DNA of 64,000 nucleotides, from positions 1-64,000 of IMG/VR virus record IMGVR_UViG_3300045135_002242; one strand, written 5' to 3'. Shown here in pieces: positions 1 to 64,000 of this stretch. This DNA comes from a virus. The position numbers were made by a program, and so were the translations under genes. Each line of letters opens with the position of its first letter. Within the stretch, counting starts at the first letter, position 1. The notes under the pieces are model-generated. The model was not told the DNA's origin and searched no databases. It saw only the letters and a program-made list of their open reading frames with translations.

Positions 1-303
1 CAGTTTGGTTACGATATGACTAAACTAAAAGAGTATGAAACAGCAGTAAAGCTGAATCTTACTAAGTCTATGGATAAGATCCGTAACGACTATCCTGAGA
101 TGCAATGTGATAGCGCAAGCTATGATAATGTATCCTGTGGTATCTTTGATTGGCATTCAGAGAATGAACTAGAGGTGTTCACTACTGGTGAGAACCTCAA
201 CGACAGCAGAGGACGGGCTATCAGCCAATGCCTAAAGAAAGTAGCTAACCCAATCAGCATGAAAGACTTCAGAAGCGCACTAGTAATAACTTACGAGGAG
301 TAA
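1..303 (+). CDS. hypothetical protein, partial at the window edge
   Basis: The frame is open from base 1. The first ATG is at 16, but no ribosome binding site precedes it, so the gene probably begins before the window. At least 95 residues, mixed charge, with no domain I recognise. It is followed after 4 nt by the next gene, whose ribosome binding site (GAGGAG at 296-301) lies inside this gene's end. In N4-like phages the other RNAP2 subunit is encoded close to the catalytic subunit at 584. I see no polymerase motif here, so I do not assign that role. Confidence 0.6.
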   Translation, partial: QFGYDMTKLKEYETAVKLNLTKSMDKIRNDYPEMQCDSASYDNVSCGIFDWHSENELEVFTTGENLNDSRGRAISQCLKKVANPISMKDFRSALVITYEE

Positions 304-307
304 CAAA

Positions 308-556
308 ATGGGAACACAAGTAACAATTACTGTAGATGACTTATATCTAGAGCAAGTAGACACCTTTAGAACAATGGAAGAACAGGTTCAATATATTGCT
401 GAAGTGCTATCAACTAAAAGCATTGCTGAAATGCTGCTTAGAAACCGAAATAGGACAGAATATGACCAATCTGGTATTACTATAGTCGGTATGCCAGAAG
501 CTTTAACTAAAAAGTCATATAACAAACAATGGGCTTATGCTCTCACACGCAAGTAA
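308..556 (+). CDS. hypothetical protein (82 aa)
   Basis: A small soluble acidic protein that I do not recognise. The start is supported by GAGGAG 6 nt upstream of the ATG. It sits in the same transcription direction as, and 27 nt before, the RNAP2 catalytic subunit gene, so it is probably co-transcribed with it. Confidence 0.65.
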   Translation: MGTQVTITVDDLYLEQVDTFRTMEEQVQYIAEVLSTKSIAEMLLRNRNRTEYDQSGITIVGMPEALTKKSYNKQWAYALTRK

Positions 557-583
557 TGCAAATTAACAAAGTGGAGGTACGTT

Positions 584-1696
584 ATGCGTACAGAATGTAA
601 CGCCGTATTCCTGTTTATCGCAGAACTGAATGGAAGTTTTGTTCCGGGCACAGGCACTGTGGAGGACAAGATTGTGAAAGGCCAAATGGACTATATCAAA
701 TCTACTGTTCCTGAGCTGGATGTGGATGATGAAGAAGATCGTAAGGATCTTCATGAAGTTATCTGGCTTGAGCGGCTGTATGATGAGCTTGATCGTTACT
801 TTGACATCGGGAATACTGCAGAAGAAAGGTTTGCAGCTATCTCGGCAGAAGACTATCGTCAAGATAGTTTCAAATGGACAGTTCCTATCGAGCTGGACGC
901 AAGTGCGTCAATGCTTCAATACGAAGGTATCCTTCTAGGGGATAAGAGGCTAATGGAAATGACTAATGTCATCGGAAAGACTCTACAAGACCCCTGGAAG
1001 CTTGATGGTATGTCACGTACTATGCTGAAGAAAGCAGCAACACCTATGCTCTACGGGTCTGCTAGAGCTTGTCATGAGCTGTGGCAAAGCAACAATATCA
1101 GCTATACAGCAAAAGACATTGAGCTGTACTCTAAAGAACTAGCGGATGGTCCTTTCGGGCTAGCAAACTTGCTAAAAGAGTTCATCATTAATAACGCAGA
1201 TCCAAAAACAGAAATGAAAGTAAAGATCTGGAATGAGGAGTTCAAAATCAGCTGCAACCGCTACCGAAATGTGGGAGAAAAGACTAAAGCATACAAGATC
1301 TGGGATAGCGTTGATGAACAATACAATATCGTATTGCATACTGATACAAAGAAAGTACCTGATCTAAAGCAATTTAAACGTTACTTCATGACCCTACTTG
1401 TCCATAATTTAGACAGCCAAGTAGCAAATACTGTTATCGGTAAAGTAATGGAAAAGTATGATTGGGGTATTCCAATTCATGATGCGTTTATTGTCTCCCC
1501 TGCTGCTGCAGAAGACGTACGTCGTTGGTATGCTGAAGAACTAGAGAAGATCTACGAGAATCGTAAACAGATTCTAGCAGATTTCTTCAAAAGCATTGGC
1601 ATTACCTCTGCCGCAACAAAGCAATGGGAAGACCTTAAAACTAAGGTTGTACCGTTTGAAGGTGAATTCAAAGCTAGCCCAATGGCTCTTAAATAA
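584..1696 (+). CDS. N4 RNAP2-like single-subunit RNA polymerase, catalytic part (gp16-like)
   Basis: 370 aa, too short for a complete T7-type polymerase (T7 is 883 aa) but close to N4 gp16, which forms RNAP2 together with gp15. Catalytic motifs are visible in order. Motif A is ELDASASMLQYEG with the metal-binding Asp near residue 105. Motif B is SRTMLKKAATPMLYGSA with R145, K149 and Y157, the same 4- and 8-residue spacing as T7 R627/K631/Y639. A VHNLDSQVA block corresponds to the T7 His784 region, and motif C is PIHDAFIV with Asp near 300. The N-terminal partner subunit is not in the window. RNAP2 transcribes middle genes in N4. The start has GGAGG upstream, and a hairpin terminator follows the stop. 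Confidence 0.88.
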   Translation: MRTECNAVFLFIAELNGSFVPGTGTVEDKIVKGQMDYIKSTVPELDVDDEEDRKDLHEVIWLERLYDELDRYFDIGNTAEERFAAISAEDYRQDSFKWTVPIELDASASMLQYEGILLGDKRLMEMTNVIGKTLQDPWKLDGMSRTMLKKAATPMLYGSARACHELWQSNNISYTAKDIELYSKELADGPFGLANLLKEFIINNADPKTEMKVKIWNEEFKISCNRYRNVGEKTKAYKIWDSVDEQYNIVLHTDTKKVPDLKQFKRYFMTLLVHNLDSQVANTVIGKVMEKYDWGIPIHDAFIVSPAAAEDVRRWYAEELEKIYENRKQILADFFKSIGITSAATKQWEDLKTKVVPFEGEFKASPMALK

Positions 1697-1706
1697 CTAA
1701 TAAGGT

Positions 1707-1737
1707 CGATACCCGAAAGGGTGTCGGCTTTATTTTT
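1707..1737 (+). terminator. rho-independent terminator after RNAP2
   Basis: CGATACCC, a GAAA tetraloop and GGGTGTCG form an 8-bp stem (1707-1726, one T-G pair), followed by a T-rich tract with six consecutive Ts ending at 1738. It overlaps the 3' end of the convergent DUF1127 gene, so it may serve both strands. Confidence 0.75.
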
Positions 1738-1906
1738 TGGCTAAAGCAGCTTCAAGGCCGTAAACCTTATTATAGATCTCAGCTCTACTAACTCCAATAT
1801 CCTTAAGCTCTTTATCGCTCATATGGTGTAGCTGCCAATAAGCGGCTCTACGTTCTTGCACTTCCATCAAACTAGCCATTAAGGTCTTAAAAAATCTCTT
1901 AATCAT
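1730..1906 (-). CDS. DUF1127 (YjiS-like) small protein
   Basis: 58 aa, with the DUF1127 signature LHHMSDKELKDIGVSRAEI preceded by an amphipathic basic helix (MIKRFFKTLMASL). Such proteins are abundant in Alphaproteobacteria, where some affect RNA turnover and phosphate or stress metabolism. I chose the internal ATG at 1906, because GGTAGG lies 5-7 nt upstream. A TTG at 1921 would add five residues. It is the only gene on the - strand in the first 48 kb and faces the RNAP2 gene. It looks like a host gene captured with its own transcription unit. A weak promoter candidate (TTGTTA, 16 nt, TAGTTT) lies upstream on the - strand around 1929-1956. Confidence 0.8.
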   Translation of the reverse strand: MIKRFFKTLMASLMEVQERRAAYWQLHHMSDKELKDIGVSRAEIYNKVYGLEAALAKK

Positions 1907-1987
1907 AGCATTACCTACCAATATAATTAAACTAGAGTAATACTAGCATCTAACAAGGCAAGGCTGCTCTAGCTTTTTTTGCATGCT

Positions 1988-1996
1988 TGCTATGAT
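1988..1996 (+). promoter_or_regulatory. extended -10 promoter element
   Basis: TGCTATGAT matches an extended -10 (TGnTATAAT with one change). It lies about 100 nt before the gene at 2094 and reads away from the DUF1127 gene. No convincing -35 is visible. Role inferred. Confidence 0.4.
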
Positions 1997-2011
1997 ATAA
2001 AGGAATAATGA

Positions 2012-2034
2012 TTTTTTTTTTTTTTTTTTTTTTT
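2012..2034 (+). repeat. poly-T homopolymer, 23 nt
   Basis: An uninterrupted run of 23 T, followed by an A/G-rich stretch with repeated AGATAGAAG, between the divergent DUF1127 gene and the gene at 2094. It marks the left edge of the accessory region. Confidence 0.9.
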
Positions 2035-2093
2035 AGATAGAAGATAGAAGAAAGAATGCCTTAAAGTGCTAACTAACGAGAGGAAATATACTA

Positions 2094-2624
2094 ATGTTTG
2101 TTAGAAATAGAATTTACAGGACTAGAAATGGGTTAAAAGCAAAATTCACAGGTAAAATTGATGATGATGGTGATTATCATTTTATGGTAGATAAGCTGCG
2201 AGTGTATACAGCTGATGGTAATCACGGAGGGTACTCAGGCATTATTACTCCTAACCCCAACTTTGACATTGTAAGTGAAGATAAAAACGAAAAAAGGAAA
2301 AAAGATATGACAAACTACGACGATGGCAAATGGCATGGATGGAACGGCGGCGAATGCCCAGTGCATCCTGAAACAGTGGTGCAAATGGTTTGGCAGTTCT
2401 CAAAAGGTGACATCCGTCCCGGAAAAGTAAATGGGCGCGCCAAAGAATACATCTGGGAGGGAAATGATAGCGGCAACATCGTAGCATTCCGAGTCATCAA
2501 AGAATACCGTGAGCCGCGTGAATTTTGGGTAAACATCGCGTCCGGTGCGGTATGTGAAAGTGATGGTGTATTTTTCGGGACAACTTTCCCAAACGTTATA
2601 AAGGTCCGCGAGGTACTAGAATGA
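2094..2624 (+). CDS. two-domain phage protein, HGGYSGI domain plus W-GGECPV domain
   Basis: 176 aa with two recognisable parts. Residues 1 to about 62 share a pattern with the N-terminus of the protein at 5526: TRNG or TRDG, a D-rich turn, then HGGYSGI and NFDIVSE. The second part starts near an internal ATG at 2307 that has its own AAGGAAA box. It carries WNGGECPVHP, VVQMVWQ, a DSG-x-I-x-A-F-R-V pattern and EPREFW, features common in uncharacterised proteins of alphaproteobacterial phages. Base composition becomes GC-richer from the second part onward, so the gene may be a fusion at a recombination boundary. Function unknown. Confidence 0.7.
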   Translation: MFVRNRIYRTRNGLKAKFTGKIDDDGDYHFMVDKLRVYTADGNHGGYSGIITPNPNFDIVSEDKNEKRKKDMTNYDDGKWHGWNGGECPVHPETVVQMVWQFSKGDIRPGKVNGRAKEYIWEGNDSGNIVAFRVIKEYREPREFWVNIASGAVCESDGVFFGTTFPNVIKVREVLE

Positions 2625-2676
2625 CAACTAGTGGCTTACTGTCTTAATATTTTCATAGCTAGGGGAAATAAACACT

Positions 2677-2778
2677 ATGACTGGCCTGAGCCTGAGAGAA
2701 CAGATTGCCCGCATCCTCGCAGCGGCCCGGGATGAGGCGCTGGAGGAAGCTGCGCGCGTGGTGGACATCGAGTATTAA
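2677..2778 (+). CDS. 33-aa peptide, probable gene fragment
   Basis: A short GC-rich frame with an AGGGGAAAT box upstream. The sequence is a single Ala/Glu/Arg-rich amphipathic helix ending in AARVVDIEY. It resembles the coiled-coil starts of longer phage proteins and is probably a truncated remnant. Confidence 0.4.
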   Translation: MTGLSLREQIARILAAARDEALEEAARVVDIEY

Positions 2779-3089
2779 ATGCACAAGGATTATCGGAACG
2801 CAAGGAGAAAGCGTATGCATGATTTTATTAGGTAGGGGCTGGCACCCCGAACAACTGCCAGTCGACTGACGGTAGCACCGGCACCTAAGACCGGCCCCGA
2901 CACAGGGGAGATACTGTGTCACCCAAAGAATGATCGACTGCACTCGAACCCCACGGAGGCACACCATGTATCGCCGCTAATCCCGGCACTGCGCCTGAGC
3001 ATGCAAAGAAACTGCTCACCTCACGTTTCCGACGAGCCCCACCCGGGTTCCTCCGAGCCGTGAGCTCACACCATCCGCTGGAGAATCAC
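2779..3089 (+). other. GC-rich intergenic stretch without a clear gene
   Basis: 311 nt with no convincing gene. It begins with an 18-codon frame (2779-2835) and holds several GC-rich inverted repeats, for example GGGGCTGGCACCCC near 2836-2849. Base composition differs sharply from the AT-rich phage backbone. It looks like foreign non-coding sequence imported with the genes that follow. Confidence 0.5.
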
Positions 3090-3096
3090 ATGAACA
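3073..3096 (+). repeat. 24-nt direct repeat, copy 1 (leader with ribosome binding site)
   Basis: Positions 3073-3096 match 4882-4905 at 23 of 24 bases. Each copy contains GGAGA or GGAGG, CACATG and the first codons of a gene. The two copies flank the five-gene GC-rich cassette. Confidence 0.85.
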
Positions 3097-3587
3097 TCGA
3101 AACATTCGACGCCCCCAAAGGGCATACGATCGAGATCCACTACGACGATCACCCGGAAAGCCCGCGGGAATGGGGCCACGACAGCACATTCTGGACCTTC
3201 CACAGCCGCTACTGCAGCCCTGATCCCGACCCCGATCCGGACTACGATCTGTCGGACTGCGTCTGGCTCCCGGTCTTCATGTATGACCACGGCGGCGTGG
3301 CCTATAACACGACCGGTTTCCACTGCCCGTGGGACAGCGGATGTGTGGGCTTCATCTTCATCCCCAAAGCCAAAGTCCGCGAAATCCACGGTTGGAAGCG
3401 GATCACCAAGGCCCGCGAGGAGCAGGTCAAATCCCAGCTCAAATCCGAGGTCGAGATCTACAGCCAATGGGCCAACGGCCAGGTCTATGGTTTCATCACC
3501 AAAGATCCTGACGGCGAGGAAATCGACAGCTGCTGGGGCTTCTACGGTTTCGACTACTGCATCGAGGAGGCGAAGGCATGCATCTGA
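3090..3587 (+). CDS. hypothetical protein of the GC-rich cassette (165 aa)
   Basis: The start at ATG 3090 is set by CTGGAGAATCAC just upstream. An acidic, aromatic-rich protein with an Asp-Pro repeat (DPDPDPDYD near residues 47-55), CVWLPVFMYDHGG, and a helical Lys/Glu segment in the second half. I do not recognise the family. GC-rich codon use, unlike the surrounding phage genes, indicates acquisition. It overlaps the next gene by 10 nt, so the cassette is translated as an operon. Confidence 0.7.
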   Translation: MNIETFDAPKGHTIEIHYDDHPESPREWGHDSTFWTFHSRYCSPDPDPDPDYDLSDCVWLPVFMYDHGGVAYNTTGFHCPWDSGCVGFIFIPKAKVREIHGWKRITKAREEQVKSQLKSEVEIYSQWANGQVYGFITKDPDGEEIDSCWGFYGFDYCIEEAKACI

Positions 3588-3760
3588 CTGATGAACGCTA
3601 CTGGCTCTCGTTTCGGCAGATCGTCGGCCGCGTATTTGGGGACCGTTTGATCGGTCCCTTCCCCTCCCCTGAAACCGCCCGGGCCGCATGGCGCGAACAC
3701 TGGTCGAAACAGGCCAACTGCTTCGCACCATCGGTCTTTTACAAGGAGTTCGACCTATGA
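3578..3760 (+). CDS. small hypothetical protein of the GC-rich cassette (60 aa)
   Basis: It overlaps the upstream gene and has GAGGAGG 7 nt before its ATG. It is basic and aromatic-rich (RYWLSFRQIVGRVFGDR, AWREHW) with no recognised domain. The stop overlaps the next start in an ATGA, so translation is probably coupled. Confidence 0.65.
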   Translation: MHLTDERYWLSFRQIVGRVFGDRLIGPFPSPETARAAWREHWSKQANCFAPSVFYKEFDL

Positions 3761-4086
3761 CCATCTACGTCGACAACCAACCGAACTATCTCACATCGAC
3801 CCCGCCCCCGTTGCGGCAGATGCGCTTCGATGTCCTTGCCCGTGGTGAGGTGATCTACACCGACGAGGATGACTACTGCGAACCGACCAAGCAGACATTC
3901 CTGGTCGAGATCCGCGAGGCCAATGGGGACGTCCGCGACTTCAAGCATCTGCTGTCCCGCGCCCTGTCTCCGAACCGCTGCTACTGCGAACATGACTGCT
4001 GCGGCCACCGCCACGGCTTTGCCGATGTTCGTCTCTTTGACTTCGACCGCGCCGAGGTGACGGTCTACACCGCGAGGAATTTCTGA
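3757..4086 (+). CDS. Cys/His-rich hypothetical protein (109 aa)
   Basis: The start at ATG 3757 follows AAGGAG and overlaps the upstream stop (ATGA). The distinctive part is NRCYCEHDCCGHRHGF near residues 76-91, a dense Cys/His cluster that could bind zinc. It is preceded by a region with FLVEIREANGDVRDF. No family recognised. Coupled to the next gene through TGATG. Confidence 0.65.
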   Translation: MTIYVDNQPNYLTSTPPPLRQMRFDVLARGEVIYTDEDDYCEPTKQTFLVEIREANGDVRDFKHLLSRALSPNRCYCEHDCCGHRHGFADVRLFDFDRAEVTVYTARNF

Positions 4087-4352
4087 TGAAACGCACCTTC
4101 ACTGATCTGAGCACTGCTCATCTGAAACCCGGCCACGTCCACAAGATGGATCGGCTAATCCGCCATGGTGGGCTGACCGTCGGCTACGTGAACGACTGTG
4201 GGTTCTTCATCCACATCTCGTTCGCGGCCAGTGGGCACTGCCCGGAACCCCTGCGGCACATCCTGATGAACGTGGACACCGACTATGTCTGCTTCGACGC
4301 CGACGCGCCGATCAACCCCGATTTCGAGACCTTTCTGGAGGAATGGGAATGA
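4086..4352 (+). CDS. hypothetical protein of the GC-rich cassette (88 aa)
   Basis: Starts at the ATG of a TGATG overlap. A small, mildly acidic protein with GYVNDCGFFIHISF in the middle and an acidic tail FLEEWE. Function not recognised. Part of the translationally coupled set 3090-4810. Confidence 0.6.
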   Translation: MKRTFTDLSTAHLKPGHVHKMDRLIRHGGLTVGYVNDCGFFIHISFAASGHCPEPLRHILMNVDTDYVCFDADAPINPDFETFLEEWE

Positions 4353-4810
4353 AACGTATCCAGTTCAACACCGGACGCCTGTACCAGGCCGACGGCCAGC
4401 GGATCACTGCGGTCGAGGACGACGAGGGCCACGTGTTCTTCTGCGACCATTCGCGGATGATCGACGGACGACTGACCAATAACCCGTTCCTGACAGAAAC
4501 CGCGGTTCTGTCGCAATACGACAAAGGCCACTACGAGCTGTATCCGATCCCGCAGCCTGTCCGCGACCTCCTGGAATGGCAGGAACCCGAGACACCGGTT
4601 CAAATTTTGAACCGCTACACGGACCAGATCGAGGATCTGCGGAATGACATGCTGTTCGACGAAGATCTCGAGATCGACGGCATCGCTGAGATGAAGTTCC
4701 TGCAGGCCCTGTCCCTGCTGGAACAGGCCCACCACGTCATGAAGGAGGCGATATCGTCTGAAGTGACCCGGCACACTCATTTCATAGGGTTCCGGGGCGA
4801 AGAATACTGA
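4349..4810 (+). CDS. hypothetical protein of the GC-rich cassette (153 aa)
   Basis: I chose ATG 4349, which overlaps the upstream stop as ATGA and sits 7 nt after GGAGG. ATG 4343 is too close to that box. The protein starts MKRIQFNTGRLY and has a helical C-terminal half rich in Glu, Leu and Asp (residues about 75-140). No known domain seen. Confidence 0.6.
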   Translation: MKRIQFNTGRLYQADGQRITAVEDDEGHVFFCDHSRMIDGRLTNNPFLTETAVLSQYDKGHYELYPIPQPVRDLLEWQEPETPVQILNRYTDQIEDLRNDMLFDEDLEIDGIAEMKFLQALSLLEQAHHVMKEAISSEVTRHTHFIGFRGEEY

Positions 4811-4881
4811 TCCGCGATCAAGGTCTTCGGCCCGCCCAACCACATCTCTCAACACTCGTGGCAGGACCACGAGATCTGGTA

Positions 4882-4905
4882 ATCCGCTGGAGGATCACAT
4901 GAACA
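4882..4905 (+). repeat. 24-nt direct repeat, copy 2
   Basis: Partner of 3073-3096 with one difference (GGAGG instead of GGAGA). It carries the ribosome binding site and start of the gene at 4899. Confidence 0.85.
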
Positions 4906-5153
4906 CTGAACTGCTGACCAAGATCAGCGACTGGCTCAAGGCCGGTGCGCTCGAAGGCCCTGCCTGGTTCGCATGGTACAACAACCCAGACGGAGACCGC
5001 ATTCGATTCGTCCGCGCCAACACCATTACCGCCCTAGAGGAGGAGAACAAACGGTTGCGGGAGGCGCTTGGAAAAGTGCGTGACGGGTATGGCCCGAACC
5101 ACCTAAGCAAGTACGCACGGGATATTGCCAGCGCAGCACTGAAGGGCGAATAG
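4899..5153 (+). CDS. small coiled-coil phage protein (84 aa)
   Basis: The start follows GGAGG inside the direct repeat. The N-terminal half contains GPAWFAWYNNPDG. The C-terminal half is a leucine-zipper-like helix (ITALEEENKRLREALGKVRD) and ends in KYARDIASAALKGE. This layout is common in accessory proteins of proteobacterial phages; function unknown. Last gene of the GC-rich block. Confidence 0.65.
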   Translation: MNTELLTKISDWLKAGALEGPAWFAWYNNPDGDRIRFVRANTITALEEENKRLREALGKVRDGYGPNHLSKYARDIASAALKGE

Positions 5154-5247
5154 ATAGCAACCTGCGACAAAAACCTACGACCGATCCAAGTTATCGTCGT
5201 GTTGAAAGTAGCCCCTTTCTCTATGCCACCAGAATAAGGAGACCACC

Positions 5248-5460
5248 ATGCCACCTAAAACCCCTAAGTATTGGGAGTGCGTTCAAGCTGAAAGCCCCTT
5301 CTATATCCGAGGCAAGATCTACGAACTTGTGCAAAACGACTCTGGAGCTTATGGTTTCATCGCAAGCGATGGGTTATTTGATCGAAAGTCACAAGTGGTG
5401 AGCAAGTTCAAGCCTTCCACTGAAGAAGAGTTCAAGGGGCAGCTTAAAGCTGTCTCCTGA
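5248..5460 (+). CDS. small hypothetical protein (70 aa)
   Basis: The start has AAGGAG 6 nt upstream. It is short with beta-rich character (FYIRGKIYELVQND), then GAYGFIASDGLF and a C-terminal Lys/Glu segment. It resembles small SH3- or KOW-like phage proteins but I cannot assign a family. Codon use returns towards the phage backbone here. Confidence 0.6.
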   Translation: MPPKTPKYWECVQAESPFYIRGKIYELVQNDSGAYGFIASDGLFDRKSQVVSKFKPSTEEEFKGQLKAVS

Positions 5461-5525
5461 GCTTCAAAGTCCCCGCAAAACCTCCAACAAACTACTATTT
5501 TAGGGTAAACAACTAGGAGTAAAAC

Positions 5526-6254
5526 ATGTCAATCTACCTCGAAGAAGGTAAAACCTACAAAACCCGTGATGGACGTAAGGCTATTTGGAGGCGTGGTCCA
5601 GACTCTGACGGTGACATTTGTTTGTATGTCGAAGATGACAAGGAACGACTATACAAGAAAGATGGCCAACATGGTGGCTACAGTGGTATTCTAAAGAGAG
5701 ATTCAAACCTCGACATCGTATCTGAGTGGTCAGAAGAACAGTCTGTGAAACAACCTAAATATAGATGTCTTCTTCAAGACCTCGATGTCCGCAAAGGAGA
5801 TGTTGTCCGTATGGTTTGGAACAATATCCTTATGCATGAGTCTGATCAGGTAGAGACAATCACAAAAGACGGCAGTTACTCTTTTAGGTCTGGTGACTCT
5901 GGGCACGGTTTTGATATTGTATCTCGAGCTGAAGATACCGCATACAAAAAAGTCAAAGATATGTCTGACGCTGAGCTTGGTGCCTTGGTTCATGCCAGTA
6001 ACTCCGGTGAAGATATCGAGGTACGCAGAGAGGGGTCTTCTTGGAGATACATTAGCACACCCTCATGGGAGGGAGACTACTACTACCGTGTTAAGCCTAA
6101 ACCCACTCGTGATCGCTTTCTAATGGATGTGTCCAAAAGTGGTTTCCCTTATGTGGGAACACAATCTAATAAACCTACACACAGTTTGACATTCGTCTGG
6201 GAAGATGGTGAACTGGTTGACGTGGAGGTGCGGAAGTGTCAACTGCCTACGTAA
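5526..6254 (+). CDS. three-module phage protein, paralogue of the gene at 2094
   Basis: 242 aa. The N-terminal module (residues 1-65) contains YKTRDGRKAIW, HGGYSGIL and LDIVSEW, like the protein at 2094. The middle module (about 85-140) has VRKGDVVRMVW and GDSGHGFDIVSR, related to the second part of that protein. The third module (about 145-205) contains EDIEVRREGSSW and YYYRVKPKP, a pattern frequent in phage accessory proteins. So the two genes share two modules but differ in spacing and tail. TAGGAG precedes the start. Function unknown. Confidence 0.7.
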   Translation: MSIYLEEGKTYKTRDGRKAIWRRGPDSDGDICLYVEDDKERLYKKDGQHGGYSGILKRDSNLDIVSEWSEEQSVKQPKYRCLLQDLDVRKGDVVRMVWNNILMHESDQVETITKDGSYSFRSGDSGHGFDIVSRAEDTAYKKVKDMSDAELGALVHASNSGEDIEVRREGSSWRYISTPSWEGDYYYRVKPKPTRDRFLMDVSKSGFPYVGTQSNKPTHSLTFVWEDGELVDVEVRKCQLPT

Positions 6255-6418
6255 TTGAAGAAAAAGAAGGCAAAGCTGTCTTGTACTCTATTGTCACACA
6301 AAGCGATACTTGGTACGGTAAAAATCACAAATTTAAAAACTTCGTATGTGAAGGCACTCTTGAATACTGCTCTAAAATAAAAGAAAGGCTTCAACCTAAA
6401 GGCTTTAAAGGAGAGTAA
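6236..6418 (+). CDS. small hypothetical protein (60 aa), GTG start
   Basis: Starts at GTG 6236, 7 nt after GGAGG, and overlaps the upstream gene by 19 nt. A beta-rich N-terminus (AYVIEEKEGKAVLYSI) and a Lys-rich C-terminus. It resembles small phage proteins translated just before the NAD-salvage gene remnant that follows. Confidence 0.6.
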   Translation: MSTAYVIEEKEGKAVLYSIVTQSDTWYGKNHKFKNFVCEGTLEYCSKIKERLQPKGFKGE

Positions 6419-6421
6419 CAC

Positions 6422-6523
6422 ATGGAAAATTTCTACAACCTGATGTACCAAGCGGACTTTTACAAGGTATCCCACAAAGCACAGTATCCTGAGAATGTCA
6501 CGAACGTGTCGTCAGTCAACTAA
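6422..6523 (+). pseudogene. truncated nicotinamide phosphoribosyltransferase (NAMPT/NadV) start
   Basis: 33 codons, then TAA. The sequence NLMYQADFYKVSHKAQYPEN matches the conserved N-terminus of nicotinamide phosphoribosyltransferases (Asp-x-Tyr-Lys-x-x-His-x-x-Gln-Tyr-Pro; human NAMPT has TDSYKVTHYKQYPPN). The full enzyme is about 470-550 aa, so more than 90% is missing. GGAGAG precedes the ATG, so the fragment can still be translated. The sequence becomes GC-rich right after it, which suggests the gene was cut by recombination or replaced by the following foreign gene. Full-length phage enzymes salvage NAD+, including during NAD-depleting defence. Confidence 0.7.
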
Positions 6524-6555
6524 GGGCATGGAAAAGAATCTGGGCAGAAACGGGG

Positions 6556-7314
6556 ATGCCGGGGTATTTAGACTACCCGTCTACCGTATACACAGTGGGT
6601 TATGTTCGTGCTGACCTACACGAGGAACTACTGAAGGCTGCTGATGAGTTGGCTAATGCTGCCGAAGACGTGGACCGTGTTAACTATAAAAACGACGAGC
6701 TTGTCGCCGCCATCATTGAACTACTCAAGGGCGCTGCGGCGCCGTTGGAGTGGCGTCTGGCGTACGACCACTGGGAAGCCAACACCGCGCTTGGCAGCTA
6801 CGAGGTCGGAGACGCTGGTGGCAACACTGCGTTCGTCTCTTTCCCCCACGAGGGGGCGCGCAAAACGATCCGCGTCTCACCGTTCGATGAGGGGCGCGCC
6901 GTGGCCGAGGCGATCCATACTCGCGCCCAGATCATCGCAGCGCAGCGGGTGAAGTGCAACGACAATGGTCAATTCGAGGCTGCTGCTTTCTGCAAAAATC
7001 TGCTTGTCTACATAGACGCCCTCAAGTCCACCACCCCTGCCCCGCTATTTGTCTCTAGCCGCAGCATCCAGATGGACGCCCCGAGCGAAGATTGGCAGGA
7101 ACACGCAGACAAGGCATCGGCTATTATACGCGGTTCGGCACAGCGCGAAGTAACCGTGCAGGAGGCGGTGCTTTCGTTAATCCCGATGCTTCATGAAAAA
7201 CACATCGCATTTTACGAAGCAAAGGGAAGAGACCCGAAGGACTACACGTCTAAATTCTCTGTCGCGGCGGACACCATCCGCACTCTAGTCAAGGAGGGGC
7301 AGAGCGATGACTAA
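6556..7314 (+). CDS. GC-rich accessory phage protein (252 aa)
   Basis: From about 6650 the gene is markedly GC-rich compared with its neighbours. Residues 20-55 form an acidic helix. A central block begins LEWRLAYDHWEANTALGSY and continues into AEAIHTRAQIIAAQR, a layout seen in many accessory proteins of alphaproteobacterial phages. The C-terminus is helical. Function unknown. The junction to the NAMPT remnant is 32 nt upstream. The start at 6556 is uncertain because the upstream box is weak. It overlaps the next gene by 8 nt. Confidence 0.65.
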   Translation: MPGYLDYPSTVYTVGYVRADLHEELLKAADELANAAEDVDRVNYKNDELVAAIIELLKGAAAPLEWRLAYDHWEANTALGSYEVGDAGGNTAFVSFPHEGARKTIRVSPFDEGRAVAEAIHTRAQIIAAQRVKCNDNGQFEAAAFCKNLLVYIDALKSTTPAPLFVSSRSIQMDAPSEDWQEHADKASAIIRGSAQREVTVQEAVLSLIPMLHEKHIAFYEAKGRDPKDYTSKFSVAADTIRTLVKEGQSDD

Positions 7315-7687
7315 ACCAGTAGAAACTTTCAGGGAAATACAAGACCATATCGGCGGGTGTTATGATGGATACTGCGTTATTAAAAAACCAGTAGGAATGC
7401 ATACAAATGGCGGGTGTAACTGCCTAGAAGACATGAACTTTCAAGACCGACAAAAGGTCGGACAGCTTCTCAGAACAGCACAAAAAGTAGTTGACACTGT
7501 AATCGCTTTAGAGCTTGAGAACAAGCAACTACGGCAGGCTCTGGCTAGAGTGTTGGAGTATCACCGAGAAGAAGCTGAGCTATGCGACGAGCTTTGCAAT
7601 GACCTTGGGCGTGTTCATCATATAGGACAGATGAATATGTACCTGGGAGTTCTTAACCAAAACAAGGAGAAGATAGATGAAGTTTGA
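7307..7687 (+). CDS. coiled-coil hypothetical protein (126 aa)
   Basis: AAGGAGGGGC precedes the ATG. The N-terminal third has three Cys (GGCYDGYCVI, GGCNCLED). The rest is a long helix with IALELENKQLRQALARVLEY. Overlaps both neighbours by a few bases, as expected in an operon. No family assigned. Confidence 0.65.
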   Translation: MTKPVETFREIQDHIGGCYDGYCVIKKPVGMHTNGGCNCLEDMNFQDRQKVGQLLRTAQKVVDTVIALELENKQLRQALARVLEYHREEAELCDELCNDLGRVHHIGQMNMYLGVLNQNKEKIDEV

Positions 7688-7898
7688 GTACGACGACAAA
7701 GAGAACCAATCTGAAGTGATTGCTGCACTGTACAAGTTTAGTGGGGGTCCAAACCTCTGTTTAGCTATCAAGGCTGACAACGGCAAGACTGTCTGGTTCT
7801 ATCACGATGAAGACAGAGCCAGTGTTCAAAATATAGCCCTAGGTGAAAATCCAGTCAAAGAATTTCGTAAGGGTGATAAAATCACTATTACCTTCTGA
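7677..7898 (+). CDS. small hypothetical protein (73 aa)
   Basis: AAGGAG precedes the ATG, which overlaps the upstream gene. Beta-rich with no helix-forming stretch, ending in KGDKITITF. It may have an SH3-like fold, which I infer only from residue pattern. Confidence 0.6.
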   Translation: MKFEYDDKENQSEVIAALYKFSGGPNLCLAIKADNGKTVWFYHDEDRASVQNIALGENPVKEFRKGDKITITF

Positions 7899-7909
7899 GG
7901 AGAAAACAA

Positions 7910-8380
7910 ATGAAAATTGACTACCGTATCGGAGACATGTTCAAGGATGGCCACAAGTACCTTGTTCATGGGTGTAACGCTCAGGGCGTCATGGGATCAG
8001 GAGTGGCTCTTCTTGTAAAAGAAGATTACCCCTATGCTTACCTGACGTATCGTGATAAGTTTGACAGGGTAGGACTTGAGCTTGGAGAAGTGGTTCTAGC
8101 AAAGCACCCTGACGGCCTTTCAGCAGAACACCCCACCATTTTCAACTGTATCACACAGAACAAGTATAGGAAAGATAAACGAAGGTATGTAAACTATGGA
8201 GCAGTACAAAAGTGTATGCGTTACCTGAACGCCTTCTTCCTTATTGGTAACTCGATAGAGAGGGTAGCAATGCCCATGAATGGTGCGGGGCTAGGAGGAG
8301 GTGATTGGTCAATCATTTCAAGCATCATTGAAGAAGAGGCTAAAAACTTTCAACCCGTAGTTTATGACCTTACGCCATGA
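7910..8380 (+). CDS. macro domain protein (ADP-ribose binding or hydrolysing)
   Basis: 156 aa, essentially one macro domain. Visible signatures are VHGCNAQGVMGSGVALLV (ligand-binding loop with Asn-Ala-x-Gly and Gly-Ser-Gly-Val-Ala), then an FNCITQ strand, and the second loop MPMNGAGLGGGDW near residues 122-134. It is closest in pattern to the single-domain ADP-ribose-1''-phosphate phosphatase/TARG1-like group. These remove ADP-ribose from molecules or process ADP-ribose-1''-phosphate. In a phage it could reverse ADP-ribosylation by host defences; that role is inferred. GAGGAG precedes the ATG. Confidence 0.85.
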   Translation: MKIDYRIGDMFKDGHKYLVHGCNAQGVMGSGVALLVKEDYPYAYLTYRDKFDRVGLELGEVVLAKHPDGLSAEHPTIFNCITQNKYRKDKRRYVNYGAVQKCMRYLNAFFLIGNSIERVAMPMNGAGLGGGDWSIISSIIEEEAKNFQPVVYDLTP

Positions 8381-8383
8381 TGC

Positions 8384-8402
8384 GTTAGTACTAACTTAAG
8401 TT
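8384..8402 (+). repeat. overlapping palindromes after the macro gene
   Basis: GTTAGTACTAAC (8384-8395) and AACTTAAGTT (8393-8402) are perfect palindromes that overlap by 3 nt, starting 4 nt after the macro gene's stop. No T tract follows, so this is not a standard terminator. They may be an operator or RNA stems. Confidence 0.5.
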
Positions 8403-8482
8403 ATGCCAAAAGAGTTAAAACAACGTTACGTCCTTGCATACTAAAAACATAAGTGAATACTTATACGTTTAAGCTAAGGAAT

Positions 8483-8599
8483 ATGTTGAACCCAGTTGTT
8501 AAGACGACAAAAAAGCAAAATACTCGCATACAAAAGCAACCAAAACTCGCAGAACTAAACGTAAAAATAAAAGCTAATAAACAAACCATCTATAATTAA
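8483..8599 (+). CDS. 38-aa basic peptide
   Basis: MLNPVVKTTKKQ start, about 25% Lys/Arg, with no domain. AAGGA lies close to the ATG (short spacing). It fills the gap between the macro gene and the next gene, whose ribosome binding site (AAGGAAAC) overlaps its stop. Plausible but unproven gene. Confidence 0.4.
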   Translation: MLNPVVKTTKKQNTRIQKQPKLAELNVKIKANKQTIYN

Positions 8600-8609
8600 G
8601 GAAACTATT

Positions 8610-9104
8610 ATGTCTATTTCCCAAAAAAAGTATAACCGTCTTAAGGCTTACAACGATATCATTACTAAAAATAAAAAAAGTTTTAAAGCAGGCGTAACGG
8701 TAAGTCGAGCAAATTTCATTACAATGTTTGGACTAAAAGGTATCGTAGATACAGGAAACTACAAAGATGTACATAAGTCTAACCTCAAACTAGTTAAAGC
8801 TCAAACAGAAATTAATAAACTTATGAACCAAAGCGGTCTTCATGTAAAATCTTCTGACTATTATTCAGAATTTACAATCAGCAACAAAGAACGCACTAAA
8901 AATGAAATTACCCGTTACAGTGCTAAAGTAGAGCGTAATCTAATGGCTACATCTACCCTAGAAAATCAGATGAATTTGCGCCTTCAACGTAAAAACTGGG
9001 GTACCTACAACCGTCTTAAGGCTACAACTATTCGTAATCTTGATAACACACCTACGTCACCTCGACATCAAGCTGTACTGAATCGAGTAAAACACTTTAC
9101 CTAA
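8610..9104 (+). CDS. basic helical hypothetical protein (164 aa)
   Basis: Very Lys/Asn/Thr-rich and helical, with KKYNRLKAYND at the start and an echo of the same pattern (YNRLKATTIRN) near residue 133. AAGGAAAC precedes the ATG. Its position directly before the metallopeptidase/VWA gene suggests co-expression. Function not recognised; a nucleic-acid-binding role is possible from charge alone. Confidence 0.7.
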   Translation: MSISQKKYNRLKAYNDIITKNKKSFKAGVTVSRANFITMFGLKGIVDTGNYKDVHKSNLKLVKAQTEINKLMNQSGLHVKSSDYYSEFTISNKERTKNEITRYSAKVERNLMATSTLENQMNLRLQRKNWGTYNRLKATTIRNLDNTPTSPRHQAVLNRVKHFT

Positions 9105-9119
9105 ACTGAAGAGGCTACT

Positions 9120-10409
9120 ATGACACAAGAACGTGAAGCATTAGATGAAGCAATTACAAATATGGCAGTAAAAACTACGCCATTTCATAAAGAGTATGTT
9201 TACTACCTTCATCTGATTTCGCAGTGTAAAGTAGTATTTTCAAAAAGCCTACCTGCTGCTGCTGGTGTATCTTTTAACAAAGATCACTACGTCCTTTATC
9301 TTAACCCACTAGAAGTTATCGGGATTAGTAAGGATAAAAAAGGAAATCCAGAACCTATTCTAGGGTTCAGTACTAAAATGCCTTTAGAACAGCGTATTGG
9401 CATCCTTAAGCATGAAATGCTTCATATCATTTTAGGTCACATTCTTAGAGTAAATGATAGAGACTTTGATAAATTCAACATAGCCTCTGATTGTGCTCTT
9501 GACCAAGAAATTAAAAAAGAACACCTACCTAGCTACGCTATCTACCCAGATAATAATTTTCCCGCGAAAACTCAACCTAAGTGGGGACTTACTTCTGAAC
9601 AATATTATGATCTTATTGAACAAGATGAACTAGATAAGATGAATAAAGAAGAAGAAAAGTCTGATGATGGCAATGGTTTTGGCCCTCCAAAACTTACAAA
9701 TGGTGTAGGTGATCACACTAAATGGCTAGAATCCGAAGGTGATCCCGATCTGCAAAAAGAAATTACTAAGAATATGGCAGAGAAAGCAGGAGAACAGACA
9801 ATAAAATCTGCGGGCACTCTGCCTAGTAACTATGCCCAAATTATCGAAAATCTAAGCATTAGACGAGAAGTTGATTGGCGTCAAGTTTTGCGACGTATTG
9901 TAGGTAATAAAAAAGCTAATATTAAAAAAACCCTTATGCGGAGAGATCGTCGTATGCCGTTCGCTAATTGGATTAAAGGTAAAACCAAAGATAGGGTATT
10001 TGAGCTAGCGGTTATTTCAGACGTCTCAGGATCTGTTAGTGATAAAGCTCTTTACAATCTTTGGGGAGAAATTATCAGTATCTGTGAAATGTTTAATACT
10101 CCAGTAAATATGGTGCAGGTAGATACACAACCCACTAAGCCTGAAAAACTGACAAAGCAATCTAGGGCGGTGACCCGAAAAGCCTGCGGTGGTACTACCC
10201 TAGCTCCTGCCATTGAGATGCTAAAAGAAACTAAAACCCCTTTTGACGCTCTTGTAGTGACTACCGACGGTTATCTTTTTGATGATGATATTCAGCCCTT
10301 TAAAGATCTTAATAGACCAGTTATTTGGCTTATTGAAGAAGATGGTAAAGTAATGGATGAAATGAATCAAGGCAAAATGAGGGCTATTAAACTAAAAAAG
10401 GATGATTAA
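9120..10409 (+). CDS. DUF2201-type metallopeptidase-like/VWA domain protein (N4 gp25-like)
   Basis: 429 aa. The N-terminal domain carries a zinc-peptidase motif KHEMLHIILGH (His98-Glu-x-x-His102) followed by FNIASDCALDQEI. A Lys/Glu linker follows at about 170-230. The C-terminal VWA-like domain has the metal site ISDVSGSVS near residue 300 and later a TTDG turn. This arrangement is the DUF2201 N-terminal plus VWA-like family, usually encoded beside a MoxR-type AAA ATPase, as here (10674). N4 has the same pair, gp24/gp25. Known pairs act as chaperone-like assembly or insertion machines; the N4 role is not established. Confidence 0.82.
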   Translation: MTQEREALDEAITNMAVKTTPFHKEYVYYLHLISQCKVVFSKSLPAAAGVSFNKDHYVLYLNPLEVIGISKDKKGNPEPILGFSTKMPLEQRIGILKHEMLHIILGHILRVNDRDFDKFNIASDCALDQEIKKEHLPSYAIYPDNNFPAKTQPKWGLTSEQYYDLIEQDELDKMNKEEEKSDDGNGFGPPKLTNGVGDHTKWLESEGDPDLQKEITKNMAEKAGEQTIKSAGTLPSNYAQIIENLSIRREVDWRQVLRRIVGNKKANIKKTLMRRDRRMPFANWIKGKTKDRVFELAVISDVSGSVSDKALYNLWGEIISICEMFNTPVNMVQVDTQPTKPEKLTKQSRAVTRKACGGTTLAPAIEMLKETKTPFDALVVTTDGYLFDDDIQPFKDLNRPVIWLIEEDGKVMDEMNQGKMRAIKLKKDD

Positions 10410-10640
10410 ATGACTGCTACAGATAAAATTGGTAATATTCTTACTAAAGGCACAAAAATTGTTTTTGCAAAAAAGAATGATGATCAAGTTCATTTTGGAA
10501 CAGTAGAAGAAGTTTTAGAACGTAATCGTATCAAAGTACGAAGAAATTCCACAGGAAGAGTATCCGTAAACGCCCGAGCAGGTAAAGAAGTCCTAAATAT
10601 CGATCATCTCGCAGAGGTATTTCCTGAATTTTTGGTCTAA
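10410..10640 (+). CDS. small protein with C-terminal PE tail (76 aa)
   Basis: Starts one base after the upstream stop. Residues 8-50 look like a KOW/SH3-type beta barrel (GNILTKGTKIVFAKK, VHFGTVEEV, IKVRRN). It ends in VFPEFLV, a tail shared in pattern with six other small proteins of this window. It sits between the VWA and AAA genes and is presumably co-expressed. Function unknown. Confidence 0.65.
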   Translation: MTATDKIGNILTKGTKIVFAKKNDDQVHFGTVEEVLERNRIKVRRNSTGRVSVNARAGKEVLNIDHLAEVFPEFLV

Positions 10641-10673
10641 CTACGCCAAACAACTATAACTAAGGTATAACAT

Positions 10674-11993
10674 ATGAATATTTTTCAAGCCAAACAAGTT
10701 ATTGAGGCTGCAGATGTATGCGGTCATGTACCGCTTATTCGAGGCCTACATGGCATCGGTAAGTCCGAGTCCGCCGCACAGTATGCCAAAGAGCAAGACA
10801 TGCACTATGAGCCTCTTATTCTCTCTCTGATGGACACAGGTGATATGCTTGGTCTGCCAGAAATCGAAAAGGTAGGAGGAGTAACTTCTACTATTTGGGC
10901 AGCACCTAGCTGGTATACTAACATTGTAAATGCAGCATGGCCTGAAGCTATCAAACTACATCGTCTTCAATTTACTGACACAGACTTTCAAACGTATGTA
11001 CTAGATAACACTTACGAAAATCCAGATTATATTAGTAGGGAACATCTTAACAGTCTTTACTGTAAATACTATAAGCTGCCTAACGACCGTATCCAACTGC
11101 TTCGTCAACAAAACGTAGAATACCTTGATGGGCGCAGGTCTCTTCTTAACTTGGACGAGTTTAACCGGGCACCTGCTGATATCCTTAATGCGTCATTGCA
11201 ACTAATCCTAGATCACCGCCTCCACACCCATATCCTTCCTCTGGTACGAGGTCAAGAAACTTTGATTGTGGCCGCAGTAAACCCTGCAGATGGTGACTAT
11301 ACGGTTCAAGAGTTTGATCCTGCTTTGCAAGATCGCTTTGTTATTTGTGATGTTGACCCGGACTTTAAAGCCTGGCTTAGCTGGGCTAAATCTGCAAATG
11401 TAAACAAAATTGTAATTGATTTTCTCATCGATAATCAAAACCGTTTTCATACTACTCCTAAGGATGGTACTAAAGGGGCATCTCCTCGTTCTTGGACACG
11501 CCTAGCTAAATATATGGACCGCCTAAAGGACACTCCTCAAGATGTAATGACCCATTACGTAAAAGGTACTGTAGGCTCTAGTTTGGCAGCTCAGTTTATC
11601 TCTTTCTACAATAATTACAGTAACAATATCTCTACTAAAGATATTATTACTGCTGTAAAGAAAGAAGTCACTAAACTGAAAAAAGCAAAGAAACCTCTTA
11701 ACCCCGAAGAAATTGCACTCCCAATTACCGAAATGGTTGAAAACCTAGAAGCCGTACGGCGCTCTGACTTTGCTGAAACACTGATTAAACAGTTTATCAA
11801 CGAAGAATCAACAGAAAAAGCAATGCCTATGCTGGCTTTCTTGTACGCGCTTCCGCTAGAAAGCTTGAGCGCTGTATTGAAAACTCTTCAAAATAACAAT
11901 ATTCAGCATTATGCTACTCTTGCTAATCTGGATAAAGAAGCAAACAACAAAGGTTTGTTTGTGAAACTAGTGTCAAAAGTAAAGGAAATGTAG
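10674..11993 (+). CDS. MoxR-type AAA ATPase (N4 gp24-like)
   Basis: 439 aa. Walker A is GLHGIGKS (residues 24-31). Walker B and the following AAA signature are LLNLDEFNRAPADILNASLQ near 155-175, typical of MoxR/RavA-like ATPases. Sensor 1 region AAVNPADGDY and the ALQDRF arginine-finger region follow. A Lys-rich helical C-terminal domain follows. Paired with the VWA protein upstream; in such systems ATP hydrolysis drives the VWA partner. It ends with TAG immediately followed by the ATG of thyX. Confidence 0.83.
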   Translation: MNIFQAKQVIEAADVCGHVPLIRGLHGIGKSESAAQYAKEQDMHYEPLILSLMDTGDMLGLPEIEKVGGVTSTIWAAPSWYTNIVNAAWPEAIKLHRLQFTDTDFQTYVLDNTYENPDYISREHLNSLYCKYYKLPNDRIQLLRQQNVEYLDGRRSLLNLDEFNRAPADILNASLQLILDHRLHTHILPLVRGQETLIVAAVNPADGDYTVQEFDPALQDRFVICDVDPDFKAWLSWAKSANVNKIVIDFLIDNQNRFHTTPKDGTKGASPRSWTRLAKYMDRLKDTPQDVMTHYVKGTVGSSLAAQFISFYNNYSNNISTKDIITAVKKEVTKLKKAKKPLNPEEIALPITEMVENLEAVRRSDFAETLIKQFINEESTEKAMPMLAFLYALPLESLSAVLKTLQNNNIQHYATLANLDKEANNKGLFVKLVSKVKEM

Positions 11994-12662
11994 ATGCAAG
12001 TTAAACTTATTGGTTATACTCAACCAGCTAATGATATTGGTCTAGAAGATGTACAGGAACTTATTTCCTTTTGTGCTCGGGTTTCTAACCCTTCCAATCA
12101 AATGAATATGGAAACTTCAGAAAAACTTCTAAAGTATCTTGCTAAACATCAGCATTGGTCCCCTTTTGAGATGGCTTCTGCAGTAATGGAAGTAGACACA
12201 ACTCGAGACATTGCTCGACAATTTTTGCGCCATCGTTCTTTTTATTTCCAAGAATTTAGTCAACGATACGCTAACCCAGAAGAATTTGGGGACCAATTTG
12301 TGTATCGAGAAGCTAGGCTTCAAGACCACAAAAATCGGCAAAACTCTATTGAACTAGGGGAAAACGATTCTGATATCAAATTTGAATGGTTTAATCAACA
12401 ACAAAAAGTAATTGATGCAGCCACAAAAGCTTATAACTGGGCCATTAAAAATGATATTGCTAAAGAACAGGCTCGAGTAGTACTACCTGAAGGTAACACT
12501 GTTTCGCGTCTTTATGTACATGGTACTATCCGTTCTTGGATTCACTATATTGAACTTCGTTCTAAAGAAGGCACCCAAAAAGAGCATATTGAACTAGCGA
12601 AAGCTTGTGCAGAGGCAATCACCAAAATTTTTCCTCTTGCAAAGAACTATGTAGCTAAGTAA
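11994..12662 (+). CDS. thyX: FAD-dependent thymidylate synthase ThyX
   Basis: 222 aa, the family's usual length. The ThyX signature RHRSFYFQEFSQRYA (RHR, seven residues, Ser) lies near residues 78-92. The early stretch HQHWSPFEMASAVMEV and the late VVLPEGNTVSRLYVHGTIRSW also fit the family. It converts dUMP to dTMP using methylene-tetrahydrofolate, NADPH and FAD. Together with ribonucleotide reductase, MazG and thioredoxin in this window it serves dNTP supply. It starts directly at the upstream TAG stop. A strong hairpin terminator follows. Confidence 0.95.
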   Translation: MQVKLIGYTQPANDIGLEDVQELISFCARVSNPSNQMNMETSEKLLKYLAKHQHWSPFEMASAVMEVDTTRDIARQFLRHRSFYFQEFSQRYANPEEFGDQFVYREARLQDHKNRQNSIELGENDSDIKFEWFNQQQKVIDAATKAYNWAIKNDIAKEQARVVLPEGNTVSRLYVHGTIRSWIHYIELRSKEGTQKEHIELAKACAEAITKIFPLAKNYVAK

Positions 12663-12668
12663 CATTAA

Positions 12669-12704
12669 GGAGGACTTACATTCGTAAGTCTTCCTTTCCT
12701 TATC
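12669..12704 (+). terminator. rho-independent terminator after thyX
   Basis: GGAGGACTTAC, loop ATTC and GTAAGTCTTCC form an 11-bp stem (12669-12694, one G-T pair), followed by a pyrimidine-rich TTTCCTTATC. It separates thyX from phoH. Confidence 0.75.
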
Positions 12705-12721
12705 ATGGTGTTACTAATAAT

Positions 12722-13432
12722 ATGGCTAGACCAAAAAAATCTAAAAAAACCCTTTTATCCGACAATAGCTTAAAGCTAGTGGATATTAACCCACTAACGG
12801 AAAATCAAACTAAGTTCTTTGCAAATTATGGTAAAGGTACTTCTCAAGCTTTGATAGGCTATCCAGGAACAGGAAAAACTTTTATGGCGTTATACAACGC
12901 TTTCAAAGAACTAGATAACCCAAATACGGAGTACAAAAGGATTGTAGTGGTTAGATCTGCAGTACCAACAAGAGACGTAGGGTTCTTGCCCGGTACTTTA
13001 GCAGAAAAATCAGAAGTATATGAGCTTCCCTACAAATCAATTTGTACTGAATTATTTGGTAGGTCAGACGCCTATGAAATTCTTAAAAAGCGTAGAACTA
13101 TTGAGTTTTTAACTACCTCTTTTATTAGGGGTATCACCCTAGATCGTACTATTATTATTGTAGACGAACTACAAAATATGACTGCTCATGAAGCAGATTC
13201 TATCCTAACTAGGGTGGGAAACTATAGCAAAATTATCTTCTGTGGTGATATTCTTCAAAGAGATTTAAACAAAACCTCAGAAAAAAATATCGAATCTTTT
13301 ATCAAAGTCCTTAAAACTATGGCAAACGATTTTGATTTCACCTACTTTAACGAAAATGATATTGTAAGAAGCGGATTGGTAGGAAACTACATTAAACATA
13401 AACATAAGGTATTTCCGGATGGTTATACTTAA
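12722..13432 (+). CDS. phoH: PhoH-like ATPase
   Basis: 236 aa. Typical PhoH order: ENQTKFFANYGKG (the N-terminal Q-motif-like stretch), Walker A GYPGTGKTF near residue 44, AVPTRDVGFLPGTLAEKS (PhoH-specific segment), Walker B IIIVDELQNMT near 142, and IIFCGDILQ. PhoH proteins are RNA helicase- or RNase-associated P-loop ATPases, common in marine and other phages; the role in infection is not settled. It stands between two hairpins (12669-12694 and 13444-13479), so it may be its own transcription unit. Confidence 0.92.
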   Translation: MARPKKSKKTLLSDNSLKLVDINPLTENQTKFFANYGKGTSQALIGYPGTGKTFMALYNAFKELDNPNTEYKRIVVVRSAVPTRDVGFLPGTLAEKSEVYELPYKSICTELFGRSDAYEILKKRRTIEFLTTSFIRGITLDRTIIIVDELQNMTAHEADSILTRVGNYSKIIFCGDILQRDLNKTSEKNIESFIKVLKTMANDFDFTYFNENDIVRSGLVGNYIKHKHKVFPDGYT

Positions 13433-13443
13433 AAGTTATTAGT

Positions 13444-13479
13444 GTTAGCCATCCTGCAACTTACTGCAGGGTGGTTAAC
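13444..13479 (+). promoter_or_regulatory. 14-bp hairpin just before the HD gene
   Basis: GTTAGCCATCCTGC and GCAGGGTGGTTAAC form 14 pairs (two G-T) with an 8-nt loop. It ends 2 nt before the ATG at 13482. The only purine-rich candidate for ribosome binding (CAGGGTGG) lies in the 3' arm, so folding would hide it. It could be an end signal for phoH without a T tract, or a translation control element. Confidence 0.6.
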
Positions 13480-13481
13480 TT

Positions 13482-14177
13482 ATGCAAAATACTAAATACT
13501 CTTGGGAAGAATTTTCCCAAATCCTAATGGATAAAAATCCTCGTTCATTTTTTGATAATCTTCTAAAAAATGATCAACTACAAACTACTTTCCCTGAAAT
13601 TTACCTGCTTAAAACCGCTCTAGAATGCCGTCGTTGGCATCCTGAGGGGGATGCATATGAACACACTATGCTGGTACTCACACAGGCTGTACGGCACTCT
13701 CTGGACCTGCCTAGCACCTTTGCAGCATTAGTGCATGATTTCGGTAAAGCAGTATCCCCAAGAAAAACATTGCCTAAACATTATGGGCATGAGATTAAAG
13801 GGATACCTATTGTAGAAGCTTTTGCTGATCGTATAGGGGCACCTTTATACATTAAAAACTTAGCGGCAAAAGCAACTAGGTACCATATGTATATGCATAA
13901 ATTAGGCCAACTAAACCCAAAAACTGTTGTAAAAATGTTTGATGACATGCAAGCAATCATAAACCCAAAAACAGTAGATGTTCTATATAATGTAGGAGTT
14001 GTAGATACACGTGGGAAACTAGGGTCAGAATTGGCTCCTATTGACCATTTGTATTTGCTTTACGATTACTTTACTGCATACAAGTCAGTTACATTTCCAA
14101 AGAATTATACTTCTGAACAAGCTAAATTTACTGAACGAGTAAAAGAAGTCAAAAGGGTAAAAAATGAAAGAATTTAA
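13482..14177 (+). CDS. HD-domain phosphohydrolase, Cca-like
   Basis: 231 aa. The pattern HPEGDAYEHTMLVLTQAVRH, then FAALVHDFGKAVSP and HYGHEIKGI is that of the C-terminal HD domain of bacterial CCA-adding tRNA nucleotidyltransferases such as E. coli Cca. In E. coli that domain has 2',3'-cyclic phosphodiesterase, 2'-nucleotidase and phosphatase activity. The nucleotidyltransferase domain is absent. With the RNA ligase (19629) and phosphatase-less 5'-kinase (20984) it could provide the end-healing step of RNA repair; this is inferred. It overlaps the next gene by 14 nt. Confidence 0.82.
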   Translation: MQNTKYSWEEFSQILMDKNPRSFFDNLLKNDQLQTTFPEIYLLKTALECRRWHPEGDAYEHTMLVLTQAVRHSLDLPSTFAALVHDFGKAVSPRKTLPKHYGHEIKGIPIVEAFADRIGAPLYIKNLAAKATRYHMYMHKLGQLNPKTVVKMFDDMQAIINPKTVDVLYNVGVVDTRGKLGSELAPIDHLYLLYDYFTAYKSVTFPKNYTSEQAKFTERVKEVKRVKNERI

Positions 14178-14577
14178 AGTTAACCGCAGCTCTTGGCATT
14201 ACAAACTAAACCAACATTTTCTTAATGAAGATGGGGTTACCCAGTATAGTATGGAGCGGTTCTGGGAGCCCAAAGTCAACAACTTCTGCGCATATTGGAG
14301 AGCAACAATTGTCCGGTTGGTAGCTGCAACTACCTCGCTCTCTATCGCTATAGCAGCCGTGGTTGGTATTTCCATTCTAAGTATTCAAAATCCTTGGAAG
14401 GCTTTCAGTGTGGTTAGCGTAATCATCGCAATTCTCGCAGCATTGTTTAGCTTTTTTATGTTTTTTGTTGGGCTCGGGAAAGCAAAAAAGGTCTTCAATA
14501 ATTCCGATAGTTTGATTGTAACTAAAATTAAAACTTACAAAGCTAAAATCTGTCCTAATGTAACATATGGTAAATAA
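14164..14577 (+). CDS. membrane protein with two transmembrane segments (137 aa)
   Basis: Two hydrophobic spans, about residues 44-73 (ATIVRLVAATTSLSIAIAAV onward) and 82-105 (VVSVIIAILAALFSFFMFFV), with a short loop between them and basic flanks. The N-terminal 40 residues are soluble. Location in the inner membrane is expected. No family recognised. Confidence 0.7.
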   Translation: MKEFKVNRSSWHYKLNQHFLNEDGVTQYSMERFWEPKVNNFCAYWRATIVRLVAATTSLSIAIAAVVGISILSIQNPWKAFSVVSVIIAILAALFSFFMFFVGLGKAKKVFNNSDSLIVTKIKTYKAKICPNVTYGK

Positions 14578-14832
14578 ATGAAAATTGATATTAAAACTGC
14601 GGTAGACTTCTATGTATGCGAAACTTGTGGAATGGATTATGCTACAGGAGGCAAGGTATATGTAGACGGAAAACTAATTCTGGAAAAAGTAGCATCTGCA
14701 CATTGCTATGACGGAAGGTCGTATTCAGAAGAAGAACTACTAATTCTCGCTCTTGAAAAAATGGGTCATACATTGACTGTAGATGGTGAACCATTCCACA
14801 TTATGATGACAGATGCAAGAGAGGATTTGTGA
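14578..14832 (+). CDS. small hypothetical protein with CxxC (84 aa)
   Basis: Starts directly after the upstream TAA. A Cys pair YVCETCGMDY near residues 12-21 and a later AHCYDG may bind zinc or be redox active. It continues EEELLILALEKMGHTL. Overlaps the next gene in ATGA fashion. Function unknown. Confidence 0.65.
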   Translation: MKIDIKTAVDFYVCETCGMDYATGGKVYVDGKLILEKVASAHCYDGRSYSEEELLILALEKMGHTLTVDGEPFHIMMTDAREDL

Positions 14833-15041
14833 TGAAATCATATATCTATAGCAAGAGTGATTGGGCATATGAACTCATTGATGTGTTTCTTGGTCTATTT
14901 GACAAGGATGGTGAAGAACTAGTTGAAGAATTTCATTTGAAAGGTTTTGATGACGTGGAATGGCGAGAAGCAAAAGAATTTGCCAAAATGGTATCAGAAG
15001 CAACCAATGTCGAATACATTGGAGATAGGACAGATACATAA
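14829..15041 (+). CDS. small acidic hypothetical protein (70 aa)
   Basis: The ATG overlaps the upstream stop, and its own stop overlaps the next start. Acidic, helical C-terminal half. Not recognised. Confidence 0.6.
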   Translation: MMKSYIYSKSDWAYELIDVFLGLFDKDGEELVEEFHLKGFDDVEWREAKEFAKMVSEATNVEYIGDRTDT

Positions 15042-15214
15042 TGGCAAATGAGATAAGTAGGGTCAATCGTAAAATTAAAGCCGCGATGAAGAGGTTTATT
15101 GATAAAGAAGATGATACAGCCTTTCGTAGCATTATAACCCTAGCAAAGAAACGAGAAGATCTTTTAAAGTCTCGACCGTTCAAACCAAAGAACAAAGATA
15201 GCGATGAAAACTAA
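15041..15214 (+). CDS. small basic hypothetical protein (57 aa)
   Basis: MANEISRVNRKIKAAMKRF start, a Lys/Arg-rich helical protein. It begins at the last base of the upstream stop (TAATG) and overlaps the next gene by 11 nt, so it is translationally coupled on both sides. Possible nucleic-acid contact is suggested by charge only. Confidence 0.6.
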   Translation: MANEISRVNRKIKAAMKRFIDKEDDTAFRSIITLAKKREDLLKSRPFKPKNKDSDEN

Positions 15215-15497
15215 TTGTATAATCTGTAAGCGTGAAGTCGAAAATTGGGATGAAGCGTACCCAGAAGACGCCCTAAAAGTTCATCCTATTGGCGGAACCT
15301 CATTTCGCACATATGGGCACTATGGTTCGTCTGTGTTCGACCCAATGGATGCTTCGTATATAGAGGTGGTATTTTGTGATCCTTGCCTAACACAACATTT
15401 AGATTATACCTACAAAGGTGTAAACAAACAACGTGAAAACGAGTTGGAAAAACAACGCAAAGAGCAAGATAAATTATTGGACTGGATTTTAGGATAG
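15204..15497 (+). CDS. zinc-ribbon-like small protein (97 aa)
   Basis: Two Cys pairs, CIICKRE (residues 5-11) and VVFCDPCLTQH (about 57-67), with a conserved-looking HPIGGTSFRTYGHYGS between them; this is likely a four-Cys zinc site. The C-terminus is a charged helix. Function unknown. Confidence 0.65.
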   Translation: MKTNCIICKREVENWDEAYPEDALKVHPIGGTSFRTYGHYGSSVFDPMDASYIEVVFCDPCLTQHLDYTYKGVNKQRENELEKQRKEQDKLLDWILG

Positions 15498-15523
15498 GTA
15501 GTGAGATTAAACAAGGCTCTAAA

Positions 15524-16057
15524 ATGACTATACTCGATCATCTTCGTTCCCGCTACTTCGATACAAATCTTCACCGGGTTTGGGTTGATGAAAATGGTCG
15601 AGTGGCTGTGTTTCCTATATGGAATCTCAGTGGACAACTTATTGGATATCAGCAGTATAAACCTGACGCCAATAAGGTTATTAGTAACAACCCCCACAAA
15701 AGTCGATATTTCACTCGTTTGAAGGATAAAAAAATTGGGGTGTGGGGTTTAGAATCGTGGAACTTGTCCAACACATTATTTGTAACAGAAGGAATCTTTG
15801 ATGCTTGTAGGATTACTAACCATGGCCATAGTGCTATTTGCGTATTCGGGAATAGTGTATCAAGCAGCACGATGCGGTGGTTTGAAACCGTTCGCAAGTT
15901 TCGTCCTGTCGTTGCTGTGTGCGATGATGATGATAGTGGCCGCAAGCTTGCACGCCTGGGTCTTCTTTCTGTAACGGTTGAAGGATATAAAGACTTAGGT
16001 GATGCATCAGAAGACTATGTAAAAGAGCTTTGCAAAAAATACTCCAAACTATACTGA
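15524..16057 (+). CDS. Toprim-domain protein (DnaG-like Toprim)
   Basis: 177 aa. The Toprim motifs are LFVTEGIFDACR (catalytic Glu near residue 91) and VVAVCDDDDSGRKLARLG (Asp-x-Asp near 131-134). The N-terminal part RVAVFPIWNLSGQLIGYQQY is the region that precedes Toprim in T7 gp4-like primases. Zinc-finger and helicase domains are absent, so it is a minimal Toprim protein that might act as a partial primase or nuclease. It lies upstream of the DNA ligase gene, consistent with a replication or repair role. Confidence 0.75.
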   Translation: MTILDHLRSRYFDTNLHRVWVDENGRVAVFPIWNLSGQLIGYQQYKPDANKVISNNPHKSRYFTRLKDKKIGVWGLESWNLSNTLFVTEGIFDACRITNHGHSAICVFGNSVSSSTMRWFETVRKFRPVVAVCDDDDSGRKLARLGLLSVTVEGYKDLGDASEDYVKELCKKYSKLY

Positions 16058-16088
16058 AACTCTCAACCAAATTTTCAAAAGGGTTAAA

Positions 16089-17222
16089 ATGCAAGTAGTA
16101 ACTACTTCTCAAGCACTTTTCAAACGTGATTCTACTGGTAAAATTCGAACATGGTATTCTGAAACAGGTACCGATGGTGTCAATTGGGGATGGCGTACAA
16201 ACTCCGGCATTCATGATGGAAAAATCGTAACGTCTGACTGGAAGATCGTCGACCAAAAGAATGTCGGTAAGGCTAACGAGACGTCCCTCGAACAACAAGC
16301 AGACGCAGAAGCTCATGCTGAGCTCGTGAAAAAACGTGATCGTGGTTATTTCGATCAAATTTCTGACATCGACAAGTTTGATAAAATTAAGCCTATGCTG
16401 GCTTCAAAGTATGAAGACCACAAGTTCGATTACGTAAAGAACTACTACTTCTCTCAGCCAAAGCTTGATGGGATTCGTTGTGTTGCACGTGCTAATGGGC
16501 TATACACTCGTGCAGGCAAGCAGATCGTAGCAGCTCCTCACATTGAGAAACAGCTTAGTGCTTTGTTTTCAAAATATCCCAATTTGGTTCTTGATGGGGA
16601 ACTGTACAACCATGACCTGAAAGACGATTTCAACAAGATCACGTCTCTTGTGCGTAAGGCTAAACCAAAGCCAGAAGATCTTGTAGAGACTGCGTCCCTC
16701 GTACAATATCACGTGTATGACGTTATCCGCATGCCTGATGCCAACCAGCCATCATTCTCTGACAGGATCAATTGGATTATTCAACAGGGGTTTAAAGGCT
16801 CAGTGCAGGTTGTCAATACTAAAGCAATTATCGACTCACAGTCAGTGGATGATTTGTATGGTGGATATCTCCAAGCCGGATATGAGGGCCAGATGATTCG
16901 TGTAGACGCTCTATACCAAGAGAACAAAAGATCCAAGACGTTGATTAAACGCAAAGAGTTTTTGAGCGATGAGTTCAAGGTTGTCAGCGTCGAAGAAGGA
17001 AAGGGCAACTGGTCTGGATACATCAAGCGATTTGTCCTCGAGATGCCTGATGGTACTCAATTTGGCTCTGGTGTTCGGGGTAACCAAGATGTGTTGAAGG
17101 CGCTGTTCGAAAATAATGAAAAGCCCAGCTGGGCGACGTGTCGGTACTTCACGCCAACACCAGATGGCATTCCACGTTTCCCAGTTGTTATTGATTGGGG
17201 AACAGGTCAAAGAGAGGACTGA
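16089..17222 (+). CDS. ATP-dependent DNA ligase
   Basis: 377 aa. The nucleotidyltransferase motif I is SQPKLDGIRCVA with the adenylated Lys near residue 125, followed by TRAGKQI (motif Ia), LVLDGELYNHD (motif III), YEGQMIR (motif IV) and LIKRKEF (motif V). The C-terminal OB-fold region contains FGSGVRGNQD. The first about 90 residues are an N-terminal extension with a WGWRTNSG segment. It seals nicks in duplex DNA during replication. Confidence 0.93.
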   Translation: MQVVTTSQALFKRDSTGKIRTWYSETGTDGVNWGWRTNSGIHDGKIVTSDWKIVDQKNVGKANETSLEQQADAEAHAELVKKRDRGYFDQISDIDKFDKIKPMLASKYEDHKFDYVKNYYFSQPKLDGIRCVARANGLYTRAGKQIVAAPHIEKQLSALFSKYPNLVLDGELYNHDLKDDFNKITSLVRKAKPKPEDLVETASLVQYHVYDVIRMPDANQPSFSDRINWIIQQGFKGSVQVVNTKAIIDSQSVDDLYGGYLQAGYEGQMIRVDALYQENKRSKTLIKRKEFLSDEFKVVSVEEGKGNWSGYIKRFVLEMPDGTQFGSGVRGNQDVLKALFENNEKPSWATCRYFTPTPDGIPRFPVVIDWGTGQRED

Positions 17223-17225
17223 TAA

Positions 17226-17723
17226 ATGTCTGATAACCAAATAAGCAGCACTGGTGAAAGAACAATGAAGCTTTTTATTGATTGTGAGTTTAATGAATTT
17301 GGGGGCGACTTGCTCTCAATGGCTATCGTTTCTGAAAATGGCGATGAATTCTATGAGGTGCTCAATCTCGAGAACGATTTGGGGTATGGGCCGTGGGTTC
17401 AGAAGAATGTTCTTCCGATCCTGAACAAAGATCCAATCTCCAAAGAACTCTTCCATTCCAAGCTGTGGCACTTCATCCATCAATGGAAAGAGGTTCATAT
17501 TATTGCTGATTGGCCAGATGACATCAAATATTTCTGTGAATCTCTTATCAGAAGCCCTGGAGTATGTATGACCACCCCTCCCACACTAACCATGCAAATA
17601 GATCGCGAACTCAACACTAGCACAAGTGCGATCTTACACAATGCGCTTGAAGACGCTCGAGCCATCAAGCGTAGTTGGGAACGTCGCAAAAAAGAGATAA
17701 ATGGGTATGGAGTGGAACAATGA
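17226..17723 (+). CDS. DEDD-type 3'-5' exonuclease-like protein
   Basis: 165 aa. The first motif is LFIDCEFNEFGGDLLSMAIV (Asp-x-Glu), a middle region has ILHNALEDARAIKRSW (the Ala-x-x-Asp-Ala motif), and the length suits a single RNase H-fold exonuclease domain. It resembles phage DUF5051-type 3'-5' exoribonucleases. An internal Met at residue 14 is an alternative start. Co-directional with the ligase, 3 nt downstream. Confidence 0.75.
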   Translation: MSDNQISSTGERTMKLFIDCEFNEFGGDLLSMAIVSENGDEFYEVLNLENDLGYGPWVQKNVLPILNKDPISKELFHSKLWHFIHQWKEVHIIADWPDDIKYFCESLIRSPGVCMTTPPTLTMQIDRELNTSTSAILHNALEDARAIKRSWERRKKEINGYGVEQ

Positions 17724-17944
17724 AACTGTCCGTAACTGAGTTTGCTATGCACAAACAAAATGAGAGTCCGATCCTCGGAAAGAACCTCACCCTCATAAAA
17801 CTTGATGATTTGGGTAGTGGTTATTTTATCAAGATCGTCCAGTATGGTGATGGCGACGTCAATGAGATCCAGCTCAACTTCGAGGATATTGAGTTTGTTG
17901 TCAAAGCAATCGAAATGCTTAGGGAAGGCACTTGTAAGTGCTGA
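17720..17944 (+). CDS. small hypothetical protein (74 aa)
   Basis: The start is taken at ATG 17720, which overlaps the upstream stop (ATGA). Acidic, with DGDVNEIQLNFEDIEF and a C-terminal GTCKC. Not recognised. Confidence 0.6.
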   Translation: MKLSVTEFAMHKQNESPILGKNLTLIKLDDLGSGYFIKIVQYGDGDVNEIQLNFEDIEFVVKAIEMLREGTCKC

Positions 17945-18123
17945 AAGAACAACAATATGACGCTCTAGTTAAAGAACTATTCAGGTTGCTTGACATAACC
18001 GAAGAGACTGATGATGGTCGTGTGTTTCATCCTAATCAAATCTCTTCTTGTCGTGCACTTGATGCAGAGAAGCTAAACAAAGTTTTGATTGAACTGAAAC
18101 GTACTTTAGATGATTTTGGATAA
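17938..18123 (+). CDS. small hypothetical protein (61 aa), GTG start
   Basis: GTG 17938 follows AGGGAAGG at 9 nt spacing and overlaps the upstream stop. A helical, charged protein. Not recognised. Confidence 0.5.
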   Translation: MLKEQQYDALVKELFRLLDITEETDDGRVFHPNQISSCRALDAEKLNKVLIELKRTLDDFG

Positions 18124-18127
18124 CACA

Positions 18128-18436
18128 ATGGGTAATTGTAATTGGCCAGAAGGCACTTGTAAGTGTTGGGAGAAAGAACAAACTAAGCCTGATCCGTATG
18201 ACCGTGTTTGGATGCACTGTGAACAAGGACTGAGTTTCACCAAAGCCAGTATGTCTCGCTTTGTGATGTTCTGTCTTGGTAACAATGTTCATATCGAACA
18301 AATCCACCCTTTCAACAAAGATTTTACAGGTTGTCAAGTCTCTGCCGTAGTTCGTATTCATCCTTCGCAGTTTGAAGCGTTTGAAAAAGAGACTAAAGGC
18401 AAACTTCATAAACCACCTGTAATTAAATTGAACTGA
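18128..18436 (+). CDS. Cys-containing hypothetical protein (102 aa)
   Basis: The N-terminus has NCNWPEGTCKCW, echoing GTCKC at the end of the protein at 17720, so the two may share a short metal-binding motif. The rest is soluble. Start at ATG 18128 (ATG is four codons after an upstream alternative). Function unknown. Confidence 0.6.
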   Translation: MGNCNWPEGTCKCWEKEQTKPDPYDRVWMHCEQGLSFTKASMSRFVMFCLGNNVHIEQIHPFNKDFTGCQVSAVVRIHPSQFEAFEKETKGKLHKPPVIKLN

Positions 18437-18446
18437 GGGATATATT

Positions 18447-18776
18447 ATGGCTGGAACATACTACCCAGATAACTGGGTGATTATTAAACTCAAAGGGAGC
18501 GATCCCCACTACCGCGTCCTCGCTGGTTGGTCTGGTGGATATACTCAAGGTAGTTCGTGGCAATTGAATAGCGGGATTACGCGTGTCGAGGAAACAGAGA
18601 ATGAGTATCTGTTTTATGGTAGTAGTGGTTCCTGTTACGTTTGTGGAAAGAGCTCATACTGTTTGCGTACAAATAACGCGTATGTTTGGAATCAGCTTGA
18701 GGAACAACATGGTGACTTAGTTGAGCTGATGGATGAGAACACTGATTGGATGACAGTAGACTGGATTATAAAATGA
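18447..18776 (+). CDS. hypothetical protein (109 aa)
   Basis: Aromatic-rich, with WLNSG-like SWQLNSGITRVEE and SCYVCGKSSYCL, a possible metal site. The gene starts after a GAGGGATAT box. It overlaps the next tiny membrane ORF in an ATGA. No family assigned. Confidence 0.65.
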   Translation: MAGTYYPDNWVIIKLKGSDPHYRVLAGWSGGYTQGSSWQLNSGITRVEETENEYLFYGSSGSCYVCGKSSYCLRTNNAYVWNQLEEQHGDLVELMDENTDWMTVDWIIK

Positions 18777-18868
18777 TTAGAGCTATATCATACCTCTTGG
18801 TTTATATATCGCTGTCGTGGGCAGCGTCACTTTCGTCGCTTGGGATGTTGGCATTCTATATGCCATGA
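18773..18868 (+). CDS. 31-aa membrane peptide
   Basis: The ATG overlaps the upstream stop (ATGA) and its own stop overlaps the next ATG (ATGA). The peptide is almost entirely one transmembrane span: ISYLLVYISLSWAASL then SLGMLAFYM. It is too short for most gene finders. Coupling at both ends supports it being translated. Function unknown. Confidence 0.55.
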   Translation: MIRAISYLLVYISLSWAASLSSLGMLAFYMP

Positions 18869-18987
18869 ACCATTTACTGATTTTTCGAATCAGCGTAGCA
18901 GTCGGAGTTTTAATTGGGATGCTCTTTATCTTTGATAAAGAAAGCCAAGATTGCGCACGGATCATTGAAAAAGGATTGACAAAATGA
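18865..18987 (+). CDS. 40-aa membrane peptide
   Basis: Starts in the ATGA overlap with the previous peptide. One hydrophobic span, LLIFRISVAVGVLIGMLFIF, then a charged tail. Its stop overlaps the ATG of the gene at 18984. Together with the 31-aa peptide it could be a two-part small membrane protein or holin-like pair; this is speculation. Confidence 0.55.
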   Translation: MNHLLIFRISVAVGVLIGMLFIFDKESQDCARIIEKGLTK

Positions 18988-19625
18988 AAGTATTCATCGG
19001 ACCTTATCGTGGTAGAGTAACCAACAACCTCCACAGTCGCTACATGAACAGGAAATACCAATTTGATTGGCCAGATAAGCAAACGTACTTTGAGAGTTTC
19101 TTGGAAGGGTTCAATGATGGTATTCAGTTCATTTATGATATTACCATCAACAAAGTTCTAGAGCTGATTCAGCACGAAAACCAAAAGATTAACGTACAAA
19201 TTGATTACTGGGACACTTGGAGCATGGATCACACGTTGGCACATATCATCGTGCCAATGCTCAAACAACTAAACGAAACCAAACACGGAGCGCCTTTCGT
19301 AGACGATCAGGATGTTCCGGAAGAATTGCGCAGCACTTCCGCTCCCCCAAAAGAAAACAACTATGACGTTGATGCCAACCACTTTAAGCGCTGGGACTGG
19401 GTGCTACAGGAAATGGTCTGGGCCTTTGAACAAAAAGCACGCGATGATTGGGAAGGCGACTATTATCAGTATGAGCACTTTGAACCCAAAAACGAAGGCT
19501 CAATTAGGGACAAGCTCGGTTTACGCTTGGTGTGGGAAGACCCTGAAGGGCGTAAAGCACATCAAGAACGGATGTCCAATGGCTTCCGCCTATTCGGAAA
19601 ATACTATGAAGAATTGTGGGACTAA
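18984..19625 (+). CDS. hypothetical protein (213 aa)
   Basis: Starts by ATGA overlap. An aromatic- and His-rich soluble protein. The second half has RWDWVLQEMVWAFEQKARDD and a Lys/Glu helix. I recall similar small-to-medium phage proteins but cannot name a family. It ends 3 nt before the RNA ligase gene, so co-translation is likely. Confidence 0.65.
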   Translation: MKVFIGPYRGRVTNNLHSRYMNRKYQFDWPDKQTYFESFLEGFNDGIQFIYDITINKVLELIQHENQKINVQIDYWDTWSMDHTLAHIIVPMLKQLNETKHGAPFVDDQDVPEELRSTSAPPKENNYDVDANHFKRWDWVLQEMVWAFEQKARDDWEGDYYQYEHFEPKNEGSIRDKLGLRLVWEDPEGRKAHQERMSNGFRLFGKYYEELWD

Positions 19626-19628
19626 GCA

Positions 19629-20792
19629 ATGAACTATGAATTTCCAATTATCCGTACAATTGACGATGTGCTTCCTCACATCAAAGATCGTGAAGAATTT
19701 ATCATAGCCGAACGTGAGTTCGGTACGGTGATTAATTATCAGGTTGAAATGCCGGATACTTTTCCACCTATTAAAGTTTCTAATGGGTCTCCTAAAATGT
19801 GTAAAGAGCGTGCCTTGACTAACGCGATGCGCCGTGAGTGTCGTGGTATTATCTTCGATAAAACTAACAAGATTATGTCACGACCTTTTCATAAGTTCTT
19901 TAATATCAACCAACATATTGAAACCCAAATGCAGCAGATTGATATTACACAACCTCATAGCATTATGGAAAAAATGGATGGATCTATGATTCGCCCTATT
20001 TTTGTTAAAGGGGAACTACGCCTAGCTACTAAAATGGGTGTTACTGCTGTTTCCGAGCAGGCAGAAGAATGGTTAATACTACAAAGCGGTTACTATAAAG
20101 AATGGTTGCAAACACAACTTCAAAAAGGTATTACCCCAATCTTTGAATGGGTTAGTCCTTTGAACCAAATTGTATTGGCATATGAACAACCAGACCTCGT
20201 ATATTTGGGCAGTCGTGACAATATAACAGGTAACTACTTTAACCAAAAAACTACTCCTTTCACCTGCTGTCCTACTTATGGCAGCGTAAAAGAGGACCTA
20301 GGTGCATACGTTGCTCTCAAAAGAAAGGCAAAAGACTGTGAAGGGGTTATCATCCGCTTCAATGACGGTCATATGCTGAAAGCAAAGAATGATTGGTATG
20401 TACGCATCCATAAAGTTTTAGATAAGTGTCGATTTGACAGAAATATTATTGAGCTAATCTTAAATGAAGAACTTGATGATGTAGTTGGTATGGTACCGGT
20501 AGATGTTTCTATGCGTATGCGTAAGCTTGAAAATCTATTTTGGAAGGCTTTTAAGCAAAAAGAAAATAGACTTTACGGACTTCGAATCGCATGTCAGCAA
20601 TCTTATGGGGATGACCGAAAGCAAATTGCCCTTAAACTTGTTCCGACCCTTAAAGACAAAACAGACGCTTCTTTTATTTTTAAAATGCTAAAAGAAAAAA
20701 ATATAAGAAATCTTATGCTGGAGCATGTACAAAAAAGTGTTAACAGCAATACCAAGTGGGAAACCTGCTCAAAGTGGTTAGGTATGTCATGA
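19629..20792 (+). CDS. T4 Rnl1-like RNA ligase
   Basis: 387 aa, close to T4 RnlA (374 aa). The motif I nucleotidyl Lys lies in MEKMDGSMIRP (Lys near residue 116). The preceding ECRGIIFDKTNKIMSRPFHKFFN matches the Rnl1 family. Later motifs include FEWVSPLNQIV (motif III/IIIa), DCEGVIIRF (motif IV) and MLKAKNDWYV (motif V). It joins 5'-phosphate and 3'-OH RNA ends, as in repair of tRNAs cut by anticodon nucleases. It is next to a polynucleotide kinase and close to the tRNA cluster. Confidence 0.9.
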   Translation: MNYEFPIIRTIDDVLPHIKDREEFIIAEREFGTVINYQVEMPDTFPPIKVSNGSPKMCKERALTNAMRRECRGIIFDKTNKIMSRPFHKFFNINQHIETQMQQIDITQPHSIMEKMDGSMIRPIFVKGELRLATKMGVTAVSEQAEEWLILQSGYYKEWLQTQLQKGITPIFEWVSPLNQIVLAYEQPDLVYLGSRDNITGNYFNQKTTPFTCCPTYGSVKEDLGAYVALKRKAKDCEGVIIRFNDGHMLKAKNDWYVRIHKVLDKCRFDRNIIELILNEELDDVVGMVPVDVSMRMRKLENLFWKAFKQKENRLYGLRIACQQSYGDDRKQIALKLVPTLKDKTDASFIFKMLKEKNIRNLMLEHVQKSVNSNTKWETCSKWLGMS

Positions 20793-20980
20793 ATAATACG
20801 GCTTTTAAAACAGCTGGAAAAATACGCCCTGTATACAATGAAAACAATAAAATTAAAGGGTATTATGTAGAACGTCAAAACACAGGACCTATTTTCGTTA
20901 ATGACGTTATTAATGCCTATTATAAAAAAGGAAGTACGGTTGCCATTGACCGATGGGGCCGTCCTTGGGTAAAAGGATAA
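20789..20980 (+). CDS. small hypothetical protein (63 aa)
   Basis: The ATG at 20789 overlaps the RNA ligase stop (ATGA). A beta-rich sequence GKIRPVYNENNKIKGYYV and a C-terminal DRWGRPWVKG. It sits between ligase and kinase and is probably expressed with them. Confidence 0.6.
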   Translation: MNNTAFKTAGKIRPVYNENNKIKGYYVERQNTGPIFVNDVINAYYKKGSTVAIDRWGRPWVKG

Positions 20981-20983
20981 AAC

Positions 20984-21532
20984 ATGAACTGCTACATGAT
21001 GGTAGGACTTCCCGCACTAGGTAAGTCAACAAAGATTAAAGAACTAGAGAAGCAATATCAAGATCGTTCTGATTACTGGATTTACAGTACGGATATGTAC
21101 ATTGATGCCGTTGCTGAAGATAACGGTATTACATATAGCCAAGCTTTTGAAGACAACATCAAAGCAGCTACAGAATACAATGATAAAAATCTAAATATTG
21201 CAATTAAGCTCAAAAAAGATATTATCTGGGACCAGACCAATCTGGGTCTGACCAAACGCAAAAAAATTATTACTAAAATGAAAAATGCCGGGTACAAAGT
21301 ACACTGCATTTATATTAAAGCTCCTGATAAAACTTTTTCTAATAGTAAAGAATTGTGTGATGAATGGGCAACTAGGCTGGAATCTCGTGAAGGAAAAGTG
21401 ATTCCTACTCCGGTTATGGTTAATATGATTAAAAACCTAGTTGAACCTTCTATCCAAGAAGGCTATGATAGCTTTACTGCTTTTGATATGAATGGTAAAT
21501 TACTTTTTAATCTAGGTGCATACTATAACTAA
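20984..21532 (+). CDS. polynucleotide 5'-kinase, no 3'-phosphatase domain
   Basis: 182 aa. P-loop GLPALGKST (residues 8-16), a YSTDMYID segment where T4 Pnkp has its catalytic Asp, and IIWDQTNLGLTKRKKII, the kinase DxTN-type motif. T4 Pnkp is 301 aa with a C-terminal 3'-phosphatase (DxDGT); that half is missing here. It would phosphorylate 5'-OH RNA ends for the ligase. The missing 2',3'-phosphate removal may be supplied by the Cca-like HD protein at 13482; this is inferred. Confidence 0.85.
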   Translation: MNCYMMVGLPALGKSTKIKELEKQYQDRSDYWIYSTDMYIDAVAEDNGITYSQAFEDNIKAATEYNDKNLNIAIKLKKDIIWDQTNLGLTKRKKIITKMKNAGYKVHCIYIKAPDKTFSNSKELCDEWATRLESREGKVIPTPVMVNMIKNLVEPSIQEGYDSFTAFDMNGKLLFNLGAYYN

Positions 21533-21550
21533 TTTAAAACTGGGTGCTTT

Positions 21551-21847
21551 ATGTTTACATGCTATTTAGGAAGAGTAGGGATAGCTTTTTCAATACTCCT
21601 CAACGTAATTTTAGGTGGGCCTAATAACCAAACTTTTAGTGCTAGAAACTACCACCAAAAACTAAATAAGAAACCTAATATAGTGTGGCTAATCGACCTA
21701 GTTTTTTGGTTTGACCCGCAGCATTGTTTTCATTCATGGGTATACTATAAAACTACTAAAGACTTAAGAGCTAAGCACAAAGTACAGGACATGGTTAAAA
21801 ACTCAAATGCTCGTTATGTAGAGTTAGATTACTACGAAATGGAATAA
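21551..21847 (+). CDS. conserved phage membrane protein (98 aa)
   Basis: An N-terminal hydrophobic span RVGIAFSILLNVILGGP, then NQTFSARNYHQKL, IVWLIDLVFWFDPQHC and SWVYY. This NQTFSARN ... D ... HC layout recurs in small proteins of many proteobacterial phages; I do not know a function. Likely anchored in the inner membrane. Confidence 0.7.
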   Translation: MFTCYLGRVGIAFSILLNVILGGPNNQTFSARNYHQKLNKKPNIVWLIDLVFWFDPQHCFHSWVYYKTTKDLRAKHKVQDMVKNSNARYVELDYYEME

Positions 21848-21849
21848 TA

Positions 21850-22047
21850 ATGATTACCCAACAAGACATTGACGACGCCAAAGAATACCAAGAACGGCCA
21901 GAAGCTACAGAAAATGTGGAAATTGAAGTAGATGAAAAAAACATTAACATTCTACAAAAACTAGGGTTAGAACTTTTGATTACTTGCGCTACCCTTCAGA
22001 TTTCTACTAAAACCGCTTTTGAAAGTATTTTTAATAAGTATAAGTAA
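21850..22047 (+). CDS. small acidic hypothetical protein (65 aa)
   Basis: Two nt after the previous stop. Acidic N-terminal half and hydrophobic helical C-terminal half (LGLELLITCATLQIS). Last protein gene before the tRNA cluster. Confidence 0.6.
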   Translation: MITQQDIDDAKEYQERPEATENVEIEVDEKNINILQKLGLELLITCATLQISTKTAFESIFNKYK

Positions 22048-22056
22048 TGCTTAATA

Positions 22057-22133
22057 GGTCCCTTAGCTCAACTGGATAGAGCAGCTGACTTCTAATCAGC
22101 AGGTTCAAGGTTCAAGTCCTTGAGGGATCACCA
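22057..22133 (+). tRNA. tRNA-Arg (UCU)
   Basis: 77 nt including encoded CCA. The acceptor stem GGTCCCT pairs with AGGGATC (one G-T). Anticodon stem GCTGA/TCAGC with loop CTTCTAA gives anticodon TCT (reads AGA). The T loop is TTCAAGT. AGA is frequent in the AT-rich phage genes and rare in GC-rich hosts, so the tRNA probably compensates for codon bias. Confidence 0.93.
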
Positions 22134-22143
22134 GCTTATACAT

Positions 22144-22227
22144 GGGGATGTGGTGGAACGGTAGACACGCTAGATTTAGGTTCTAGTGCCATAAGGCGTG
22201 AGAGTTCGAATCTCTCCATCCCTACCA
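22144..22227 (+). tRNA. tRNA-Leu (UAG)
   Basis: 84 nt with encoded CCA and a long variable arm, as in class II tRNAs. Acceptor GGGGATG/CATCCCT. Anticodon stem CTAGA/TCTAG, loop TTTAGGT, anticodon TAG (reads CUA). CTA Leu codons are very common in the phage's genes. Confidence 0.93.
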
Positions 22228-22240
22228 TATCGTCCAGCCT

Positions 22241-22329
22241 GCAAAGGACGTTAAGAGCAAAGCAGGGGAGTAGGGGTACCCTACCGGCTTACTAAGTCGT
22301 AGGTGAAAGATAACCCTTTTACCCTTTGT
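22241..22329 (+). ncRNA. structured RNA with three hairpins closed by a terminal stem
   Basis: A cloverleaf-like element between two tRNAs that is not a normal tRNA. GCAAAG (22241-22246) can pair with CTTTGT (22324-22329). Inside are GTAGGG-GTA-CCCTAC (22270-22284), CGGCTT-ACT-AAGTCG (22285-22299) and GGTGAAAG-ATAACC-CTTTTACC (22302-22323). Two of the loops are only 3 nt, there is no CCA and no clear TTCAA loop. It could be a degenerate tRNA, a small RNA, or processing structures. Hairpins with 3-nt loops also recall N4 vRNAP promoters. Confidence 0.4.
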
Positions 22330-22340
22330 AATTATTTTAT

Positions 22341-22375
22341 AACTGGTGCAGAATAATATTCGTAAGACACTAGTT
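22341..22375 (+). repeat. stem-loop before tRNA-Leu(UAA)
   Basis: AACTGGTG and CACTAGTT form an 8-bp stem (one G-T) with a 19-nt loop, ending 2 nt before tRNA-Leu. It resembles the stem-loop at 22634-22660. Possibly a tRNA processing signal. Confidence 0.45.
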
Positions 22376-22377
22376 AA

Positions 22378-22461
22378 GCCCCCTTGGCGAAAAGGTAGAC
22401 GCGGGAGACTTAAAATCTCCTTCCTTTAGGAGTCCCGGTTCGAGTCCGGGAGGGGGCACCA
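22378..22461 (+). tRNA. tRNA-Leu (UAA)
   Basis: 84 nt with encoded CCA. Acceptor GCCCCCT/AGGGGGC is perfect. Anticodon stem GGAGA/TCTCC, loop CTTAAAA, anticodon TAA (reads UUA). Long variable arm, and T arm CCGGTTCGAGTCCGG. Confidence 0.95.
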
Positions 22462-22467
22462 AATTTT

Positions 22468-22543
22468 GGTTCTGTGGTGTAAAGGTTAGCACAAAGCGCT
22501 CATAACGCTTCAGGTCTGAGTTCAAGTCTCGGCGGAACTACCA
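22468..22543 (+). tRNA. tRNA-Met (CAU)
   Basis: 76 nt with encoded CCA. Acceptor GGTTCTG/CGGAACT (two G-T pairs). Anticodon stem AAGCG/CGCTT, loop CTCATAA, anticodon CAT. The anticodon alone cannot separate elongator Met from Ile2, where the C is modified to lysidine. Confidence 0.88.
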
Positions 22544-22553
22544 AAATCAGATT

Positions 22554-22626
22554 CTGTATCCCAGCCCGGTAGAATAGCAGACTCATATTATGTCAGTCGT
22601 AGGTCCAAATCCTACTACGCAGACCA
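22554..22626 (+). tRNA. possible degenerate tRNA with CAU anticodon
   Basis: The T arm is clear (GTAGG, loop TCCAAAT, CCTAC) and ends in an encoded CCA. The anticodon arm can be drawn as GCAGA, loop CTCATAT, TATGT with one G-A mismatch, giving anticodon CAT. The acceptor (CTGTATC against TACGCAG) has two mismatches, and the D arm is poor. It may be a decaying tRNA or one with unusual folding. Confidence 0.4.
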
Positions 22627-22633
22627 ACATGGT

Positions 22634-22678
22634 ACTGATGAATAACAGGAAAGCATCAGTTAAATCGCACATATGTGC
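22634..22678 (+). repeat. stem-loop and 12-nt palindrome after the tRNAs
   Basis: ACTGATG (22634-22640) pairs with CATCAGT (22654-22660). A perfect palindrome GCACATATGTGC follows at 22667-22678. The first stem resembles the one at 22341-22375. The rest of 22679-22739 shows nothing beyond a weak AGAGGTAG box before the next ATG. Confidence 0.45.
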
Positions 22679-22739
22679 TCCTGTGTGTAGAGCCCACCAC
22701 TTTCTTAAAATTACATAAACTTAAACTAGAGGTAGTTAC

Positions 22740-22940
22740 ATGGACGATTATCTTTCCGAGAAAGCTTTTGCTGATTGGTTTTACCAAAAAAGTAACAGCC
22801 AAGAAACTAAAACAGTAAACCTAGTTGATAATAAACTAGATGAAGTAACTAAGTGGGTAGAAGACTTAGCAAAAACCTCTTTTAAAGCAGGTTACAGGGT
22901 AGGACATACCTCAGCCAAACAACAATTTAAACGTCATTAA
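22740..22940 (+). CDS. small hypothetical protein (66 aa)
   Basis: GAGGTAG precedes the ATG. Charged and helical, with a Lys/His-rich end (AKQQFKRH). First protein gene after the tRNA cluster. Not recognised. Confidence 0.6.
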   Translation: MDDYLSEKAFADWFYQKSNSQETKTVNLVDNKLDEVTKWVEDLAKTSFKAGYRVGHTSAKQQFKRH

Positions 22941-22952
22941 ATCAGGTATATT

Positions 22953-23234
22953 ATGGCAAGAGCACAAGTAAGGGTAAATAAAGAGCTATATTTTGATATA
23001 ACAGCTACGGTAGCCGCAACACCTTTTAAACAGCCAAGTATTGTTTACGGAATGCCCGCGTTTATTGAATACGACAATATTGACGTTCAAGAACTTGAAA
23101 TTAATGGTATTAGTATCGACTTAAAAAAATTAAAAAAAGCAGGGTTTAAAGACTTAGCGGAGTTGTTTACTGAATTTGTAGAAGAACAGATTGATGACAT
23201 AGATGACTACGAATGGGACTTTATTGACTACTAG
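22953..23234 (+). CDS. hypothetical protein (93 aa)
   Basis: A beta-rich N-terminal half (ARAQVRVNKELYFDITATVA) and a very acidic C-terminus (EEQIDDIDDYEWDFIDY). No family recognised. Confidence 0.6.
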   Translation: MARAQVRVNKELYFDITATVAATPFKQPSIVYGMPAFIEYDNIDVQELEINGISIDLKKLKKAGFKDLAELFTEFVEEQIDDIDDYEWDFIDY

Positions 23235-23242
23235 GAAATTAT

Positions 23243-23656
23243 ATGAAATATACTATCTTTTCAATTGATAATCACACTGATTGGCACACTAGCGCAAAGT
23301 TTATGCGGTATGTAGATGAAATTACTGCTATGAATAAAGTTAAAGGCAACTTTATTCAATGCGTAGGTTCTTGGGAGAATACTATTGAGCCCTCCTTTAT
23401 TTGCAGAACTGACGACTTCCTCAACTATCTTCTTCCTAGTGGTTATTTAGATAACCAGTCATGCGTACTGCAAGTCTCTGAGTGTAATAAACAATATGCA
23501 CAACTTTTATCTATTCCTGACCTGGTACCTCATTATATTGGTTCTTTGAAATGCGTACCAAAGGAAGAAGCACTAAAACACAGCGCATGGACCTACCGTC
23601 CTGATATTAATCAATATTGGATTACTGTAAAAGAAAATCCAGATCGTTATCAATAG
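23243..23656 (+). CDS. hypothetical protein (137 aa)
   Basis: A mixed alpha/beta soluble protein (YTIFSIDNHTDWHTSAKF at the start) with five Cys. I do not recognise it. It is followed closely by the phosphoribosyltransferase-like gene. Confidence 0.6.
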   Translation: MKYTIFSIDNHTDWHTSAKFMRYVDEITAMNKVKGNFIQCVGSWENTIEPSFICRTDDFLNYLLPSGYLDNQSCVLQVSECNKQYAQLLSIPDLVPHYIGSLKCVPKEEALKHSAWTYRPDINQYWITVKENPDRYQ

Positions 23657-23667
23657 AGGTATATGTT

Positions 23668-24048
23668 ATGGTCCGTATAGTAAGTGAAAATGAATTTAGA
23701 GAAGTATTTTGCGCTAAACTAGACGAAGTAAAAAACAAATTTGATTATGTAACAGGTCCAGGACGTAGTGGAGCAGTAGCAGCTGTATACGCTTCTCATT
23801 ATCTTGGTTTGCCGTTTCTGCCTTATAAGTCAAAAATAGAAAACAAAAAACCTCTTATTGTTGACACCGCTATGATGACTGGCAAAACTCTACGCAAAGC
23901 GTCTAAATTTTACAATAACGCCCCTTATGTCTATGCATATCTTGAAGGGCCCCGAGTTAAATTTTGGTATGAAAAACTATCAGCTGTTCGTGAAAGAGGT
24001 CATGAATATCCTAATAGCACCAAAAGTAAAAATCTGAAAACACAATGA
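23668..24048 (+). CDS. phosphoribosyltransferase-like protein
   Basis: 126 aa. The type I phosphoribosyltransferase pattern is visible: VTGPGRSGAVAAVYASHYLG in the N-terminal half and PLIVDTAMMTGKTLRKA, which matches the PRPP-binding loop (acidic pair, then T-G-x-T). It is small compared with full enzymes (about 180 aa). The start at ATG 23668 follows GAGGTA. The base substrate cannot be told from sequence. It may act in nucleotide salvage. Confidence 0.7.
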   Translation: MVRIVSENEFREVFCAKLDEVKNKFDYVTGPGRSGAVAAVYASHYLGLPFLPYKSKIENKKPLIVDTAMMTGKTLRKASKFYNNAPYVYAYLEGPRVKFWYEKLSAVRERGHEYPNSTKSKNLKTQ

Positions 24049-24428
24049 CCCCTACTTTAACTTGTTTAGCTTTAGCTGCTTACATGGAAGCACGACAACA
24101 TTACAAAACTCCAGACGCTATGGCAGCTGTAGTAGCCGTTGTACTGAATAGGGCAAAAGACCCTAGGTGGCCTGACACTCCCTGCAAAGTAATTGCAGAG
24201 CCTGGGCAATTCCCTTGGTACACTACTGTAAAACGCCCAGCTACTAAGGGTGCTCCAGATGAATGGGCTTGGAAAGTTGCTGTAGACGTTGCAAAAGATA
24301 AGCACTTCGGTATTACATCAACACATTTTCATACTGTCGGAAAACCACAACATTGGGCTAACGCATACAAATTTGACGGTATAATTGGTGGTAACGCGTT
24401 TTATACAAACAATACTAAATGGAAATAG
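24045..24428 (+). CDS. SleB-type cell wall hydrolase, candidate endolysin
   Basis: 127 aa. It fits the Hydrolase_2/SleB family: LALAAYMEARQ (catalytic Glu region), AMAAVVAVVLNRAKDPRWP, CKVIAEPGQFPWY, and a C-terminal HWANAYKFDGIIGGNAFYTN. Such enzymes are lytic transglycosylases that cut the glycan strand. There is no clear signal peptide, so a holin would be needed for access to the wall. It overlaps the phosphoribosyltransferase-like gene (ATGA). Endolysin role inferred. Confidence 0.8.
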   Translation: MTPTLTCLALAAYMEARQHYKTPDAMAAVVAVVLNRAKDPRWPDTPCKVIAEPGQFPWYTTVKRPATKGAPDEWAWKVAVDVAKDKHFGITSTHFHTVGKPQHWANAYKFDGIIGGNAFYTNNTKWK

Positions 24429-24459
24429 ATACAAAAATGTAATAGTAAAAGGGTATTAA

Positions 24460-24603
24460 ATGCTACGTGACTGGTTAGGTAGAGTACTAATAGGTCTTGG
24501 GTTTCTAATAGTTACAGAAAAATACGCTGACAACTTTATTGAAGCTATACGTAAAAATCCTTACGATCCTAAACGTATAGTAGAAGCATGGAGAGGTAAC
24601 TAG
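24460..24603 (+). CDS. 47-aa peptide with hydrophobic N-terminus
   Basis: MLRDWLGRVLIGLGFLIV start, one weak transmembrane or amphipathic segment, then a charged tail. It ends in TAG, whose G begins the next GTG. It directly follows the lysis-enzyme-like gene, so a holin or spanin-related role is conceivable but unproven. Confidence 0.5.
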   Translation: MLRDWLGRVLIGLGFLIVTEKYADNFIEAIRKNPYDPKRIVEAWRGN

Positions 24604-24782
24604 TGTCAAATACTGACAAACTAAAAACATCAAATTTTATTTATGACAATCTTCATCAGTGCTTTTTATTAAATGTTCCAGAAGAAGTTCTTCAAAAAGT
24701 AAATTGGAAATTGTGTGATGATCTAGCTTGGTGTTTTAAAAATAATAAAGTTTATATAAAAACTATGAGAAAAAATGAATAA
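24603..24782 (+). CDS. small hypothetical protein (59 aa), GTG start
   Basis: GTG overlaps the upstream TAG, and the stop overlaps the next ATG (TAATG). Soluble, with LNVPEEVLQKVNWKLCDDLA. Coupling on both sides supports it. Function unknown. Confidence 0.5.
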   Translation: MSNTDKLKTSNFIYDNLHQCFLLNVPEEVLQKVNWKLCDDLAWCFKNNKVYIKTMRKNE

Positions 24783-25075
24783 TGTATAACTATGTAACCA
24801 TTGAAGATTGGGATATTGACTTTGATGAAGGCACAGCAGAATTTACTATCGATAATAGTGCTGAAGAAGATTCTTTTATGTCTGTAAAAGTGACCTTAGA
24901 GCAATACCCAAACTATGATAACCCTATTTGTGTAATTGAAGAAATTACAGAATGTCGGGAGACAGGGCAAAACGGTAGAGATACCCAAGTTTTTAATCTT
25001 TCCGACGCAAAAATTGACATAATTAATGATATTCTGACTTCAGAATACTCTAAATACTTAACAGGATTAAAATGA
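24782..25075 (+). CDS. acidic hypothetical protein (97 aa)
   Basis: A strongly acidic beta-rich protein (VTIEDWDIDFDEGTAEFTID). It overlaps the thioredoxin-like gene by 4 nt. Not recognised. Confidence 0.6.
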   Translation: MYNYVTIEDWDIDFDEGTAEFTIDNSAEEDSFMSVKVTLEQYPNYDNPICVIEEITECRETGQNGRDTQVFNLSDAKIDIINDILTSEYSKYLTGLK

Positions 25076-25317
25076 AACTACTAAAATTTTACGCAGAATG
25101 GTGTAACCCTTGCAAAAAGCTTACAGAAATGCTTGAAACTGTTACACTTCCTTATGAAATTGAAGAAGTAAATATCGATGAACATATGGACAAAGCTCTA
25201 CAATTTAACGTAAGAACAGTGCCTGCTATGGTTCTTGTAAATGAATATGATGCAGTAGTTAACCGTATGACAGGGTTGCCTGCTAACGCCCAAGAACTTG
25301 TAGACACTTTTAAATAG
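25072..25317 (+). CDS. thioredoxin-like protein
   Basis: 81 aa, one thioredoxin-fold domain. FYAEWCNPCKKL carries the redox Cys pair (WCxPC), and VRTVPAMVLV contains the cis-proline. It is shorter than E. coli thioredoxin (109 aa), as is usual for phage versions. It could reduce the phage's class I ribonucleotide reductase (43325-46091), whose large subunit ends in CLACEG. Confidence 0.88.
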   Translation: MKLLKFYAEWCNPCKKLTEMLETVTLPYEIEEVNIDEHMDKALQFNVRTVPAMVLVNEYDAVVNRMTGLPANAQELVDTFK

Positions 25318-25327
25318 GTTACGAGAA

Positions 25328-25588
25328 ATGATTGATGTTTTAGGCCACCCTATTATTAAAGGGGCAAAAGTACTTACTAGCCACTACAGTAGCCCCAATA
25401 TGAACTACGTTACAACAGTTAAAAAAGTTAATAAAAAAACGGTAGTAGTAAAACTTCCTGTGCTAAGGTGGAATAATTTTTCATGGGAATCTGACTGGCG
25501 TGATGTAAAAAGAACTCCTGATAAAGTTGTTGTAATTACCAATCAGCTGGCGTACAACAAAAAACAGTACCCAGAGTATATTCTATAA
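25328..25588 (+). CDS. KOW/SH3-like small protein with PE tail (86 aa)
   Basis: The N-terminal half suggests a beta barrel (GHPIIKGAKVLTSHYSS, TTVKKVNKKTVVVKL), then WESDWRDVKR and a helical end KQYPEYIL. The next gene shares its layout, so the two look like diverged duplicates. Function unknown. Confidence 0.6.
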   Translation: MIDVLGHPIIKGAKVLTSHYSSPNMNYVTTVKKVNKKTVVVKLPVLRWNNFSWESDWRDVKRTPDKVVVITNQLAYNKKQYPEYIL

Positions 25589-25818
25589 TGCATGACGCTA
25601 TTAATCAACCTGTCCAAATAGGAGATGTTGTGGCCTATAAAACAACATACTCATCTAAAATAGTTTTGGGGTATATTACTAAAGTAACTCCTAAAGGAGC
25701 TACAATTAGTCTTTTTAGCCAGCCAGACCGTAAAATTAACCGAAGTTCTGACAACTTTATAAAAATTAATTATCAATGGAAAAAATTTAAACAAGAACAT
25801 CCGGAGGCTTTTATATGA
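25588..25818 (+). CDS. KOW/SH3-like small protein with PE tail (76 aa)
   Basis: Starts at the upstream stop. It shares the order of its neighbour: QPVQIGDVVAYKT, GYITKVTPKGATISL, a basic helix and the tail EHPEAFI. Overlaps the helicase-primase start. Confidence 0.6.
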   Translation: MHDAINQPVQIGDVVAYKTTYSSKIVLGYITKVTPKGATISLFSQPDRKINRSSDNFIKINYQWKKFKQEHPEAFI

Positions 25819-26336
25819 GTATGCTAGTACAAACTAAAGAGCTACTTGCCCAACAAGGAGCTTTTAGCGGTGAGCAAAATCAACATCTTGCTGACGTAGT
25901 AAACGCCATTAGTTTTCCTACAATTAATCCAAGGATGAAAGCCGTAGTAGGGGTAGCCCAAATTACAGCTTTTGCTAGTCAATTCAGACGAAATATTGAA
26001 CTTTGGGACGAAGCTACTGAAGTACCAGTAAATGCTATTTCATTCGTAATTACAGGGTCAGGTGCAGGTAAAGACTCTTCTGTAAAAGCAGCCCGTAAGT
26101 GCTTTAAAAGCGGTTACGCCCTTATTGAACAAGCTTCTAACCAAAAAGCTATTCAGCTTGCCATAGAACAAGCAAAAGAAGAAAAGCAGACAAACCCTCA
26201 AGACGAAGCTATTTACCGTCCTTACCTTAAACCAGTGCCCCCTATTGATATTATGCCTACTACAGGCCCAGGGCTTATTCAGCATATTAATGATATTGGA
26301 GATATTGGCCTAGGGGCAGGTTTTATGTACTCTGGT
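25815..26336 (+). CDS. helicase-primase, exon 1
   Basis: 174 codons before a group I intron. The first exon holds a RecA-like P-loop, VITGSGAGKDSSVKAA (Walker A, residues 81-89), with the layout of DUF3987-type helicases. It ends at Gly-174 (YSG); joining to 27588 restores the reading frame as SGEFSDELAY. The spliced protein would be 753 aa, in the position of N4 gp42. Without splicing a TAA follows at once. It starts 10 nt after a GGAGG box and overlaps the previous gene. Confidence 0.78.
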
Positions 26337-26646
26337 TAACGTAAGTAGTTGTAAATCTTTTGATAGCAGTTAAGATGAGAATAAACAAATGATATTTTCT
26401 GCGATCTTTAGAGTAGCATACTATGTTACATAGCCCCTCTACATGGTGACATGTAGTTTGCAGTTCTCTAATTGCTGGGAACCCTTTAGAGCCCCACAGA
26501 CTCCCCTAAGCAGTAATGTGTTAGGTATAGTAAAACTAGTGAGGATTAGGCAATCAGCAGCGAAGCTTCCTATTAGGAAGAACGTTCAACGACTATCGCG
26601 TAAGCGAGTACACCTAAGTAGGTGGAAACGGGAACTATGTTTGGTG

Positions 26647-26675
26647 TTGACTTTATTTACTTAAGTACGTATAAT
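26647..26675 (+). promoter_or_regulatory. sigma70 promoter of the intron 1 endonuclease
   Basis: TTGACT (26647-26652), 17 nt, TATAAT (26670-26675), about 33 nt before the GTG of the HNH gene. A near-consensus host promoter inside the intron. Confidence 0.78.
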
Positions 26676-26708
26676 AACGACATTAAGTTAAATATATAAG
26701 GAAACACT

Positions 26709-27518
26709 GTGAAAGAAATCTGGAAACCTGTAAAAGGTAGAGAAGACTTTTACGAAGTATCAAATACTGGAAAAGTTAGATCTTTAGTAGGTAGATACAA
26801 AAGTAAAGAAATATTTGAGTTAAAGCAGTATGTAAATAAAAAAGGTTATTGTTCGTTAGACTTAGCTATGCCAGAACTGAAAAAATATTCAGTACATAGG
26901 TTAGTAGCAGAAACTTTCTGTGATAAACCTGAAGGGCATAATGTAGTAAACCATATAGACAATAACCCCAGTAATAATATTTATACAAACCTTGAGTGGA
27001 CTACGTATAGTGGAAACCTGAAACACGCACAAAATCAAGGACGTTTATTTAACGCCCAGTCTAAAGGCGGTAAAGTTACAGGTAAACGAGCATCAGAAGC
27101 CCTATTTACAGCTACTACAGAAATGGTAGGCAAAGAGTATGGCAGTCTTACTGTAATATCTGAAGGTTCAGTAGTAAAATACAAAAACGCTAATAGACCA
27201 CGACTAGTATGCAAATGCACTTGCGGTACAGAAAGTGAATATTGCAAAATACAGCTAGAAAAAAGCAAAGTCACTAAATGCAAAACTTGTGCATCAAAGC
27301 AACTTGGGTATGAAAGACGTAAAAAACGCATACAAGAGTTGGCCAATACTGCCGCAGGTAACTTAGTATTTACAGGTATTAGCACAAACTCAAATAAACT
27401 GGATATGAAAGACGTAAAAGTGCAATTATATAACATTACTACTAATGAATATGAATGGCACTCTTACAGAAAAGCAACCAGTTCCAGATTTCTTAATAAA
27501 CATAAAGATATAGTCTAG
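26709..27518 (+). CDS. HNH homing endonuclease (NUMOD4 type), intron 1
   Basis: 269 aa, GTG start with AAGGAAAC upstream. A NUMOD4-like start EIWKPVKGREDFYEVSNTGK, then the HNH centre VHRLVAETFC and NVVNHIDNNPSNNIYTNLEW (His-Asn and the Asn-rich loop). A C-terminal Cys region (CKCTCGTESE, CKTCASK) could be a zinc-binding DNA-recognition part. It would cut intron-less alleles and drive intron spread. Its own sigma70 promoter lies upstream. The stop codon sits in the intron's S element. Confidence 0.9.
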   Translation: MKEIWKPVKGREDFYEVSNTGKVRSLVGRYKSKEIFELKQYVNKKGYCSLDLAMPELKKYSVHRLVAETFCDKPEGHNVVNHIDNNPSNNIYTNLEWTTYSGNLKHAQNQGRLFNAQSKGGKVTGKRASEALFTATTEMVGKEYGSLTVISEGSVVKYKNANRPRLVCKCTCGTESEYCKIQLEKSKVTKCKTCASKQLGYERRKKRIQELANTAAGNLVFTGISTNSNKLDMKDVKVQLYNITTNEYEWHSYRKATSSRFLNKHKDIV

Positions 27519-27587
27519 TCTTATGTGAAAGCATAAGCTGCGTGTAATGACGCGAGGGTAGATTAACGACCTACCCTGAATATAACG

Positions 27588-29327
27588 GAATTTTCGGATG
27601 AACTGGCCTATAACCAAGATATGGTAGAGAATATCAAAACTCTGTCAGAAATTTATGATACCGGAGATAAAGAAGTTAAATACACAAAAACTGTAGAAAA
27701 CAGGTCAAAAGCTATTACCGGCCAACCTGTATCTGCTTTGTTTGTTGGATCTCCTGGGCATATCCTTTACGACGAAGGCACAAAGAAAAAGTTTTACATT
27801 GCTTTTATGTCCAAACTAGCTAGACGAAGCTGGTTTTGTTACGCTCCTGATAAAATAGAAGAAAAAGCATTTGATACTATCGAAGAGCTTTGGGACTATG
27901 AAGAAGCTATTGAGACAAAGTCTAAGCAAGCTCGCGTAGGTTTAGACCTAACTAGCCATGCTATTGCTGAATACAACTTAGAAAAACATGGACAAAACAT
28001 TACTGTTTCTAAAGAAGTAGAACGGCTATATAAAGTTTACAAACGATACAATAATGACTTAGCAGACCTTCTTCCCAACCAAGACTCCACTTATGCTCTT
28101 ATTAGAAGACATCTGCAATGGAAAGCACTAAAACTAGCGGGCGCTTTTACTATTATGAGCTGCCAAGATGAAATTACCTCTAAGGCTTTTATCGAAGCTA
28201 TTAGATTTTGTGAGATCTTAGATAAAGACATGGAAGTATTCGAAAGGGACCTGAATAAGTCCCCACACGAGCTTCTAGTAGATTTTTTTCGTACCAAAAC
28301 TTTGGTGGATGGTGCTTCAGAAATTAGTACTCATGACCTTAAAAAGCAAGGTTTTATGAATAATGTTACTAAAACTAAGCTCAAAGAAATGGTAGCTCTT
28401 TGTGCAGGTTACGATAGAAACTCTGTGTATTCAGTTGTTAATGATGGCTCTGCTATTCGTTATGAGCCTATTATTAAAACAGACTCTATTAATGTCACTT
28501 ACAAAGAGATTGACTGTACCGCACTAAATTCAGCTATTAAACAAAAAAACTACGAAAAAACCAGACAAGCTAAACAGGATATTGCAGCAACAGTAAACTA
28601 TGGCTTTGAAAATGCAACCACTAGTTTTGCCAAACTGCCTTTAATGCTTAAGCAAGACTACGCGTATTCACCATTTAAATTTAAAGACGGTATTAGGCGT
28701 AAAGAAAACTTAGAATCTGGTACAAAATGGGTAGTACTTGATATCGACGACTCTTTACTTTCTGCTGAAGAAGCTCATATGATGCTTGGAGATATAAACC
28801 ATCATATTGCTCTTACCAGCGACAACAGCAACCAATTTAAGTTTAGGGTGCTACTGGAGCTAGATTCTGAAGTCTACCTAGATTCTCTAACTTGGAAGCA
28901 TTTTTATTTAAAAATTGCAGACGACTTAGGCTTAAGAGCAGATCCTCTTCCTCAAGCCCAAATTTTTTACTCTTATGCAAATAGGACCATATATAGTAAT
29001 ACAGAAGCTGATCCGATCGAAACTCGAGATTACTTAATGTATGCAAAAGATAAGGCATCCGAAAAAGAAGTGCAAAACAAGGTTATGACTAATGCGCAAA
29101 AACGTGCGCAGCTGCAAGACCCTGTAACTACTTTTGAGTATGCTTTTGAAGCTAGGTATGGAGAAGGCTCTCGTAACATGTATCGTATGATGCGACATGC
29201 ACAAGACTTAGGAGCCTCCTTAGAAGAGGTATTACAACTTTTAGAAGACGTAAATGACTACTGGGATAACCCTATGCCACAAGATCGTCTTGACAAGCTT
29301 AAAGAGCAAGGAACTAGGCTCTTTTAA
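27588..29327 (+). CDS. helicase-primase, exon 2
   Basis: 579 residues after the intron. The first part (SDELAYNQDMVENIKTLSEI) continues the helicase domain, with GQPVSALFVGSPGHILYDEG and a later helical region. The C-terminal half looks like an archaeo-eukaryotic primase module: VVLDIDDSLL (Asp-x-Asp, near residue 558 of the spliced protein), HHIALTSDNS and FKFRVLLELDSE, matching D-x-D, T-x-S-x-S and R-V-x-L-x-x-D patterns of plasmid and phage primases. So helicase precedes primase in one chain, as inferred. In N4 the comparable protein supports replication with gp39 polymerase. Confidence 0.75.
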   Translation, partial: EFSDELAYNQDMVENIKTLSEIYDTGDKEVKYTKTVENRSKAITGQPVSALFVGSPGHILYDEGTKKKFYIAFMSKLARRSWFCYAPDKIEEKAFDTIEELWDYEEAIETKSKQARVGLDLTSHAIAEYNLEKHGQNITVSKEVERLYKVYKRYNNDLADLLPNQDSTYALIRRHLQWKALKLAGAFTIMSCQDEITSKAFIEAIRFCEILDKDMEVFERDLNKSPHELLVDFFRTKTLVDGASEISTHDLKKQGFMNNVTKTKLKEMVALCAGYDRNSVYSVVNDGSAIRYEPIIKTDSINVTYKEIDCTALNSAIKQKNYEKTRQAKQDIAATVNYGFENATTSFAKLPLMLKQDYAYSPFKFKDGIRRKENLESGTKWVVLDIDDSLLSAEEAHMMLGDINHHIALTSDNSNQFKFRVLLELDSEVYLDSLTWKHFYLKIADDLGLRADPLPQAQIFYSYANRTIYSNTEADPIETRDYLMYAKDKASEKEVQNKVMTNAQKRAQLQDPVTTFEYAFEARYGEGSRNMYRMMRHAQDLGASLEEVLQLLEDVNDYWDNPMPQDRLDKLKEQGTRLF

Positions 29328-29363
29328 AACAATAAGCATATATTTATGTTAACAGGATAAACT

Positions 29364-29711
29364 ATGAACCAACAACACTACAAAAGTAACGTAAAAGCGA
29401 CTTCTGGCGATGTAACTACTACAGGCTTTAGTATTGACGTCAATGAGTCTATGTTCCAACTTCTTACCTCAAACGTTTATAACGATACTGTTCTCGCTGT
29501 TATGCGAGAATGGTCTACAAATGCCTGTGATGCCTGCTTGCAGGCAGGTAAAGAAGTAATTTATGATGTGCATATCCCTACTCCAGAAGAACCGACATTT
29601 TTTGTAAGAGACTATGGAACAGGTTTATCCCCTGATGACATTGTGGGGCTGTTTAGCCAACTAGGGGCTTCTACTAAAAGAAACTCCAGCCAGTTGAATG
29701 GCACCCTGGGT
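29364..29711 (+). CDS. rIIA-like GHKL ATPase, exon 1
   Basis: 116 codons. The Bergerat ATP-binding motifs are here: VMREWSTNACDA (N box with Glu49, Asn53, Asp56) and VRDYGTGLSP (Asp83-x-Gly-x-Gly). It ends in SSQLNGTLG, in the middle of the ATP-lid motif. Removing the intron gives GTLGIGRMAGLA, as expected for the family. In T4 rIIA acts in the inner membrane to exclude or block other phages. N4 has rIIA/rIIB-like genes in this position. Confidence 0.82.
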
Positions 29712-30027
29712 TAACGTATATAACTATTAGTTTTTACTGTATTAGGCATGATGAAAATAAACAAATGATAATGCTTAAAAGGTAAAAAGAGTAGATATGT
29801 TACATAGCCCCTGTATATAGTAATATATACAAGCAAATCTCTCTAATTGACGGGAAACTCCTTATAGCTTACAGCACTCCCTGCCACAGTAATGATGGTA
29901 GTATAGTAAAAGAATGTAAGATTGGACAATCCGCAGCCAAGGGTCCTATAGGATCAAGGTTCAACGACTAGCCGAAAGGCGTAGAGCTTAAGTAAGTTCG
30001 AAATGGGAGATACCCTTAGATAAGTCC

Positions 30028-30056
30028 TTTACAAGTAGTACATTTAATGGTATACT
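30028..30056 (+). promoter_or_regulatory. sigma70 promoter of the intron 2 endonuclease
   Basis: TTTACA (30028-30033), 17 nt, TATACT (30051-30056), 26 nt before the HNH start. Confidence 0.75.
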
Positions 30057-30082
30057 TGAGTTTTTATTGGGGGACTAATCAA

Positions 30083-30721
30083 ATGCAAGAAATTTACAAA
30101 GATATAAAAGGTTTTGAAGGATATTATAAAATATCTAATCTAGGGAATGTAAAATCTCTTGGAGCATATAATAACAGGAAAGAAAAACTTCTTGTTCAAG
30201 AAAATGCAAAAAGTAAAAATACATCATATAAACGAGTAAAATTGCACAAAGATGGCAAAGTTACACGTTATCTAGTACATAGATTAGTGGCAATACATTT
30301 TTTAGATAATCCAGAACAAAAACCACAAGTTAATCATATTGATAATAATCCGTTAAATAATATTGTAACTAACCTAGAATGGTGTACTGGTTCAGAAAAC
30401 ATGCAACATTCTATAAAACAAGGCAGACAAAAGTATGTAACAGAATTAGCGATAGCTGCTATGGCTAAAGCTAATAAAGATAAAGTAAAACCTAAGTATA
30501 ATGCTTTAATTGGCAAAAATTTAAATGGTCGTATTTTACTTTCTTACATGTCTGAAAAAAAGCCTAATGGAAAACCACGTTACAAAGGCATATTTAGTTG
30601 TGCTAACTGCAATAAAGAATTTACCGCAGAAATGGATAGTTCTATAAAAAATATCAATAGAGAACAACCTTGTTATTGTAGATCTTGTACCAAGAAAAAT
30701 AAGGGTAAAGATATAGTCTAG
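30083..30721 (+). CDS. HNH homing endonuclease (NUMOD4 type), intron 2
   Basis: 212 aa. The start at ATG 30083 is set by GGGGGAC 7 nt upstream. QEIYKDIKGFEGYYKISNLG is NUMOD4. The HNH part reads VHRLVAIHFL and QVNHIDNNPLNNIVTNLEWC. The C-terminal half has SCANCNKEFTA and CYCRSCTKKN, a probable zinc ribbon. Different in detail from the intron 1 enzyme but of the same family. The last codons (KDIV, stop) overlap the intron S element, as in intron 1. Confidence 0.9.
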   Translation: MQEIYKDIKGFEGYYKISNLGNVKSLGAYNNRKEKLLVQENAKSKNTSYKRVKLHKDGKVTRYLVHRLVAIHFLDNPEQKPQVNHIDNNPLNNIVTNLEWCTGSENMQHSIKQGRQKYVTELAIAAMAKANKDKVKPKYNALIGKNLNGRILLSYMSEKKPNGKPRYKGIFSCANCNKEFTAEMDSSIKNINREQPCYCRSCTKKNKGKDIV

Positions 30722-30790
30722 TCTCATGCGAAAGCATGAGTTGCGTGTAATGACGCAGGTACAAATTAACGACTTGTATTGAATATAACG

Positions 30791-32527
30791 ATTGGCCGTA
30801 TGGCTGGCTTAGCCGTGGCTAATGCTTTTACCGTAGAGTCCTTTTTTAAGGGCTCTAAACATAACTACGCTATCAGCATCCAAAATGGTATTCCTGTAAC
30901 CATGCATATGGGAACTACTCCTACAGATGAACCTGATGGGCTAAAACTATCCGTAGCCGTAAACTATGGTGATATCTCTAGGTATCTACAGCGAGCCCCT
31001 AGTCTTTATAAGTTTTTTGACTACAAACCTAACCTAAACTTAGACATAGACATCTCCCTAGACTCTTCAAATACCCTTTCTGATAGCTGGTTTGTTATGC
31101 CTAGTGACATTAAAAGGTACGCTCAACGGAACTATGTGCTAATGTCCCAAGTCATCTATGAGATTCCTTTTAGTTCTGAGGTTGATAATAAAGACTTTGT
31201 AAATATTGTGATTAAGGCCCCTCCCGGAGCCGTAACTTTTAACCCAGGAAGAGAGTCTTTGTCTTTAGATAAAAAGACCATAGGCTACCTTAACAGCGCT
31301 TTTAACAAAATTGCAGAAGAGTGTGTAGAAGAAATTAATAAAACGCTGCCATTAATGGATTCGGACTATGAGCTACTAAAGTTTTATAATAGCACTATTA
31401 AAAGCTTGCCTCGCAAGCTTTCCAAAAATATTAATGTAGAAGTATTTATGTCTAAAGAAAGTAAATTACTATTTGCTTCTTCATATTATTATACTGGTAC
31501 GTCTTTTGAATACGTGAACCAAACTTCAGCTTTCGACCAGCATACTAATAATATGTTAAACATAAACTACAAAACATCCTACTATAAATCTTCCAAAAAA
31601 CTAGTGGATGCAGGTCCTCAGCACTCTCATAGCTTCTATTTTTCTCCTCATGTAATTGTAGATGTAAAAACTAACTATAAATCTCAATTGAATAGGTTAC
31701 ACGAACAACAAAGGTTATTTACGTGGCAAAAGACCAAAAATGCAGATTTAGATGAAGCCGTAGCTACTGCAAAAAGTTTCTTAGAAGCTTTAGGCATTCC
31801 TTACAAGCTTGCTTCAGACTTATTAAAAGATATCCCTGTTATTGACAAGAAAACTGCTCCTAGAGAAGGATTGCATTCATACCCTTTTACTGGGGTTACA
31901 GCAGAAAGAGTTGAAAAATTTTCTGAACAACAGAGTAAAGCTAAAACATATCTTTACTTGAAGTTGAATAAAACCACCCCGGTACTGAACGATAAAGTTA
32001 ATTCCTTTTCTAGCTATCAGCAAGTATATAAAATTTTGCAAAATATTGTTTATATGCCTCCTGTGCGAGGTGTGCCTAAGAAATATCAAGAATATGTAGA
32101 AAACCTAGATAACTGGGTAGATTACGAAACATTTATTAAAGACAAGGTAAAATCTCATACATTTAAAGCTTCAGTAGATGTTCGCTTTCCCTTTATACCT
32201 AGGGAGGTACTAAATCACAATAATATCCTTCTTTACCCGCAAAAAGTTCAAAACTTTTACAGGAGTTACGAAAAATTTTCTGAGTATACAAAAGATAAAA
32301 AGTATATTGCTGATCCGGATGTAGAGCTATTTCTTAAAGCACTAGGGGGAACTTTTGAGTCTTTACCTATGGATGTTCAAAAAATTACAGACGCCTTTAA
32401 GAAAGATTTTCCACTAACAAGTAAACTCCTTTTCAATTTAAGGTATAAATATAATGATGATTTAAACTTTTGTATAGATCTGGCTAAACTGGAAGACTAT
32501 CATGCAACACATTCAACTGGACAATAA
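30791..32527 (+). CDS. rIIA-like GHKL ATPase, exon 2
   Basis: 578 residues. It resumes with IGRMAGLAVANAFTVESFFK, completing the G2 box of the ATPase domain. GAVTFNPGRESLSLDKKT (catalytic-loop region of the transducer domain) follows near spliced residue 275. The remainder is helical and of no recognised domain. The spliced protein is about 694 aa, similar to T4 rIIA (725 aa). It overlaps the rIIB-like gene by 26 nt. Confidence 0.8.
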   Translation: MGRMAGLAVANAFTVESFFKGSKHNYAISIQNGIPVTMHMGTTPTDEPDGLKLSVAVNYGDISRYLQRAPSLYKFFDYKPNLNLDIDISLDSSNTLSDSWFVMPSDIKRYAQRNYVLMSQVIYEIPFSSEVDNKDFVNIVIKAPPGAVTFNPGRESLSLDKKTIGYLNSAFNKIAEECVEEINKTLPLMDSDYELLKFYNSTIKSLPRKLSKNINVEVFMSKESKLLFASSYYYTGTSFEYVNQTSAFDQHTNNMLNINYKTSYYKSSKKLVDAGPQHSHSFYFSPHVIVDVKTNYKSQLNRLHEQQRLFTWQKTKNADLDEAVATAKSFLEALGIPYKLASDLLKDIPVIDKKTAPREGLHSYPFTGVTAERVEKFSEQQSKAKTYLYLKLNKTTPVLNDKVNSFSSYQQVYKILQNIVYMPPVRGVPKKYQEYVENLDNWVDYETFIKDKVKSHTFKASVDVRFPFIPREVLNHNNILLYPQKVQNFYRSYEKFSEYTKDKKYIADPDVELFLKALGGTFESLPMDVQKITDAFKKDFPLTSKLLFNLRYKYNDDLNFCIDLAKLEDYHATHSTGQ

Positions 32528-32876
32528 TAGTTTTATTTTAAATATTAATGGGACTTTAACTACAATAACCCGTAAATCTTTTAACTTTAATAAAATTAGT
32601 AAGCTACTAAAAGAAGAAGCTCCAGAAGAAAATATTGTCCCCCTACTAAAAACTCCAGATCTTTCAAATGGTGTTTATGAAATCTATATTTTTCCGTCCA
32701 CTGATGCCATTTTTTATAAACATTTCACTAAGGGCTCAACTACTCCCACAACTCTAACAGTTTTAGGAAACACAAAACAACATAGTTCTATCCCTAAAGA
32801 CTGGGAAAACTACTTTGTGGGTGTATATGCTTCTGAAGCAGATATTAAAGCAGATTGGCCTGAATACTTTTTATAA
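32502..32876 (+). CDS. rIIB-like N-terminal domain protein with PE tail
   Basis: 124 aa. The start FILNINGTLTTITRKSFNFN followed by KISKLLKEE matches the beta-strand/DG turn and helix that begin rIIB proteins. T4 rIIB is 312 aa, so only the first domain may be present. The protein ends in ADWPEYFL. Translation is coupled to the rIIA-like gene by overlap. Assignment rests on position and a short pattern. Confidence 0.6.
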   Translation: MQHIQLDNNSFILNINGTLTTITRKSFNFNKISKLLKEEAPEENIVPLLKTPDLSNGVYEIYIFPSTDAIFYKHFTKGSTTPTTLTVLGNTKQHSSIPKDWENYFVGVYASEADIKADWPEYFL

Positions 32877-32887
32877 GGAGAAAAAAA

Positions 32888-33694
32888 ATATACGATTACT
32901 TTAAATATAACAATGGTGAAGATATCACCAAGGGGGCTTTTCGTATTAGTGCTTCCCAAGTAAGCAAGTTTTTTGATACTACTGCACAGTGGTACCGAGA
33001 ACATTTAATGGGAGAAACTGGTTTTACGGGAAGTACGGCTACCCATTTAGGGTCTGCTGTACATACAGGGATTGAAATGTATGTACGAGAAGGAACAGTA
33101 AATTATAAAGTTATTAATGACCATGTAAATGCTATTACAGATGTAGAGATTGATAAAACTCACATTTTAAAGCAATATGGTCCTATGCTAGAAGCTGTTC
33201 TTCCTTTTGTGGAAGCAAATAAGCCTACTGAGGTAGAAAAATTTGTCTTTCATGAAATCCTGCCAGGAATCGGGGCCGGTGGCAGCATTGATGCCTTAAG
33301 AAACGATACTATTATTGACTGGAAAACTACGGGAAGTAAATCGCCACCCACAAAATTTTCTAGAAACTATTGGTTTCAGCAGATGACTTATGCTTGGGTG
33401 TTAAAACAACAAGGAATTAATATTAATTTCCTTAAGCTAGTTTTTATCACTCAAGAGGAAGTAAATAGAGTAAGCGAAAAAACAGGCAAGCCCCTAAAAG
33501 ACTACCCCTCTGTTTACTCCGTAGTTACAGAAGAAGTTACAGAGGATAAGCTGGAACTAATTGGGTCCTGTTTAAAATTAATTGCAGAATCAGTCCAGGC
33601 TTGGAACAATAACCCTGATCTGAGGTATTTACTCGCTCAAGATTACCGTCTTAAGCCAAAACCTAAACCAATTATATTTAATACAAGGAGGTAG
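32888..33694 (+). CDS. PD-(D/E)XK (RecB/Cas4-like) nuclease with apparent AUA start
   Basis: 268 aa if translation begins at ATA 32888. The frame is open from 32864 but has no ATG, GTG or TTG before 33008. The region 32930-33008 clearly encodes the conserved family N-terminus (RISASQVSKFF, AQWYREHLMG, then ATHLGSAVHTGIE), so 33008 cannot be the true start. AAGGAG (32875-32880) sits 7 nt before the ATA. Nuclease motifs: GIGAGGSIDALRNDTIIDWKTTG (Asp, then Asp-x-Lys, near residues 126-148) and YWFQQMTYAWVL. It corresponds to the N4 replication/recombination nuclease next to the RecA-like ATPase. Confidence 0.82.
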   Translation: MYDYFKYNNGEDITKGAFRISASQVSKFFDTTAQWYREHLMGETGFTGSTATHLGSAVHTGIEMYVREGTVNYKVINDHVNAITDVEIDKTHILKQYGPMLEAVLPFVEANKPTEVEKFVFHEILPGIGAGGSIDALRNDTIIDWKTTGSKSPPTKFSRNYWFQQMTYAWVLKQQGININFLKLVFITQEEVNRVSEKTGKPLKDYPSVYSVVTEEVTEDKLELIGSCLKLIAESVQAWNNNPDLRYLLAQDYRLKPKPKPIIFNTRR

Positions 33695-33696
33695 TA

Positions 33697-34098
33697 TTGT
33701 CTATTACTAAAGTAGCATTTGAAGACTTTGCCAAAAACCCTAAAAGCTATTACAAATCTAAAGTAGCTTTTCCTGAATATCCTATATTTGTTAACAGTAA
33801 CGGAATGTTTACAAACTATTATATAAAAGTAGGCAAGCAAGGAAAACTTAACCTGTGCTATGGGCAAAATAAATCTTTTTACCTGTCTGGAGAGCTAGTC
33901 TTTTCTGCTGACCGTGGATTACTAAACAGACAAAAGGTTATTTTACCTACATTATCGTACTTAGGGAGACTACTCCCAAAAACTATAAAAATATACCAGG
34001 ATAACTTAGAAACCTACAAAAAAACTTATGAAAACGCAAAAGCCAAACTGGCTACCATAGATAAGTTAAAAAATGACTACCCTGAGCTGATACTTTAA
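33697..34098 (+). CDS. hypothetical protein with PE tail (133 aa), TTG start
   Basis: TTG 33697 has AGGAGG upstream. Beta-rich first half (YKSKVAFPEYPIFVNSNG), then a coiled helix (NLETYKKTYENAKAKL) and the tail NDYPELIL. Between the nuclease and RecA-like genes. Function unknown. Confidence 0.65.
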   Translation: MSITKVAFEDFAKNPKSYYKSKVAFPEYPIFVNSNGMFTNYYIKVGKQGKLNLCYGQNKSFYLSGELVFSADRGLLNRQKVILPTLSYLGRLLPKTIKIYQDNLETYKKTYENAKAKLATIDKLKNDYPELIL

Positions 34099-34108
34099 AG
34101 GAGTATAG

Positions 34109-34771
34109 ATGTCAGTAAAACTACTAATTTCTGCCGAAGCAAATTCCGGCAAAACTACATTAACCCGCAACCTAAAAAACTCATTGGTTGTAAGCCATGA
34201 CGGTAAACGATACCCATTTAAGGTTCCTCATGTTATGGTGCCCTCTTTTGACAATGTAGAAGAGCTTATTGCAACAGTAGTAGATAAAATTGAAACTTAT
34301 AAAAATAAGTTTAAGACCTACCCTGAAACAGTTGTGTTTGATTCAGTATCTAAAATTTTTGACACTATCCATTCTAACTGCAACGAAAAGTTCAAAGGCT
34401 TTACTATTTATAGCGAACTAGATAAGGAAATTACCAAACTAACCGGTTTTATCGAAAACTCTCTTATCGCTAGTGGAATGAATGTCGTACTTATTTCTCA
34501 TGCTCTGTATGACTCAGAAACTGCTAAGTATAGCCTTGTAGGAAAAGGTTCATTTAGCAAAAGAGGTGGGTTCCTTGCCGAGGTAGACGAATCAATCTTT
34601 ATTGAGGTAAAGAGCAACAAACGTATTTTGCATTTCCGTTCTACTAAACTACCGGCAAGGACTCTTCAAGAAGACCTAGCAGACAGTATGCCTATTGAGG
34701 ATTTTAACCTCCAAGAGCATATTGAAGTTCTAGCAGCAACCACAAATGAAGTAGACGAATACGCACTTTAA
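34109..34771 (+). CDS. RecA-like P-loop ATPase (Sak4-type)
   Basis: 220 aa. A Walker A variant LLISAEANSGKTTL (residues 4-17), a Walker B-like TVVFDSVSKIFD near 73-84, and NVVLISHALYDSET. The size and the neighbouring SSB-like gene fit Sak4-type phage recombination ATPases, which work with a phage SSB in strand annealing. GGAG precedes the ATG. Confidence 0.75.
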   Translation: MSVKLLISAEANSGKTTLTRNLKNSLVVSHDGKRYPFKVPHVMVPSFDNVEELIATVVDKIETYKNKFKTYPETVVFDSVSKIFDTIHSNCNEKFKGFTIYSELDKEITKLTGFIENSLIASGMNVVLISHALYDSETAKYSLVGKGSFSKRGGFLAEVDESIFIEVKSNKRILHFRSTKLPARTLQEDLADSMPIEDFNLQEHIEVLAATTNEVDEYAL

Positions 34772-34799
34772 TCTATAAATTATAATATAAGGAAATCTT

Positions 34800-35474
34800 A
34801 TGAAACTAACCGTATCTAAAAAACCAGAAAACATTAAAGACACCGGCGGTGGTGGTTATATCAACAAGTCTGGTATTTATGACGTAGTACTAAACTATGT
34901 TCAAGTAGCAGAAACCAAAAATGGTGCCTACCAGCTTAACTTTAACGTAACTAATGGGGGTATGAGCCAAACGCTGTATGGTCCTATCCTTATCAACAAA
35001 GACGGCAAGGCCAACGAAATTACTCAAAACCTTCTTAACCGTCTTTGTATTATTGCCGGTATGGACGACGGGCAAGAAATTGAAACCGACACTGTAGAAA
35101 TGCCTGTAGGTAAAGACCAAAAGCTTATGGAAATGGAAATTATCCCTGAACTTACTGAGCTTGCTGTTAAAATGCGTGTACAGATGGAGTACAGCCTTTG
35201 GCTTAACGAAATCCAAGAACGGAAAAGCATTAAGTCCTTTTATCGTGAGGATGGGGCTACGGCAGCAGAAGCAGAATCAGGAGAGAATATCGGCAAACGT
35301 CTTGCTCTCGATGAAGAAAAGTATGCTTCTAATGTAACATACCGTGACGGGCTTACGGAAGAAGACGTTACAGCTTGGATCCAGCAACGGGCTAACGGCT
35401 CTAGTGGTAACACAAAGCCTGCTGCAGCAAACCCCACTAAAACTAATACCAAACGCCCTCTTTTTGGCAAATAA
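34800..35474 (+). CDS. single-stranded DNA-binding-like protein
   Basis: 224 aa. An OB-like beta region (SGIYDVVLNYVQVAETKNG, YQLNFNVTNGG, LYGPILINKDG) in the first 70 residues, resembling phage DUF669/SSB-type proteins that follow Sak4. The C-terminal tail is Ala/Asn/Thr-rich and ends in TKRPLFGK. N4 SSB (gp45) also activates late transcription by host RNA polymerase; whether this one does is unknown. Confidence 0.68.
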   Translation: MKLTVSKKPENIKDTGGGGYINKSGIYDVVLNYVQVAETKNGAYQLNFNVTNGGMSQTLYGPILINKDGKANEITQNLLNRLCIIAGMDDGQEIETDTVEMPVGKDQKLMEMEIIPELTELAVKMRVQMEYSLWLNEIQERKSIKSFYREDGATAAEAESGENIGKRLALDEEKYASNVTYRDGLTEEDVTAWIQQRANGSSGNTKPAAANPTKTNTKRPLFGK

Positions 35475-35485
35475 GGTAGGGTATC

Positions 35486-36640
35486 ATGGCTGTAAAAGTA
35501 ACTGATGAAGCGCTAGCACAGCTGTGTGTTGATCATAATTATGACATTCCTTTGATTGTAGAGTCCCTTAAAGTAGCTTATCCAAATTATAGCGTAAGAC
35601 CTAATAGAGTCGTAGAACGTATTAACAAGATGCGGAAAAAAGGAGTTCTTCCTTTAGACTCAGGTAACTATGTTAGTAGTGGAGAAGTGCTTAAAGGGTC
35701 CTCTACTCTTTATGATGAACAAGGGAACGTCAAACTCCAATGGGTAAAAACTGACGTAGAAAAAAAGAATCAGCTTAATGTTTTAAAAGAACTAGTTGAC
35801 TCTTATGTAGAAGAACTGCCACAGTTTGAGAAGAAGCCGTATACTCTTACATATGCTTCAAAAGACTTAATGGCAGTCTACCCTTTGGGGGATCCTCATA
35901 TCGGCATGAAAGCATACAAAGACGAAGCAGGCAGTAATTGGGACCTAAAGGCCTCCCAAGAAGTGTTTTGCGGGGTTTTTGACAGACTAGTAAATACTGC
36001 ACCAGCATGTGAACAAGCAGTAATTGTAAATCTAGGGGACTATTTCCATAGAGATAACGTCCAAGGCGTCACAGAAAGACATAGACATGCTCTAGACACT
36101 GATGGTAACTACATGATGATGGTAGATACCGGCCTTAAGATTATGATTCAAATGATTAACTCTGCACTACAACGACACAATAGCGTAAAAGTTATTAACA
36201 TGCTAGGTAACCATGATGATACAGGGGCTATGTTTTTGCAAGCTGCTCTGAAGCACATGTATGAAAAAGAGCCAAGACTGCAAGTAGAGTGCACTAGCTC
36301 TGTTTACCAGTATTTTCAACATGGATCTTCTTTTTTTGGGGTACACCACGGACACACCTGTAAACCCGACAAACTCCCGCTAGTTATGGCTACTGATAAG
36401 CCTAAGGAGTGGGGAACTTCAAAGCATCGTTATTGGATTACTGGACATATTCACCATGATACTCGTAAAGAGTACTCAGGGTGTACAGTAGAGTCTTTTA
36501 GGACCTTAGCAGGTAAAGATGCTTATGCCTACTCCGGTGGCTACAGGGCAGGACAAGATAGTAAAGCACTAGTTATCCATAAAGATTTTGGAGAGGTGGA
36601 GCGGCATACTATTAACATTTCTCAAGTATTAAAACAATAA
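35486..36640 (+). CDS. calcineurin-like phosphoesterase (SbcD/Mre11-type)
   Basis: 384 aa. Metal-binding motifs in order: YPLGDPHIGMK (Asp-x-His), VNLGDYFHRDN (Gly-Asp), MLGNHDDTG (Gly-Asn-His-Asp/Glu), FFGVHHGHT and WITGHIHHD (Gly-His-x-His). The first about 110 residues are a separate helical domain with LRPNRVVERINK-like character. Phages often carry such enzymes for DNA end processing or recombination. Confidence 0.85.
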   Translation: MAVKVTDEALAQLCVDHNYDIPLIVESLKVAYPNYSVRPNRVVERINKMRKKGVLPLDSGNYVSSGEVLKGSSTLYDEQGNVKLQWVKTDVEKKNQLNVLKELVDSYVEELPQFEKKPYTLTYASKDLMAVYPLGDPHIGMKAYKDEAGSNWDLKASQEVFCGVFDRLVNTAPACEQAVIVNLGDYFHRDNVQGVTERHRHALDTDGNYMMMVDTGLKIMIQMINSALQRHNSVKVINMLGNHDDTGAMFLQAALKHMYEKEPRLQVECTSSVYQYFQHGSSFFGVHHGHTCKPDKLPLVMATDKPKEWGTSKHRYWITGHIHHDTRKEYSGCTVESFRTLAGKDAYAYSGGYRAGQDSKALVIHKDFGEVERHTINISQVLKQ

Positions 36641-36661
36641 GCACTTTTATAAGTGCTTATT
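36636..36661 (+). terminator. 11-bp hairpin after the phosphoesterase
   Basis: AATAAGCACTT and AAGTGCTTATT form a perfect 11-bp stem with loop TTAT, overlapping the stop codon. No T tract follows, so it may be an RNA end or processing site rather than a classic terminator. Confidence 0.5.
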
Positions 36662-36677
36662 ACTTACAGAGGGTCTT

Positions 36678-37325
36678 ATGAATTACTTTAAAAAAAGAAA
36701 TATTAATACTGTTATAGATACTCTTCTTGATCACTTAGGGTTTTCAGATTGGTTTATTTCAGGGAGTTTTGCAAACAATCGTATGCGTAACCCCTCTGAC
36801 ATTGATATTTATTTTTATACAAAAAAAGGTTACCAAAACGCCACTAGAAATTTGCAGAATAGTACTATTAGCGTATATATGGTAACCCCCAACGCTAGCA
36901 GCTTTATACTTAAAGGTTTAAAGCTACCGGTACAACTTGTTGCTAAGCATTTTGGTACTCCACAAGAAATTTTTAATACTATGGATATCAATGTATGCAA
37001 ACAGGCTATTTTATCTGATAAAACTCTAGTACAAGATCCTTCAAGCCACTTTCCTGTAACTTTAAACAAGCCTTCCTACGGCTCTTTTTCTAGGTATTTT
37101 TACTACTTAGATAATTACTACTCCCCCGTAGAGCATTATAAAAAGTCAAAAATTCTTATTTCTAAATATATTACAGATAGTACCCTACTTTCCCACTATT
37201 ACAAGGGAGAAGTTAACCACAAACCTACTAACCAATGTCTGTACGAAGCTGCTTTAAAACGGCCTGAGTTATGCTCTTTAATCAAACAACAAACTTTATT
37301 ACATGCTCCAGAGCTATTACTATGA
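36678..37325 (+). CDS. nucleotidyltransferase-like protein with PE tail
   Basis: 215 aa. DNA polymerase beta-type nucleotidyltransferase motif FISGSFANNRMRNPSDIDIYF (Gly-Ser and Asp-x-Asp), then VQLVAKHFGTPQEIFNTMD and DINVCKQAI as in phage nucleotidyltransferases. The C-terminus is LLHAPELLL. GAGGG precedes the ATG. Substrate unknown. Confidence 0.75.
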   Translation: MNYFKKRNINTVIDTLLDHLGFSDWFISGSFANNRMRNPSDIDIYFYTKKGYQNATRNLQNSTISVYMVTPNASSFILKGLKLPVQLVAKHFGTPQEIFNTMDINVCKQAILSDKTLVQDPSSHFPVTLNKPSYGSFSRYFYYLDNYYSPVEHYKKSKILISKYITDSTLLSHYYKGEVNHKPTNQCLYEAALKRPELCSLIKQQTLLHAPELLL

Positions 37326-37333
37326 ATTTAACT

Positions 37334-37366
37334 GAAGAACAACAATGTTGTTATTGTTCTTCTTTT
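37334..37366 (+). terminator. hairpin before the free-standing endonuclease
   Basis: GAAGAACAACAA (37334-37345) and TTATTGTTCTTC (37351-37362) form a 12-nt stem with one mismatch, followed by TTTT. It overlaps the -35 of the next promoter. Confidence 0.5.
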
Positions 37367-37382
37367 AAATTTGTAGTATAAT
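37354..37382 (+). promoter_or_regulatory. sigma70 promoter of the free-standing endonuclease
   Basis: TTGTTC (37354-37359), 17 nt, TATAAT (37377-37382), 22 nt before the ATG of the endonuclease gene. Confidence 0.75.
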
Positions 37383-37404
37383 TACAATAAATTACAGGAA
37401 CTAC

Positions 37405-38172
37405 ATGAAAAAATTAACACAATCAGAATTTATTGTAAATGCAACAAGTAAACACGGAAGCCTGTACGATTATACAAAAACTAGATATATCACTAGCCGT
37501 GACTTTATAACCATTACTTGTAATACTTGTTTTAAAGATTTTAATATTAAAGCTAATAACCATTTAAACGGCCAAGGATGTAAATACTGTGCCGCAGCTA
37601 GAACAGCAAGCAAACTTGCGCGAACTTTCGAAGATTTTAAAAAAGAAGCCAGTAAAGTACACAATAGTAAGTATAGCTATGTTGATACTACATTAAAAAA
37701 TAATAAGCAAAAAGTAATAGTAATATGCCCAAAACATGGAAAATTCCAACAAACAGTAAATCATCATTTACGTGGAAGAGGTTGTCCATCTTGTGCTATA
37801 GATATAACAAAAGAAAAAAATCGTAATAAACAAAATGTATGGAGCTACTCTGGATGGGAAGCCCAAGGAGTATCTTCGAAATACTTTAATGGTTTTACCC
37901 TTTATATCATAGAATGCTGGAAAGATAACGAGCGTTTTATAAAAATTGGTAAAACATTCATTAATATATCCAAACGATTTCAAGGTCAATTACCATATGA
38001 CTGGAAAGTAATCAAAACTATTACAGGCTCTGCCAGATATATAAGTGAGCTAGAATATGCGTTACATTCCTTAAACATTAACTATAAATATTCACCTAAA
38101 ATAGCGTTTAAAGGCGATAGTGAATGTTTTTTACTAACTGAAAATTTACACTATGAGCCTAAACCTAACTAA
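37405..38172 (+). CDS. free-standing endonuclease-like protein, zinc ribbons plus GIY-YIG-like domain
   Basis: 255 aa. Two Cys-pair ribbons: ITCNTCFKDFN / GCKYCAAAR (about 34-70) and VICPKHGKFQ / GCPSCAIDI (about 110-135), the type seen before nuclease domains in phage homing endonucleases. The C-terminal part LYIIECWKDNERFIKIGKTF resembles T5orf172/GIY-YIG-type nucleases (YII, then K-I-G-K-T). It is inserted between the nucleotidyltransferase and helicase genes, overlaps the helicase start by 20 nt and has its own sigma70 promoter. Probably a mobile gene. Confidence 0.78.
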   Translation: MKKLTQSEFIVNATSKHGSLYDYTKTRYITSRDFITITCNTCFKDFNIKANNHLNGQGCKYCAAARTASKLARTFEDFKKEASKVHNSKYSYVDTTLKNNKQKVIVICPKHGKFQQTVNHHLRGRGCPSCAIDITKEKNRNKQNVWSYSGWEAQGVSSKYFNGFTLYIIECWKDNERFIKIGKTFINISKRFQGQLPYDWKVIKTITGSARYISELEYALHSLNINYKYSPKIAFKGDSECFLLTENLHYEPKPN

Positions 38173-39583
38173 AGAACAACAAAACGTAGTTGATTTCATT
38201 ACCAGCAACGACGAAAATAAGCTAATTTTAATTGACTCTGTAGCAGGCAGCGGTAAAACTACCCTACTTAGAGCTATTGCTAACACTATTGATAACAAAT
38301 CTGGTTTGTACTTAGCATACAATAAAGCTATTGCTACGGAGTCAGCTAAAAAATTCCCAAAAAACATTGAGTGTAGAACTACCCACTCTTTAGCTTATAG
38401 GGCTACTGTAAACTCCCTAGGGCTAAATGTAGGGTTTTTTGGTCCCAAACAAATTACAGACAAGATGTCTTATACTAATAAAACAGCTTTAGTAGAGGAT
38501 ATTAAAGAATACTGCCTATCTAGTTACCTTACTTATAAAAGCTTTGCAGATAATACAGGCAGGGCTAACACAAAACTAGTGAATAAGTATCTGGGTAAAA
38601 TGTTGAGTGGTGATATTGATTGTACTCATGACTTTTACCTCAAACAATATCATATCGGCCTAGCAACGGGGACAATTTCAATTCCTGATTACCATCTGGC
38701 TATGCTTGATGAGGCGGGAGATTTAAACGAAGTCACACTAGAAATTTTTAAGCTTATTTCTGCAAAGTTAAAAGTTGTTGTGGGGGACCCCCACCAAAAT
38801 ATTTATACCTTTAACCATACAATTAACTGTTTTGAAAAATTAAAAGGGCAGGGTACTACTTTTAAGCTTTCTAAGTCTTTCAGGGTTCCGCAAGTTATTG
38901 CAAAATCTGTTGAAAAGTTTTGTAAAGCTTATCTAAACCCTGAAATGGAATTTGAAGGTATTGACAATTGTCCTACTGTTATCACTACTAGAGGTTATAT
39001 TTCTCGCACTAACAGTGGCCTCATCAATAAACTAGTGGAGCTTAATAGGGATGGAACTCCTTATGGATTAGTACGTAAAGCGCAAGAAATATTTAAAGTC
39101 CCTCTTATGGTGGCTGGTTTAAAGTATGAAGGTAAAATTTATGACCCAGCTTATAGGCATATCCAAGAAGACGTAGATGGCTGGTTTGAAAATACTAACA
39201 GCATCAAATCTCAACATCCTACTTTATTTGGGTACCTTAAAAGCAAATACCCTGATGACCTATCTTTAATTCAAGCAATTAACCTTATCTCAAAACATTC
39301 TAAATCTGGTATTTTTAATGCATATGCAGAAGCAAAGAAGCATGAAAACACTACTCAAGATTTTATGTTGTTGACAGCACACTCATCAAAAGGCTTAGAG
39401 TTTGATGAGGTAATTTTAGCTCCAGACATGAATATGTCAGTAGGAGAACTAATCGGTGAGCTACAACAAAACCCCGATAAGAAGTTAAACACGTTTGAAA
39501 AAGAATCTTTAAACCTATACTATGTAGCCTGTACTAGGGCCCTAGTTCGTTTAAGAAATGCAACTCATTTGGTAGGTTTGTAA
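38153..39583 (+). CDS. SF1 DNA helicase (Dda/UvrD-like)
   Basis: 476 aa. Q-motif-like LTKEQQNVVDFI, Walker A DSVAGSGKTTLL (residues about 28-39), YLAYNKAIATES, motif II LAMLDEAGDLNE, motif III VVVGDPHQNIYTFN, KLSKSFRVPQVI (motif IV), TAHSSKGLEFDEVIL (motif V) and LYYVACTRALVRL (motif VI). All SF1 motifs are present. It unwinds DNA ahead of polymerase or in recombination, in the place of N4 gp37. It starts inside the preceding mobile gene. Confidence 0.92.
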   Translation: MSLNLTKEQQNVVDFITSNDENKLILIDSVAGSGKTTLLRAIANTIDNKSGLYLAYNKAIATESAKKFPKNIECRTTHSLAYRATVNSLGLNVGFFGPKQITDKMSYTNKTALVEDIKEYCLSSYLTYKSFADNTGRANTKLVNKYLGKMLSGDIDCTHDFYLKQYHIGLATGTISIPDYHLAMLDEAGDLNEVTLEIFKLISAKLKVVVGDPHQNIYTFNHTINCFEKLKGQGTTFKLSKSFRVPQVIAKSVEKFCKAYLNPEMEFEGIDNCPTVITTRGYISRTNSGLINKLVELNRDGTPYGLVRKAQEIFKVPLMVAGLKYEGKIYDPAYRHIQEDVDGWFENTNSIKSQHPTLFGYLKSKYPDDLSLIQAINLISKHSKSGIFNAYAEAKKHENTTQDFMLLTAHSSKGLEFDEVILAPDMNMSVGELIGELQQNPDKKLNTFEKESLNLYYVACTRALVRLRNATHLVGL

Positions 39584-40245
39584 TGAAAATACCCCGCAGT
39601 ATAGACGTCAAATATGAATATACTAACGATCCGTGTAAAGCTAGTTGTTGGTTACAAGATATTCCTGATACTTTTGCTGCAGACTTAGAAACAGCTATTA
39701 GGTATTCCCAAGAGGAGGTAAAAGAAGCTAAGCTTAAAGCTGCTGATACTTCTTTACCTAAAAAAGAGCAAATCTATAACCAATCTATTGCTAATGCTAC
39801 CGCCTTAGGGCATCCATATCACTGTACTATTACCCATTGCAGTATTGCTAGTGAGGAGGACTTTGGCAGAGTTTTTATTATTGATAGTCAAGATATTGCT
39901 GATGTAGTATTAGATTTTTTAACTACTACAGACAAAACCCAAGTATGGCATAGATACGCCTATGATGGCAGGTTTATTAAATACTATGGTGGACAGCAGC
40001 CAAAAAATGTACAAGATACTCAAATATTTGCTAAAACATTAGTTAATCACGTAGAAGTTTTTAAAGCTTCTACCGGTCTTAAAGACTTAGCAGGAGCTTG
40101 GTACGGAGACTGGGGCATATCCTCTGAGCACTTTACTTTAGAGCAGCAGTATGAGCCTAAAGTAATTAAGTATGCGGCTATCGATGCTTGCGCAACTTTT
40201 AAGCTATGGAGATACCTTAATGAATTCATCGGAAAAACCTCTTGA
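39583..40245 (+). CDS. DNA polymerase I-type 3'-5' proofreading exonuclease, separate gene
   Basis: 220 aa. DEDDy motifs: FAADLETA (Asp-x-Glu near residue 33), VWHRYAYDGRFIKYYG (Asp near 128) and VIKYAAIDACATFKLW (Tyr-x-x-x-Asp near 200). It is the exonuclease part of a family A DNA polymerase, encoded apart from the polymerase (40480). Starts in a TAATG overlap with the helicase stop. It presumably associates with the polymerase polypeptide. Confidence 0.87.
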   Translation: MKIPRSIDVKYEYTNDPCKASCWLQDIPDTFAADLETAIRYSQEEVKEAKLKAADTSLPKKEQIYNQSIANATALGHPYHCTITHCSIASEEDFGRVFIIDSQDIADVVLDFLTTTDKTQVWHRYAYDGRFIKYYGGQQPKNVQDTQIFAKTLVNHVEVFKASTGLKDLAGAWYGDWGISSEHFTLEQQYEPKVIKYAAIDACATFKLWRYLNEFIGKTS

Positions 40246-40471
40246 GATTTTTGATCAAACTCACTACGATAACACTTTTTATTTTTGTGAAAAAGATCAC
40301 CCTTTTATCGCATTTACTACGGTTTTTTGCCCTTGTTGTCTACTTCATCAATCCAATGCTACTGCTACAGCTGAGCTAGAAGAGGCAGAACAGATGTACG
40401 AAGATACTTTAGAACGGTTAGAAGAGTTAACTATCAAAGCAAAAAACACAGCACCTGAGATATTAGTATAA
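40220..40471 (+). CDS. small Cys-rich coiled-coil protein with PE tail, between exonuclease and polymerase
   Basis: 83 aa from ATG 40220 (GGAGA 9 nt upstream), overlapping the exonuclease gene. FYFCEKDHPF and VFCPCCLLH give three or four Cys/His ligands, likely a zinc knuckle. A Glu-rich helix follows (ELEEAEQMYEDTLERLEEL), and the end is NTAPEILV. Its place between the two halves of the polymerase suggests it may bridge them or be an inserted accessory gene. Confidence 0.6.
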   Translation: MNSSEKPLEIFDQTHYDNTFYFCEKDHPFIAFTTVFCPCCLLHQSNATATAELEEAEQMYEDTLERLEELTIKAKNTAPEILV

Positions 40472-40479
40472 GGAAAAAT

Positions 40480-42291
40480 ATGTATAGCCCTTGGGATCAA
40501 CTACCTGCCCCAGAACCTAGCTCTATTGAGTATCCTTTGGGGCATTTTTACCAAAACACTGCTAAGTATCTTATCAAGGATACTGTCCGTATTATGGATA
40601 ATGGTCTTAATATAGACTTTGACAAAGTTATTGAACTTGAAGCTGTTCTTAAAGAGCAGCTTGAAGAAGTAGGCAAAGAACTAAGCCAAAATCCTTTAAT
40701 AAAAAACTACTTGGAACAAAGATATTCGTCTCAAGTTAAAGAGTACATTAAAGATAGAAAATCTAAAATGAGAGACGTTTCCTACTACCTCAAACCTTTT
40801 AAATTTAAAGATATGACTCATCGTAGCTACTTTATGGATGAGTATGCTAAATTACAAGGATGGGGCAGTCCTGAGGAAAAACTTCCAACAGGTGTTCCTA
40901 AATGGTCTGTAAAACTAGTTAAGCAATACGCAAAAACTAACAGATTATTAAGGATGATGTTGGAAGGTAAGAGTCCTGGCCCTACAAATATTATCAATAA
41001 AGCTATGAACAGACTAGCCCAAGATAAGGCAACAATCTACAACGAAAAGTATGTTAGCCAAGTAAAAAAGCCAGAAGTACCTTTTCCTAAGTTTAATCCT
41101 AGTTCTCCCCAGCAGAAACAAGAGTTGTTTAAAATGCTTGGTATAGAATCAGAAGAAACTTCAAAAGACACAGGACTGCCCAAGTGGGATAGAGCACAAG
41201 TAGAACGAGTTAATGCTGAAACAGACAATCCAGATGTAAAACATTTTACTCAATGTTTTATTGATCATTCTTTTGCAGCTATTATTAAAAATAACTTCAT
41301 CGAAGCTTTCTATAACTATACGGTAGAAGGTCGTTTATATGGCCAATATAACCTCCTAGGAGCTAAATCAGGCAGGTATACTAGCTCTAACCCTAACATG
41401 CTTAATGCCCCCTCTACAGGCTCTAGATTTGCTAAGCCAGTTAAAAAGTGCTTTACTGCCCCTTCTGGTAAAGTAATTATGGCTGCAGATTACAACGCCC
41501 TAGAAGATAGGGTTATCGCCTCGCTTTCAAGAGATACTAACAAATGTGATATCTTTCTTAAAAACTTAGATGGGCACTCCTTGAACGCTCTAGGTTATTT
41601 TCCAGACCGCATTAAAAATCTTATTACTTTGACTGGAGATGTGCCTACCGATGTTAAAGCGTTTAAAGAACTAGTGGATAATGGAAACTCAGAGGCTAAA
41701 GATATCAGGCAAGAGTCTAAAGGGCCTACCTTTGGCCTAGCTTATGGCGCTTTCCCTCCTAAAATTGCAGCTACTTTAAAAATTACTTTGGAGCAAGCTA
41801 CGGAAATTTTTAATAATTACCATAAAGTTTTGTATCCAGGTATTACAGAGTACCGTGAAAACTACGTACTGCCTATTGCAAGAGAGAATGGTGAGATCCA
41901 CCTAGGTTTAGGGTTTACCTTAAAAACGGATGATGCAGATAGGGATATTAGAACTTTGTCTAACGCTACTTGCCAGTTTTGGTCTATCTTAACAGCTTTG
42001 ACTATTAATAAAATGCATAACCTTATTGACCAAGCAGGCTACGAAGAAGATGTAAAAGTTATATCTACAATCTATGATTCTATTTACTTTGAAGTGACTA
42101 GTGACCCTAAAATTATTAAATGGGTAAATGATAACCTTATTAAAGTCATGGTAGTAGACTTTATGGAAAATCAAACAATCAGTAATGAAGCAGAGTGTGA
42201 GATTGGGTATAACTGGGCAGATATGGAAACCCTACCTATCAATGCTTCTGTACTACAAATCAAACAAGTAATTAAAAAGTTACCTAAATAA
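40480..42291 (+). CDS. family A DNA polymerase, polymerase part
   Basis: 603 aa. It lacks the exonuclease domain. Polymerase motif A is IMAADYNALEDRVIASL near 333-349, O-helix motif B is RQESKGPTFGLAYGAFPP near 410-427 (Arg, Lys, Tyr-Gly present), and motif C is ISTIYDSIYFEV near 528-539 (Tyr-Asp-Ser instead of His-Asp-Glu, with Asp kept). GRYTSSNPNMLNAPSTG is the typical pre-A strand. N4 gp39 is the counterpart. AAGGAAAA precedes the ATG. Confidence 0.93.
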   Translation: MYSPWDQLPAPEPSSIEYPLGHFYQNTAKYLIKDTVRIMDNGLNIDFDKVIELEAVLKEQLEEVGKELSQNPLIKNYLEQRYSSQVKEYIKDRKSKMRDVSYYLKPFKFKDMTHRSYFMDEYAKLQGWGSPEEKLPTGVPKWSVKLVKQYAKTNRLLRMMLEGKSPGPTNIINKAMNRLAQDKATIYNEKYVSQVKKPEVPFPKFNPSSPQQKQELFKMLGIESEETSKDTGLPKWDRAQVERVNAETDNPDVKHFTQCFIDHSFAAIIKNNFIEAFYNYTVEGRLYGQYNLLGAKSGRYTSSNPNMLNAPSTGSRFAKPVKKCFTAPSGKVIMAADYNALEDRVIASLSRDTNKCDIFLKNLDGHSLNALGYFPDRIKNLITLTGDVPTDVKAFKELVDNGNSEAKDIRQESKGPTFGLAYGAFPPKIAATLKITLEQATEIFNNYHKVLYPGITEYRENYVLPIARENGEIHLGLGFTLKTDDADRDIRTLSNATCQFWSILTALTINKMHNLIDQAGYEEDVKVISTIYDSIYFEVTSDPKIIKWVNDNLIKVMVVDFMENQTISNEAECEIGYNWADMETLPINASVLQIKQVIKKLPK

Positions 42292-42295
42292 AATC

Positions 42296-42355
42296 GAGCA
42301 AGGTGTTCCTTTCCACCTGTGAGCCTTTTCGGTGGGGTGCTCAATAATCACCGAA
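42296..42355 (+). promoter_or_regulatory. competing hairpins after the DNA polymerase gene
   Basis: Several stems in 60 nt cannot all form together: GAGCA/TGCTC (42296/42338), AGGTG/CACCT (42301/42314), TGAGC/GCTCA (42320/42339) and TTCGGTG/CACCGAA (42328/42349). It may be an attenuator, an RNA stability element or a phage-polymerase signal. It lies just upstream of a sigma70 promoter. Confidence 0.45.
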
Positions 42356-42364
42356 ACTAGACTC

Positions 42365-42393
42365 TTGTTATTTACTAACTTCATTGCTATACT
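42365..42393 (+). promoter_or_regulatory. sigma70 promoter before the gene at 42422
   Basis: TTGTTA (42365-42370), 17 nt, TATACT (42388-42393), about 28 nt before the ATG. Confidence 0.7.
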
Positions 42394-42421
42394 TTGATTT
42401 TTGCTGTGAAGGATTTTCTCT

Positions 42422-42850
42422 ATGAAAAAATCAATGTCTGTTGAAAATATGCTTGGCGGCTGTATTACAGATATGCTATTTTATATTAATCAACTGCATC
42501 TCACTCATTGGCTTACTCTTAAAAACCATCATCATGTAGTAGTTGGTACTCTTTACTCTGAACTAGAAGAAGAACTAGACAGCTTAGCTGAGCAGTTTTT
42601 AGGGGCCTCTTTGCCCGAAATGAAACCAGAAGAAGCGTTGCATTTATCATATGGCGTAAAAGAGCCTCGTTACTACAAGGTAATAAAGAGTGAGGCTGAT
42701 ATTATTGCTCTTGTTGATGAAATTACAAGACGTGCCCAAAAAGGATTAAAATTGGTAGAAGATAATCCTAAATTTTCTTTTATGAGAGATTCTATTATGG
42801 ATATGATCGCCGTGCTTCATAGCGCTAAATACCAAATCACCCAAGAGTAA
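42422..42850 (+). CDS. Dps/ferritin-like phage protein (DUF5856-like)
   Basis: 142 aa. YINQLHLTHWLTLKNHHHVV, then LYSELEEELDSLAEQFLG, resembles phage DUF5856 proteins and the ferritin/Dps helix pattern (H-x-x-H-W, H, D-x-x-x-E). Two further helices follow. It could bind metal. It has its own promoter and a strong terminator, so it stands as a single-gene unit between the polymerase and RusA genes. Function unproven. Confidence 0.65.
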   Translation: MKKSMSVENMLGGCITDMLFYINQLHLTHWLTLKNHHHVVVGTLYSELEEELDSLAEQFLGASLPEMKPEEALHLSYGVKEPRYYKVIKSEADIIALVDEITRRAQKGLKLVEDNPKFSFMRDSIMDMIAVLHSAKYQITQE

Positions 42851-42870
42851 TTACAAATACATTTTTAACT

Positions 42871-42896
42871 AAAAACCTCCTACGGGAGGTTTTTTG
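42871..42896 (+). terminator. rho-independent terminator
   Basis: AAACCTCC, loop TACG and GGAGGTTT with flanking A and T runs (AAAAA on the left, TTTTTT on the right). Strong, and usable on both strands. It isolates the gene at 42422. Confidence 0.9.
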
Positions 42897-42914
42897 CCCT
42901 AAAGGATTACCTAT

Positions 42915-43325
42915 TTGTTAACATTTAACCTACCAATTTACTGGACTCAGCACTATAAAACAAAACCTGATAAGACTGTTTTAGCTTCTATGAATTGGTA
43001 CCGTAATGCAAATTACTATGCTCAAAATAACATGAAAAAAGATTTCCACGCATTAGTAGATTCACAGCTTTCAGGTGAGGCTATTAAAAACGCTTATACT
43101 TTGAATATGGAAATTTATTATAAGAACCCTTCCTGTGACGGAGCTAATATAGCACCTTTGGTAGAAAAATTTGTTTTAGACGCTCTTCAAGCTGCTAATG
43201 TCGTAGTAAATGATAACGTAAACTACCACAAAGGAAGTACTTGGAAAATAGTAGAACAGGACAAAAATAACCCACGATGCCTCGTTACAGTTGTACCAAT
43301 TAAACTTAATTCAGGAGACCAATAG
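42915..43325 (+). CDS. RusA-like Holliday junction resolvase, TTG start
   Basis: 136 aa. TTG 42915 has AAAGGA 8 nt upstream. The layout LTFNLPIYWTQHYKTKP, ASMNWYRNANYYAQNNMKKDF, YYKNPSCDGANIAPLVEKFV and DALQAANVVVNDNVNYHKGS matches RusA, where Asp residues in the 'D-x-x-N' and 'v-x-D-D' stretches coordinate metal. It resolves branched DNA. It ends in TAG, overlapping the GTG of nrdA. Confidence 0.85.
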   Translation: MLTFNLPIYWTQHYKTKPDKTVLASMNWYRNANYYAQNNMKKDFHALVDSQLSGEAIKNAYTLNMEIYYKNPSCDGANIAPLVEKFVLDALQAANVVVNDNVNYHKGSTWKIVEQDKNNPRCLVTVVPIKLNSGDQ

Positions 43326-45052
43326 TGCTTGATTTTGCTAAAAAACTATTAAAAAAACATTATTGTAGACCTAACGAGTCTATTAAAGAAGCCTTTAAAC
43401 GTGCTAGCGATTGTTTTGCTTCTAACGATTTACATAGCCAGCGACTGCAAAGCTACCTAGAAAAAGAATGGTTTATGTATAGTTCTCCCGTTTTAAGTAA
43501 CGCAGTGCTGCCAGGAGAAAAAGTTAAAGGACTACCTATTAGCTGTTTTTTAACTTTTGTACCAGACAGTATTGAGGGCCTGTGTGCTCACACCACAGAA
43601 GAACGTTGGTTGTCTGTTAAAGGGGGTGGTGTAGGAGGCCACTGGAGTGGTGTTAGAAGCATTTCAGATAAGACCCCAGGGGTCAACGGCTTCCTGCACA
43701 CTGTTGACGCCGATATGGTGGCTTATAGGCAAGGCAAAACCAGACGAGGCAGTTACGCAGCGTACCTAGATGTAAGCCACCCAGAAATCGTAGAATTTAT
43801 TAAAATGCGAACACCTACGGGGGACTTAAACCGTAAAAATCTAAATCTACACCATGGTGTTAATATTACAGACGCTTTTATTGAGGCAGTCAACGAAGAC
43901 TTAGATTGGTCATTAATTGATCCTCATAACCAAAAAGTAGTTGAAGTTGTTAAAGCTAGGGCTATTTGGGAAGAAATTCTTGTAGCTAGGTTCCGTACTG
44001 GTGAACCTTACATTAACTACCTTGACGAAGCTAACAGAAAAATGCACCCAGCTTTAAAGGCTGCAGGGCTAAAGATTAATGGCAGTAACTTATGTAACGA
44101 GATTCATTTACCTACTTCTGAAGACCGTTCAGCAGTTTGCTGCTTATCTTCTGTTAATTTAGCTAAATTTGATCAGTGGAAAGATAATCCTTACTTCATT
44201 GGGGATCTTATTGAAATGCTTGACAATGTCTTGCAATTCTTTATTGATAATGCCCCTGATGAACTCAGCAAAACTAAATACTCAGCAGAAAGGGAACGTT
44301 CCTTGGGGTTAGGTGCTATGGGCTTTCACGACTACCTAATGGCTCACGGTATTCCTTTTGAAAGTAGCTTAGCTATTGCTGTTAATAAGAAAATGTTTTC
44401 TACTATTAAAAATAATGCCTTAGCAAAAACTACTCAGCTGGCTTTGGTTAGAGGTCAGGCCCCAGACGCTATTGGGTATGGTGTTAGAAACACCCATCTT
44501 TTAGCTATCGCTCCTAATGCTAATAGCTCTATTATTTTGGGGGTATCTCCTTCTATTGAGCCAAGGTCCTCCAACTGTTATACCCATAAAACCCGTATTG
44601 GAAGCCACTTAGTTAAAAACCCTGCACTAATGGATGTATTGACTAGTTATAATAAAAACTCTAAAGAAGTATGGGACTCTATCATGGAAAATGATGGTTC
44701 TGTGCAGCACCTAGATTTTCTTTCTAAGGACGAAAAAGATGTGTTTAAAACAGCTTTTGAGATTGACCAGCACTGGGTAGTAGAAATGGCAAGAAGTAGG
44801 CAAGAGTACCTGTGTCAGGGGCAGTCAGTTAACTTGTTCTTCCCAGCAGGAGCAAATAAAAGTTATGTAAATGCAGTACACAGAAGAGCGTTTAAGCCTG
44901 CTGATAATGTAGGACATCCTCTCAAAGGCGTATACTACTTACGTACTGAGTCTAGTAAAAAGACAGAAAAAGTGAATATTAAGATTGAACGTCAAGCACT
45001 ACAAGATGGAGTGCAAGGCTCACTTGATACGTGTTTGGCCTGTGAAGGTTGA
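43325..45052 (+). CDS. nrdA: class I ribonucleotide reductase, large subunit
   Basis: 575 aa, GTG start with AGGAG upstream. No N-terminal ATP-cone domain, so dATP inhibition is likely lost. ISCFLTFVPDS carries the redox Cys, ERWLSVKGGGVGGHWSGVR the effector loop region, GSNLCNEIHLPTSED the Asn-x-Cys-x-Glu active site, and HLLAIAPNANSSIILG the substrate loop. YYLRTES contains a tyrosine pair region of radical transfer. The end CLACEG is a Cys-x-x-Cys tail for thioredoxin reduction. Typical of phage NrdA. Confidence 0.95.
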   Translation: MLDFAKKLLKKHYCRPNESIKEAFKRASDCFASNDLHSQRLQSYLEKEWFMYSSPVLSNAVLPGEKVKGLPISCFLTFVPDSIEGLCAHTTEERWLSVKGGGVGGHWSGVRSISDKTPGVNGFLHTVDADMVAYRQGKTRRGSYAAYLDVSHPEIVEFIKMRTPTGDLNRKNLNLHHGVNITDAFIEAVNEDLDWSLIDPHNQKVVEVVKARAIWEEILVARFRTGEPYINYLDEANRKMHPALKAAGLKINGSNLCNEIHLPTSEDRSAVCCLSSVNLAKFDQWKDNPYFIGDLIEMLDNVLQFFIDNAPDELSKTKYSAERERSLGLGAMGFHDYLMAHGIPFESSLAIAVNKKMFSTIKNNALAKTTQLALVRGQAPDAIGYGVRNTHLLAIAPNANSSIILGVSPSIEPRSSNCYTHKTRIGSHLVKNPALMDVLTSYNKNSKEVWDSIMENDGSVQHLDFLSKDEKDVFKTAFEIDQHWVVEMARSRQEYLCQGQSVNLFFPAGANKSYVNAVHRRAFKPADNVGHPLKGVYYLRTESSKKTEKVNIKIERQALQDGVQGSLDTCLACEG

Positions 45053-45066
45053 TAAAGGAGTAAACT

Positions 45067-45162
45067 ATGAATACTTATATTGGGACAAAACTAGTTAATG
45101 TTGTTCCTTGGCTGGCTTCCCAGACTGATGTACTTTCTGAAGATTGGAGTATTGTTGACTAA
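45067..45162 (+). CDS. 31-aa peptide between nrdA and nrdB
   Basis: MNTYIGTKLVNVVPWLASQ start. GGAGTAAACT precedes the ATG and the stop overlaps the nrdB start (TAATG), so it can couple nrdB translation. No domain recognised. Confidence 0.5.
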   Translation: MNTYIGTKLVNVVPWLASQTDVLSEDWSIVD

Positions 45163-46091
45163 TGCTGAATGAATCTAGTAAAACATACAAACCTCTAAGG
45201 TACCCTCAAGCAGAAGAGTTTAGACTCCAATCAGAGGACATCCACTGGATTGTAAAAGAAGTAGAAATGACAAAAGACCTTGAGGACTTTAAGGCAGCTT
45301 CTTATGAAGAAAAAGAATTCATCAAAAATATTTTGTCTATTTTTACGCAATCCGACTTTAACGTTGCTGCAGGGTATTTGCCTCTAATCAATAAGATTAA
45401 AAATAATGAGGTAAGGGGTATGCTCACAAGTTTTATGGCTCGTGAGTTTATTCACCAAGAAGGTTATGCCCACTTAAATGAGTCATTAGGATTCCCCGAT
45501 AGCTATTATACAGACTTTTTAGAACACCAAGAAACCTTGGAAAAAGATTCTTATATGTCTAATACCTTGTTTGAGAGTTTTGGTCTAAAACTTGCTAAAG
45601 GGATTCTACTGGAGGGTATTAGCCTTTTTGGTAGCTTTATTATGCTTAAGAACTTTGAGCGTGTAGGTAAGTATCTAGGTATGTGTACTATTAATGAGTG
45701 GTCTCTAAGAGATGAATCCCTACATGTAGAAGGTAATGCTTGGCTATTTAGGACTTGGTGCCAAGAAAACCCTGAAGAGGTGAATGATACTTTTAAACGT
45801 CATATCTATACTATGGCTAGAGAAATCGTAGACCTAGAAACTAGCTTTATTGATTTCGCTTTTGGTACTTATTCCCCTCCTAACTTAGAAAAAGATGATG
45901 TAAAAGAGTACATTAGGTACATCGCAGATCGCCGCTTAGTTCAGTTGGGTCTTAAACCTAATTTTGATAGAAGCACAAATCCGTTACCTTGGATGGATGA
46001 ACTTAATAATGGCAGCTCATTTGCTAACTTTTTTGAAAAACGGGTAACAGATTATAGCGTTGCAGGAATGCAAGGCGAATTTACCTATTAA
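45162..46091 (+). CDS. nrdB: class I ribonucleotide reductase, small subunit
   Basis: 309 aa. Di-iron ligands are visible: MAREFIHQEGYAHLNE gives Glu-x-x-His and the radical Tyr seven residues after the Glu, the same spacing as E. coli NrdB Glu115/His118/Tyr122. GILLEGISLFGSF gives the second Glu, and LRDESLHVEGNAW the second Glu-x-x-His. The C-terminus ends in GMQGEFTY and should bind the large subunit. Coupled through the 31-aa peptide to nrdA. Confidence 0.95.
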   Translation: MLNESSKTYKPLRYPQAEEFRLQSEDIHWIVKEVEMTKDLEDFKAASYEEKEFIKNILSIFTQSDFNVAAGYLPLINKIKNNEVRGMLTSFMAREFIHQEGYAHLNESLGFPDSYYTDFLEHQETLEKDSYMSNTLFESFGLKLAKGILLEGISLFGSFIMLKNFERVGKYLGMCTINEWSLRDESLHVEGNAWLFRTWCQENPEEVNDTFKRHIYTMAREIVDLETSFIDFAFGTYSPPNLEKDDVKEYIRYIADRRLVQLGLKPNFDRSTNPLPWMDELNNGSSFANFFEKRVTDYSVAGMQGEFTY

Positions 46092-46113
46092 TAGGTAAGG
46101 GGTAACCCTTACC
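46081..46113 (+). promoter_or_regulatory. two mutually exclusive hairpins after nrdB
   Basis: TTACCTATTAATAGGTAA (46081-46098) is a perfect 18-nt palindrome over the nrdB stop. GGTAAGGG-GTAA-CCCTTACC (46094-46113) is a perfect 8-bp hairpin that shares its first arm. They compete, so the site may be a switch or a transcript end. Confidence 0.55.
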
Positions 46114-46138
46114 AATTAACTTAATATAAGGAACATTA

Positions 46139-46468
46139 ATGACTGACGACCTTTTAAAAACCAGAAGCAAAGACTATGGTAATTTTCACACTTTAGCTAA
46201 TCTATCTCAAACACTAAATTCAATTATTGCACAACATTATAATAACGTACAGCAACAAGAATTTACTCCTATGCCTCATTTCATGGCAGAAGCCCTTCAA
46301 ATGATTTGTCATAAGATTTCTAGAATTGTTAATGGTAATATTTATTATGACGATAGTTGGAAAGATATCGCAGGTTACGCTCAATTAGTAGTAGATATTT
46401 TAGAAAAAGCTCAGACGGCTGAAAAAACTAATGAACTAAATAACACAGAAAAAGCCGAGGAAACTTGA
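46139..46468 (+). CDS. DUF6378-like phage protein
   Basis: 109 aa. The order LKTRSKDYGNFHTLANLSQT, HFMAEALQMICHKISRIVNG and YDDSWKDIAGYAQLVVDIL fits the DUF6378-type family found near dNTP-metabolism genes in many phages. No catalytic site is established. AAGGAAC precedes the ATG. Confidence 0.72.
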   Translation: MTDDLLKTRSKDYGNFHTLANLSQTLNSIIAQHYNNVQQQEFTPMPHFMAEALQMICHKISRIVNGNIYYDDSWKDIAGYAQLVVDILEKAQTAEKTNELNNTEKAEET

Positions 46469-46469
46469 T

Positions 46470-46859
46470 ATGGCAGAAATTTCTTTTGAACTCCCCCGAG
46501 ACGTTACTCGTATTTGGGATTTACCGGTACCCATTATTGTAAATAATGATACTAAAACTATTAAAGCATACCTCACAGGGGCTATTGACGAGCCTTCTCT
46601 TTACAACGAGCTATGCTACTTGCTGGATGAAGCATCTTCGGATACTACCGTAGATATTTTTATTAATACCCCTGGAGGAGTTGTAGACTCCGCTTTTATG
46701 ATTGCTAACGCCATTAAATCCTCTAAAGCTAAAGTGGTAGGTTATCTCTCAGGGACCGTCGCTTCAGCAGGTACTATTATTTCCATGGTGTGTGATGAGT
46801 TGAAAGTTACTCCCCACCTTTCATTTATGATCCATAATTATTCTGGTGGTATGGCAGGT
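46470..46859 (+). CDS. clpP: ClpP-like protease, exon 1
   Basis: 130 codons. IKAYLTGAID and IFINTPGGVVDSAFMIANAI are ClpP strands, GTVASAGTII has the catalytic Ser99, and FMIHNYSGGMAG the catalytic His122. It ends at Gly130, eight residues after His122, where a group I intron starts. Splicing to 47703 gives GGMAGKGHEM in frame. Spliced length 196 aa. In phages such proteases are often prohead or regulatory proteases. Confidence 0.88.
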
Positions 46860-46968
46860 TGACTAATAGCCTTTTGTAGAAGTGATTCTACATCAAAACT
46901 CACTTAAACGGGGAAACTCTGACCGTGTAATGACGAAGACAATCCCGTACTAAATTAATTTTTCCACA

Positions 46969-46997
46969 TTGGTAAATCAATGTAAGTATGGTATAAT
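46969..46997 (+). promoter_or_regulatory. sigma70 promoter of the clpP-intron endonuclease
   Basis: TTGGTA (46969-46974), 17 nt, TATAAT (46992-46997), 34 nt before the HNH start. Confidence 0.75.
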
Positions 46998-47031
46998 AAG
47001 GGACATAAAAGCTTAAAACATAGGAGTATTT

Positions 47032-47529
47032 ATGTTAACCCAAACCTTATTAAAAGAAAAACTAAACTATGATCCAATAACAGGTATATTTACTTGGAAG
47101 CAGGGTAAATATAAAAACAAACCTGCAGGAACAATAGCAGGTAAGTTACCTGACCAAGGTTATGTGCGTATTAATATTGACAAAAAAGAATATAAAGCAC
47201 ATAGATTAGCTTGGTTATATATGTATGGTGTATTTCCTCCTAAACATTTGGATCATATAAATAGGAATCGTGAAGATAATTCTATTGCAAATCTTCGTAT
47301 AGCTGATGATTCTATAAATAGCAAAAATAAGACTATTTATAAAAACAATTCAACCGGATTCCATGGCGTTACTGCGCATGGTAGCCGTTGGAGAGCAAGA
47401 ATTAATGTCAAAGGTAAAAAAATACATTTAGGCATATTTGACACAGCAGAGGAAGCTGCAGCTTGTAGAAAACAAGCAGAGCAAAAATACGGATTTCACA
47501 AAAACCATGGAAAAATTATAAATGTCTAA
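47032..47529 (+). CDS. HNH endonuclease with AP2 DNA-binding domain, clpP intron
   Basis: 165 aa, with TAGGAG before the ATG. N-terminal LNYDPITGIFTWKQGK, HNH part AHRLAWLYMYGVFPPKHLDH followed by INRNREDNSIANLRIAD, and a C-terminal AP2 domain NSTGFHGVTAHGSRWRARI then KKIHLGIFDTAEEAAAC. This HNH plus AP2 architecture is common in phage homing endonucleases. Its stop lies 1 nt before the intron R element. Confidence 0.92.
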   Translation: MLTQTLLKEKLNYDPITGIFTWKQGKYKNKPAGTIAGKLPDQGYVRINIDKKEYKAHRLAWLYMYGVFPPKHLDHINRNREDNSIANLRIADDSINSKNKTIYKNNSTGFHGVTAHGSRWRARINVKGKKIHLGIFDTAEEAAACRKQAEQKYGFHKNHGKIINV

Positions 47530-47702
47530 CGACTATCCCGTAAGCCAATAAAGGGAGTACACTACAAGCAAACGGTAGTGGAAATAGTGAGAATCCTTAT
47601 AGGATTTTGATATAGTCTAGACTGCATAGAAATATGCAGAAGTTCATGGAAGCTTTCCCCTGAGAACTGGCGTAGAGGTTGCGTTCTACGTTGAATATAC
47701 CG

Positions 47703-47903
47703 AAAGGTCATGAAATGAAAGCGCGCCAAAAATTTACTGATGACCATCTTAACGAGGCCTTTAAAACTTACTATACAGGATTTCTGACAGAAGAAGAAAT
47801 GGATAAAGTAATTGAAGGCACAGACCTATGGATGGGCACTGATGAGGTGGTAGAGCGCTGGAATAATCGCACTAGCTACACTAAAGGAGAAACTAATGAC
47901 TGA
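47703..47903 (+). CDS. clpP: ClpP-like protease, exon 2
   Basis: 66 residues after the intron: KGHEMKARQKFTDDHLNEAF, then TDLWMGTDEVVERW, where the Asp of the catalytic triad is expected in the D-x-W-M-x-x-x-E-A-like stretch. The end KGETND overlaps the next gene by 8 nt. Confidence 0.83.
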   Translation, partial: KGHEMKARQKFTDDHLNEAFKTYYTGFLTEEEMDKVIEGTDLWMGTDEVVERWNNRTSYTKGETND

Positions 47904-48117
47904 TCCCAATTCTTTTGAGGATATGATGTCCTCTTTTACAAATGTTTTACAGCCTGGGGGCGCTTCGCTCCCTCGCTGCTCTGAAGGCAAACAACTAAGT
48001 ATTGATGAAGAGGTAAGAAAAGTAACCCTTGGCCTTTTAAAAGAAGAAGTGCTTTCTGACGCTCAAGTAAAACTACTAAGCACTTGTTTAAACTACATTA
48101 CCGCTATTAGGTACTAA
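47896..48117 (+). CDS. small hypothetical protein (73 aa)
   Basis: Starts inside the clpP 3' end, with AAAGGAG upstream. The middle has GGASLPRCSEGKQL and the C-terminal half is helical (LGLLKEEVLSDAQVKLLS). Not recognised. Confidence 0.6.
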   Translation: MTDPNSFEDMMSSFTNVLQPGGASLPRCSEGKQLSIDEEVRKVTLGLLKEEVLSDAQVKLLSTCLNYITAIRY

Positions 48118-48118
48118 T

Positions 48119-48463
48119 ATGGACCCAATTAAAGGAATTATCCAGTTTAATAAGGATCGTAATCTTACCAAGTTTGACCCTGTTGCAGAGTATGCTATGC
48201 TGGAAGAGGAGCTCTTAGAGTTCTATGCAGCGTACTCTGCACAAGATACCTATGAAATGGTAGATGCCCTCTGTGACCTCATTGTGATCGCTACAGGGGG
48301 CATCCATAAACTAGGGTATGATCCTACAGAAGCTCTGTCTGAAACAGTAAAAGAGATTACTAGCAGGCAAGGCAGCTTAAACCCCGACACAGGTAAGTGG
48401 GAGAAAGATCGTAATCAAGATCCCAAAACTCTGTATAAAGCCCATTATTGTCCTTTGAGGTAG
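48119..48463 (+). CDS. MazG-like nucleotide pyrophosphohydrolase
   Basis: 114 aa. The all-alpha NTP pyrophosphohydrolase pattern is visible: YAMLEEELLEFYAAY (Glu-Glu-x-x-Glu), then YEMVDALCDLIVIATGGIHK (Glu-x-x-x-Asp region). It resembles phage MazG-like proteins that hydrolyse non-canonical or excess NTPs. It stands with RNR and ThyX in nucleotide metabolism. Confidence 0.83.
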   Translation: MDPIKGIIQFNKDRNLTKFDPVAEYAMLEEELLEFYAAYSAQDTYEMVDALCDLIVIATGGIHKLGYDPTEALSETVKEITSRQGSLNPDTGKWEKDRNQDPKTLYKAHYCPLR

Positions 48464-48465
48464 TT

Positions 48466-48744
48466 ATGGAATTTTTGGTATTAGGCCTTGTAGTAGCTGT
48501 AAACTTTATTATTATAAAGATGAAGTTAGACCGTAAACGTTGGGAAGATGCTGTTTTTGATCTTCTTACTATGCTTACGGTTATGGCTCTTTTTAGCGGG
48601 TCATATGCGGGCCTTATTGTCGGATCCGTAGCGTCACTATTTATTAGTCTTTACTTTTTTGCGAGCCCCCCTAAGTTTTTTAGCGGTAAAGAGGGGCTCT
48701 TACATACCTTTATTAAACGAGCTAAAAGGTCTGATAAGCTATGA
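48466..48744 (+). CDS. small membrane protein (92 aa), two or three spans
   Basis: The start at ATG 48466 follows GAGGTAG. Hydrophobic spans at about 1-20 (MEFLVLGLVVAVNFIIIKMK) and 35-65 (LLTMLTVMALFSGSYAGLIV onward). Inner membrane protein of unknown role. It overlaps the next gene in ATGA. Confidence 0.7.
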   Translation: MEFLVLGLVVAVNFIIIKMKLDRKRWEDAVFDLLTMLTVMALFSGSYAGLIVGSVASLFISLYFFASPPKFFSGKEGLLHTFIKRAKRSDKL

Positions 48745-48911
48745 TTGCTAACTTACTTCAATCTATTGGTATAGTATTTACATTATTAATTATTGCATTT
48801 GTTGTAGTGATTTCTATGTATTTATCTTACATCATAGGAGTAAGCATAGTAATTATAGCTTTAATATTTATTACTTATCATATTACCTCTGCACTTAAAA
48901 AGAATAAGTAG
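48741..48911 (+). CDS. small membrane protein (56 aa), two spans
   Basis: The ATG overlaps the upstream stop. Two hydrophobic stretches (IGIVFTLLIIAFVVVISMYL and GVSIVIIALIFITYHI) and a Lys tail, a holin-like layout. Its last 17 nt overlap the 3' end of the convergent virion gene at 48895. A holin role is only a possibility. Confidence 0.62.
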   Translation: MIANLLQSIGIVFTLLIIAFVVVISMYLSYIIGVSIVIIALIFITYHITSALKKNK

Positions 48912-51900
48912 ACTCTTTTAGCAGCGCTGGTGTAATAAAGTTCATAAAGTTTTCTGCTGGGCTGTATATTGGAAATACATTTCCTGGCCCCAGAGAATCT
49001 CCATACCAGTCTTTTACTAGGAAAGATTGTTCATGGATACTAGGAAAACCTCCCAAGAAGCCAAACGCAGCAGCGCCAAAAGCGGCTTTGAGGGGGGCCC
49101 TACTACCGCTCTTTATAATAATTCTTTGAATACGCTTAACATATTTTGTGAACATCAAAATACCTACCCGGTTTAGGTACTCTTCTATTCTGCTGGACGG
49201 CTTTGCATAGTTAATAAAATCCTCAACTAGTTCGTACTCTCGTTGTGTTTTAGCCTCCTCAAGAAACTGCTTTCGCTCTGTTCCGGTTAGGCGTTGTTTA
49301 GGCTTATAGTCTTTGCGTTGTTTTTCCAACCACCAAGCCGGTAGCATACGGTGACCATCAGCCTGTTTCTGAGTAATTTTTTTCTCTAATTGATTTTGCA
49401 CATCCCTTGCCATTAAATCATTAGTTTCTAGAAACTCATTTGCAACTCTATAAAACATGGTACGTCTGGTAATAAACAAAATGTCTAAACCATCACGTAC
49501 AAGCTCAGGAGCTTTTTGCAGCTGCTCATCAATAGCACTGGTAATACGGTTAGTATCACGAGCACCCTCATTAGTAACGTCTTCTACGTTTTGGTCAAGA
49601 CCCAGTTGAACTAGTTCGTCAATGGGGCTATCTTTCATTCTACGTTTCGTAGCGCCCAGCTCCCCCTGGACCTTAACTAATTCCTGCTCTACCGCGCTTC
49701 TACGCTGGGCCGATAGTACGTCTCTACGCTTAGCCGCATTCAATTCCCTTTCTCTATTTTCCAGTTCCTGTACTCTTTTAACATCTTTGTCATAAGCCTT
49801 AATGTTACGGTAACTTTCTACGTACATTTTTATAACTGTGATTGGGTCATACCCTCTCATTGCGGCGTACACAAGATTAGCAAAAATATTACTTAACAAG
49901 ATAGTTGGCATTTTCAAAAGAATGTTAGTTTTAACAATCTTAATCATTTCCACCCACATCATTTCTGCAAATTTGATAACTTTCATCAATACAGGTGGAG
50001 TGATTTTTGCCAAGCCAGGGAAATTTGCAATACTGATATGGCTGTAGCCAAAGAATAAGTGGTGCAAGTCTGCTCTTACAGCTAAAGTCTCATCTGCCCT
50101 ATTTTGAATAAACTGTTGAAACTCTCTTGGCAGCATGTAGTACAGTTTACGCATTTCTGGGTCAGGAGCTTTAGGCCCAATAATTGTGTAATCAGTTATC
50201 CCATCCTTACCTTTCGATCCTGCATTCCAGTTTTCGTACATATCTTTTTTTAAGATATCTAGTGCTCTGTTGTTGTGCTGAGCACTCATATCCTTATCAA
50301 GGAGTGTACCAAAAGATCTAGCCATTACTTCAGATATTCTAGTATCTTGTTTTAACAACTCTTTTTTGGTAGCTTTATCCATCATGTAACGGTAATCTAC
50401 TACTTTCCCGTCTTCATTAATGACAGGCACAACACCAAATACTGTGTCAGTAAAATCGTATTCACCTTCTTCCATTTTCTTTGCACGAGCCGTAGCTTCT
50501 CTTTGGATATTAGCGATATCTCTTTTAGCTCTTTCCTGAATAATTCTACTACCAATATTTCCTGCGTCTTTGTAAGACAAATCAGTAACAGTCGTACCTT
50601 TAGATTTAATCTGGTTCAGACGTACACCGCCACGTAAACGATCTGGTCTACTAGCTGTGTCAGTAACGTACAGCGCCATAGGTTTGTTTCTTGAGTCACC
50701 TGCCCTAGGAGCTAGCTTAGCCCTAAACACAAAGCCTTGAGCTTCCATAACTGCTCTCTCTTCAAGAGGAGCTACTTCCATCATAATACTGTCATCAAAG
50801 ACTTCACGAGTATAGCCTTTTATCTTGTTAGTCTTTTTACCCTTAAATACAGTCTCGTCAGAGTTTTTCTTAAACCCTTCTACTACATCAGCAACATGCT
50901 GAACACCTTTCCAATCCTTTTCCATAAGATCAGCAACCATCATACGCTGGTCTTTGTCAGTATTCTTAAGTGCAACTAATGTCGCTAGTTCGTCAATAGC
51001 TTTAACAACGTCAGCATTAGGTTTTTTACGATGAGAGCTGTGGATACCACGTGCAATATTAAACGCATTAAGGTTTTGCTCTGGCGTACCTCTATGAGTA
51101 GCCATGTAAATACCTAAGCCTACTGCCTGGTTAGAGTGCCAGTTATAGTGTTCACCATCAATGTCTTTGAGAGCGCGTTTAGTGTCTTTAATAAAACGAT
51201 CCAACGTCTCATCATCAACTAGGAGCTTACGTAGCGTAGCGTTATCATAGATAGTCTTACGAATATCCATATATTTTGCTACTGAATCTTTACCAAACAA
51301 AGCCGCTAAGTCTGTATCTGCAATTACTGCAGTCAGAGCTTCTTCATCTAGTTTAGTAACTTCTGTAGTTTCACCAAACTCGCTAAGAGTATTCTTACGA
51401 ACTAGGTCAATCTGGTTGTTACGCAGTTTATCAATGTAACCTGACTGCAGTGCCAAGAACTCAACTACTTTTTGTGTGCTGTCTGTAGCAAACATACCAC
51501 CAATAATTTCACGCAACGCACTATCAGGTTTCATACCCCACGCAGTAGCAACCCCACCCATAGCTCTAGTGTATGCTGGGTTAACAATAGACAACCCAAT
51601 AAACTTAGCCACCCATGTAACTTTACCGTATAAAGTATCTGGAATAGGTTCTAGCTGTTTACTTACAGCATCGCCTAAAATCTTATTTTTACCTTTATCT
51701 AAAGCTCTAGCAGCCTTATCCTCTAGGCCGTTAACTACGTCAAATACAGCTGTTAAGAAGTTACCTTTTTCTGACAGGTCACGATTAGCTTTAGTATTAA
51801 TTTCTCCTAACCTGAAAGCTAGGTTGACTAAAGCGTCATGTACATTGTCGTGTTTTTGTTTTAGCGTAAAACCTTTTAGAATCTCTAATACTGTGCTAAA

Positions 51901-53067
51901 GAAATCGTTAATTCTTTCTAGTATACGACGGGTATCTTTGCCTTCTTTAATCTTTACGTATTTAAGAGCATTAGCTACTTCTGGTACTGCTAGTGCTTTA
52001 GCAATAAACTCGTAGTCTGCGTTTTTACCTGTAAAAATGTAGTTATATAACCACTTTGCCTGGGCTTCTTCAGCTACCTTATCGATAGACTCCTTAGGCA
52101 TAAAATTTTTCCAAGTAACTTGTTTACGCGCAGTCTCAATAAAATTTGATAATTGGCGTTTAAGTTTAATGGCTTCAGGTACGTTAGAATGCATAGCGGA
52201 CGCAGTCATGGAGTGAATAACTTCTTCCATGTATATAGATGCTTCTGACTGTTGGTTGCCTTTAGCACGGGGGGCGCTGTTAACAGCCATATCAATACGT
52301 CTAGCTCTAGCAACACCTTCAGAACGATCTGCATCCTCCTTAACGTATAGCTCTAGAGAGCTAAAGAACTCTGGGGACATACGGTCAATTAGGTCTAAGT
52401 AAACGTCTAGCTCTTCTTGGCTAGCTTTCTTACCACCTAGCAAGTGCAGTTTCTTAAGCATATTCTTCATATGCTCTTGGCTGCCGTGTATGTAGTCTTT
52501 ATTACGGTATTCTTCTTTCAGCTTCAGCTTTGTGTCACTACTGCCAAACACCACTTCAAGCTGTTTTGCCTGCTCTTGGTTATAGTTGTAATTATCTAGA
52601 AACTTACGCAACCCTGGTATATTAATGTAGGAACCAGGCTTTTTACCCTCAAGGCTTTTGCCATCTGAAGATAAAAGAAAAGTATAAGCTTCAGGTAACC
52701 CATCCCGTAAAAACTCAATACGAATACTGCCGTTGGCAACAAGTTTTGCGCCAAGTAAGGTGCCTTCTTTTACTTTTTTAGACGTACCATAAGTAAACTT
52801 AAAGGTAGCGCCAAATACTTCTCTAAAAGTACTTTCTAGCAACTCTTGTTTAGCAGTATTCTGTTTTTTTACAGCCCCTTGGGCCTCAATATAAGAAATG
52901 TTATTCTCTTCGGTAGCTTTCTTGAAAGCGTACAATTCCTCTAGAACTTCTTGAGCCTCAACTGTCTCAATCTCAGCTAAAGTTTTATCTTTAAGAATTT
53001 CTTCGTAGTGTTTGATAAAGTCTTCAACAAGGTTACCAAACATATTTAAACTAGTACAAGAAGACAT
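48895..53067 (-). CDS. separate C-terminal domain of the virion RNA polymerase (1390 aa)
   Basis: 1390 aa, following the vRNAP gene by a TAATG overlap. The C-terminal domain of N4 vRNAP, needed for injection, is about 1397 aa, so length and position match a separated C-terminal domain. AAAGG lies about 6 nt upstream of the ATG, so it has its own ribosome binding site. No RNA polymerase motifs. A hydrophobic helical region is near 1035-1072 (LLKMPTILLSNIFANLVYAA) and a coiled coil near 1090-1140. The C-terminus carries FGAAAFGFLGGFPS. Likely packaged in the virion and injected with the polymerase; inferred. Confidence 0.75.
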   Translation of the reverse strand: MSSCTSLNMFGNLVEDFIKHYEEILKDKTLAEIETVEAQEVLEELYAFKKATEENNISYIEAQGAVKKQNTAKQELLESTFREVFGATFKFTYGTSKKVKEGTLLGAKLVANGSIRIEFLRDGLPEAYTFLLSSDGKSLEGKKPGSYINIPGLRKFLDNYNYNQEQAKQLEVVFGSSDTKLKLKEEYRNKDYIHGSQEHMKNMLKKLHLLGGKKASQEELDVYLDLIDRMSPEFFSSLELYVKEDADRSEGVARARRIDMAVNSAPRAKGNQQSEASIYMEEVIHSMTASAMHSNVPEAIKLKRQLSNFIETARKQVTWKNFMPKESIDKVAEEAQAKWLYNYIFTGKNADYEFIAKALAVPEVANALKYVKIKEGKDTRRILERINDFFSTVLEILKGFTLKQKHDNVHDALVNLAFRLGEINTKANRDLSEKGNFLTAVFDVVNGLEDKAARALDKGKNKILGDAVSKQLEPIPDTLYGKVTWVAKFIGLSIVNPAYTRAMGGVATAWGMKPDSALREIIGGMFATDSTQKVVEFLALQSGYIDKLRNNQIDLVRKNTLSEFGETTEVTKLDEEALTAVIADTDLAALFGKDSVAKYMDIRKTIYDNATLRKLLVDDETLDRFIKDTKRALKDIDGEHYNWHSNQAVGLGIYMATHRGTPEQNLNAFNIARGIHSSHRKKPNADVVKAIDELATLVALKNTDKDQRMMVADLMEKDWKGVQHVADVVEGFKKNSDETVFKGKKTNKIKGYTREVFDDSIMMEVAPLEERAVMEAQGFVFRAKLAPRAGDSRNKPMALYVTDTASRPDRLRGGVRLNQIKSKGTTVTDLSYKDAGNIGSRIIQERAKRDIANIQREATARAKKMEEGEYDFTDTVFGVVPVINEDGKVVDYRYMMDKATKKELLKQDTRISEVMARSFGTLLDKDMSAQHNNRALDILKKDMYENWNAGSKGKDGITDYTIIGPKAPDPEMRKLYYMLPREFQQFIQNRADETLAVRADLHHLFFGYSHISIANFPGLAKITPPVLMKVIKFAEMMWVEMIKIVKTNILLKMPTILLSNIFANLVYAAMRGYDPITVIKMYVESYRNIKAYDKDVKRVQELENRERELNAAKRRDVLSAQRRSAVEQELVKVQGELGATKRRMKDSPIDELVQLGLDQNVEDVTNEGARDTNRITSAIDEQLQKAPELVRDGLDILFITRRTMFYRVANEFLETNDLMARDVQNQLEKKITQKQADGHRMLPAWWLEKQRKDYKPKQRLTGTERKQFLEEAKTQREYELVEDFINYAKPSSRIEEYLNRVGILMFTKYVKRIQRIIIKSGSRAPLKAAFGAAAFGFLGGFPSIHEQSFLVKDWYGDSLGPGNVFPIYSPAENFMNFITPALLKESTYSF

Positions 53068-56000
53068 TATTTACCTTTACATAAATTCTGAGTAAGATCT
53101 GTTAACTGAGGGTAAGTTACGCCGCTAACTTCCATTTCCTTATCAATATTATACCCTTTAGGTTCTAGTTTCTCAACTGGTTTGTGGTTAATCGTGCCAG
53201 CTTCAACCGAGTAAACGCCTTCTGCTGTGCCTGCCATATGCATGATTTTAGCGCCCTTATTAAGGTCACCGTAAAGCTCTTCACGTTTAGAAGCTACTTC
53301 ATTAGCCAGCACAGCAAAGCTATTATAGTTACCAATTACAAAGTTCTTAAGAGAAACTTTAATAGGCTTACCCTCTTCATTTTTATCATCAATTAAAATC
53401 TTACTATATTTGCTTTCACCTGTCGGGATCATATCAGCAAATCTACCGAGGGATTTACCAATTTCATAAATAAAACTATAGTTATTGTTAACCTCTAGTA
53501 CTTGCTTATTATACTCTTTTTGCGCTTCTGCCATATGTACTAATGGAGGCATAATCGCATCATGAATTAAAGTAATACCTCGAATATTTGCTTGGGCCAA
53601 CCCATTAATAGTTTGTGCCATAATAGCGCCATCAATATAGTGAATAGGTACTACAGAGCCTGCTGCTACTGCTGCAGTCATCTGTTTAATCATATGACTA
53701 ACACGAATATCTTTCTGCCCAAGCTTTTCCTGGAGAGCTTTAGAGAGGTTTGCACGAACGGGTTTACGACCGCCGTAAGAACCGTATGGAGAACTGGTTT
53801 GTACCGCATACACGCCTATGCCATCCCCTTCCATAAACTCTTGTTCCATGTTACTTAGTGGACCTTTAATCATTGGCCACTGCTGCTTCAGGTCTTCGTA
53901 AATCTTGTTTTCCATATCAATGGTGACAGGACCTTTCTTACGAGCTTCTTTCAGCTTCTCTTCAAAGGATACTGAAAACATTTCAAACATAGCACGGAAC
54001 GCAGAGTTTACTTTGTCTTGGGCATTTACAAAGGGCCCAAATTGCTCCATCAAAATCTTTTCAACTTTAGCGCCGTATGACCCTTCAATCATCTGAGACA
54101 AATATCTATCCATAGAGTACTTAGCCCCAGGCACTCTTATCTGGTGCATAGGTTTATTACGAATAGTATCCTGCAACTCTTCCAAACTCATTTTGTCATT
54201 AGCGTAAACTTTCATCAAGTTTAGGATAGGCTGGTCTTTTTCTTTAGTACTCTTCAAATCAACTTTAGCCATCTCTTTAGCTAAGCCTGTCATCATGTCA
54301 CCAGTAAGAAGATTCTTACGAATAGACTTGATAGACGCAGAATAATTAAATGTCATAAATGGGTATTTGAACAAGTTACGCAACGCTTTATCGACATTAC
54401 CTGCAGTGTCTACTTTAGGTAACGCACCCAGCAAAGCTTCCCATAAGTTTTTATTATAAGGACTATCATTAATGATATTACCTTTTTGTTCTTTGGTTTC
54501 AGCTAATAAGTCTGCAAAAGATTCATCAATATTATCAGAAAACTTAACGTCTTTAGCTAGGGTTTGGTAACTATCTCGCACATTACCTGAGTCAAGAATA
54601 TCATTCATACTCTTATCCGTGACAGCTTTTAAAACTTCATCAATATCAAACACCACACCAACTTTCTGCAGCCATTTTTCCCTGTCTGCAATAATCGGCA
54701 TTTGCATATTCTTCAAACCAAAACCACTAGTTACTGCGTCAAATTCAGCAGTAATAGCGCTAGTAACTTTACCTTTAAGAGAACCTTCTACAAACTTAAA
54801 CGCCTGAAGTGCATGGCCTAGGTGCTCAATCTCAATACCTAGGGGCTTAAACTTCCCAGTTTTTAGTAGTGCTCGCCTAGCCGCTTTAATCCTGGCAGGA
54901 GTCTTAAGACGAGTAAGGATTTTCTCCGCAAACTTGTTAATTTTTGCTGTGTCTTTTTTGTCAGTAGCAAAACCAAAAGCTTGCGCTAATGCAAAATTAA
55001 CTTCCTTAGTGACATCTTTTCTGCCAACTTTAAACTTATTACCTTTACGAATATACGTAGCAATATGGGATGCAGGTTGTACTGCAAAACGATGTAGGTG
55101 CTTATCGGTCTGTGGATTGATAGTGTTGCTATCTACAAAGAAACGACCGTTTTTAGAGAAAAAGTAGTTAAACCACATAGATATAGAGCTGCCCTTAGAC
55201 TTAGTCAGCCATTCCATCTCTTCAAATGACTTTTCAATGCCTCGGTTGATAGACTCTTGCACTTCTTTTTCCTCAAAAGAAAGTTCTTCGTATTCCGAGC
55301 TACCAATCTCTATGTACCCTAGACGTATCTTAATCAACTCTTTATTGTCAATCATTTCACGCATTAAATCTAAATCTGCAGTCCACTCAGTATCCATCGC
55401 TTCTTTGATAGCGTCTTGAGAAGGGCCTGGAATATTAAGACCTAGGCGCTCTTTACGAATCTTAGCAACCGCTTTGTTTTTAACCTTATCTTTTGGAGGA
55501 TGAAAACTAGGTTCTTTACGATTAACATCGATGTCAGGAATTACTTCCGCAATTTCTTTAGCGGCTGCAGCAATTTTAGTAAGACGTTGTTCAGTTTTTT
55601 CCTTAGCTTGAATAAAGATAACTTTGGCACCAGCGCCTCTATCTAAACCTTTACCCGTTTTTTTGAGCACTGTCTTTGCAAACTCTGCAGCGGTTAACGA
55701 GTTATCAAGTTCAAGCAATCCATCAGCTACGCCCATAAGCAGCGCAGTCTGGCCAAGATCCGCAACTAATGCATCATAGGATTGGGCATCAGATTCACTA
55801 TCTGATTTACGTGCCAAGCCCAACATGCTAGCAACGTCTTTACCAATGCTATTGGCAATAGTTTTATATAACAGCCCTTTATCACTAAGCATTTCTACTG
55901 CTTCACGACTAATCTGAGTTTCATCAATACCAAGAATCTCAGCAAGATCCGCTTTAGTTTTCTTGCCTTTTTTGAGTAGATAGCCACTGTTTTTGATAAA

Positions 56001-59000
56001 GTTGTTAAGCCCAAGTTGAGCCGCAATAGCAACGTTTTCGTTAACCTTCATGTCTTGGTCAAAAATCAAACTGGACGCTGGGCTATTTGTAAATGACAAA
56101 ATACTATTTTTAGTACCGTTAAAATCTAGGTTTGGCTTATCAATAGCAGCCTCAAGAAGCTTAACTGCCTGATTAACCATACTGTTAAACTTTACCCCTT
56201 GTTTGCCAGCAATACGCATCTCTTTAGCAGGTAAGGTATTAAATGGTGTAGCCTTATTTACTGTTACATAGTTATTAGGATCAAGATCAAGTACTTGGTA
56301 GGATACTTTTACGTTACCATTTTCGTCTTTTGGTAAGTTATAAAGGTTAGTTGTAGGCCTAACAAAATCACCGGTCTTTTCATTAAAATAGGTGTAAGCT
56401 TTCTTTTTATCTTTACCAATAGCATTATACAGCATATCTTTAGCAATCTGCATAGGCTTGATTCCCAAGGCTTTAGCTGTTTCTTTTAACCATTGATTAA
56501 AGTCTAGTTCACCACGCTTAGCCTCTTCCTGAGCGCTTTTCCAATCAACTAGGAAATCTTCCCCGTCCATCAATTCTTTAATCTTAGTTTCTACTTGCTT
56601 AGTGCCTTCAATTGCCGCAGCCATGGTTATTTTACCGGCTTTAGCTCTTTCTATTACACTACCCATTGCTTCGCTAAGATCTAAGGATTCTAGCCCATGT
56701 TCTAAAGCAACTTCCAGCAGCTCTTCGTAAACCTCATTAGACTGTTTTGCAGTTTGTGATTTATAGTAATCCCGCATTGCACTAACACCTTTAGGGAATA
56801 AGGCTTTAGCTTCTTCAACAGTCTTATTATATCTATCTGCCTGAGCCTCAGTAACTTCCCCTGCTTCTAGCGCAGATACTATTGTGTCACTACTAATAGA
56901 GGCTTCTAACTCCATAGCTTTAAGCACACGACGACGTAAACGTACCTTTGCTATTTCAGCTTTCTTAGCTTTAGCTTGTTTGCTTCGAATAGGTTCGGCT
57001 TTTGCTTTAGGTAAGTACTTAGTGACACCATCTTCTTTAACTTTCTTAAAGTGGTAGTTAGAAAGTAAACGGTGTAAGTAATTATTTTTACGAGAACCTG
57101 CATCAACAACAATAGTAGCACCGGCTTTGTAGGCTTTTTCAAGTTCTTTACGAACCTTGGAATCTTTACTAAAAGATTTAGCGTTAGTATTAATAACTAC
57201 CACATCATTTTCAGTATACTCACCCGTATTAATCTTAGAGCCATTATCCTGAGCATAGTCACCTTTACTGCCCCACTGAGGACTTGGTGATTCTCCTATA
57301 ATAGCCTTTGTAACACCAACTTTTTCGTAGAATTTGCGGTCTGCGTCACGACTATTTTGTTTGCTTGGGTTAGGACGTACAGTAATACCTGCAAGAGAAC
57401 TAGGGTTATCTTTTCCTAAAATTGCGTCTACTTGTTTACCATAGAGCTCTTTGGTACGTGTCAGGTAGTCAATGTTATCTTGAATAGTATCGCTTAACGC
57501 TTGAGAAGACGGATGTACACTATACACACCATCATTAACAGATACAGATACAAAGTTGTCTTTATAACCAGGAATACGGTAAGTTTTTTTAGGTTTGACA
57601 AAAATAGTTTTACCAGCAGCGGTCTGCTCATTGTAGTTATTTACATCCGCTTTTACCTGATTTAGTACAGAATCGTAGGCTTCTTTACGAGTTTCCTGAG
57701 AAACTAAGAAACGATCCACCTTGTCCACTAACCTAGCGACTGCTTTACGGCTAGGGTTAGGGGTGTTAACAAGAGTGCGGAGCTGATTGCGATAAGAGCT
57801 AGCGCTACGCTCACCAGTGCCCAAGGCCTCTTCGTGTACTGTGTAGGCATCTTTACCTTTAATACGTGCTTTACGGATTGTCTCAAAACGTAGCGCAGGA
57901 ACTTCATTAGCTTCCATGTAGGCTTTAACAGCCTTTTCTTCCTCAGCAGTAATATCTAGTTGCCCGTCTTTAACATCCATAGTGTTAACAAACTCAGTAA
58001 CTACGTCTTCAGGAGTAAAGCCTGACCCAAGAGTAGGTTGGTCTTCATCAGTTAAAAAGTTACGGAAAATTTCACGTTTAGATTTACGGAGCAGCTTAAG
58101 AGCTTCTTCGTCAGTATCTTTAGCATTCTCCTGTCCCCTACGAGACTCGAGAACTGCTTCTGCTTTTTCGATTTCATCGTAAGCAGCGCGATATCCTGTA
58201 GAATCTTTTTTCAGCTCTTCAACTAGGTTAGGTGTCGGTACTACGGATTCATCCGCATCTGCAAACATGGTAGCTGCAGCTTCTGTATCACTAAACATAG
58301 AACTGTATTTAGCAACAGTTTTGTCCGCAAAAGTATCAGCAGCTTCACGTCTAGCTGTAATCTCTTCCTCAGATGGCTCTTCTTCAGCTACCTGAGTGTC
58401 ATATACAGAAGGTTCTGGTGCAGTAGCAGATTCAGACTTTTTAATTTTTTCCCCAAGTGCTCCGCCTGCTTTGCTAATCCCACCCACAACTTCTGCTGTA
58501 GCAGGTAGTACTGCACCAATAGCCTCAAACTGTGGGGCACCTCCGGCACCTGCTAGCGCTGCTATACCAGCTTCTGTAGTATTACGCTCGTCCTGCAAAA
58601 AAGCCGTAAATTCTTCCACATCGCTAAACTTCTCTGACCCGTACCTAGAGTTGAACAACTCCATCATAGTTTGCGAGTATTCTTGTGCTGCCTCTTTACC
58701 CATATTTATTGCCGTAGCAGCACTACCTGCAGCCATTGCTTTAGCTACTTGAGCGAACTCACGGTTGGTCATTGCTTTTACTGCAGGAATTGCAGATGCA
58801 ATCATCCCAGGATTTTTAATAATACTAAAATCAACCAGTTTATCTAGGTTCTGGTTTACCATTTGAACAGCAAAACGCCCAGCAAACCACTTAGCCTTCT
58901 CAGCACCCTCTAGCTCTACACCATTGTTGTTTTTAACAAATTCATTATATTGACTATTCACCTGCCCCATAGCAGAAACCATAAAACCAGACTGTGCGGT

Positions 59001-60362
59001 AAGGGCAGCTTTAGCCCCATCTATCGACAAGAAAGCTGCAGCCTTCTGCGCTCTAGCAGCAGCTTTAGTAATCTCTCCGGCTTCTACTGCAGTATCAATT
59101 GCTTTAGCCGTCTTTGCGAATTTAGAGCCAACACCAATAGCTTTAAGGACTGCTCCTGGGGTAACCCAGGAAGCTAGCATACCCATGCTGGTGCCCCACA
59201 TCTCTGGGGTAATAAATGCTTCTAGGGCACCATTACCAGCAGCCCTCATACGCTCCGCTACAGTAGCATCAGAGTCAGCAACAACCTCCCACTGCTTACC
59301 AATCTCTTCCATAGCACGTTCGGCTTGTACCGGGTTATAACCAAAAAAGTCCTGTACTGCTCTAGTATTGTCTTCAGTTTCCCCAATATCATAAAGCCCT
59401 GTTAGATCTCCTACAGCATCTACAGGGCTTACAATAAGAGAATCTACAAAACTAGAGCCTAAACCTGCAAGAGTATTACCTACTCTATTAAGAAAACCCC
59501 CTCTATCGGCTTCACGCTCTTGCATCTCGCGCACAATATTGGATAAGGCTGCCCCCTTACCTACAGTGCCTTCAGAAGAGCGTAGTTGCTGTACATCCGT
59601 AAGATAGCGCGTAAACAACTCTTGTCCGAGAGTTTGATCAATTTCGGCAGGAGCACCTAATAACCCTTCACGACTAGAGTAATACTCACTAGCACCACTA
59701 CCATAGGCGTCAGATAATTCAGGATCCCCATAACGATCTTGTACAATTCTATCTTTTAAAGCCGCTTCACGTCCATGGCCAAGGCCTTCTAGCATAGTAG
59801 CTACATCATAAGGTAAGAGGACATCTAAACGCTTGTCTTCTACGTCTACACCATACTCTCCTGGAGCCCACCCATAGTCTCCTGGAAACCCGGTATCTTG
59901 GTAACGAGCTTCAGAACCTTCAATACTTCCCTTTGCCACCCCAAACTTTACTTCCCTACCTCTATTCTTGGTACCAAACATGTACAAACGTCTAGTAGGT
60001 CCGGTGTAAGATTCACCAGTATCGTAAACTACATTACCTGCCTCATCTTTAGTTAAGGTATAGTTATCTAGTCCGTACTGAAGTAAGCTTTGATATTCTT
60101 GGTCACTAAGATCATTCCAGATCTTATTTCTGTTACTTTCTAGCCTGCCGCCACCCAAATCAGTATAAGAGTTATCTAAAGACGCTCTCTGATTTACCTG
60201 AGACATCCGCTCCAGTTTATCTTCTTTAGCTTGAGCTAGTCGCTGACTACGTTCTACGGCTTCATTGCTTGTACCAAAGTTCTCAAAAGACACATAACTT
60301 TCAGTAGGAGTTACGTCTGCTAGAGTTTCTTGAGGAGTGTCCCAGTTGTTTAGATCGGCCAT
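53067..60362 (-). CDS. N4-type virion RNA polymerase (N-terminal plus polymerase domains)
   Basis: 2431 aa. T7-type motifs lie near the end: motif A ITAEFDAVTSGFG with Asp1875, motif B LRNLFKYPFMTFNYSAS with Arg1995, Lys1999 and Tyr2007 (spacing 4 and 8, as in T7 and N4), and motif C ITLIHDAIMPP with Asp2268. N4 vRNAP is 3500 aa with the polymerase in the centre. Here the gene stops about 160 residues after motif C, where the N4 polymerase domain ends. The first 1800 residues hold Ala/Gly-rich helical parts near 395-470. The ATG has AAAGG upstream; a GTTATACT -10-like site lies about 40 nt before. It would be injected and transcribe early genes from hairpin promoters. Confidence 0.9.
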   Translation of the reverse strand: MADLNNWDTPQETLADVTPTESYVSFENFGTSNEAVERSQRLAQAKEDKLERMSQVNQRASLDNSYTDLGGGRLESNRNKIWNDLSDQEYQSLLQYGLDNYTLTKDEAGNVVYDTGESYTGPTRRLYMFGTKNRGREVKFGVAKGSIEGSEARYQDTGFPGDYGWAPGEYGVDVEDKRLDVLLPYDVATMLEGLGHGREAALKDRIVQDRYGDPELSDAYGSGASEYYSSREGLLGAPAEIDQTLGQELFTRYLTDVQQLRSSEGTVGKGAALSNIVREMQEREADRGGFLNRVGNTLAGLGSSFVDSLIVSPVDAVGDLTGLYDIGETEDNTRAVQDFFGYNPVQAERAMEEIGKQWEVVADSDATVAERMRAAGNGALEAFITPEMWGTSMGMLASWVTPGAVLKAIGVGSKFAKTAKAIDTAVEAGEITKAAARAQKAAAFLSIDGAKAALTAQSGFMVSAMGQVNSQYNEFVKNNNGVELEGAEKAKWFAGRFAVQMVNQNLDKLVDFSIIKNPGMIASAIPAVKAMTNREFAQVAKAMAAGSAATAINMGKEAAQEYSQTMMELFNSRYGSEKFSDVEEFTAFLQDERNTTEAGIAALAGAGGAPQFEAIGAVLPATAEVVGGISKAGGALGEKIKKSESATAPEPSVYDTQVAEEEPSEEEITARREAADTFADKTVAKYSSMFSDTEAAATMFADADESVVPTPNLVEELKKDSTGYRAAYDEIEKAEAVLESRRGQENAKDTDEEALKLLRKSKREIFRNFLTDEDQPTLGSGFTPEDVVTEFVNTMDVKDGQLDITAEEEKAVKAYMEANEVPALRFETIRKARIKGKDAYTVHEEALGTGERSASSYRNQLRTLVNTPNPSRKAVARLVDKVDRFLVSQETRKEAYDSVLNQVKADVNNYNEQTAAGKTIFVKPKKTYRIPGYKDNFVSVSVNDGVYSVHPSSQALSDTIQDNIDYLTRTKELYGKQVDAILGKDNPSSLAGITVRPNPSKQNSRDADRKFYEKVGVTKAIIGESPSPQWGSKGDYAQDNGSKINTGEYTENDVVVINTNAKSFSKDSKVRKELEKAYKAGATIVVDAGSRKNNYLHRLLSNYHFKKVKEDGVTKYLPKAKAEPIRSKQAKAKKAEIAKVRLRRRVLKAMELEASISSDTIVSALEAGEVTEAQADRYNKTVEEAKALFPKGVSAMRDYYKSQTAKQSNEVYEELLEVALEHGLESLDLSEAMGSVIERAKAGKITMAAAIEGTKQVETKIKELMDGEDFLVDWKSAQEEAKRGELDFNQWLKETAKALGIKPMQIAKDMLYNAIGKDKKKAYTYFNEKTGDFVRPTTNLYNLPKDENGNVKVSYQVLDLDPNNYVTVNKATPFNTLPAKEMRIAGKQGVKFNSMVNQAVKLLEAAIDKPNLDFNGTKNSILSFTNSPASSLIFDQDMKVNENVAIAAQLGLNNFIKNSGYLLKKGKKTKADLAEILGIDETQISREAVEMLSDKGLLYKTIANSIGKDVASMLGLARKSDSESDAQSYDALVADLGQTALLMGVADGLLELDNSLTAAEFAKTVLKKTGKGLDRGAGAKVIFIQAKEKTEQRLTKIAAAAKEIAEVIPDIDVNRKEPSFHPPKDKVKNKAVAKIRKERLGLNIPGPSQDAIKEAMDTEWTADLDLMREMIDNKELIKIRLGYIEIGSSEYEELSFEEKEVQESINRGIEKSFEEMEWLTKSKGSSISMWFNYFFSKNGRFFVDSNTINPQTDKHLHRFAVQPASHIATYIRKGNKFKVGRKDVTKEVNFALAQAFGFATDKKDTAKINKFAEKILTRLKTPARIKAARRALLKTGKFKPLGIEIEHLGHALQAFKFVEGSLKGKVTSAITAEFDAVTSGFGLKNMQMPIIADREKWLQKVGVVFDIDEVLKAVTDKSMNDILDSGNVRDSYQTLAKDVKFSDNIDESFADLLAETKEQKGNIINDSPYNKNLWEALLGALPKVDTAGNVDKALRNLFKYPFMTFNYSASIKSIRKNLLTGDMMTGLAKEMAKVDLKSTKEKDQPILNLMKVYANDKMSLEELQDTIRNKPMHQIRVPGAKYSMDRYLSQMIEGSYGAKVEKILMEQFGPFVNAQDKVNSAFRAMFEMFSVSFEEKLKEARKKGPVTIDMENKIYEDLKQQWPMIKGPLSNMEQEFMEGDGIGVYAVQTSSPYGSYGGRKPVRANLSKALQEKLGQKDIRVSHMIKQMTAAVAAGSVVPIHYIDGAIMAQTINGLAQANIRGITLIHDAIMPPLVHMAEAQKEYNKQVLEVNNNYSFIYEIGKSLGRFADMIPTGESKYSKILIDDKNEEGKPIKVSLKNFVIGNYNSFAVLANEVASKREELYGDLNKGAKIMHMAGTAEGVYSVEAGTINHKPVEKLEPKGYNIDKEMEVSGVTYPQLTDLTQNLCKGK

Positions 60363-60389
60363 TAACTAAAACCTTTATAAATAAAAATG

Positions 60390-60415
60390 CTACGAATAGT
60401 ATAACCTACCCGTAG
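60390..60415 (-). promoter_or_regulatory. stem-loop with -10-like sequence upstream of vRNAP
   Basis: On the - strand GCTACG and CGTAGC bracket a loop containing GGTTATACT, a -10-like element. No clear -35. Could be the late promoter of the vRNAP gene; N4 late promoters have weak -35 sequences. Confidence 0.35.
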
Positions 60416-60452
60416 CAAATAGTACAGTAAATATAGAATAGTCGTTAAGGCT

Positions 60453-60638
60453 TTACTGCGCCTTTAGTGACCTTAATTTAGATAGTGCTCTTTGTAAATC
60501 AAATCTTACATTATCGACTGCAGTACGATTATCATTAGGATTGTACTGTTGCAAAATACTTCTAAGATTATTTACTGCATTTTCCTGAGCTAGGGCCCTT
60601 CTATCCACTAAGTCTTGGTTGCGAAGACTAGCAGTACT
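60453..60638 (-). other. open extension after an in-frame TAG of the virion gene at 60639
   Basis: 62 in-frame codons (61 residues and TAA) directly follow the TAG of the upstream gene. Encoded sequence is protein-like: LRNQDLVDRRALAQENAVNN and LQRALSKLRSLKAQ, an amphipathic helix with heptad-like Leu/Ala. TAG is used as a normal stop elsewhere in this phage. This may be readthrough product or a decayed C-terminus after a nonsense mutation. Confidence 0.5.
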
Positions 60639-62402
60639 CTACGGAGGAGTAGTCCTAGCTGGTGAAGCTACAGAAGGACTGCCTACACCTGGGTGAAAGT
60701 CTCTGGGAGGAGTAGGGTAAGAAGCATTAGTTCTTTTAAGAAGCTCTTCTTTTAGCTGTTTTAGTTTAACCTTTTTTTGCTCAAAGTTTTCTAAAGCTCG
60801 CCTAGACATCTTTGCAGGATCGTAAGTACCTTCTCTTACCATTCCGGCTATACGCTTCTCCACTTCCGCTATAGCATTTTCAGTATCTAGAATTTCTAGA
60901 CTGATTCTTTCATTTCGATTAGGCTTCCCATCCTCTCTCACATTTACATCAAAAGCAGGTCCAAGTTCAGCAGCCAAGGTCCTAGCAATAGGGTTTCCTA
61001 AGTTACTCTCCCCCAGCTGTCTTTCTAGAGTGTTTACTGAAGGTTTAGTCCCTCTCTGCAATACAAACGTATCTGGATCTGGAGTGCCATCAGGGTTATT
61101 CATCTGATTATCCCTACTGGGGATTAAACGGTCAAATTCAGGATTTAATGGCAGTCTAGTGCCCCTTGGAGTAAAGCCAACAAGGCTTTTTTGCAGTTCT
61201 TCTAAGCTACGTCCTTGAATAGGTGTGTATTTGTATTCATCTCTGTCAACATACTTACTACCAGAAGAATTTGTACGCATACCTCTTTGCAAGGCCTCTG
61301 CTTGTTGTACTACTTCTCCAAACTCATCACTTGTTGTGGAAGGAAATCTCTTACCTCCTACAAGAGAAGTCTTAATGCCATACTTAATTGCAGCTGCAGC
61401 TACATCAGGAGAAATGCCTTTATCTAATAGGATATCAAACCCTTCTTTGGCGTCGTCAGTATCCCACCAACCAATATCAATATCAGCTATGTCTGACATA
61501 GCCTTTAAAGCGTCTTTTATGCCTGCCCTATCATTAGAGTATCTTTTACCTCCTGCGTTAGCTCTGCTAATATAATCATCATAAAGATCAATATTTTTAA
61601 GAACTGTGTCATTAATGGCCTGCACCCTAGCATCTTCACCAGCTCTAAGTTCTTGTTTAGTAATACCTCCAACAATATCGCCTAGGTACTCTTTAGTCTT
61701 AGCAGGGTCCATACCAGCTTTTACAGCAGGATCCATACGACCTAGTAAGGCAGTTACACGCTCTCCCTTCGTCAAACCTTCGCCAGTACTGATACGATTT
61801 TGAATTTCTTCTAGCCTGTTACCATAACGCTCTTCTACAAAGTTATTAATAGCAGCCTGAGTCTCCTTAGGGGTAAGGTCAGAAAACTCTAATTGATCCT
61901 TAAGGTTAATAAGGTCTAACTCACGTTGGGCTACCGCTCTATCTAGATCTCCTGGAGTAAGGCCAGAGGACTCCATACTTTTTCGAAAAGCCTGCGTAGC
62001 CGCCTGGACATCTTTACTACTACCACGAAGAAAAGCTTCGGTAGCTTTCATTTCTTTATTAGTTTCATCAATAACTTGGTTATAAGCGTCTTGGAGACCT
62101 TCAGAATAGTCTCCTAGAATGTACTTATCAGGAGACTCGGTTAGTGTCCACAGAGCTTCTCTGGCTCCTTCTGCTTCAGCAATTTTAGCAAGACGTTCTT
62201 TTTCAGTCGCAGCTGCTCTGGCGTTGTGTATATCCCAACGCCTTTTGTTTTCCGCATCAGCTGCTGCTTGACGAACAGCTTCTGCCTCATTAGCTGCCTG
62301 GTCTAGGTAGCTTCCCGAAAGGTTAGCCAAGGACGTACTAATATCTTGCGTCCAGTTAGTACCACCTCCCGGTACTGTTACATAAGTGCCTTGTCTAGCC
62401 AT
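60639..62402 (-). CDS. virion protein upstream of vRNAP (587 aa)
   Basis: The N-terminus has GTYVTVPGGGTNWTQDISTS, then an Ala/Glu-rich coiled coil to about residue 130. The middle is helical, and the C-terminus is Pro/Arg-rich (LLKRTNASYPTPPRDFHPGV, ending TTPP). Transcribed with vRNAP. In N4 small virion genes gp51-gp53 lie in this place. Not recognisable by domain. It ends with TAG, after which the frame stays open for 61 codons (60453-60638). AAGGATAA precedes the ATG. Confidence 0.7.
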   Translation of the reverse strand: MARQGTYVTVPGGGTNWTQDISTSLANLSGSYLDQAANEAEAVRQAAADAENKRRWDIHNARAAATEKERLAKIAEAEGAREALWTLTESPDKYILGDYSEGLQDAYNQVIDETNKEMKATEAFLRGSSKDVQAATQAFRKSMESSGLTPGDLDRAVAQRELDLINLKDQLEFSDLTPKETQAAINNFVEERYGNRLEEIQNRISTGEGLTKGERVTALLGRMDPAVKAGMDPAKTKEYLGDIVGGITKQELRAGEDARVQAINDTVLKNIDLYDDYISRANAGGKRYSNDRAGIKDALKAMSDIADIDIGWWDTDDAKEGFDILLDKGISPDVAAAAIKYGIKTSLVGGKRFPSTTSDEFGEVVQQAEALQRGMRTNSSGSKYVDRDEYKYTPIQGRSLEELQKSLVGFTPRGTRLPLNPEFDRLIPSRDNQMNNPDGTPDPDTFVLQRGTKPSVNTLERQLGESNLGNPIARTLAAELGPAFDVNVREDGKPNRNERISLEILDTENAIAEVEKRIAGMVREGTYDPAKMSRRALENFEQKKVKLKQLKEELLKRTNASYPTPPRDFHPGVGSPSVASPARTTPP

Positions 62403-62416
62403 AGTATTTATTATCC

Positions 62417-62782
62417 TTAAAGAGCGTTAAACGAGCTAATATTTCTATTACGTCGGGCTTGTTCATCTCTAGCTGTATCTAGGTTGAATTGCAAAGCTTG
62501 GTTCTGCAGCTTAGCATTTTTTAGCAAAACAGGTAAAGAAGCTGCCTGTAATAAGGTGGAGGCTAAACCTGTGACCCCCGCCATTTTATCAGGGTTACTG
62601 AGCCAACCCCCTGAAACGCCTCCAGAAAGGCTGTCTCTTAACGTACTATCCATACTAGTTTTGGCAAGAACATCTTCTGGAGACATAGTACCTGCCATAA
62701 GTTCCTTCCTAAAATCTGCGTTTCGGTTAGCGAAGTAACTGTCTAGTTCAGAGTCCTTTTTACCAAAGAGGGAAAAACCCAT
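62417..62782 (-). CDS. small virion-region protein (121 aa)
   Basis: MGFSLFGKKDSELDSYFANR start. A Gly/Ser-rich middle (LRDSLSGGVSGGWLSNPDKM) with a hydrophobic stretch (TLLQAASLPVLL), then a charged helix. AAGGAG precedes the ATG. By size and place it could correspond to N4 gp52, a small virion protein; unproven. Confidence 0.6.
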   Translation of the reverse strand: MGFSLFGKKDSELDSYFANRNADFRKELMAGTMSPEDVLAKTSMDSTLRDSLSGGVSGGWLSNPDKMAGVTGLASTLLQAASLPVLLKNAKLQNQALQFNLDTARDEQARRNRNISSFNAL

Positions 62783-62832
62783 ACTTATACTCCTTATTAA
62801 TAAGTGTAATTTTGCGCAATTAATTTATTATA

Positions 62833-64000
62833 CTATATAATTAATATATTATCAAACGCTGAATCGCTGTAGTCAGCTTTGCGTAATGCCTGTTTAGTGG
62901 TCCTCTGAATATTCCCCATAGCCAGTGTTCCTCCCCCTCTTTCATAAGGCAGATCGAATTGCTCAGTATATATAGACCAATCAGCAGTAGCAGGTCTTGC
63001 ATATACTCTAGCAAAATGCATAAGAATATCGTTTTCTCTAGATAACTCCTGAGAAAGCTGTTCCCATTCGGCCTTTAAATCTCTGTTCCTATCATTTAAA
63101 GACTCAAGCTTTAGCTGCTGAGGTAGCATAAATAGGTTAACCATTTTATCTAAAAATGATAGACTGCTTTCAGTAAGGTTACCACTAACTAGGTCTAAAG
63201 CACCTTCTATAATTTTTTCTACAAAGTCCGTAACCCGTTCTTTTACTGCCTCTTGCAGACCTTGCTCTAAACTTTTTTGCAGGGCCTTTGATAAACTATT
63301 TACAAGTAAAAATAAGCTAGCAATCATAACTAGGGGCTCAATAGTCTTATTTACTTCCATAAAAGCTGCTGCCATGCCTTCCATACCAAGAGCAGAAAAA
63401 GCCAAAGAAAACAAAACCAGTACTAAACTAGCTGTAACAATAGCAGTGGCTAAGGCTTGCGCAGTAAGAGCTGCATTCCCTAAACTTACTACTACCGCCA
63501 CTACGAAAACAATAACGGCTAAAGCTTTTTTCCACCACTTAACCTTCTTTTTTGTGTAGCCTGTATCAATAAGCCTAACAATATAGGAATTAAGCTCCTT
63601 AAAGGTTAAGTTGTAGGCTCTTGGGTTACTAAATACATCTGCTTTTAAATAGTAAAAACCTAAATAATAGTACCATAAATTACTATAGTCAGTATTCAGT
63701 TCCTCTGCCTCATCCTCAAAAAGGCGATAAGTACGGGTAACTAGGTCTGGATCCGTCTCTAGGTCACTAGCGTCCATAGCACGTATGGCTTGGCTAGTAT
63801 AGTAAGAATTAGGAAATGAAAACTTTGGGGTATTGGCACTATAAGTAAGAGCAGAATGGTCTTTTAAAAGATCATCTACAATACTTTGGACAATACTGGA
63901 ACTACTGGCAAATTGGGTGTAAGGAAGCTCTAAAGTAACCACATAAGTATGATAGACCCTACCTTCTGTTGTAGTACCTATGCCTATTTCAACATCTTTA
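62833..64000 (-). CDS. virion-region membrane protein, partial at the window edge
   Basis: The reading frame stays open to base 64000, with coherent sequence (DVEIGIGTTTEGRVYHTYVV) before the first GTG at 63942, so the gene continues past the window. At least 389 residues are encoded here. Hydrophobic spans at 63362-63550 (KALAVIVFVVAVVVSLGNAA, then AIVTASLVLVLFSLAFSALG) and 63290-63350 (MIASLFLLVNSLSKAL). A coiled-coil region follows. Probably a virion or injected protein that enters the membrane. Confidence 0.65.
   Translation of the reverse strand, partial: KDVEIGIGTTTEGRVYHTYVVTLELPYTQFASSSSIVQSIVDDLLKDHSALTYSANTPKFSFPNSYYTSQAIRAMDASDLETDPDLVTRTYRLFEDEAEELNTDYSNLWYYYLGFYYLKADVFSNPRAYNLTFKELNSYIVRLIDTGYTKKKVKWWKKALAVIVFVVAVVVSLGNAALTAQALATAIVTASLVLVLFSLAFSALGMEGMAAAFMEVNKTIEPLVMIASLFLLVNSLSKALQKSLEQGLQEAVKERVTDFVEKIIEGALDLVSGNLTESSLSFLDKMVNLFMLPQQLKLESLNDRNRDLKAEWEQLSQELSRENDILMHFARVYARPATADWSIYTEQFDLPYERGGGTLAMGNIQRTTKQALRKADYSDSAFDNILII

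Follow-up and report, generated by a model that had tools for sequence, protein, structure and literature searches.

Three genes in the stretch of marine phage DNA analysed here (64,000 nt, hereafter the window) probably encode, at a likelihood that we place near 60%, a three-protein RNA repair set in which a Cca-derived HD protein would heal 3' ends in place of an HAD phosphatase, a polynucleotide kinase would heal 5' ends and an Rnl1 ligase would seal the two. In the mechanism that the gene content suggests, the kinase would phosphorylate the 5'-OH ends of host-cut RNA, probably tRNA; the HD protein would open the 2',3'-cyclic phosphate and then remove the terminal phosphate to yield a 3'-OH; and the ligase would join the ends with ATP. 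In most relatives, kinases and ligases of this lineage are found together with an HAD phosphatase, whose place the HD protein would take here. We infer the catalytic activities, the cut-tRNA substrate and the host defence being countered from what was observed: the identities of the three genes, their conserved catalytic residues, the failure to find in the record either a known PNKP-type phosphatase or the nucleotidyltransferase (NTase) half of Cca, the complementary distribution of HD and HAD enzymes, and gene clusters and fusions elsewhere.

All three genes lie on the plus strand and, together with a tRNA cluster, were found where the first-pass annotation had placed them. The HD gene (13482-14177) is separated by 5.4 kb from the ligase gene (19629-20792) and by 6.8 kb from the kinase gene (20984-21532); HD protein and kinase are thus encoded by two distinct genes and the locus is not one tight operon. 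Downstream of the kinase gene are four tRNA genes, also on the plus strand, the first of which begins 525 nt past the kinase stop codon: tRNA-Arg(TCT) at 22057-22133, tRNA-Leu(TAG) at 22144-22227, tRNA-Leu(TAA) at 22378-22461 and tRNA-Met(CAT) at 22468-22543. The CCA end is encoded in all four, which therefore do not require a CCA-adding NTase. The HD half of Cca, by comparison, has been kept.

The product of 13482-14177 (231 residues) is, by profile and fold comparison, the free-standing C-terminal half of an E. coli-type Cca protein, in keeping with the first-pass assignment to the Cca HD domain. It matched Pfam HD (E 1.7e-8), PHROG 2244 'tRNA nucleotidyltransferase' (E 3.8e-24) and, most strongly, the Cca profile PRK10885 of NCBIfam (E 1.5e-42), with an alignment confined to its C-terminal part (positions 177-383 of 409). 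The conserved metal-site residues of the Cca C-terminal HD domain are present: His53, His61, His85, Asp86, His103, His135, His139 and Asp175 are invariant between the window protein, Salmonella Cca and the phage relatives, the His85-Asp86 motif itself being encoded at about 13734-13739. The AlphaFold model is confident (pLDDT 90), and the best fold matches in the PDB were 3WFO-3WFS, entries for tRNA-processing enzymes and poly(A) polymerases. The protein is accordingly predicted to be a 3'-end healer, with 2',3'-cyclic phosphodiesterase and phosphatase activities.

Since the PRK10885 match begins inside the body region, the HD protein is devoid of the NTase head. The GGxVRD and DxD motifs of that head are missing from it, and Pfam PF01743 matched nowhere in the whole record from which the window was taken. 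The prospect that the NTase half is encoded elsewhere in the record was likewise rejected by tblastn with the N-terminal halves of four relatives, which recovered the shared body piece only. Viral contigs encode relatives that share 48-58% identity with the HD protein, for the most part NTase-HD proteins about 405-424 residues long. A broader survey of viral contigs, covering about 60 loci, showed NTase sequence in every complete relative, and the window protein was the only copy found without any NTase part. Shorter relatives were accounted for in other ways, the N-terminal half forming a separate open reading frame directly upstream at two loci (L008 and L028) and part of the NTase head being kept at a third (L245), so that no other clear HD-only relative emerged among these IMG/VR loci. 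The 168-residue protein of L037 carries a different HD domain, with neither kinase nor ligase in the DNA examined there, and a different HD type was also seen in the small reading frames of G046 and G050.

That the window protein stands alone in this respect would also be expected if it were the vestige of a phage Cca that has lost its NTase and acts outside any repair set, with 3' ends either left unhealed or dealt with by a host enzyme. Further points in favour of that reading are the 5.4-kb distance to the ligase gene and a hairpin (15 bp with a 6-nt loop; 13444-13479, plus strand) that stops 2 nt ahead of the HD start codon and holds the likely ribosome-binding site of the gene in its 3' arm. 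With a fold z-score of -5.6 and no shuffled sequence equally stable, the hairpin is possibly a translational control element of the HD gene; it could reflect regulation or poor expression. A decaying gene, however, would hardly be expected to present a 231-residue frame that runs uninterrupted from the body helix as far as the natural C-terminus, every invariant HD residue at about 50% identity to its relatives, a confidently predicted fold, and a distribution complementary to that of the HAD phosphatase (see below), and we regard the vestige reading as unlikely.

The identities of the two partner proteins also agreed with the first-pass annotation, which had called an Rnl1-like ligase and a kinase without a phosphatase half. 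The ligase (387 residues) displays both hallmarks of a T4 RnlA-like, ATP-dependent RNA ligase, namely a nucleotidyltransferase domain with a KxDG motif (EKMDG, Lys115) and matches to Rnl1-type profiles (Pfam RNA_lig_T4_1, E 6.8e-28; PHROG 562, E 1.1e-67); its nearest solved relative is T4 RNA ligase 1 (E ~2e-26). The 182-residue product of 20984-21532 comprises the kinase domain only of a Pnkp-type 5'-OH polynucleotide kinase (Pfam AAA_33, E 4.3e-14; PHROG 505 polynucleotide kinase, E 2.1e-10). It carries the P-loop (GLPALGKST) and catalytic aspartate of T4-type Pnkp kinases, with Asp37, Asp83, Arg131 and the lid arginines, and a PDB search with a profile built from the kinase and its relatives ranked Pnkp1 and T4 polynucleotide kinase first. 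The HAD 3'-phosphatase of T4-type Pnkp was found neither fused nor adjacent to it.

Nor was a PNKP-type phosphatase found farther away; a separate phosphatase elsewhere in the genome would, by the first-pass annotation, have refuted its proposal. PF25109 (HAD_PNKP) and PF08645 (PNK3P) matched nowhere in the 95,789 bp of the record, and calcineurin-like, 2H and RtcB domains had no Pfam match among the approximately 45 proteins scanned. These searches bear on the possibility that the true 3' healer is an unrecognised phosphatase, encoded by one of the genes without an assignment or by DNA that the record lacks, with the HD protein acting on another target. Many genes have no Pfam match, the small reading frames were scanned in part, and the record is without end repeats and may be incomplete, all of which leaves room for such an enzyme; the product of the Macro-domain gene at 7910-8380 might, in addition, act in 2'-phosphate chemistry (PMC7824862). 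Set against the lack of any of the domains searched for, we consider an overlooked phosphatase quite unlikely.

By the identity of its portal (81%) and capsid (85%) proteins, the window phage is grouped with the N4-like Alteromonas phage vB_AmaP_AD45-P1. None of the HD, ligase and kinase genes had a match in AD45-P1, and the three are therefore accessory genes; the idea that AD45-like phages carry the same set was rejected on this ground. One AD45-like contig (G006) encodes a Cca-type HD domain within a 423-residue frame, with neither kinase nor ligase.

The co-occurrence of the HD, kinase-only Pnk and Rnl1 genes across phages, which the first-pass annotation had proposed as a check, was followed in 85 viral records (including that of the window) searched for Cca-type HD domains, kinases and HAD_PNKP, the ligase being scored by PF09511 or by matches to Rnl1 queries together with annotation. 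When the comparison was limited to records with Rnl1 and a kinase-only Pnk, HAD_PNKP was present in 1/15 records with the HD domain and in 24/34 of those without (Fisher p 3e-5), the former having been drawn by HD queries and the latter by kinase and ligase queries, and many being fragments. The two 3'-healing candidates are thus rarely found together, and this remained so upon removal of near-duplicates (1/13 versus 21/28, p 9e-5) and among records of at least 90 kb (1/9 versus 14/18, p 0.003). None of 13 further HD-bearing records had HAD_PNKP. In phages without the HD domain, HAD_PNKP was often a separate gene near the kinase. Correction for lineage left two independent pairs over well-supported branches, a contrast not significant on its own; because there are only these two pairs, the association is suggestive and not proof against shared ancestry. 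The window kinase nests in a starred clade of HAD-bearing records (G040, G017 and G018; 95/95) and the ligase tree agrees, placing the window ligase among HAD-bearing phages. Both trees are as expected for a swap and fit a replacement of the HAD phosphatase by the HD protein in the lineage of the window.

Gene context in other phages points in the same direction. Rhizobium phage RHph_I1_18 encodes Cca-HD, tRNA-His guanylyltransferase, Rnl1 and kinase in succession within 4 kb. Loci L275 and L276, from another viral lineage, hold an AAA_33 kinase, Cca-HD and Rnl1 within about 3.5 kb, and the Cca stop codon overlaps the Rnl1 start in both of them and in L273; in L281, Cca-HD is fused to the RNA-repair NTase RlaP. 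Bacillus phages 136 and PJN02 carry a kinase-HD fusion beside an RNA ligase, and proteins alignable with these fusions occur in FADO and phage G. The Cca-HD domain is, in addition, present in Barba19A, which has neither Rnl1 nor kinase, and in Vibrio phage D181, where it accompanies a full Pnkp, and is thus not bound to a repair role. On another reading, the HD protein would be a phosphohydrolase that counters signalling or acts on the nucleotide pool, for example on 2',3'-cNMPs or other defence nucleotides, the kinase and ligase forming a pair of their own; roles of this kind have been proposed in phages for HD-superfamily enzymes of other families (PMC7824862). We hold this to be quite unlikely, given that the window protein belongs to the Cca-type HD family rather than to the HD-GYP or HD-alarmone families, that its fold matches are tRNA-processing enzymes, and that the same HD type is clustered or fused with kinase, Rnl1 or RlaP. 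As for a three-part set for healing and sealing, the claim of the first-pass annotation is strengthened by the complementary HAD distribution, by the clustering in another viral lineage and by the fusions in Bacillus phages and in Rhodothermus phage RM378; its enzymatic part stands as a prediction.

The statement that no described phage has this combination, in contrast, did not hold. An HD-kinase fusion of RM378 has been reported as a 5'-kinase/3'-phosphatase (Blondal et al. 2005), the 3'-phosphatase activity of this HD-containing PNKP is stated to have been shown (PMC1997131), and the phage is reported to have an RNA ligase as well; in RM378, then, an HD 3'-phosphatase and a Pnk kinase go together with an RNA ligase, as do the kinase-HD fusions of the Bacillus phages. 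Both RM378 domains are homologous to the window proteins (E 1.8e-12 for HD and 2e-18 for kinase with window-based profiles), but they are joined in one protein of 361 residues, whereas those of the window are separate polypeptides, and the RM378 HD domain is farther from Cca (PRK10885, E 0.001 versus 1.5e-42). HD-like phosphatases were also noted in some jumbo-phage RNA repair sets by a 2021 survey. In the bacterial HD-Pnk fusion DRB0098 of Deinococcus, the two domains are encoded in an operon with ligase-like and Macro-like proteins (PMC1997131); unlike the window proteins, they are fused and cellular, and the operon ligase is presented as a diverged ATP-dependent ligase rather than an Rnl1.

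The tRNA repair system of T4 likewise combines an Rnl1-type ligase with a Pnkp-type kinase, but its 3'-healing phosphatase domain is fused to the kinase and no such domain was found in the window record. A split arrangement of kinase, stand-alone HAD_PNKP and Rnl1 is seen in Ruegeria V10, DSS3P8, RpAliso and IMG/VR contigs, the last of which include the closest kinase and ligase relatives of the window; these phages have the HAD phosphatase and lack the Cca-type HD protein, the reverse of the window. With E. coli-type Cca and phage NTase-HD proteins, finally, the window protein has the HD half in common, but it lacks their NTase head together with the greater part of the neck and body. The chemistry is already known in other phages, and what appears to be new is the split form with a free-standing, NTase-less, Cca-derived HD protein.

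Among the points that count against a repair set at this locus are the distance to the ligase gene and the hairpin described above, the finding that HD-motif mutants of the Deinococcus HD-kinase retained measured 3'-phosphatase activity, possibly from a contaminant (PMC1997131), and a study cited in PMC7824862 whose title calls the hydrolysis of 2',3'-cAMP by HD enzymes non-specific.

We tentatively put forward, as a bolder idea that is less likely than not to hold, that the HD half of Cca, once freed from CCA addition, may have become a dedicated RNA 3'-end healer displacing the HAD enzyme in an Rnl1 set and, by extension, that the HD domains of bacterial and phage Cca proteins may serve the repair of cleaved tRNA. 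The natural split of this domain from the CCA-adding domain offers a direct means of probing its cellular function. The findings further suggest that phage RNA repair sets may swap their 3'-healing module while kinase and ligase stay in place, and such module swapping helps to find repair sets that searches for T4-like Pnkp would miss.

Immediately upstream of the start codon of the gene encoding the 231-residue Cca-type HD protein (13482-14177, + strand), the window carries a 15-bp hairpin (13444-13479; fold z-score of -5.6), which covers the likely ribosome-binding site of this gene. Elsewhere in the window, a Macro-domain protein is encoded at 7910-8380 (PF01661, E 8.6e-6); a Macro-like protein is also found in the Deinococcus HD-kinase operon (PMC1997131). 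A possible S-adenosylmethionine lyase gene, of the anti-restriction type, is located at 23243-23656, 1.7 kb downstream of the kinase gene (PF23780, E 9.7e-6, just below the cut-off).

Rnl1 genes consisting of two ORFs were observed in several other viral contigs (L225, L161/L162, L224, L221 and L010), the two ORFs being separated by a gap of 0.7-1 kb in some contigs and overlapping in others. Split phage cca genes occur in contigs L008 (6415-8149) and L028 (9275-10714), where the break falls at nearly the same point within the NTase head and is preceded in each case by a short extra stretch, the two stretches being similar. In contig L281, one ORF (804-3056) encodes a 750-residue polypeptide that combines the NTase and HD domains of Cca with an RlaP domain. 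Similar ORFs of 370 and 377 residues, neither with a Pfam match, lie close to opposite ends of the record to which the window belongs (window 584-1696 and L044, 14295-15428, respectively).

The region with similarity to the giant N4 gp50-like protein (window 48895-60362, - strand) comprises two ORFs of 2431 and 1390 residues with a stop/start overlap, TAATG. Its counterpart in the N4-like Alteromonas phage AD45-P1 (90623-102305), annotated there as a potential frameshift, likewise comprises two ORFs, of 2481 and 1419 residues. Conservation of the break in both phages suggests a genuine split gene rather than an error.
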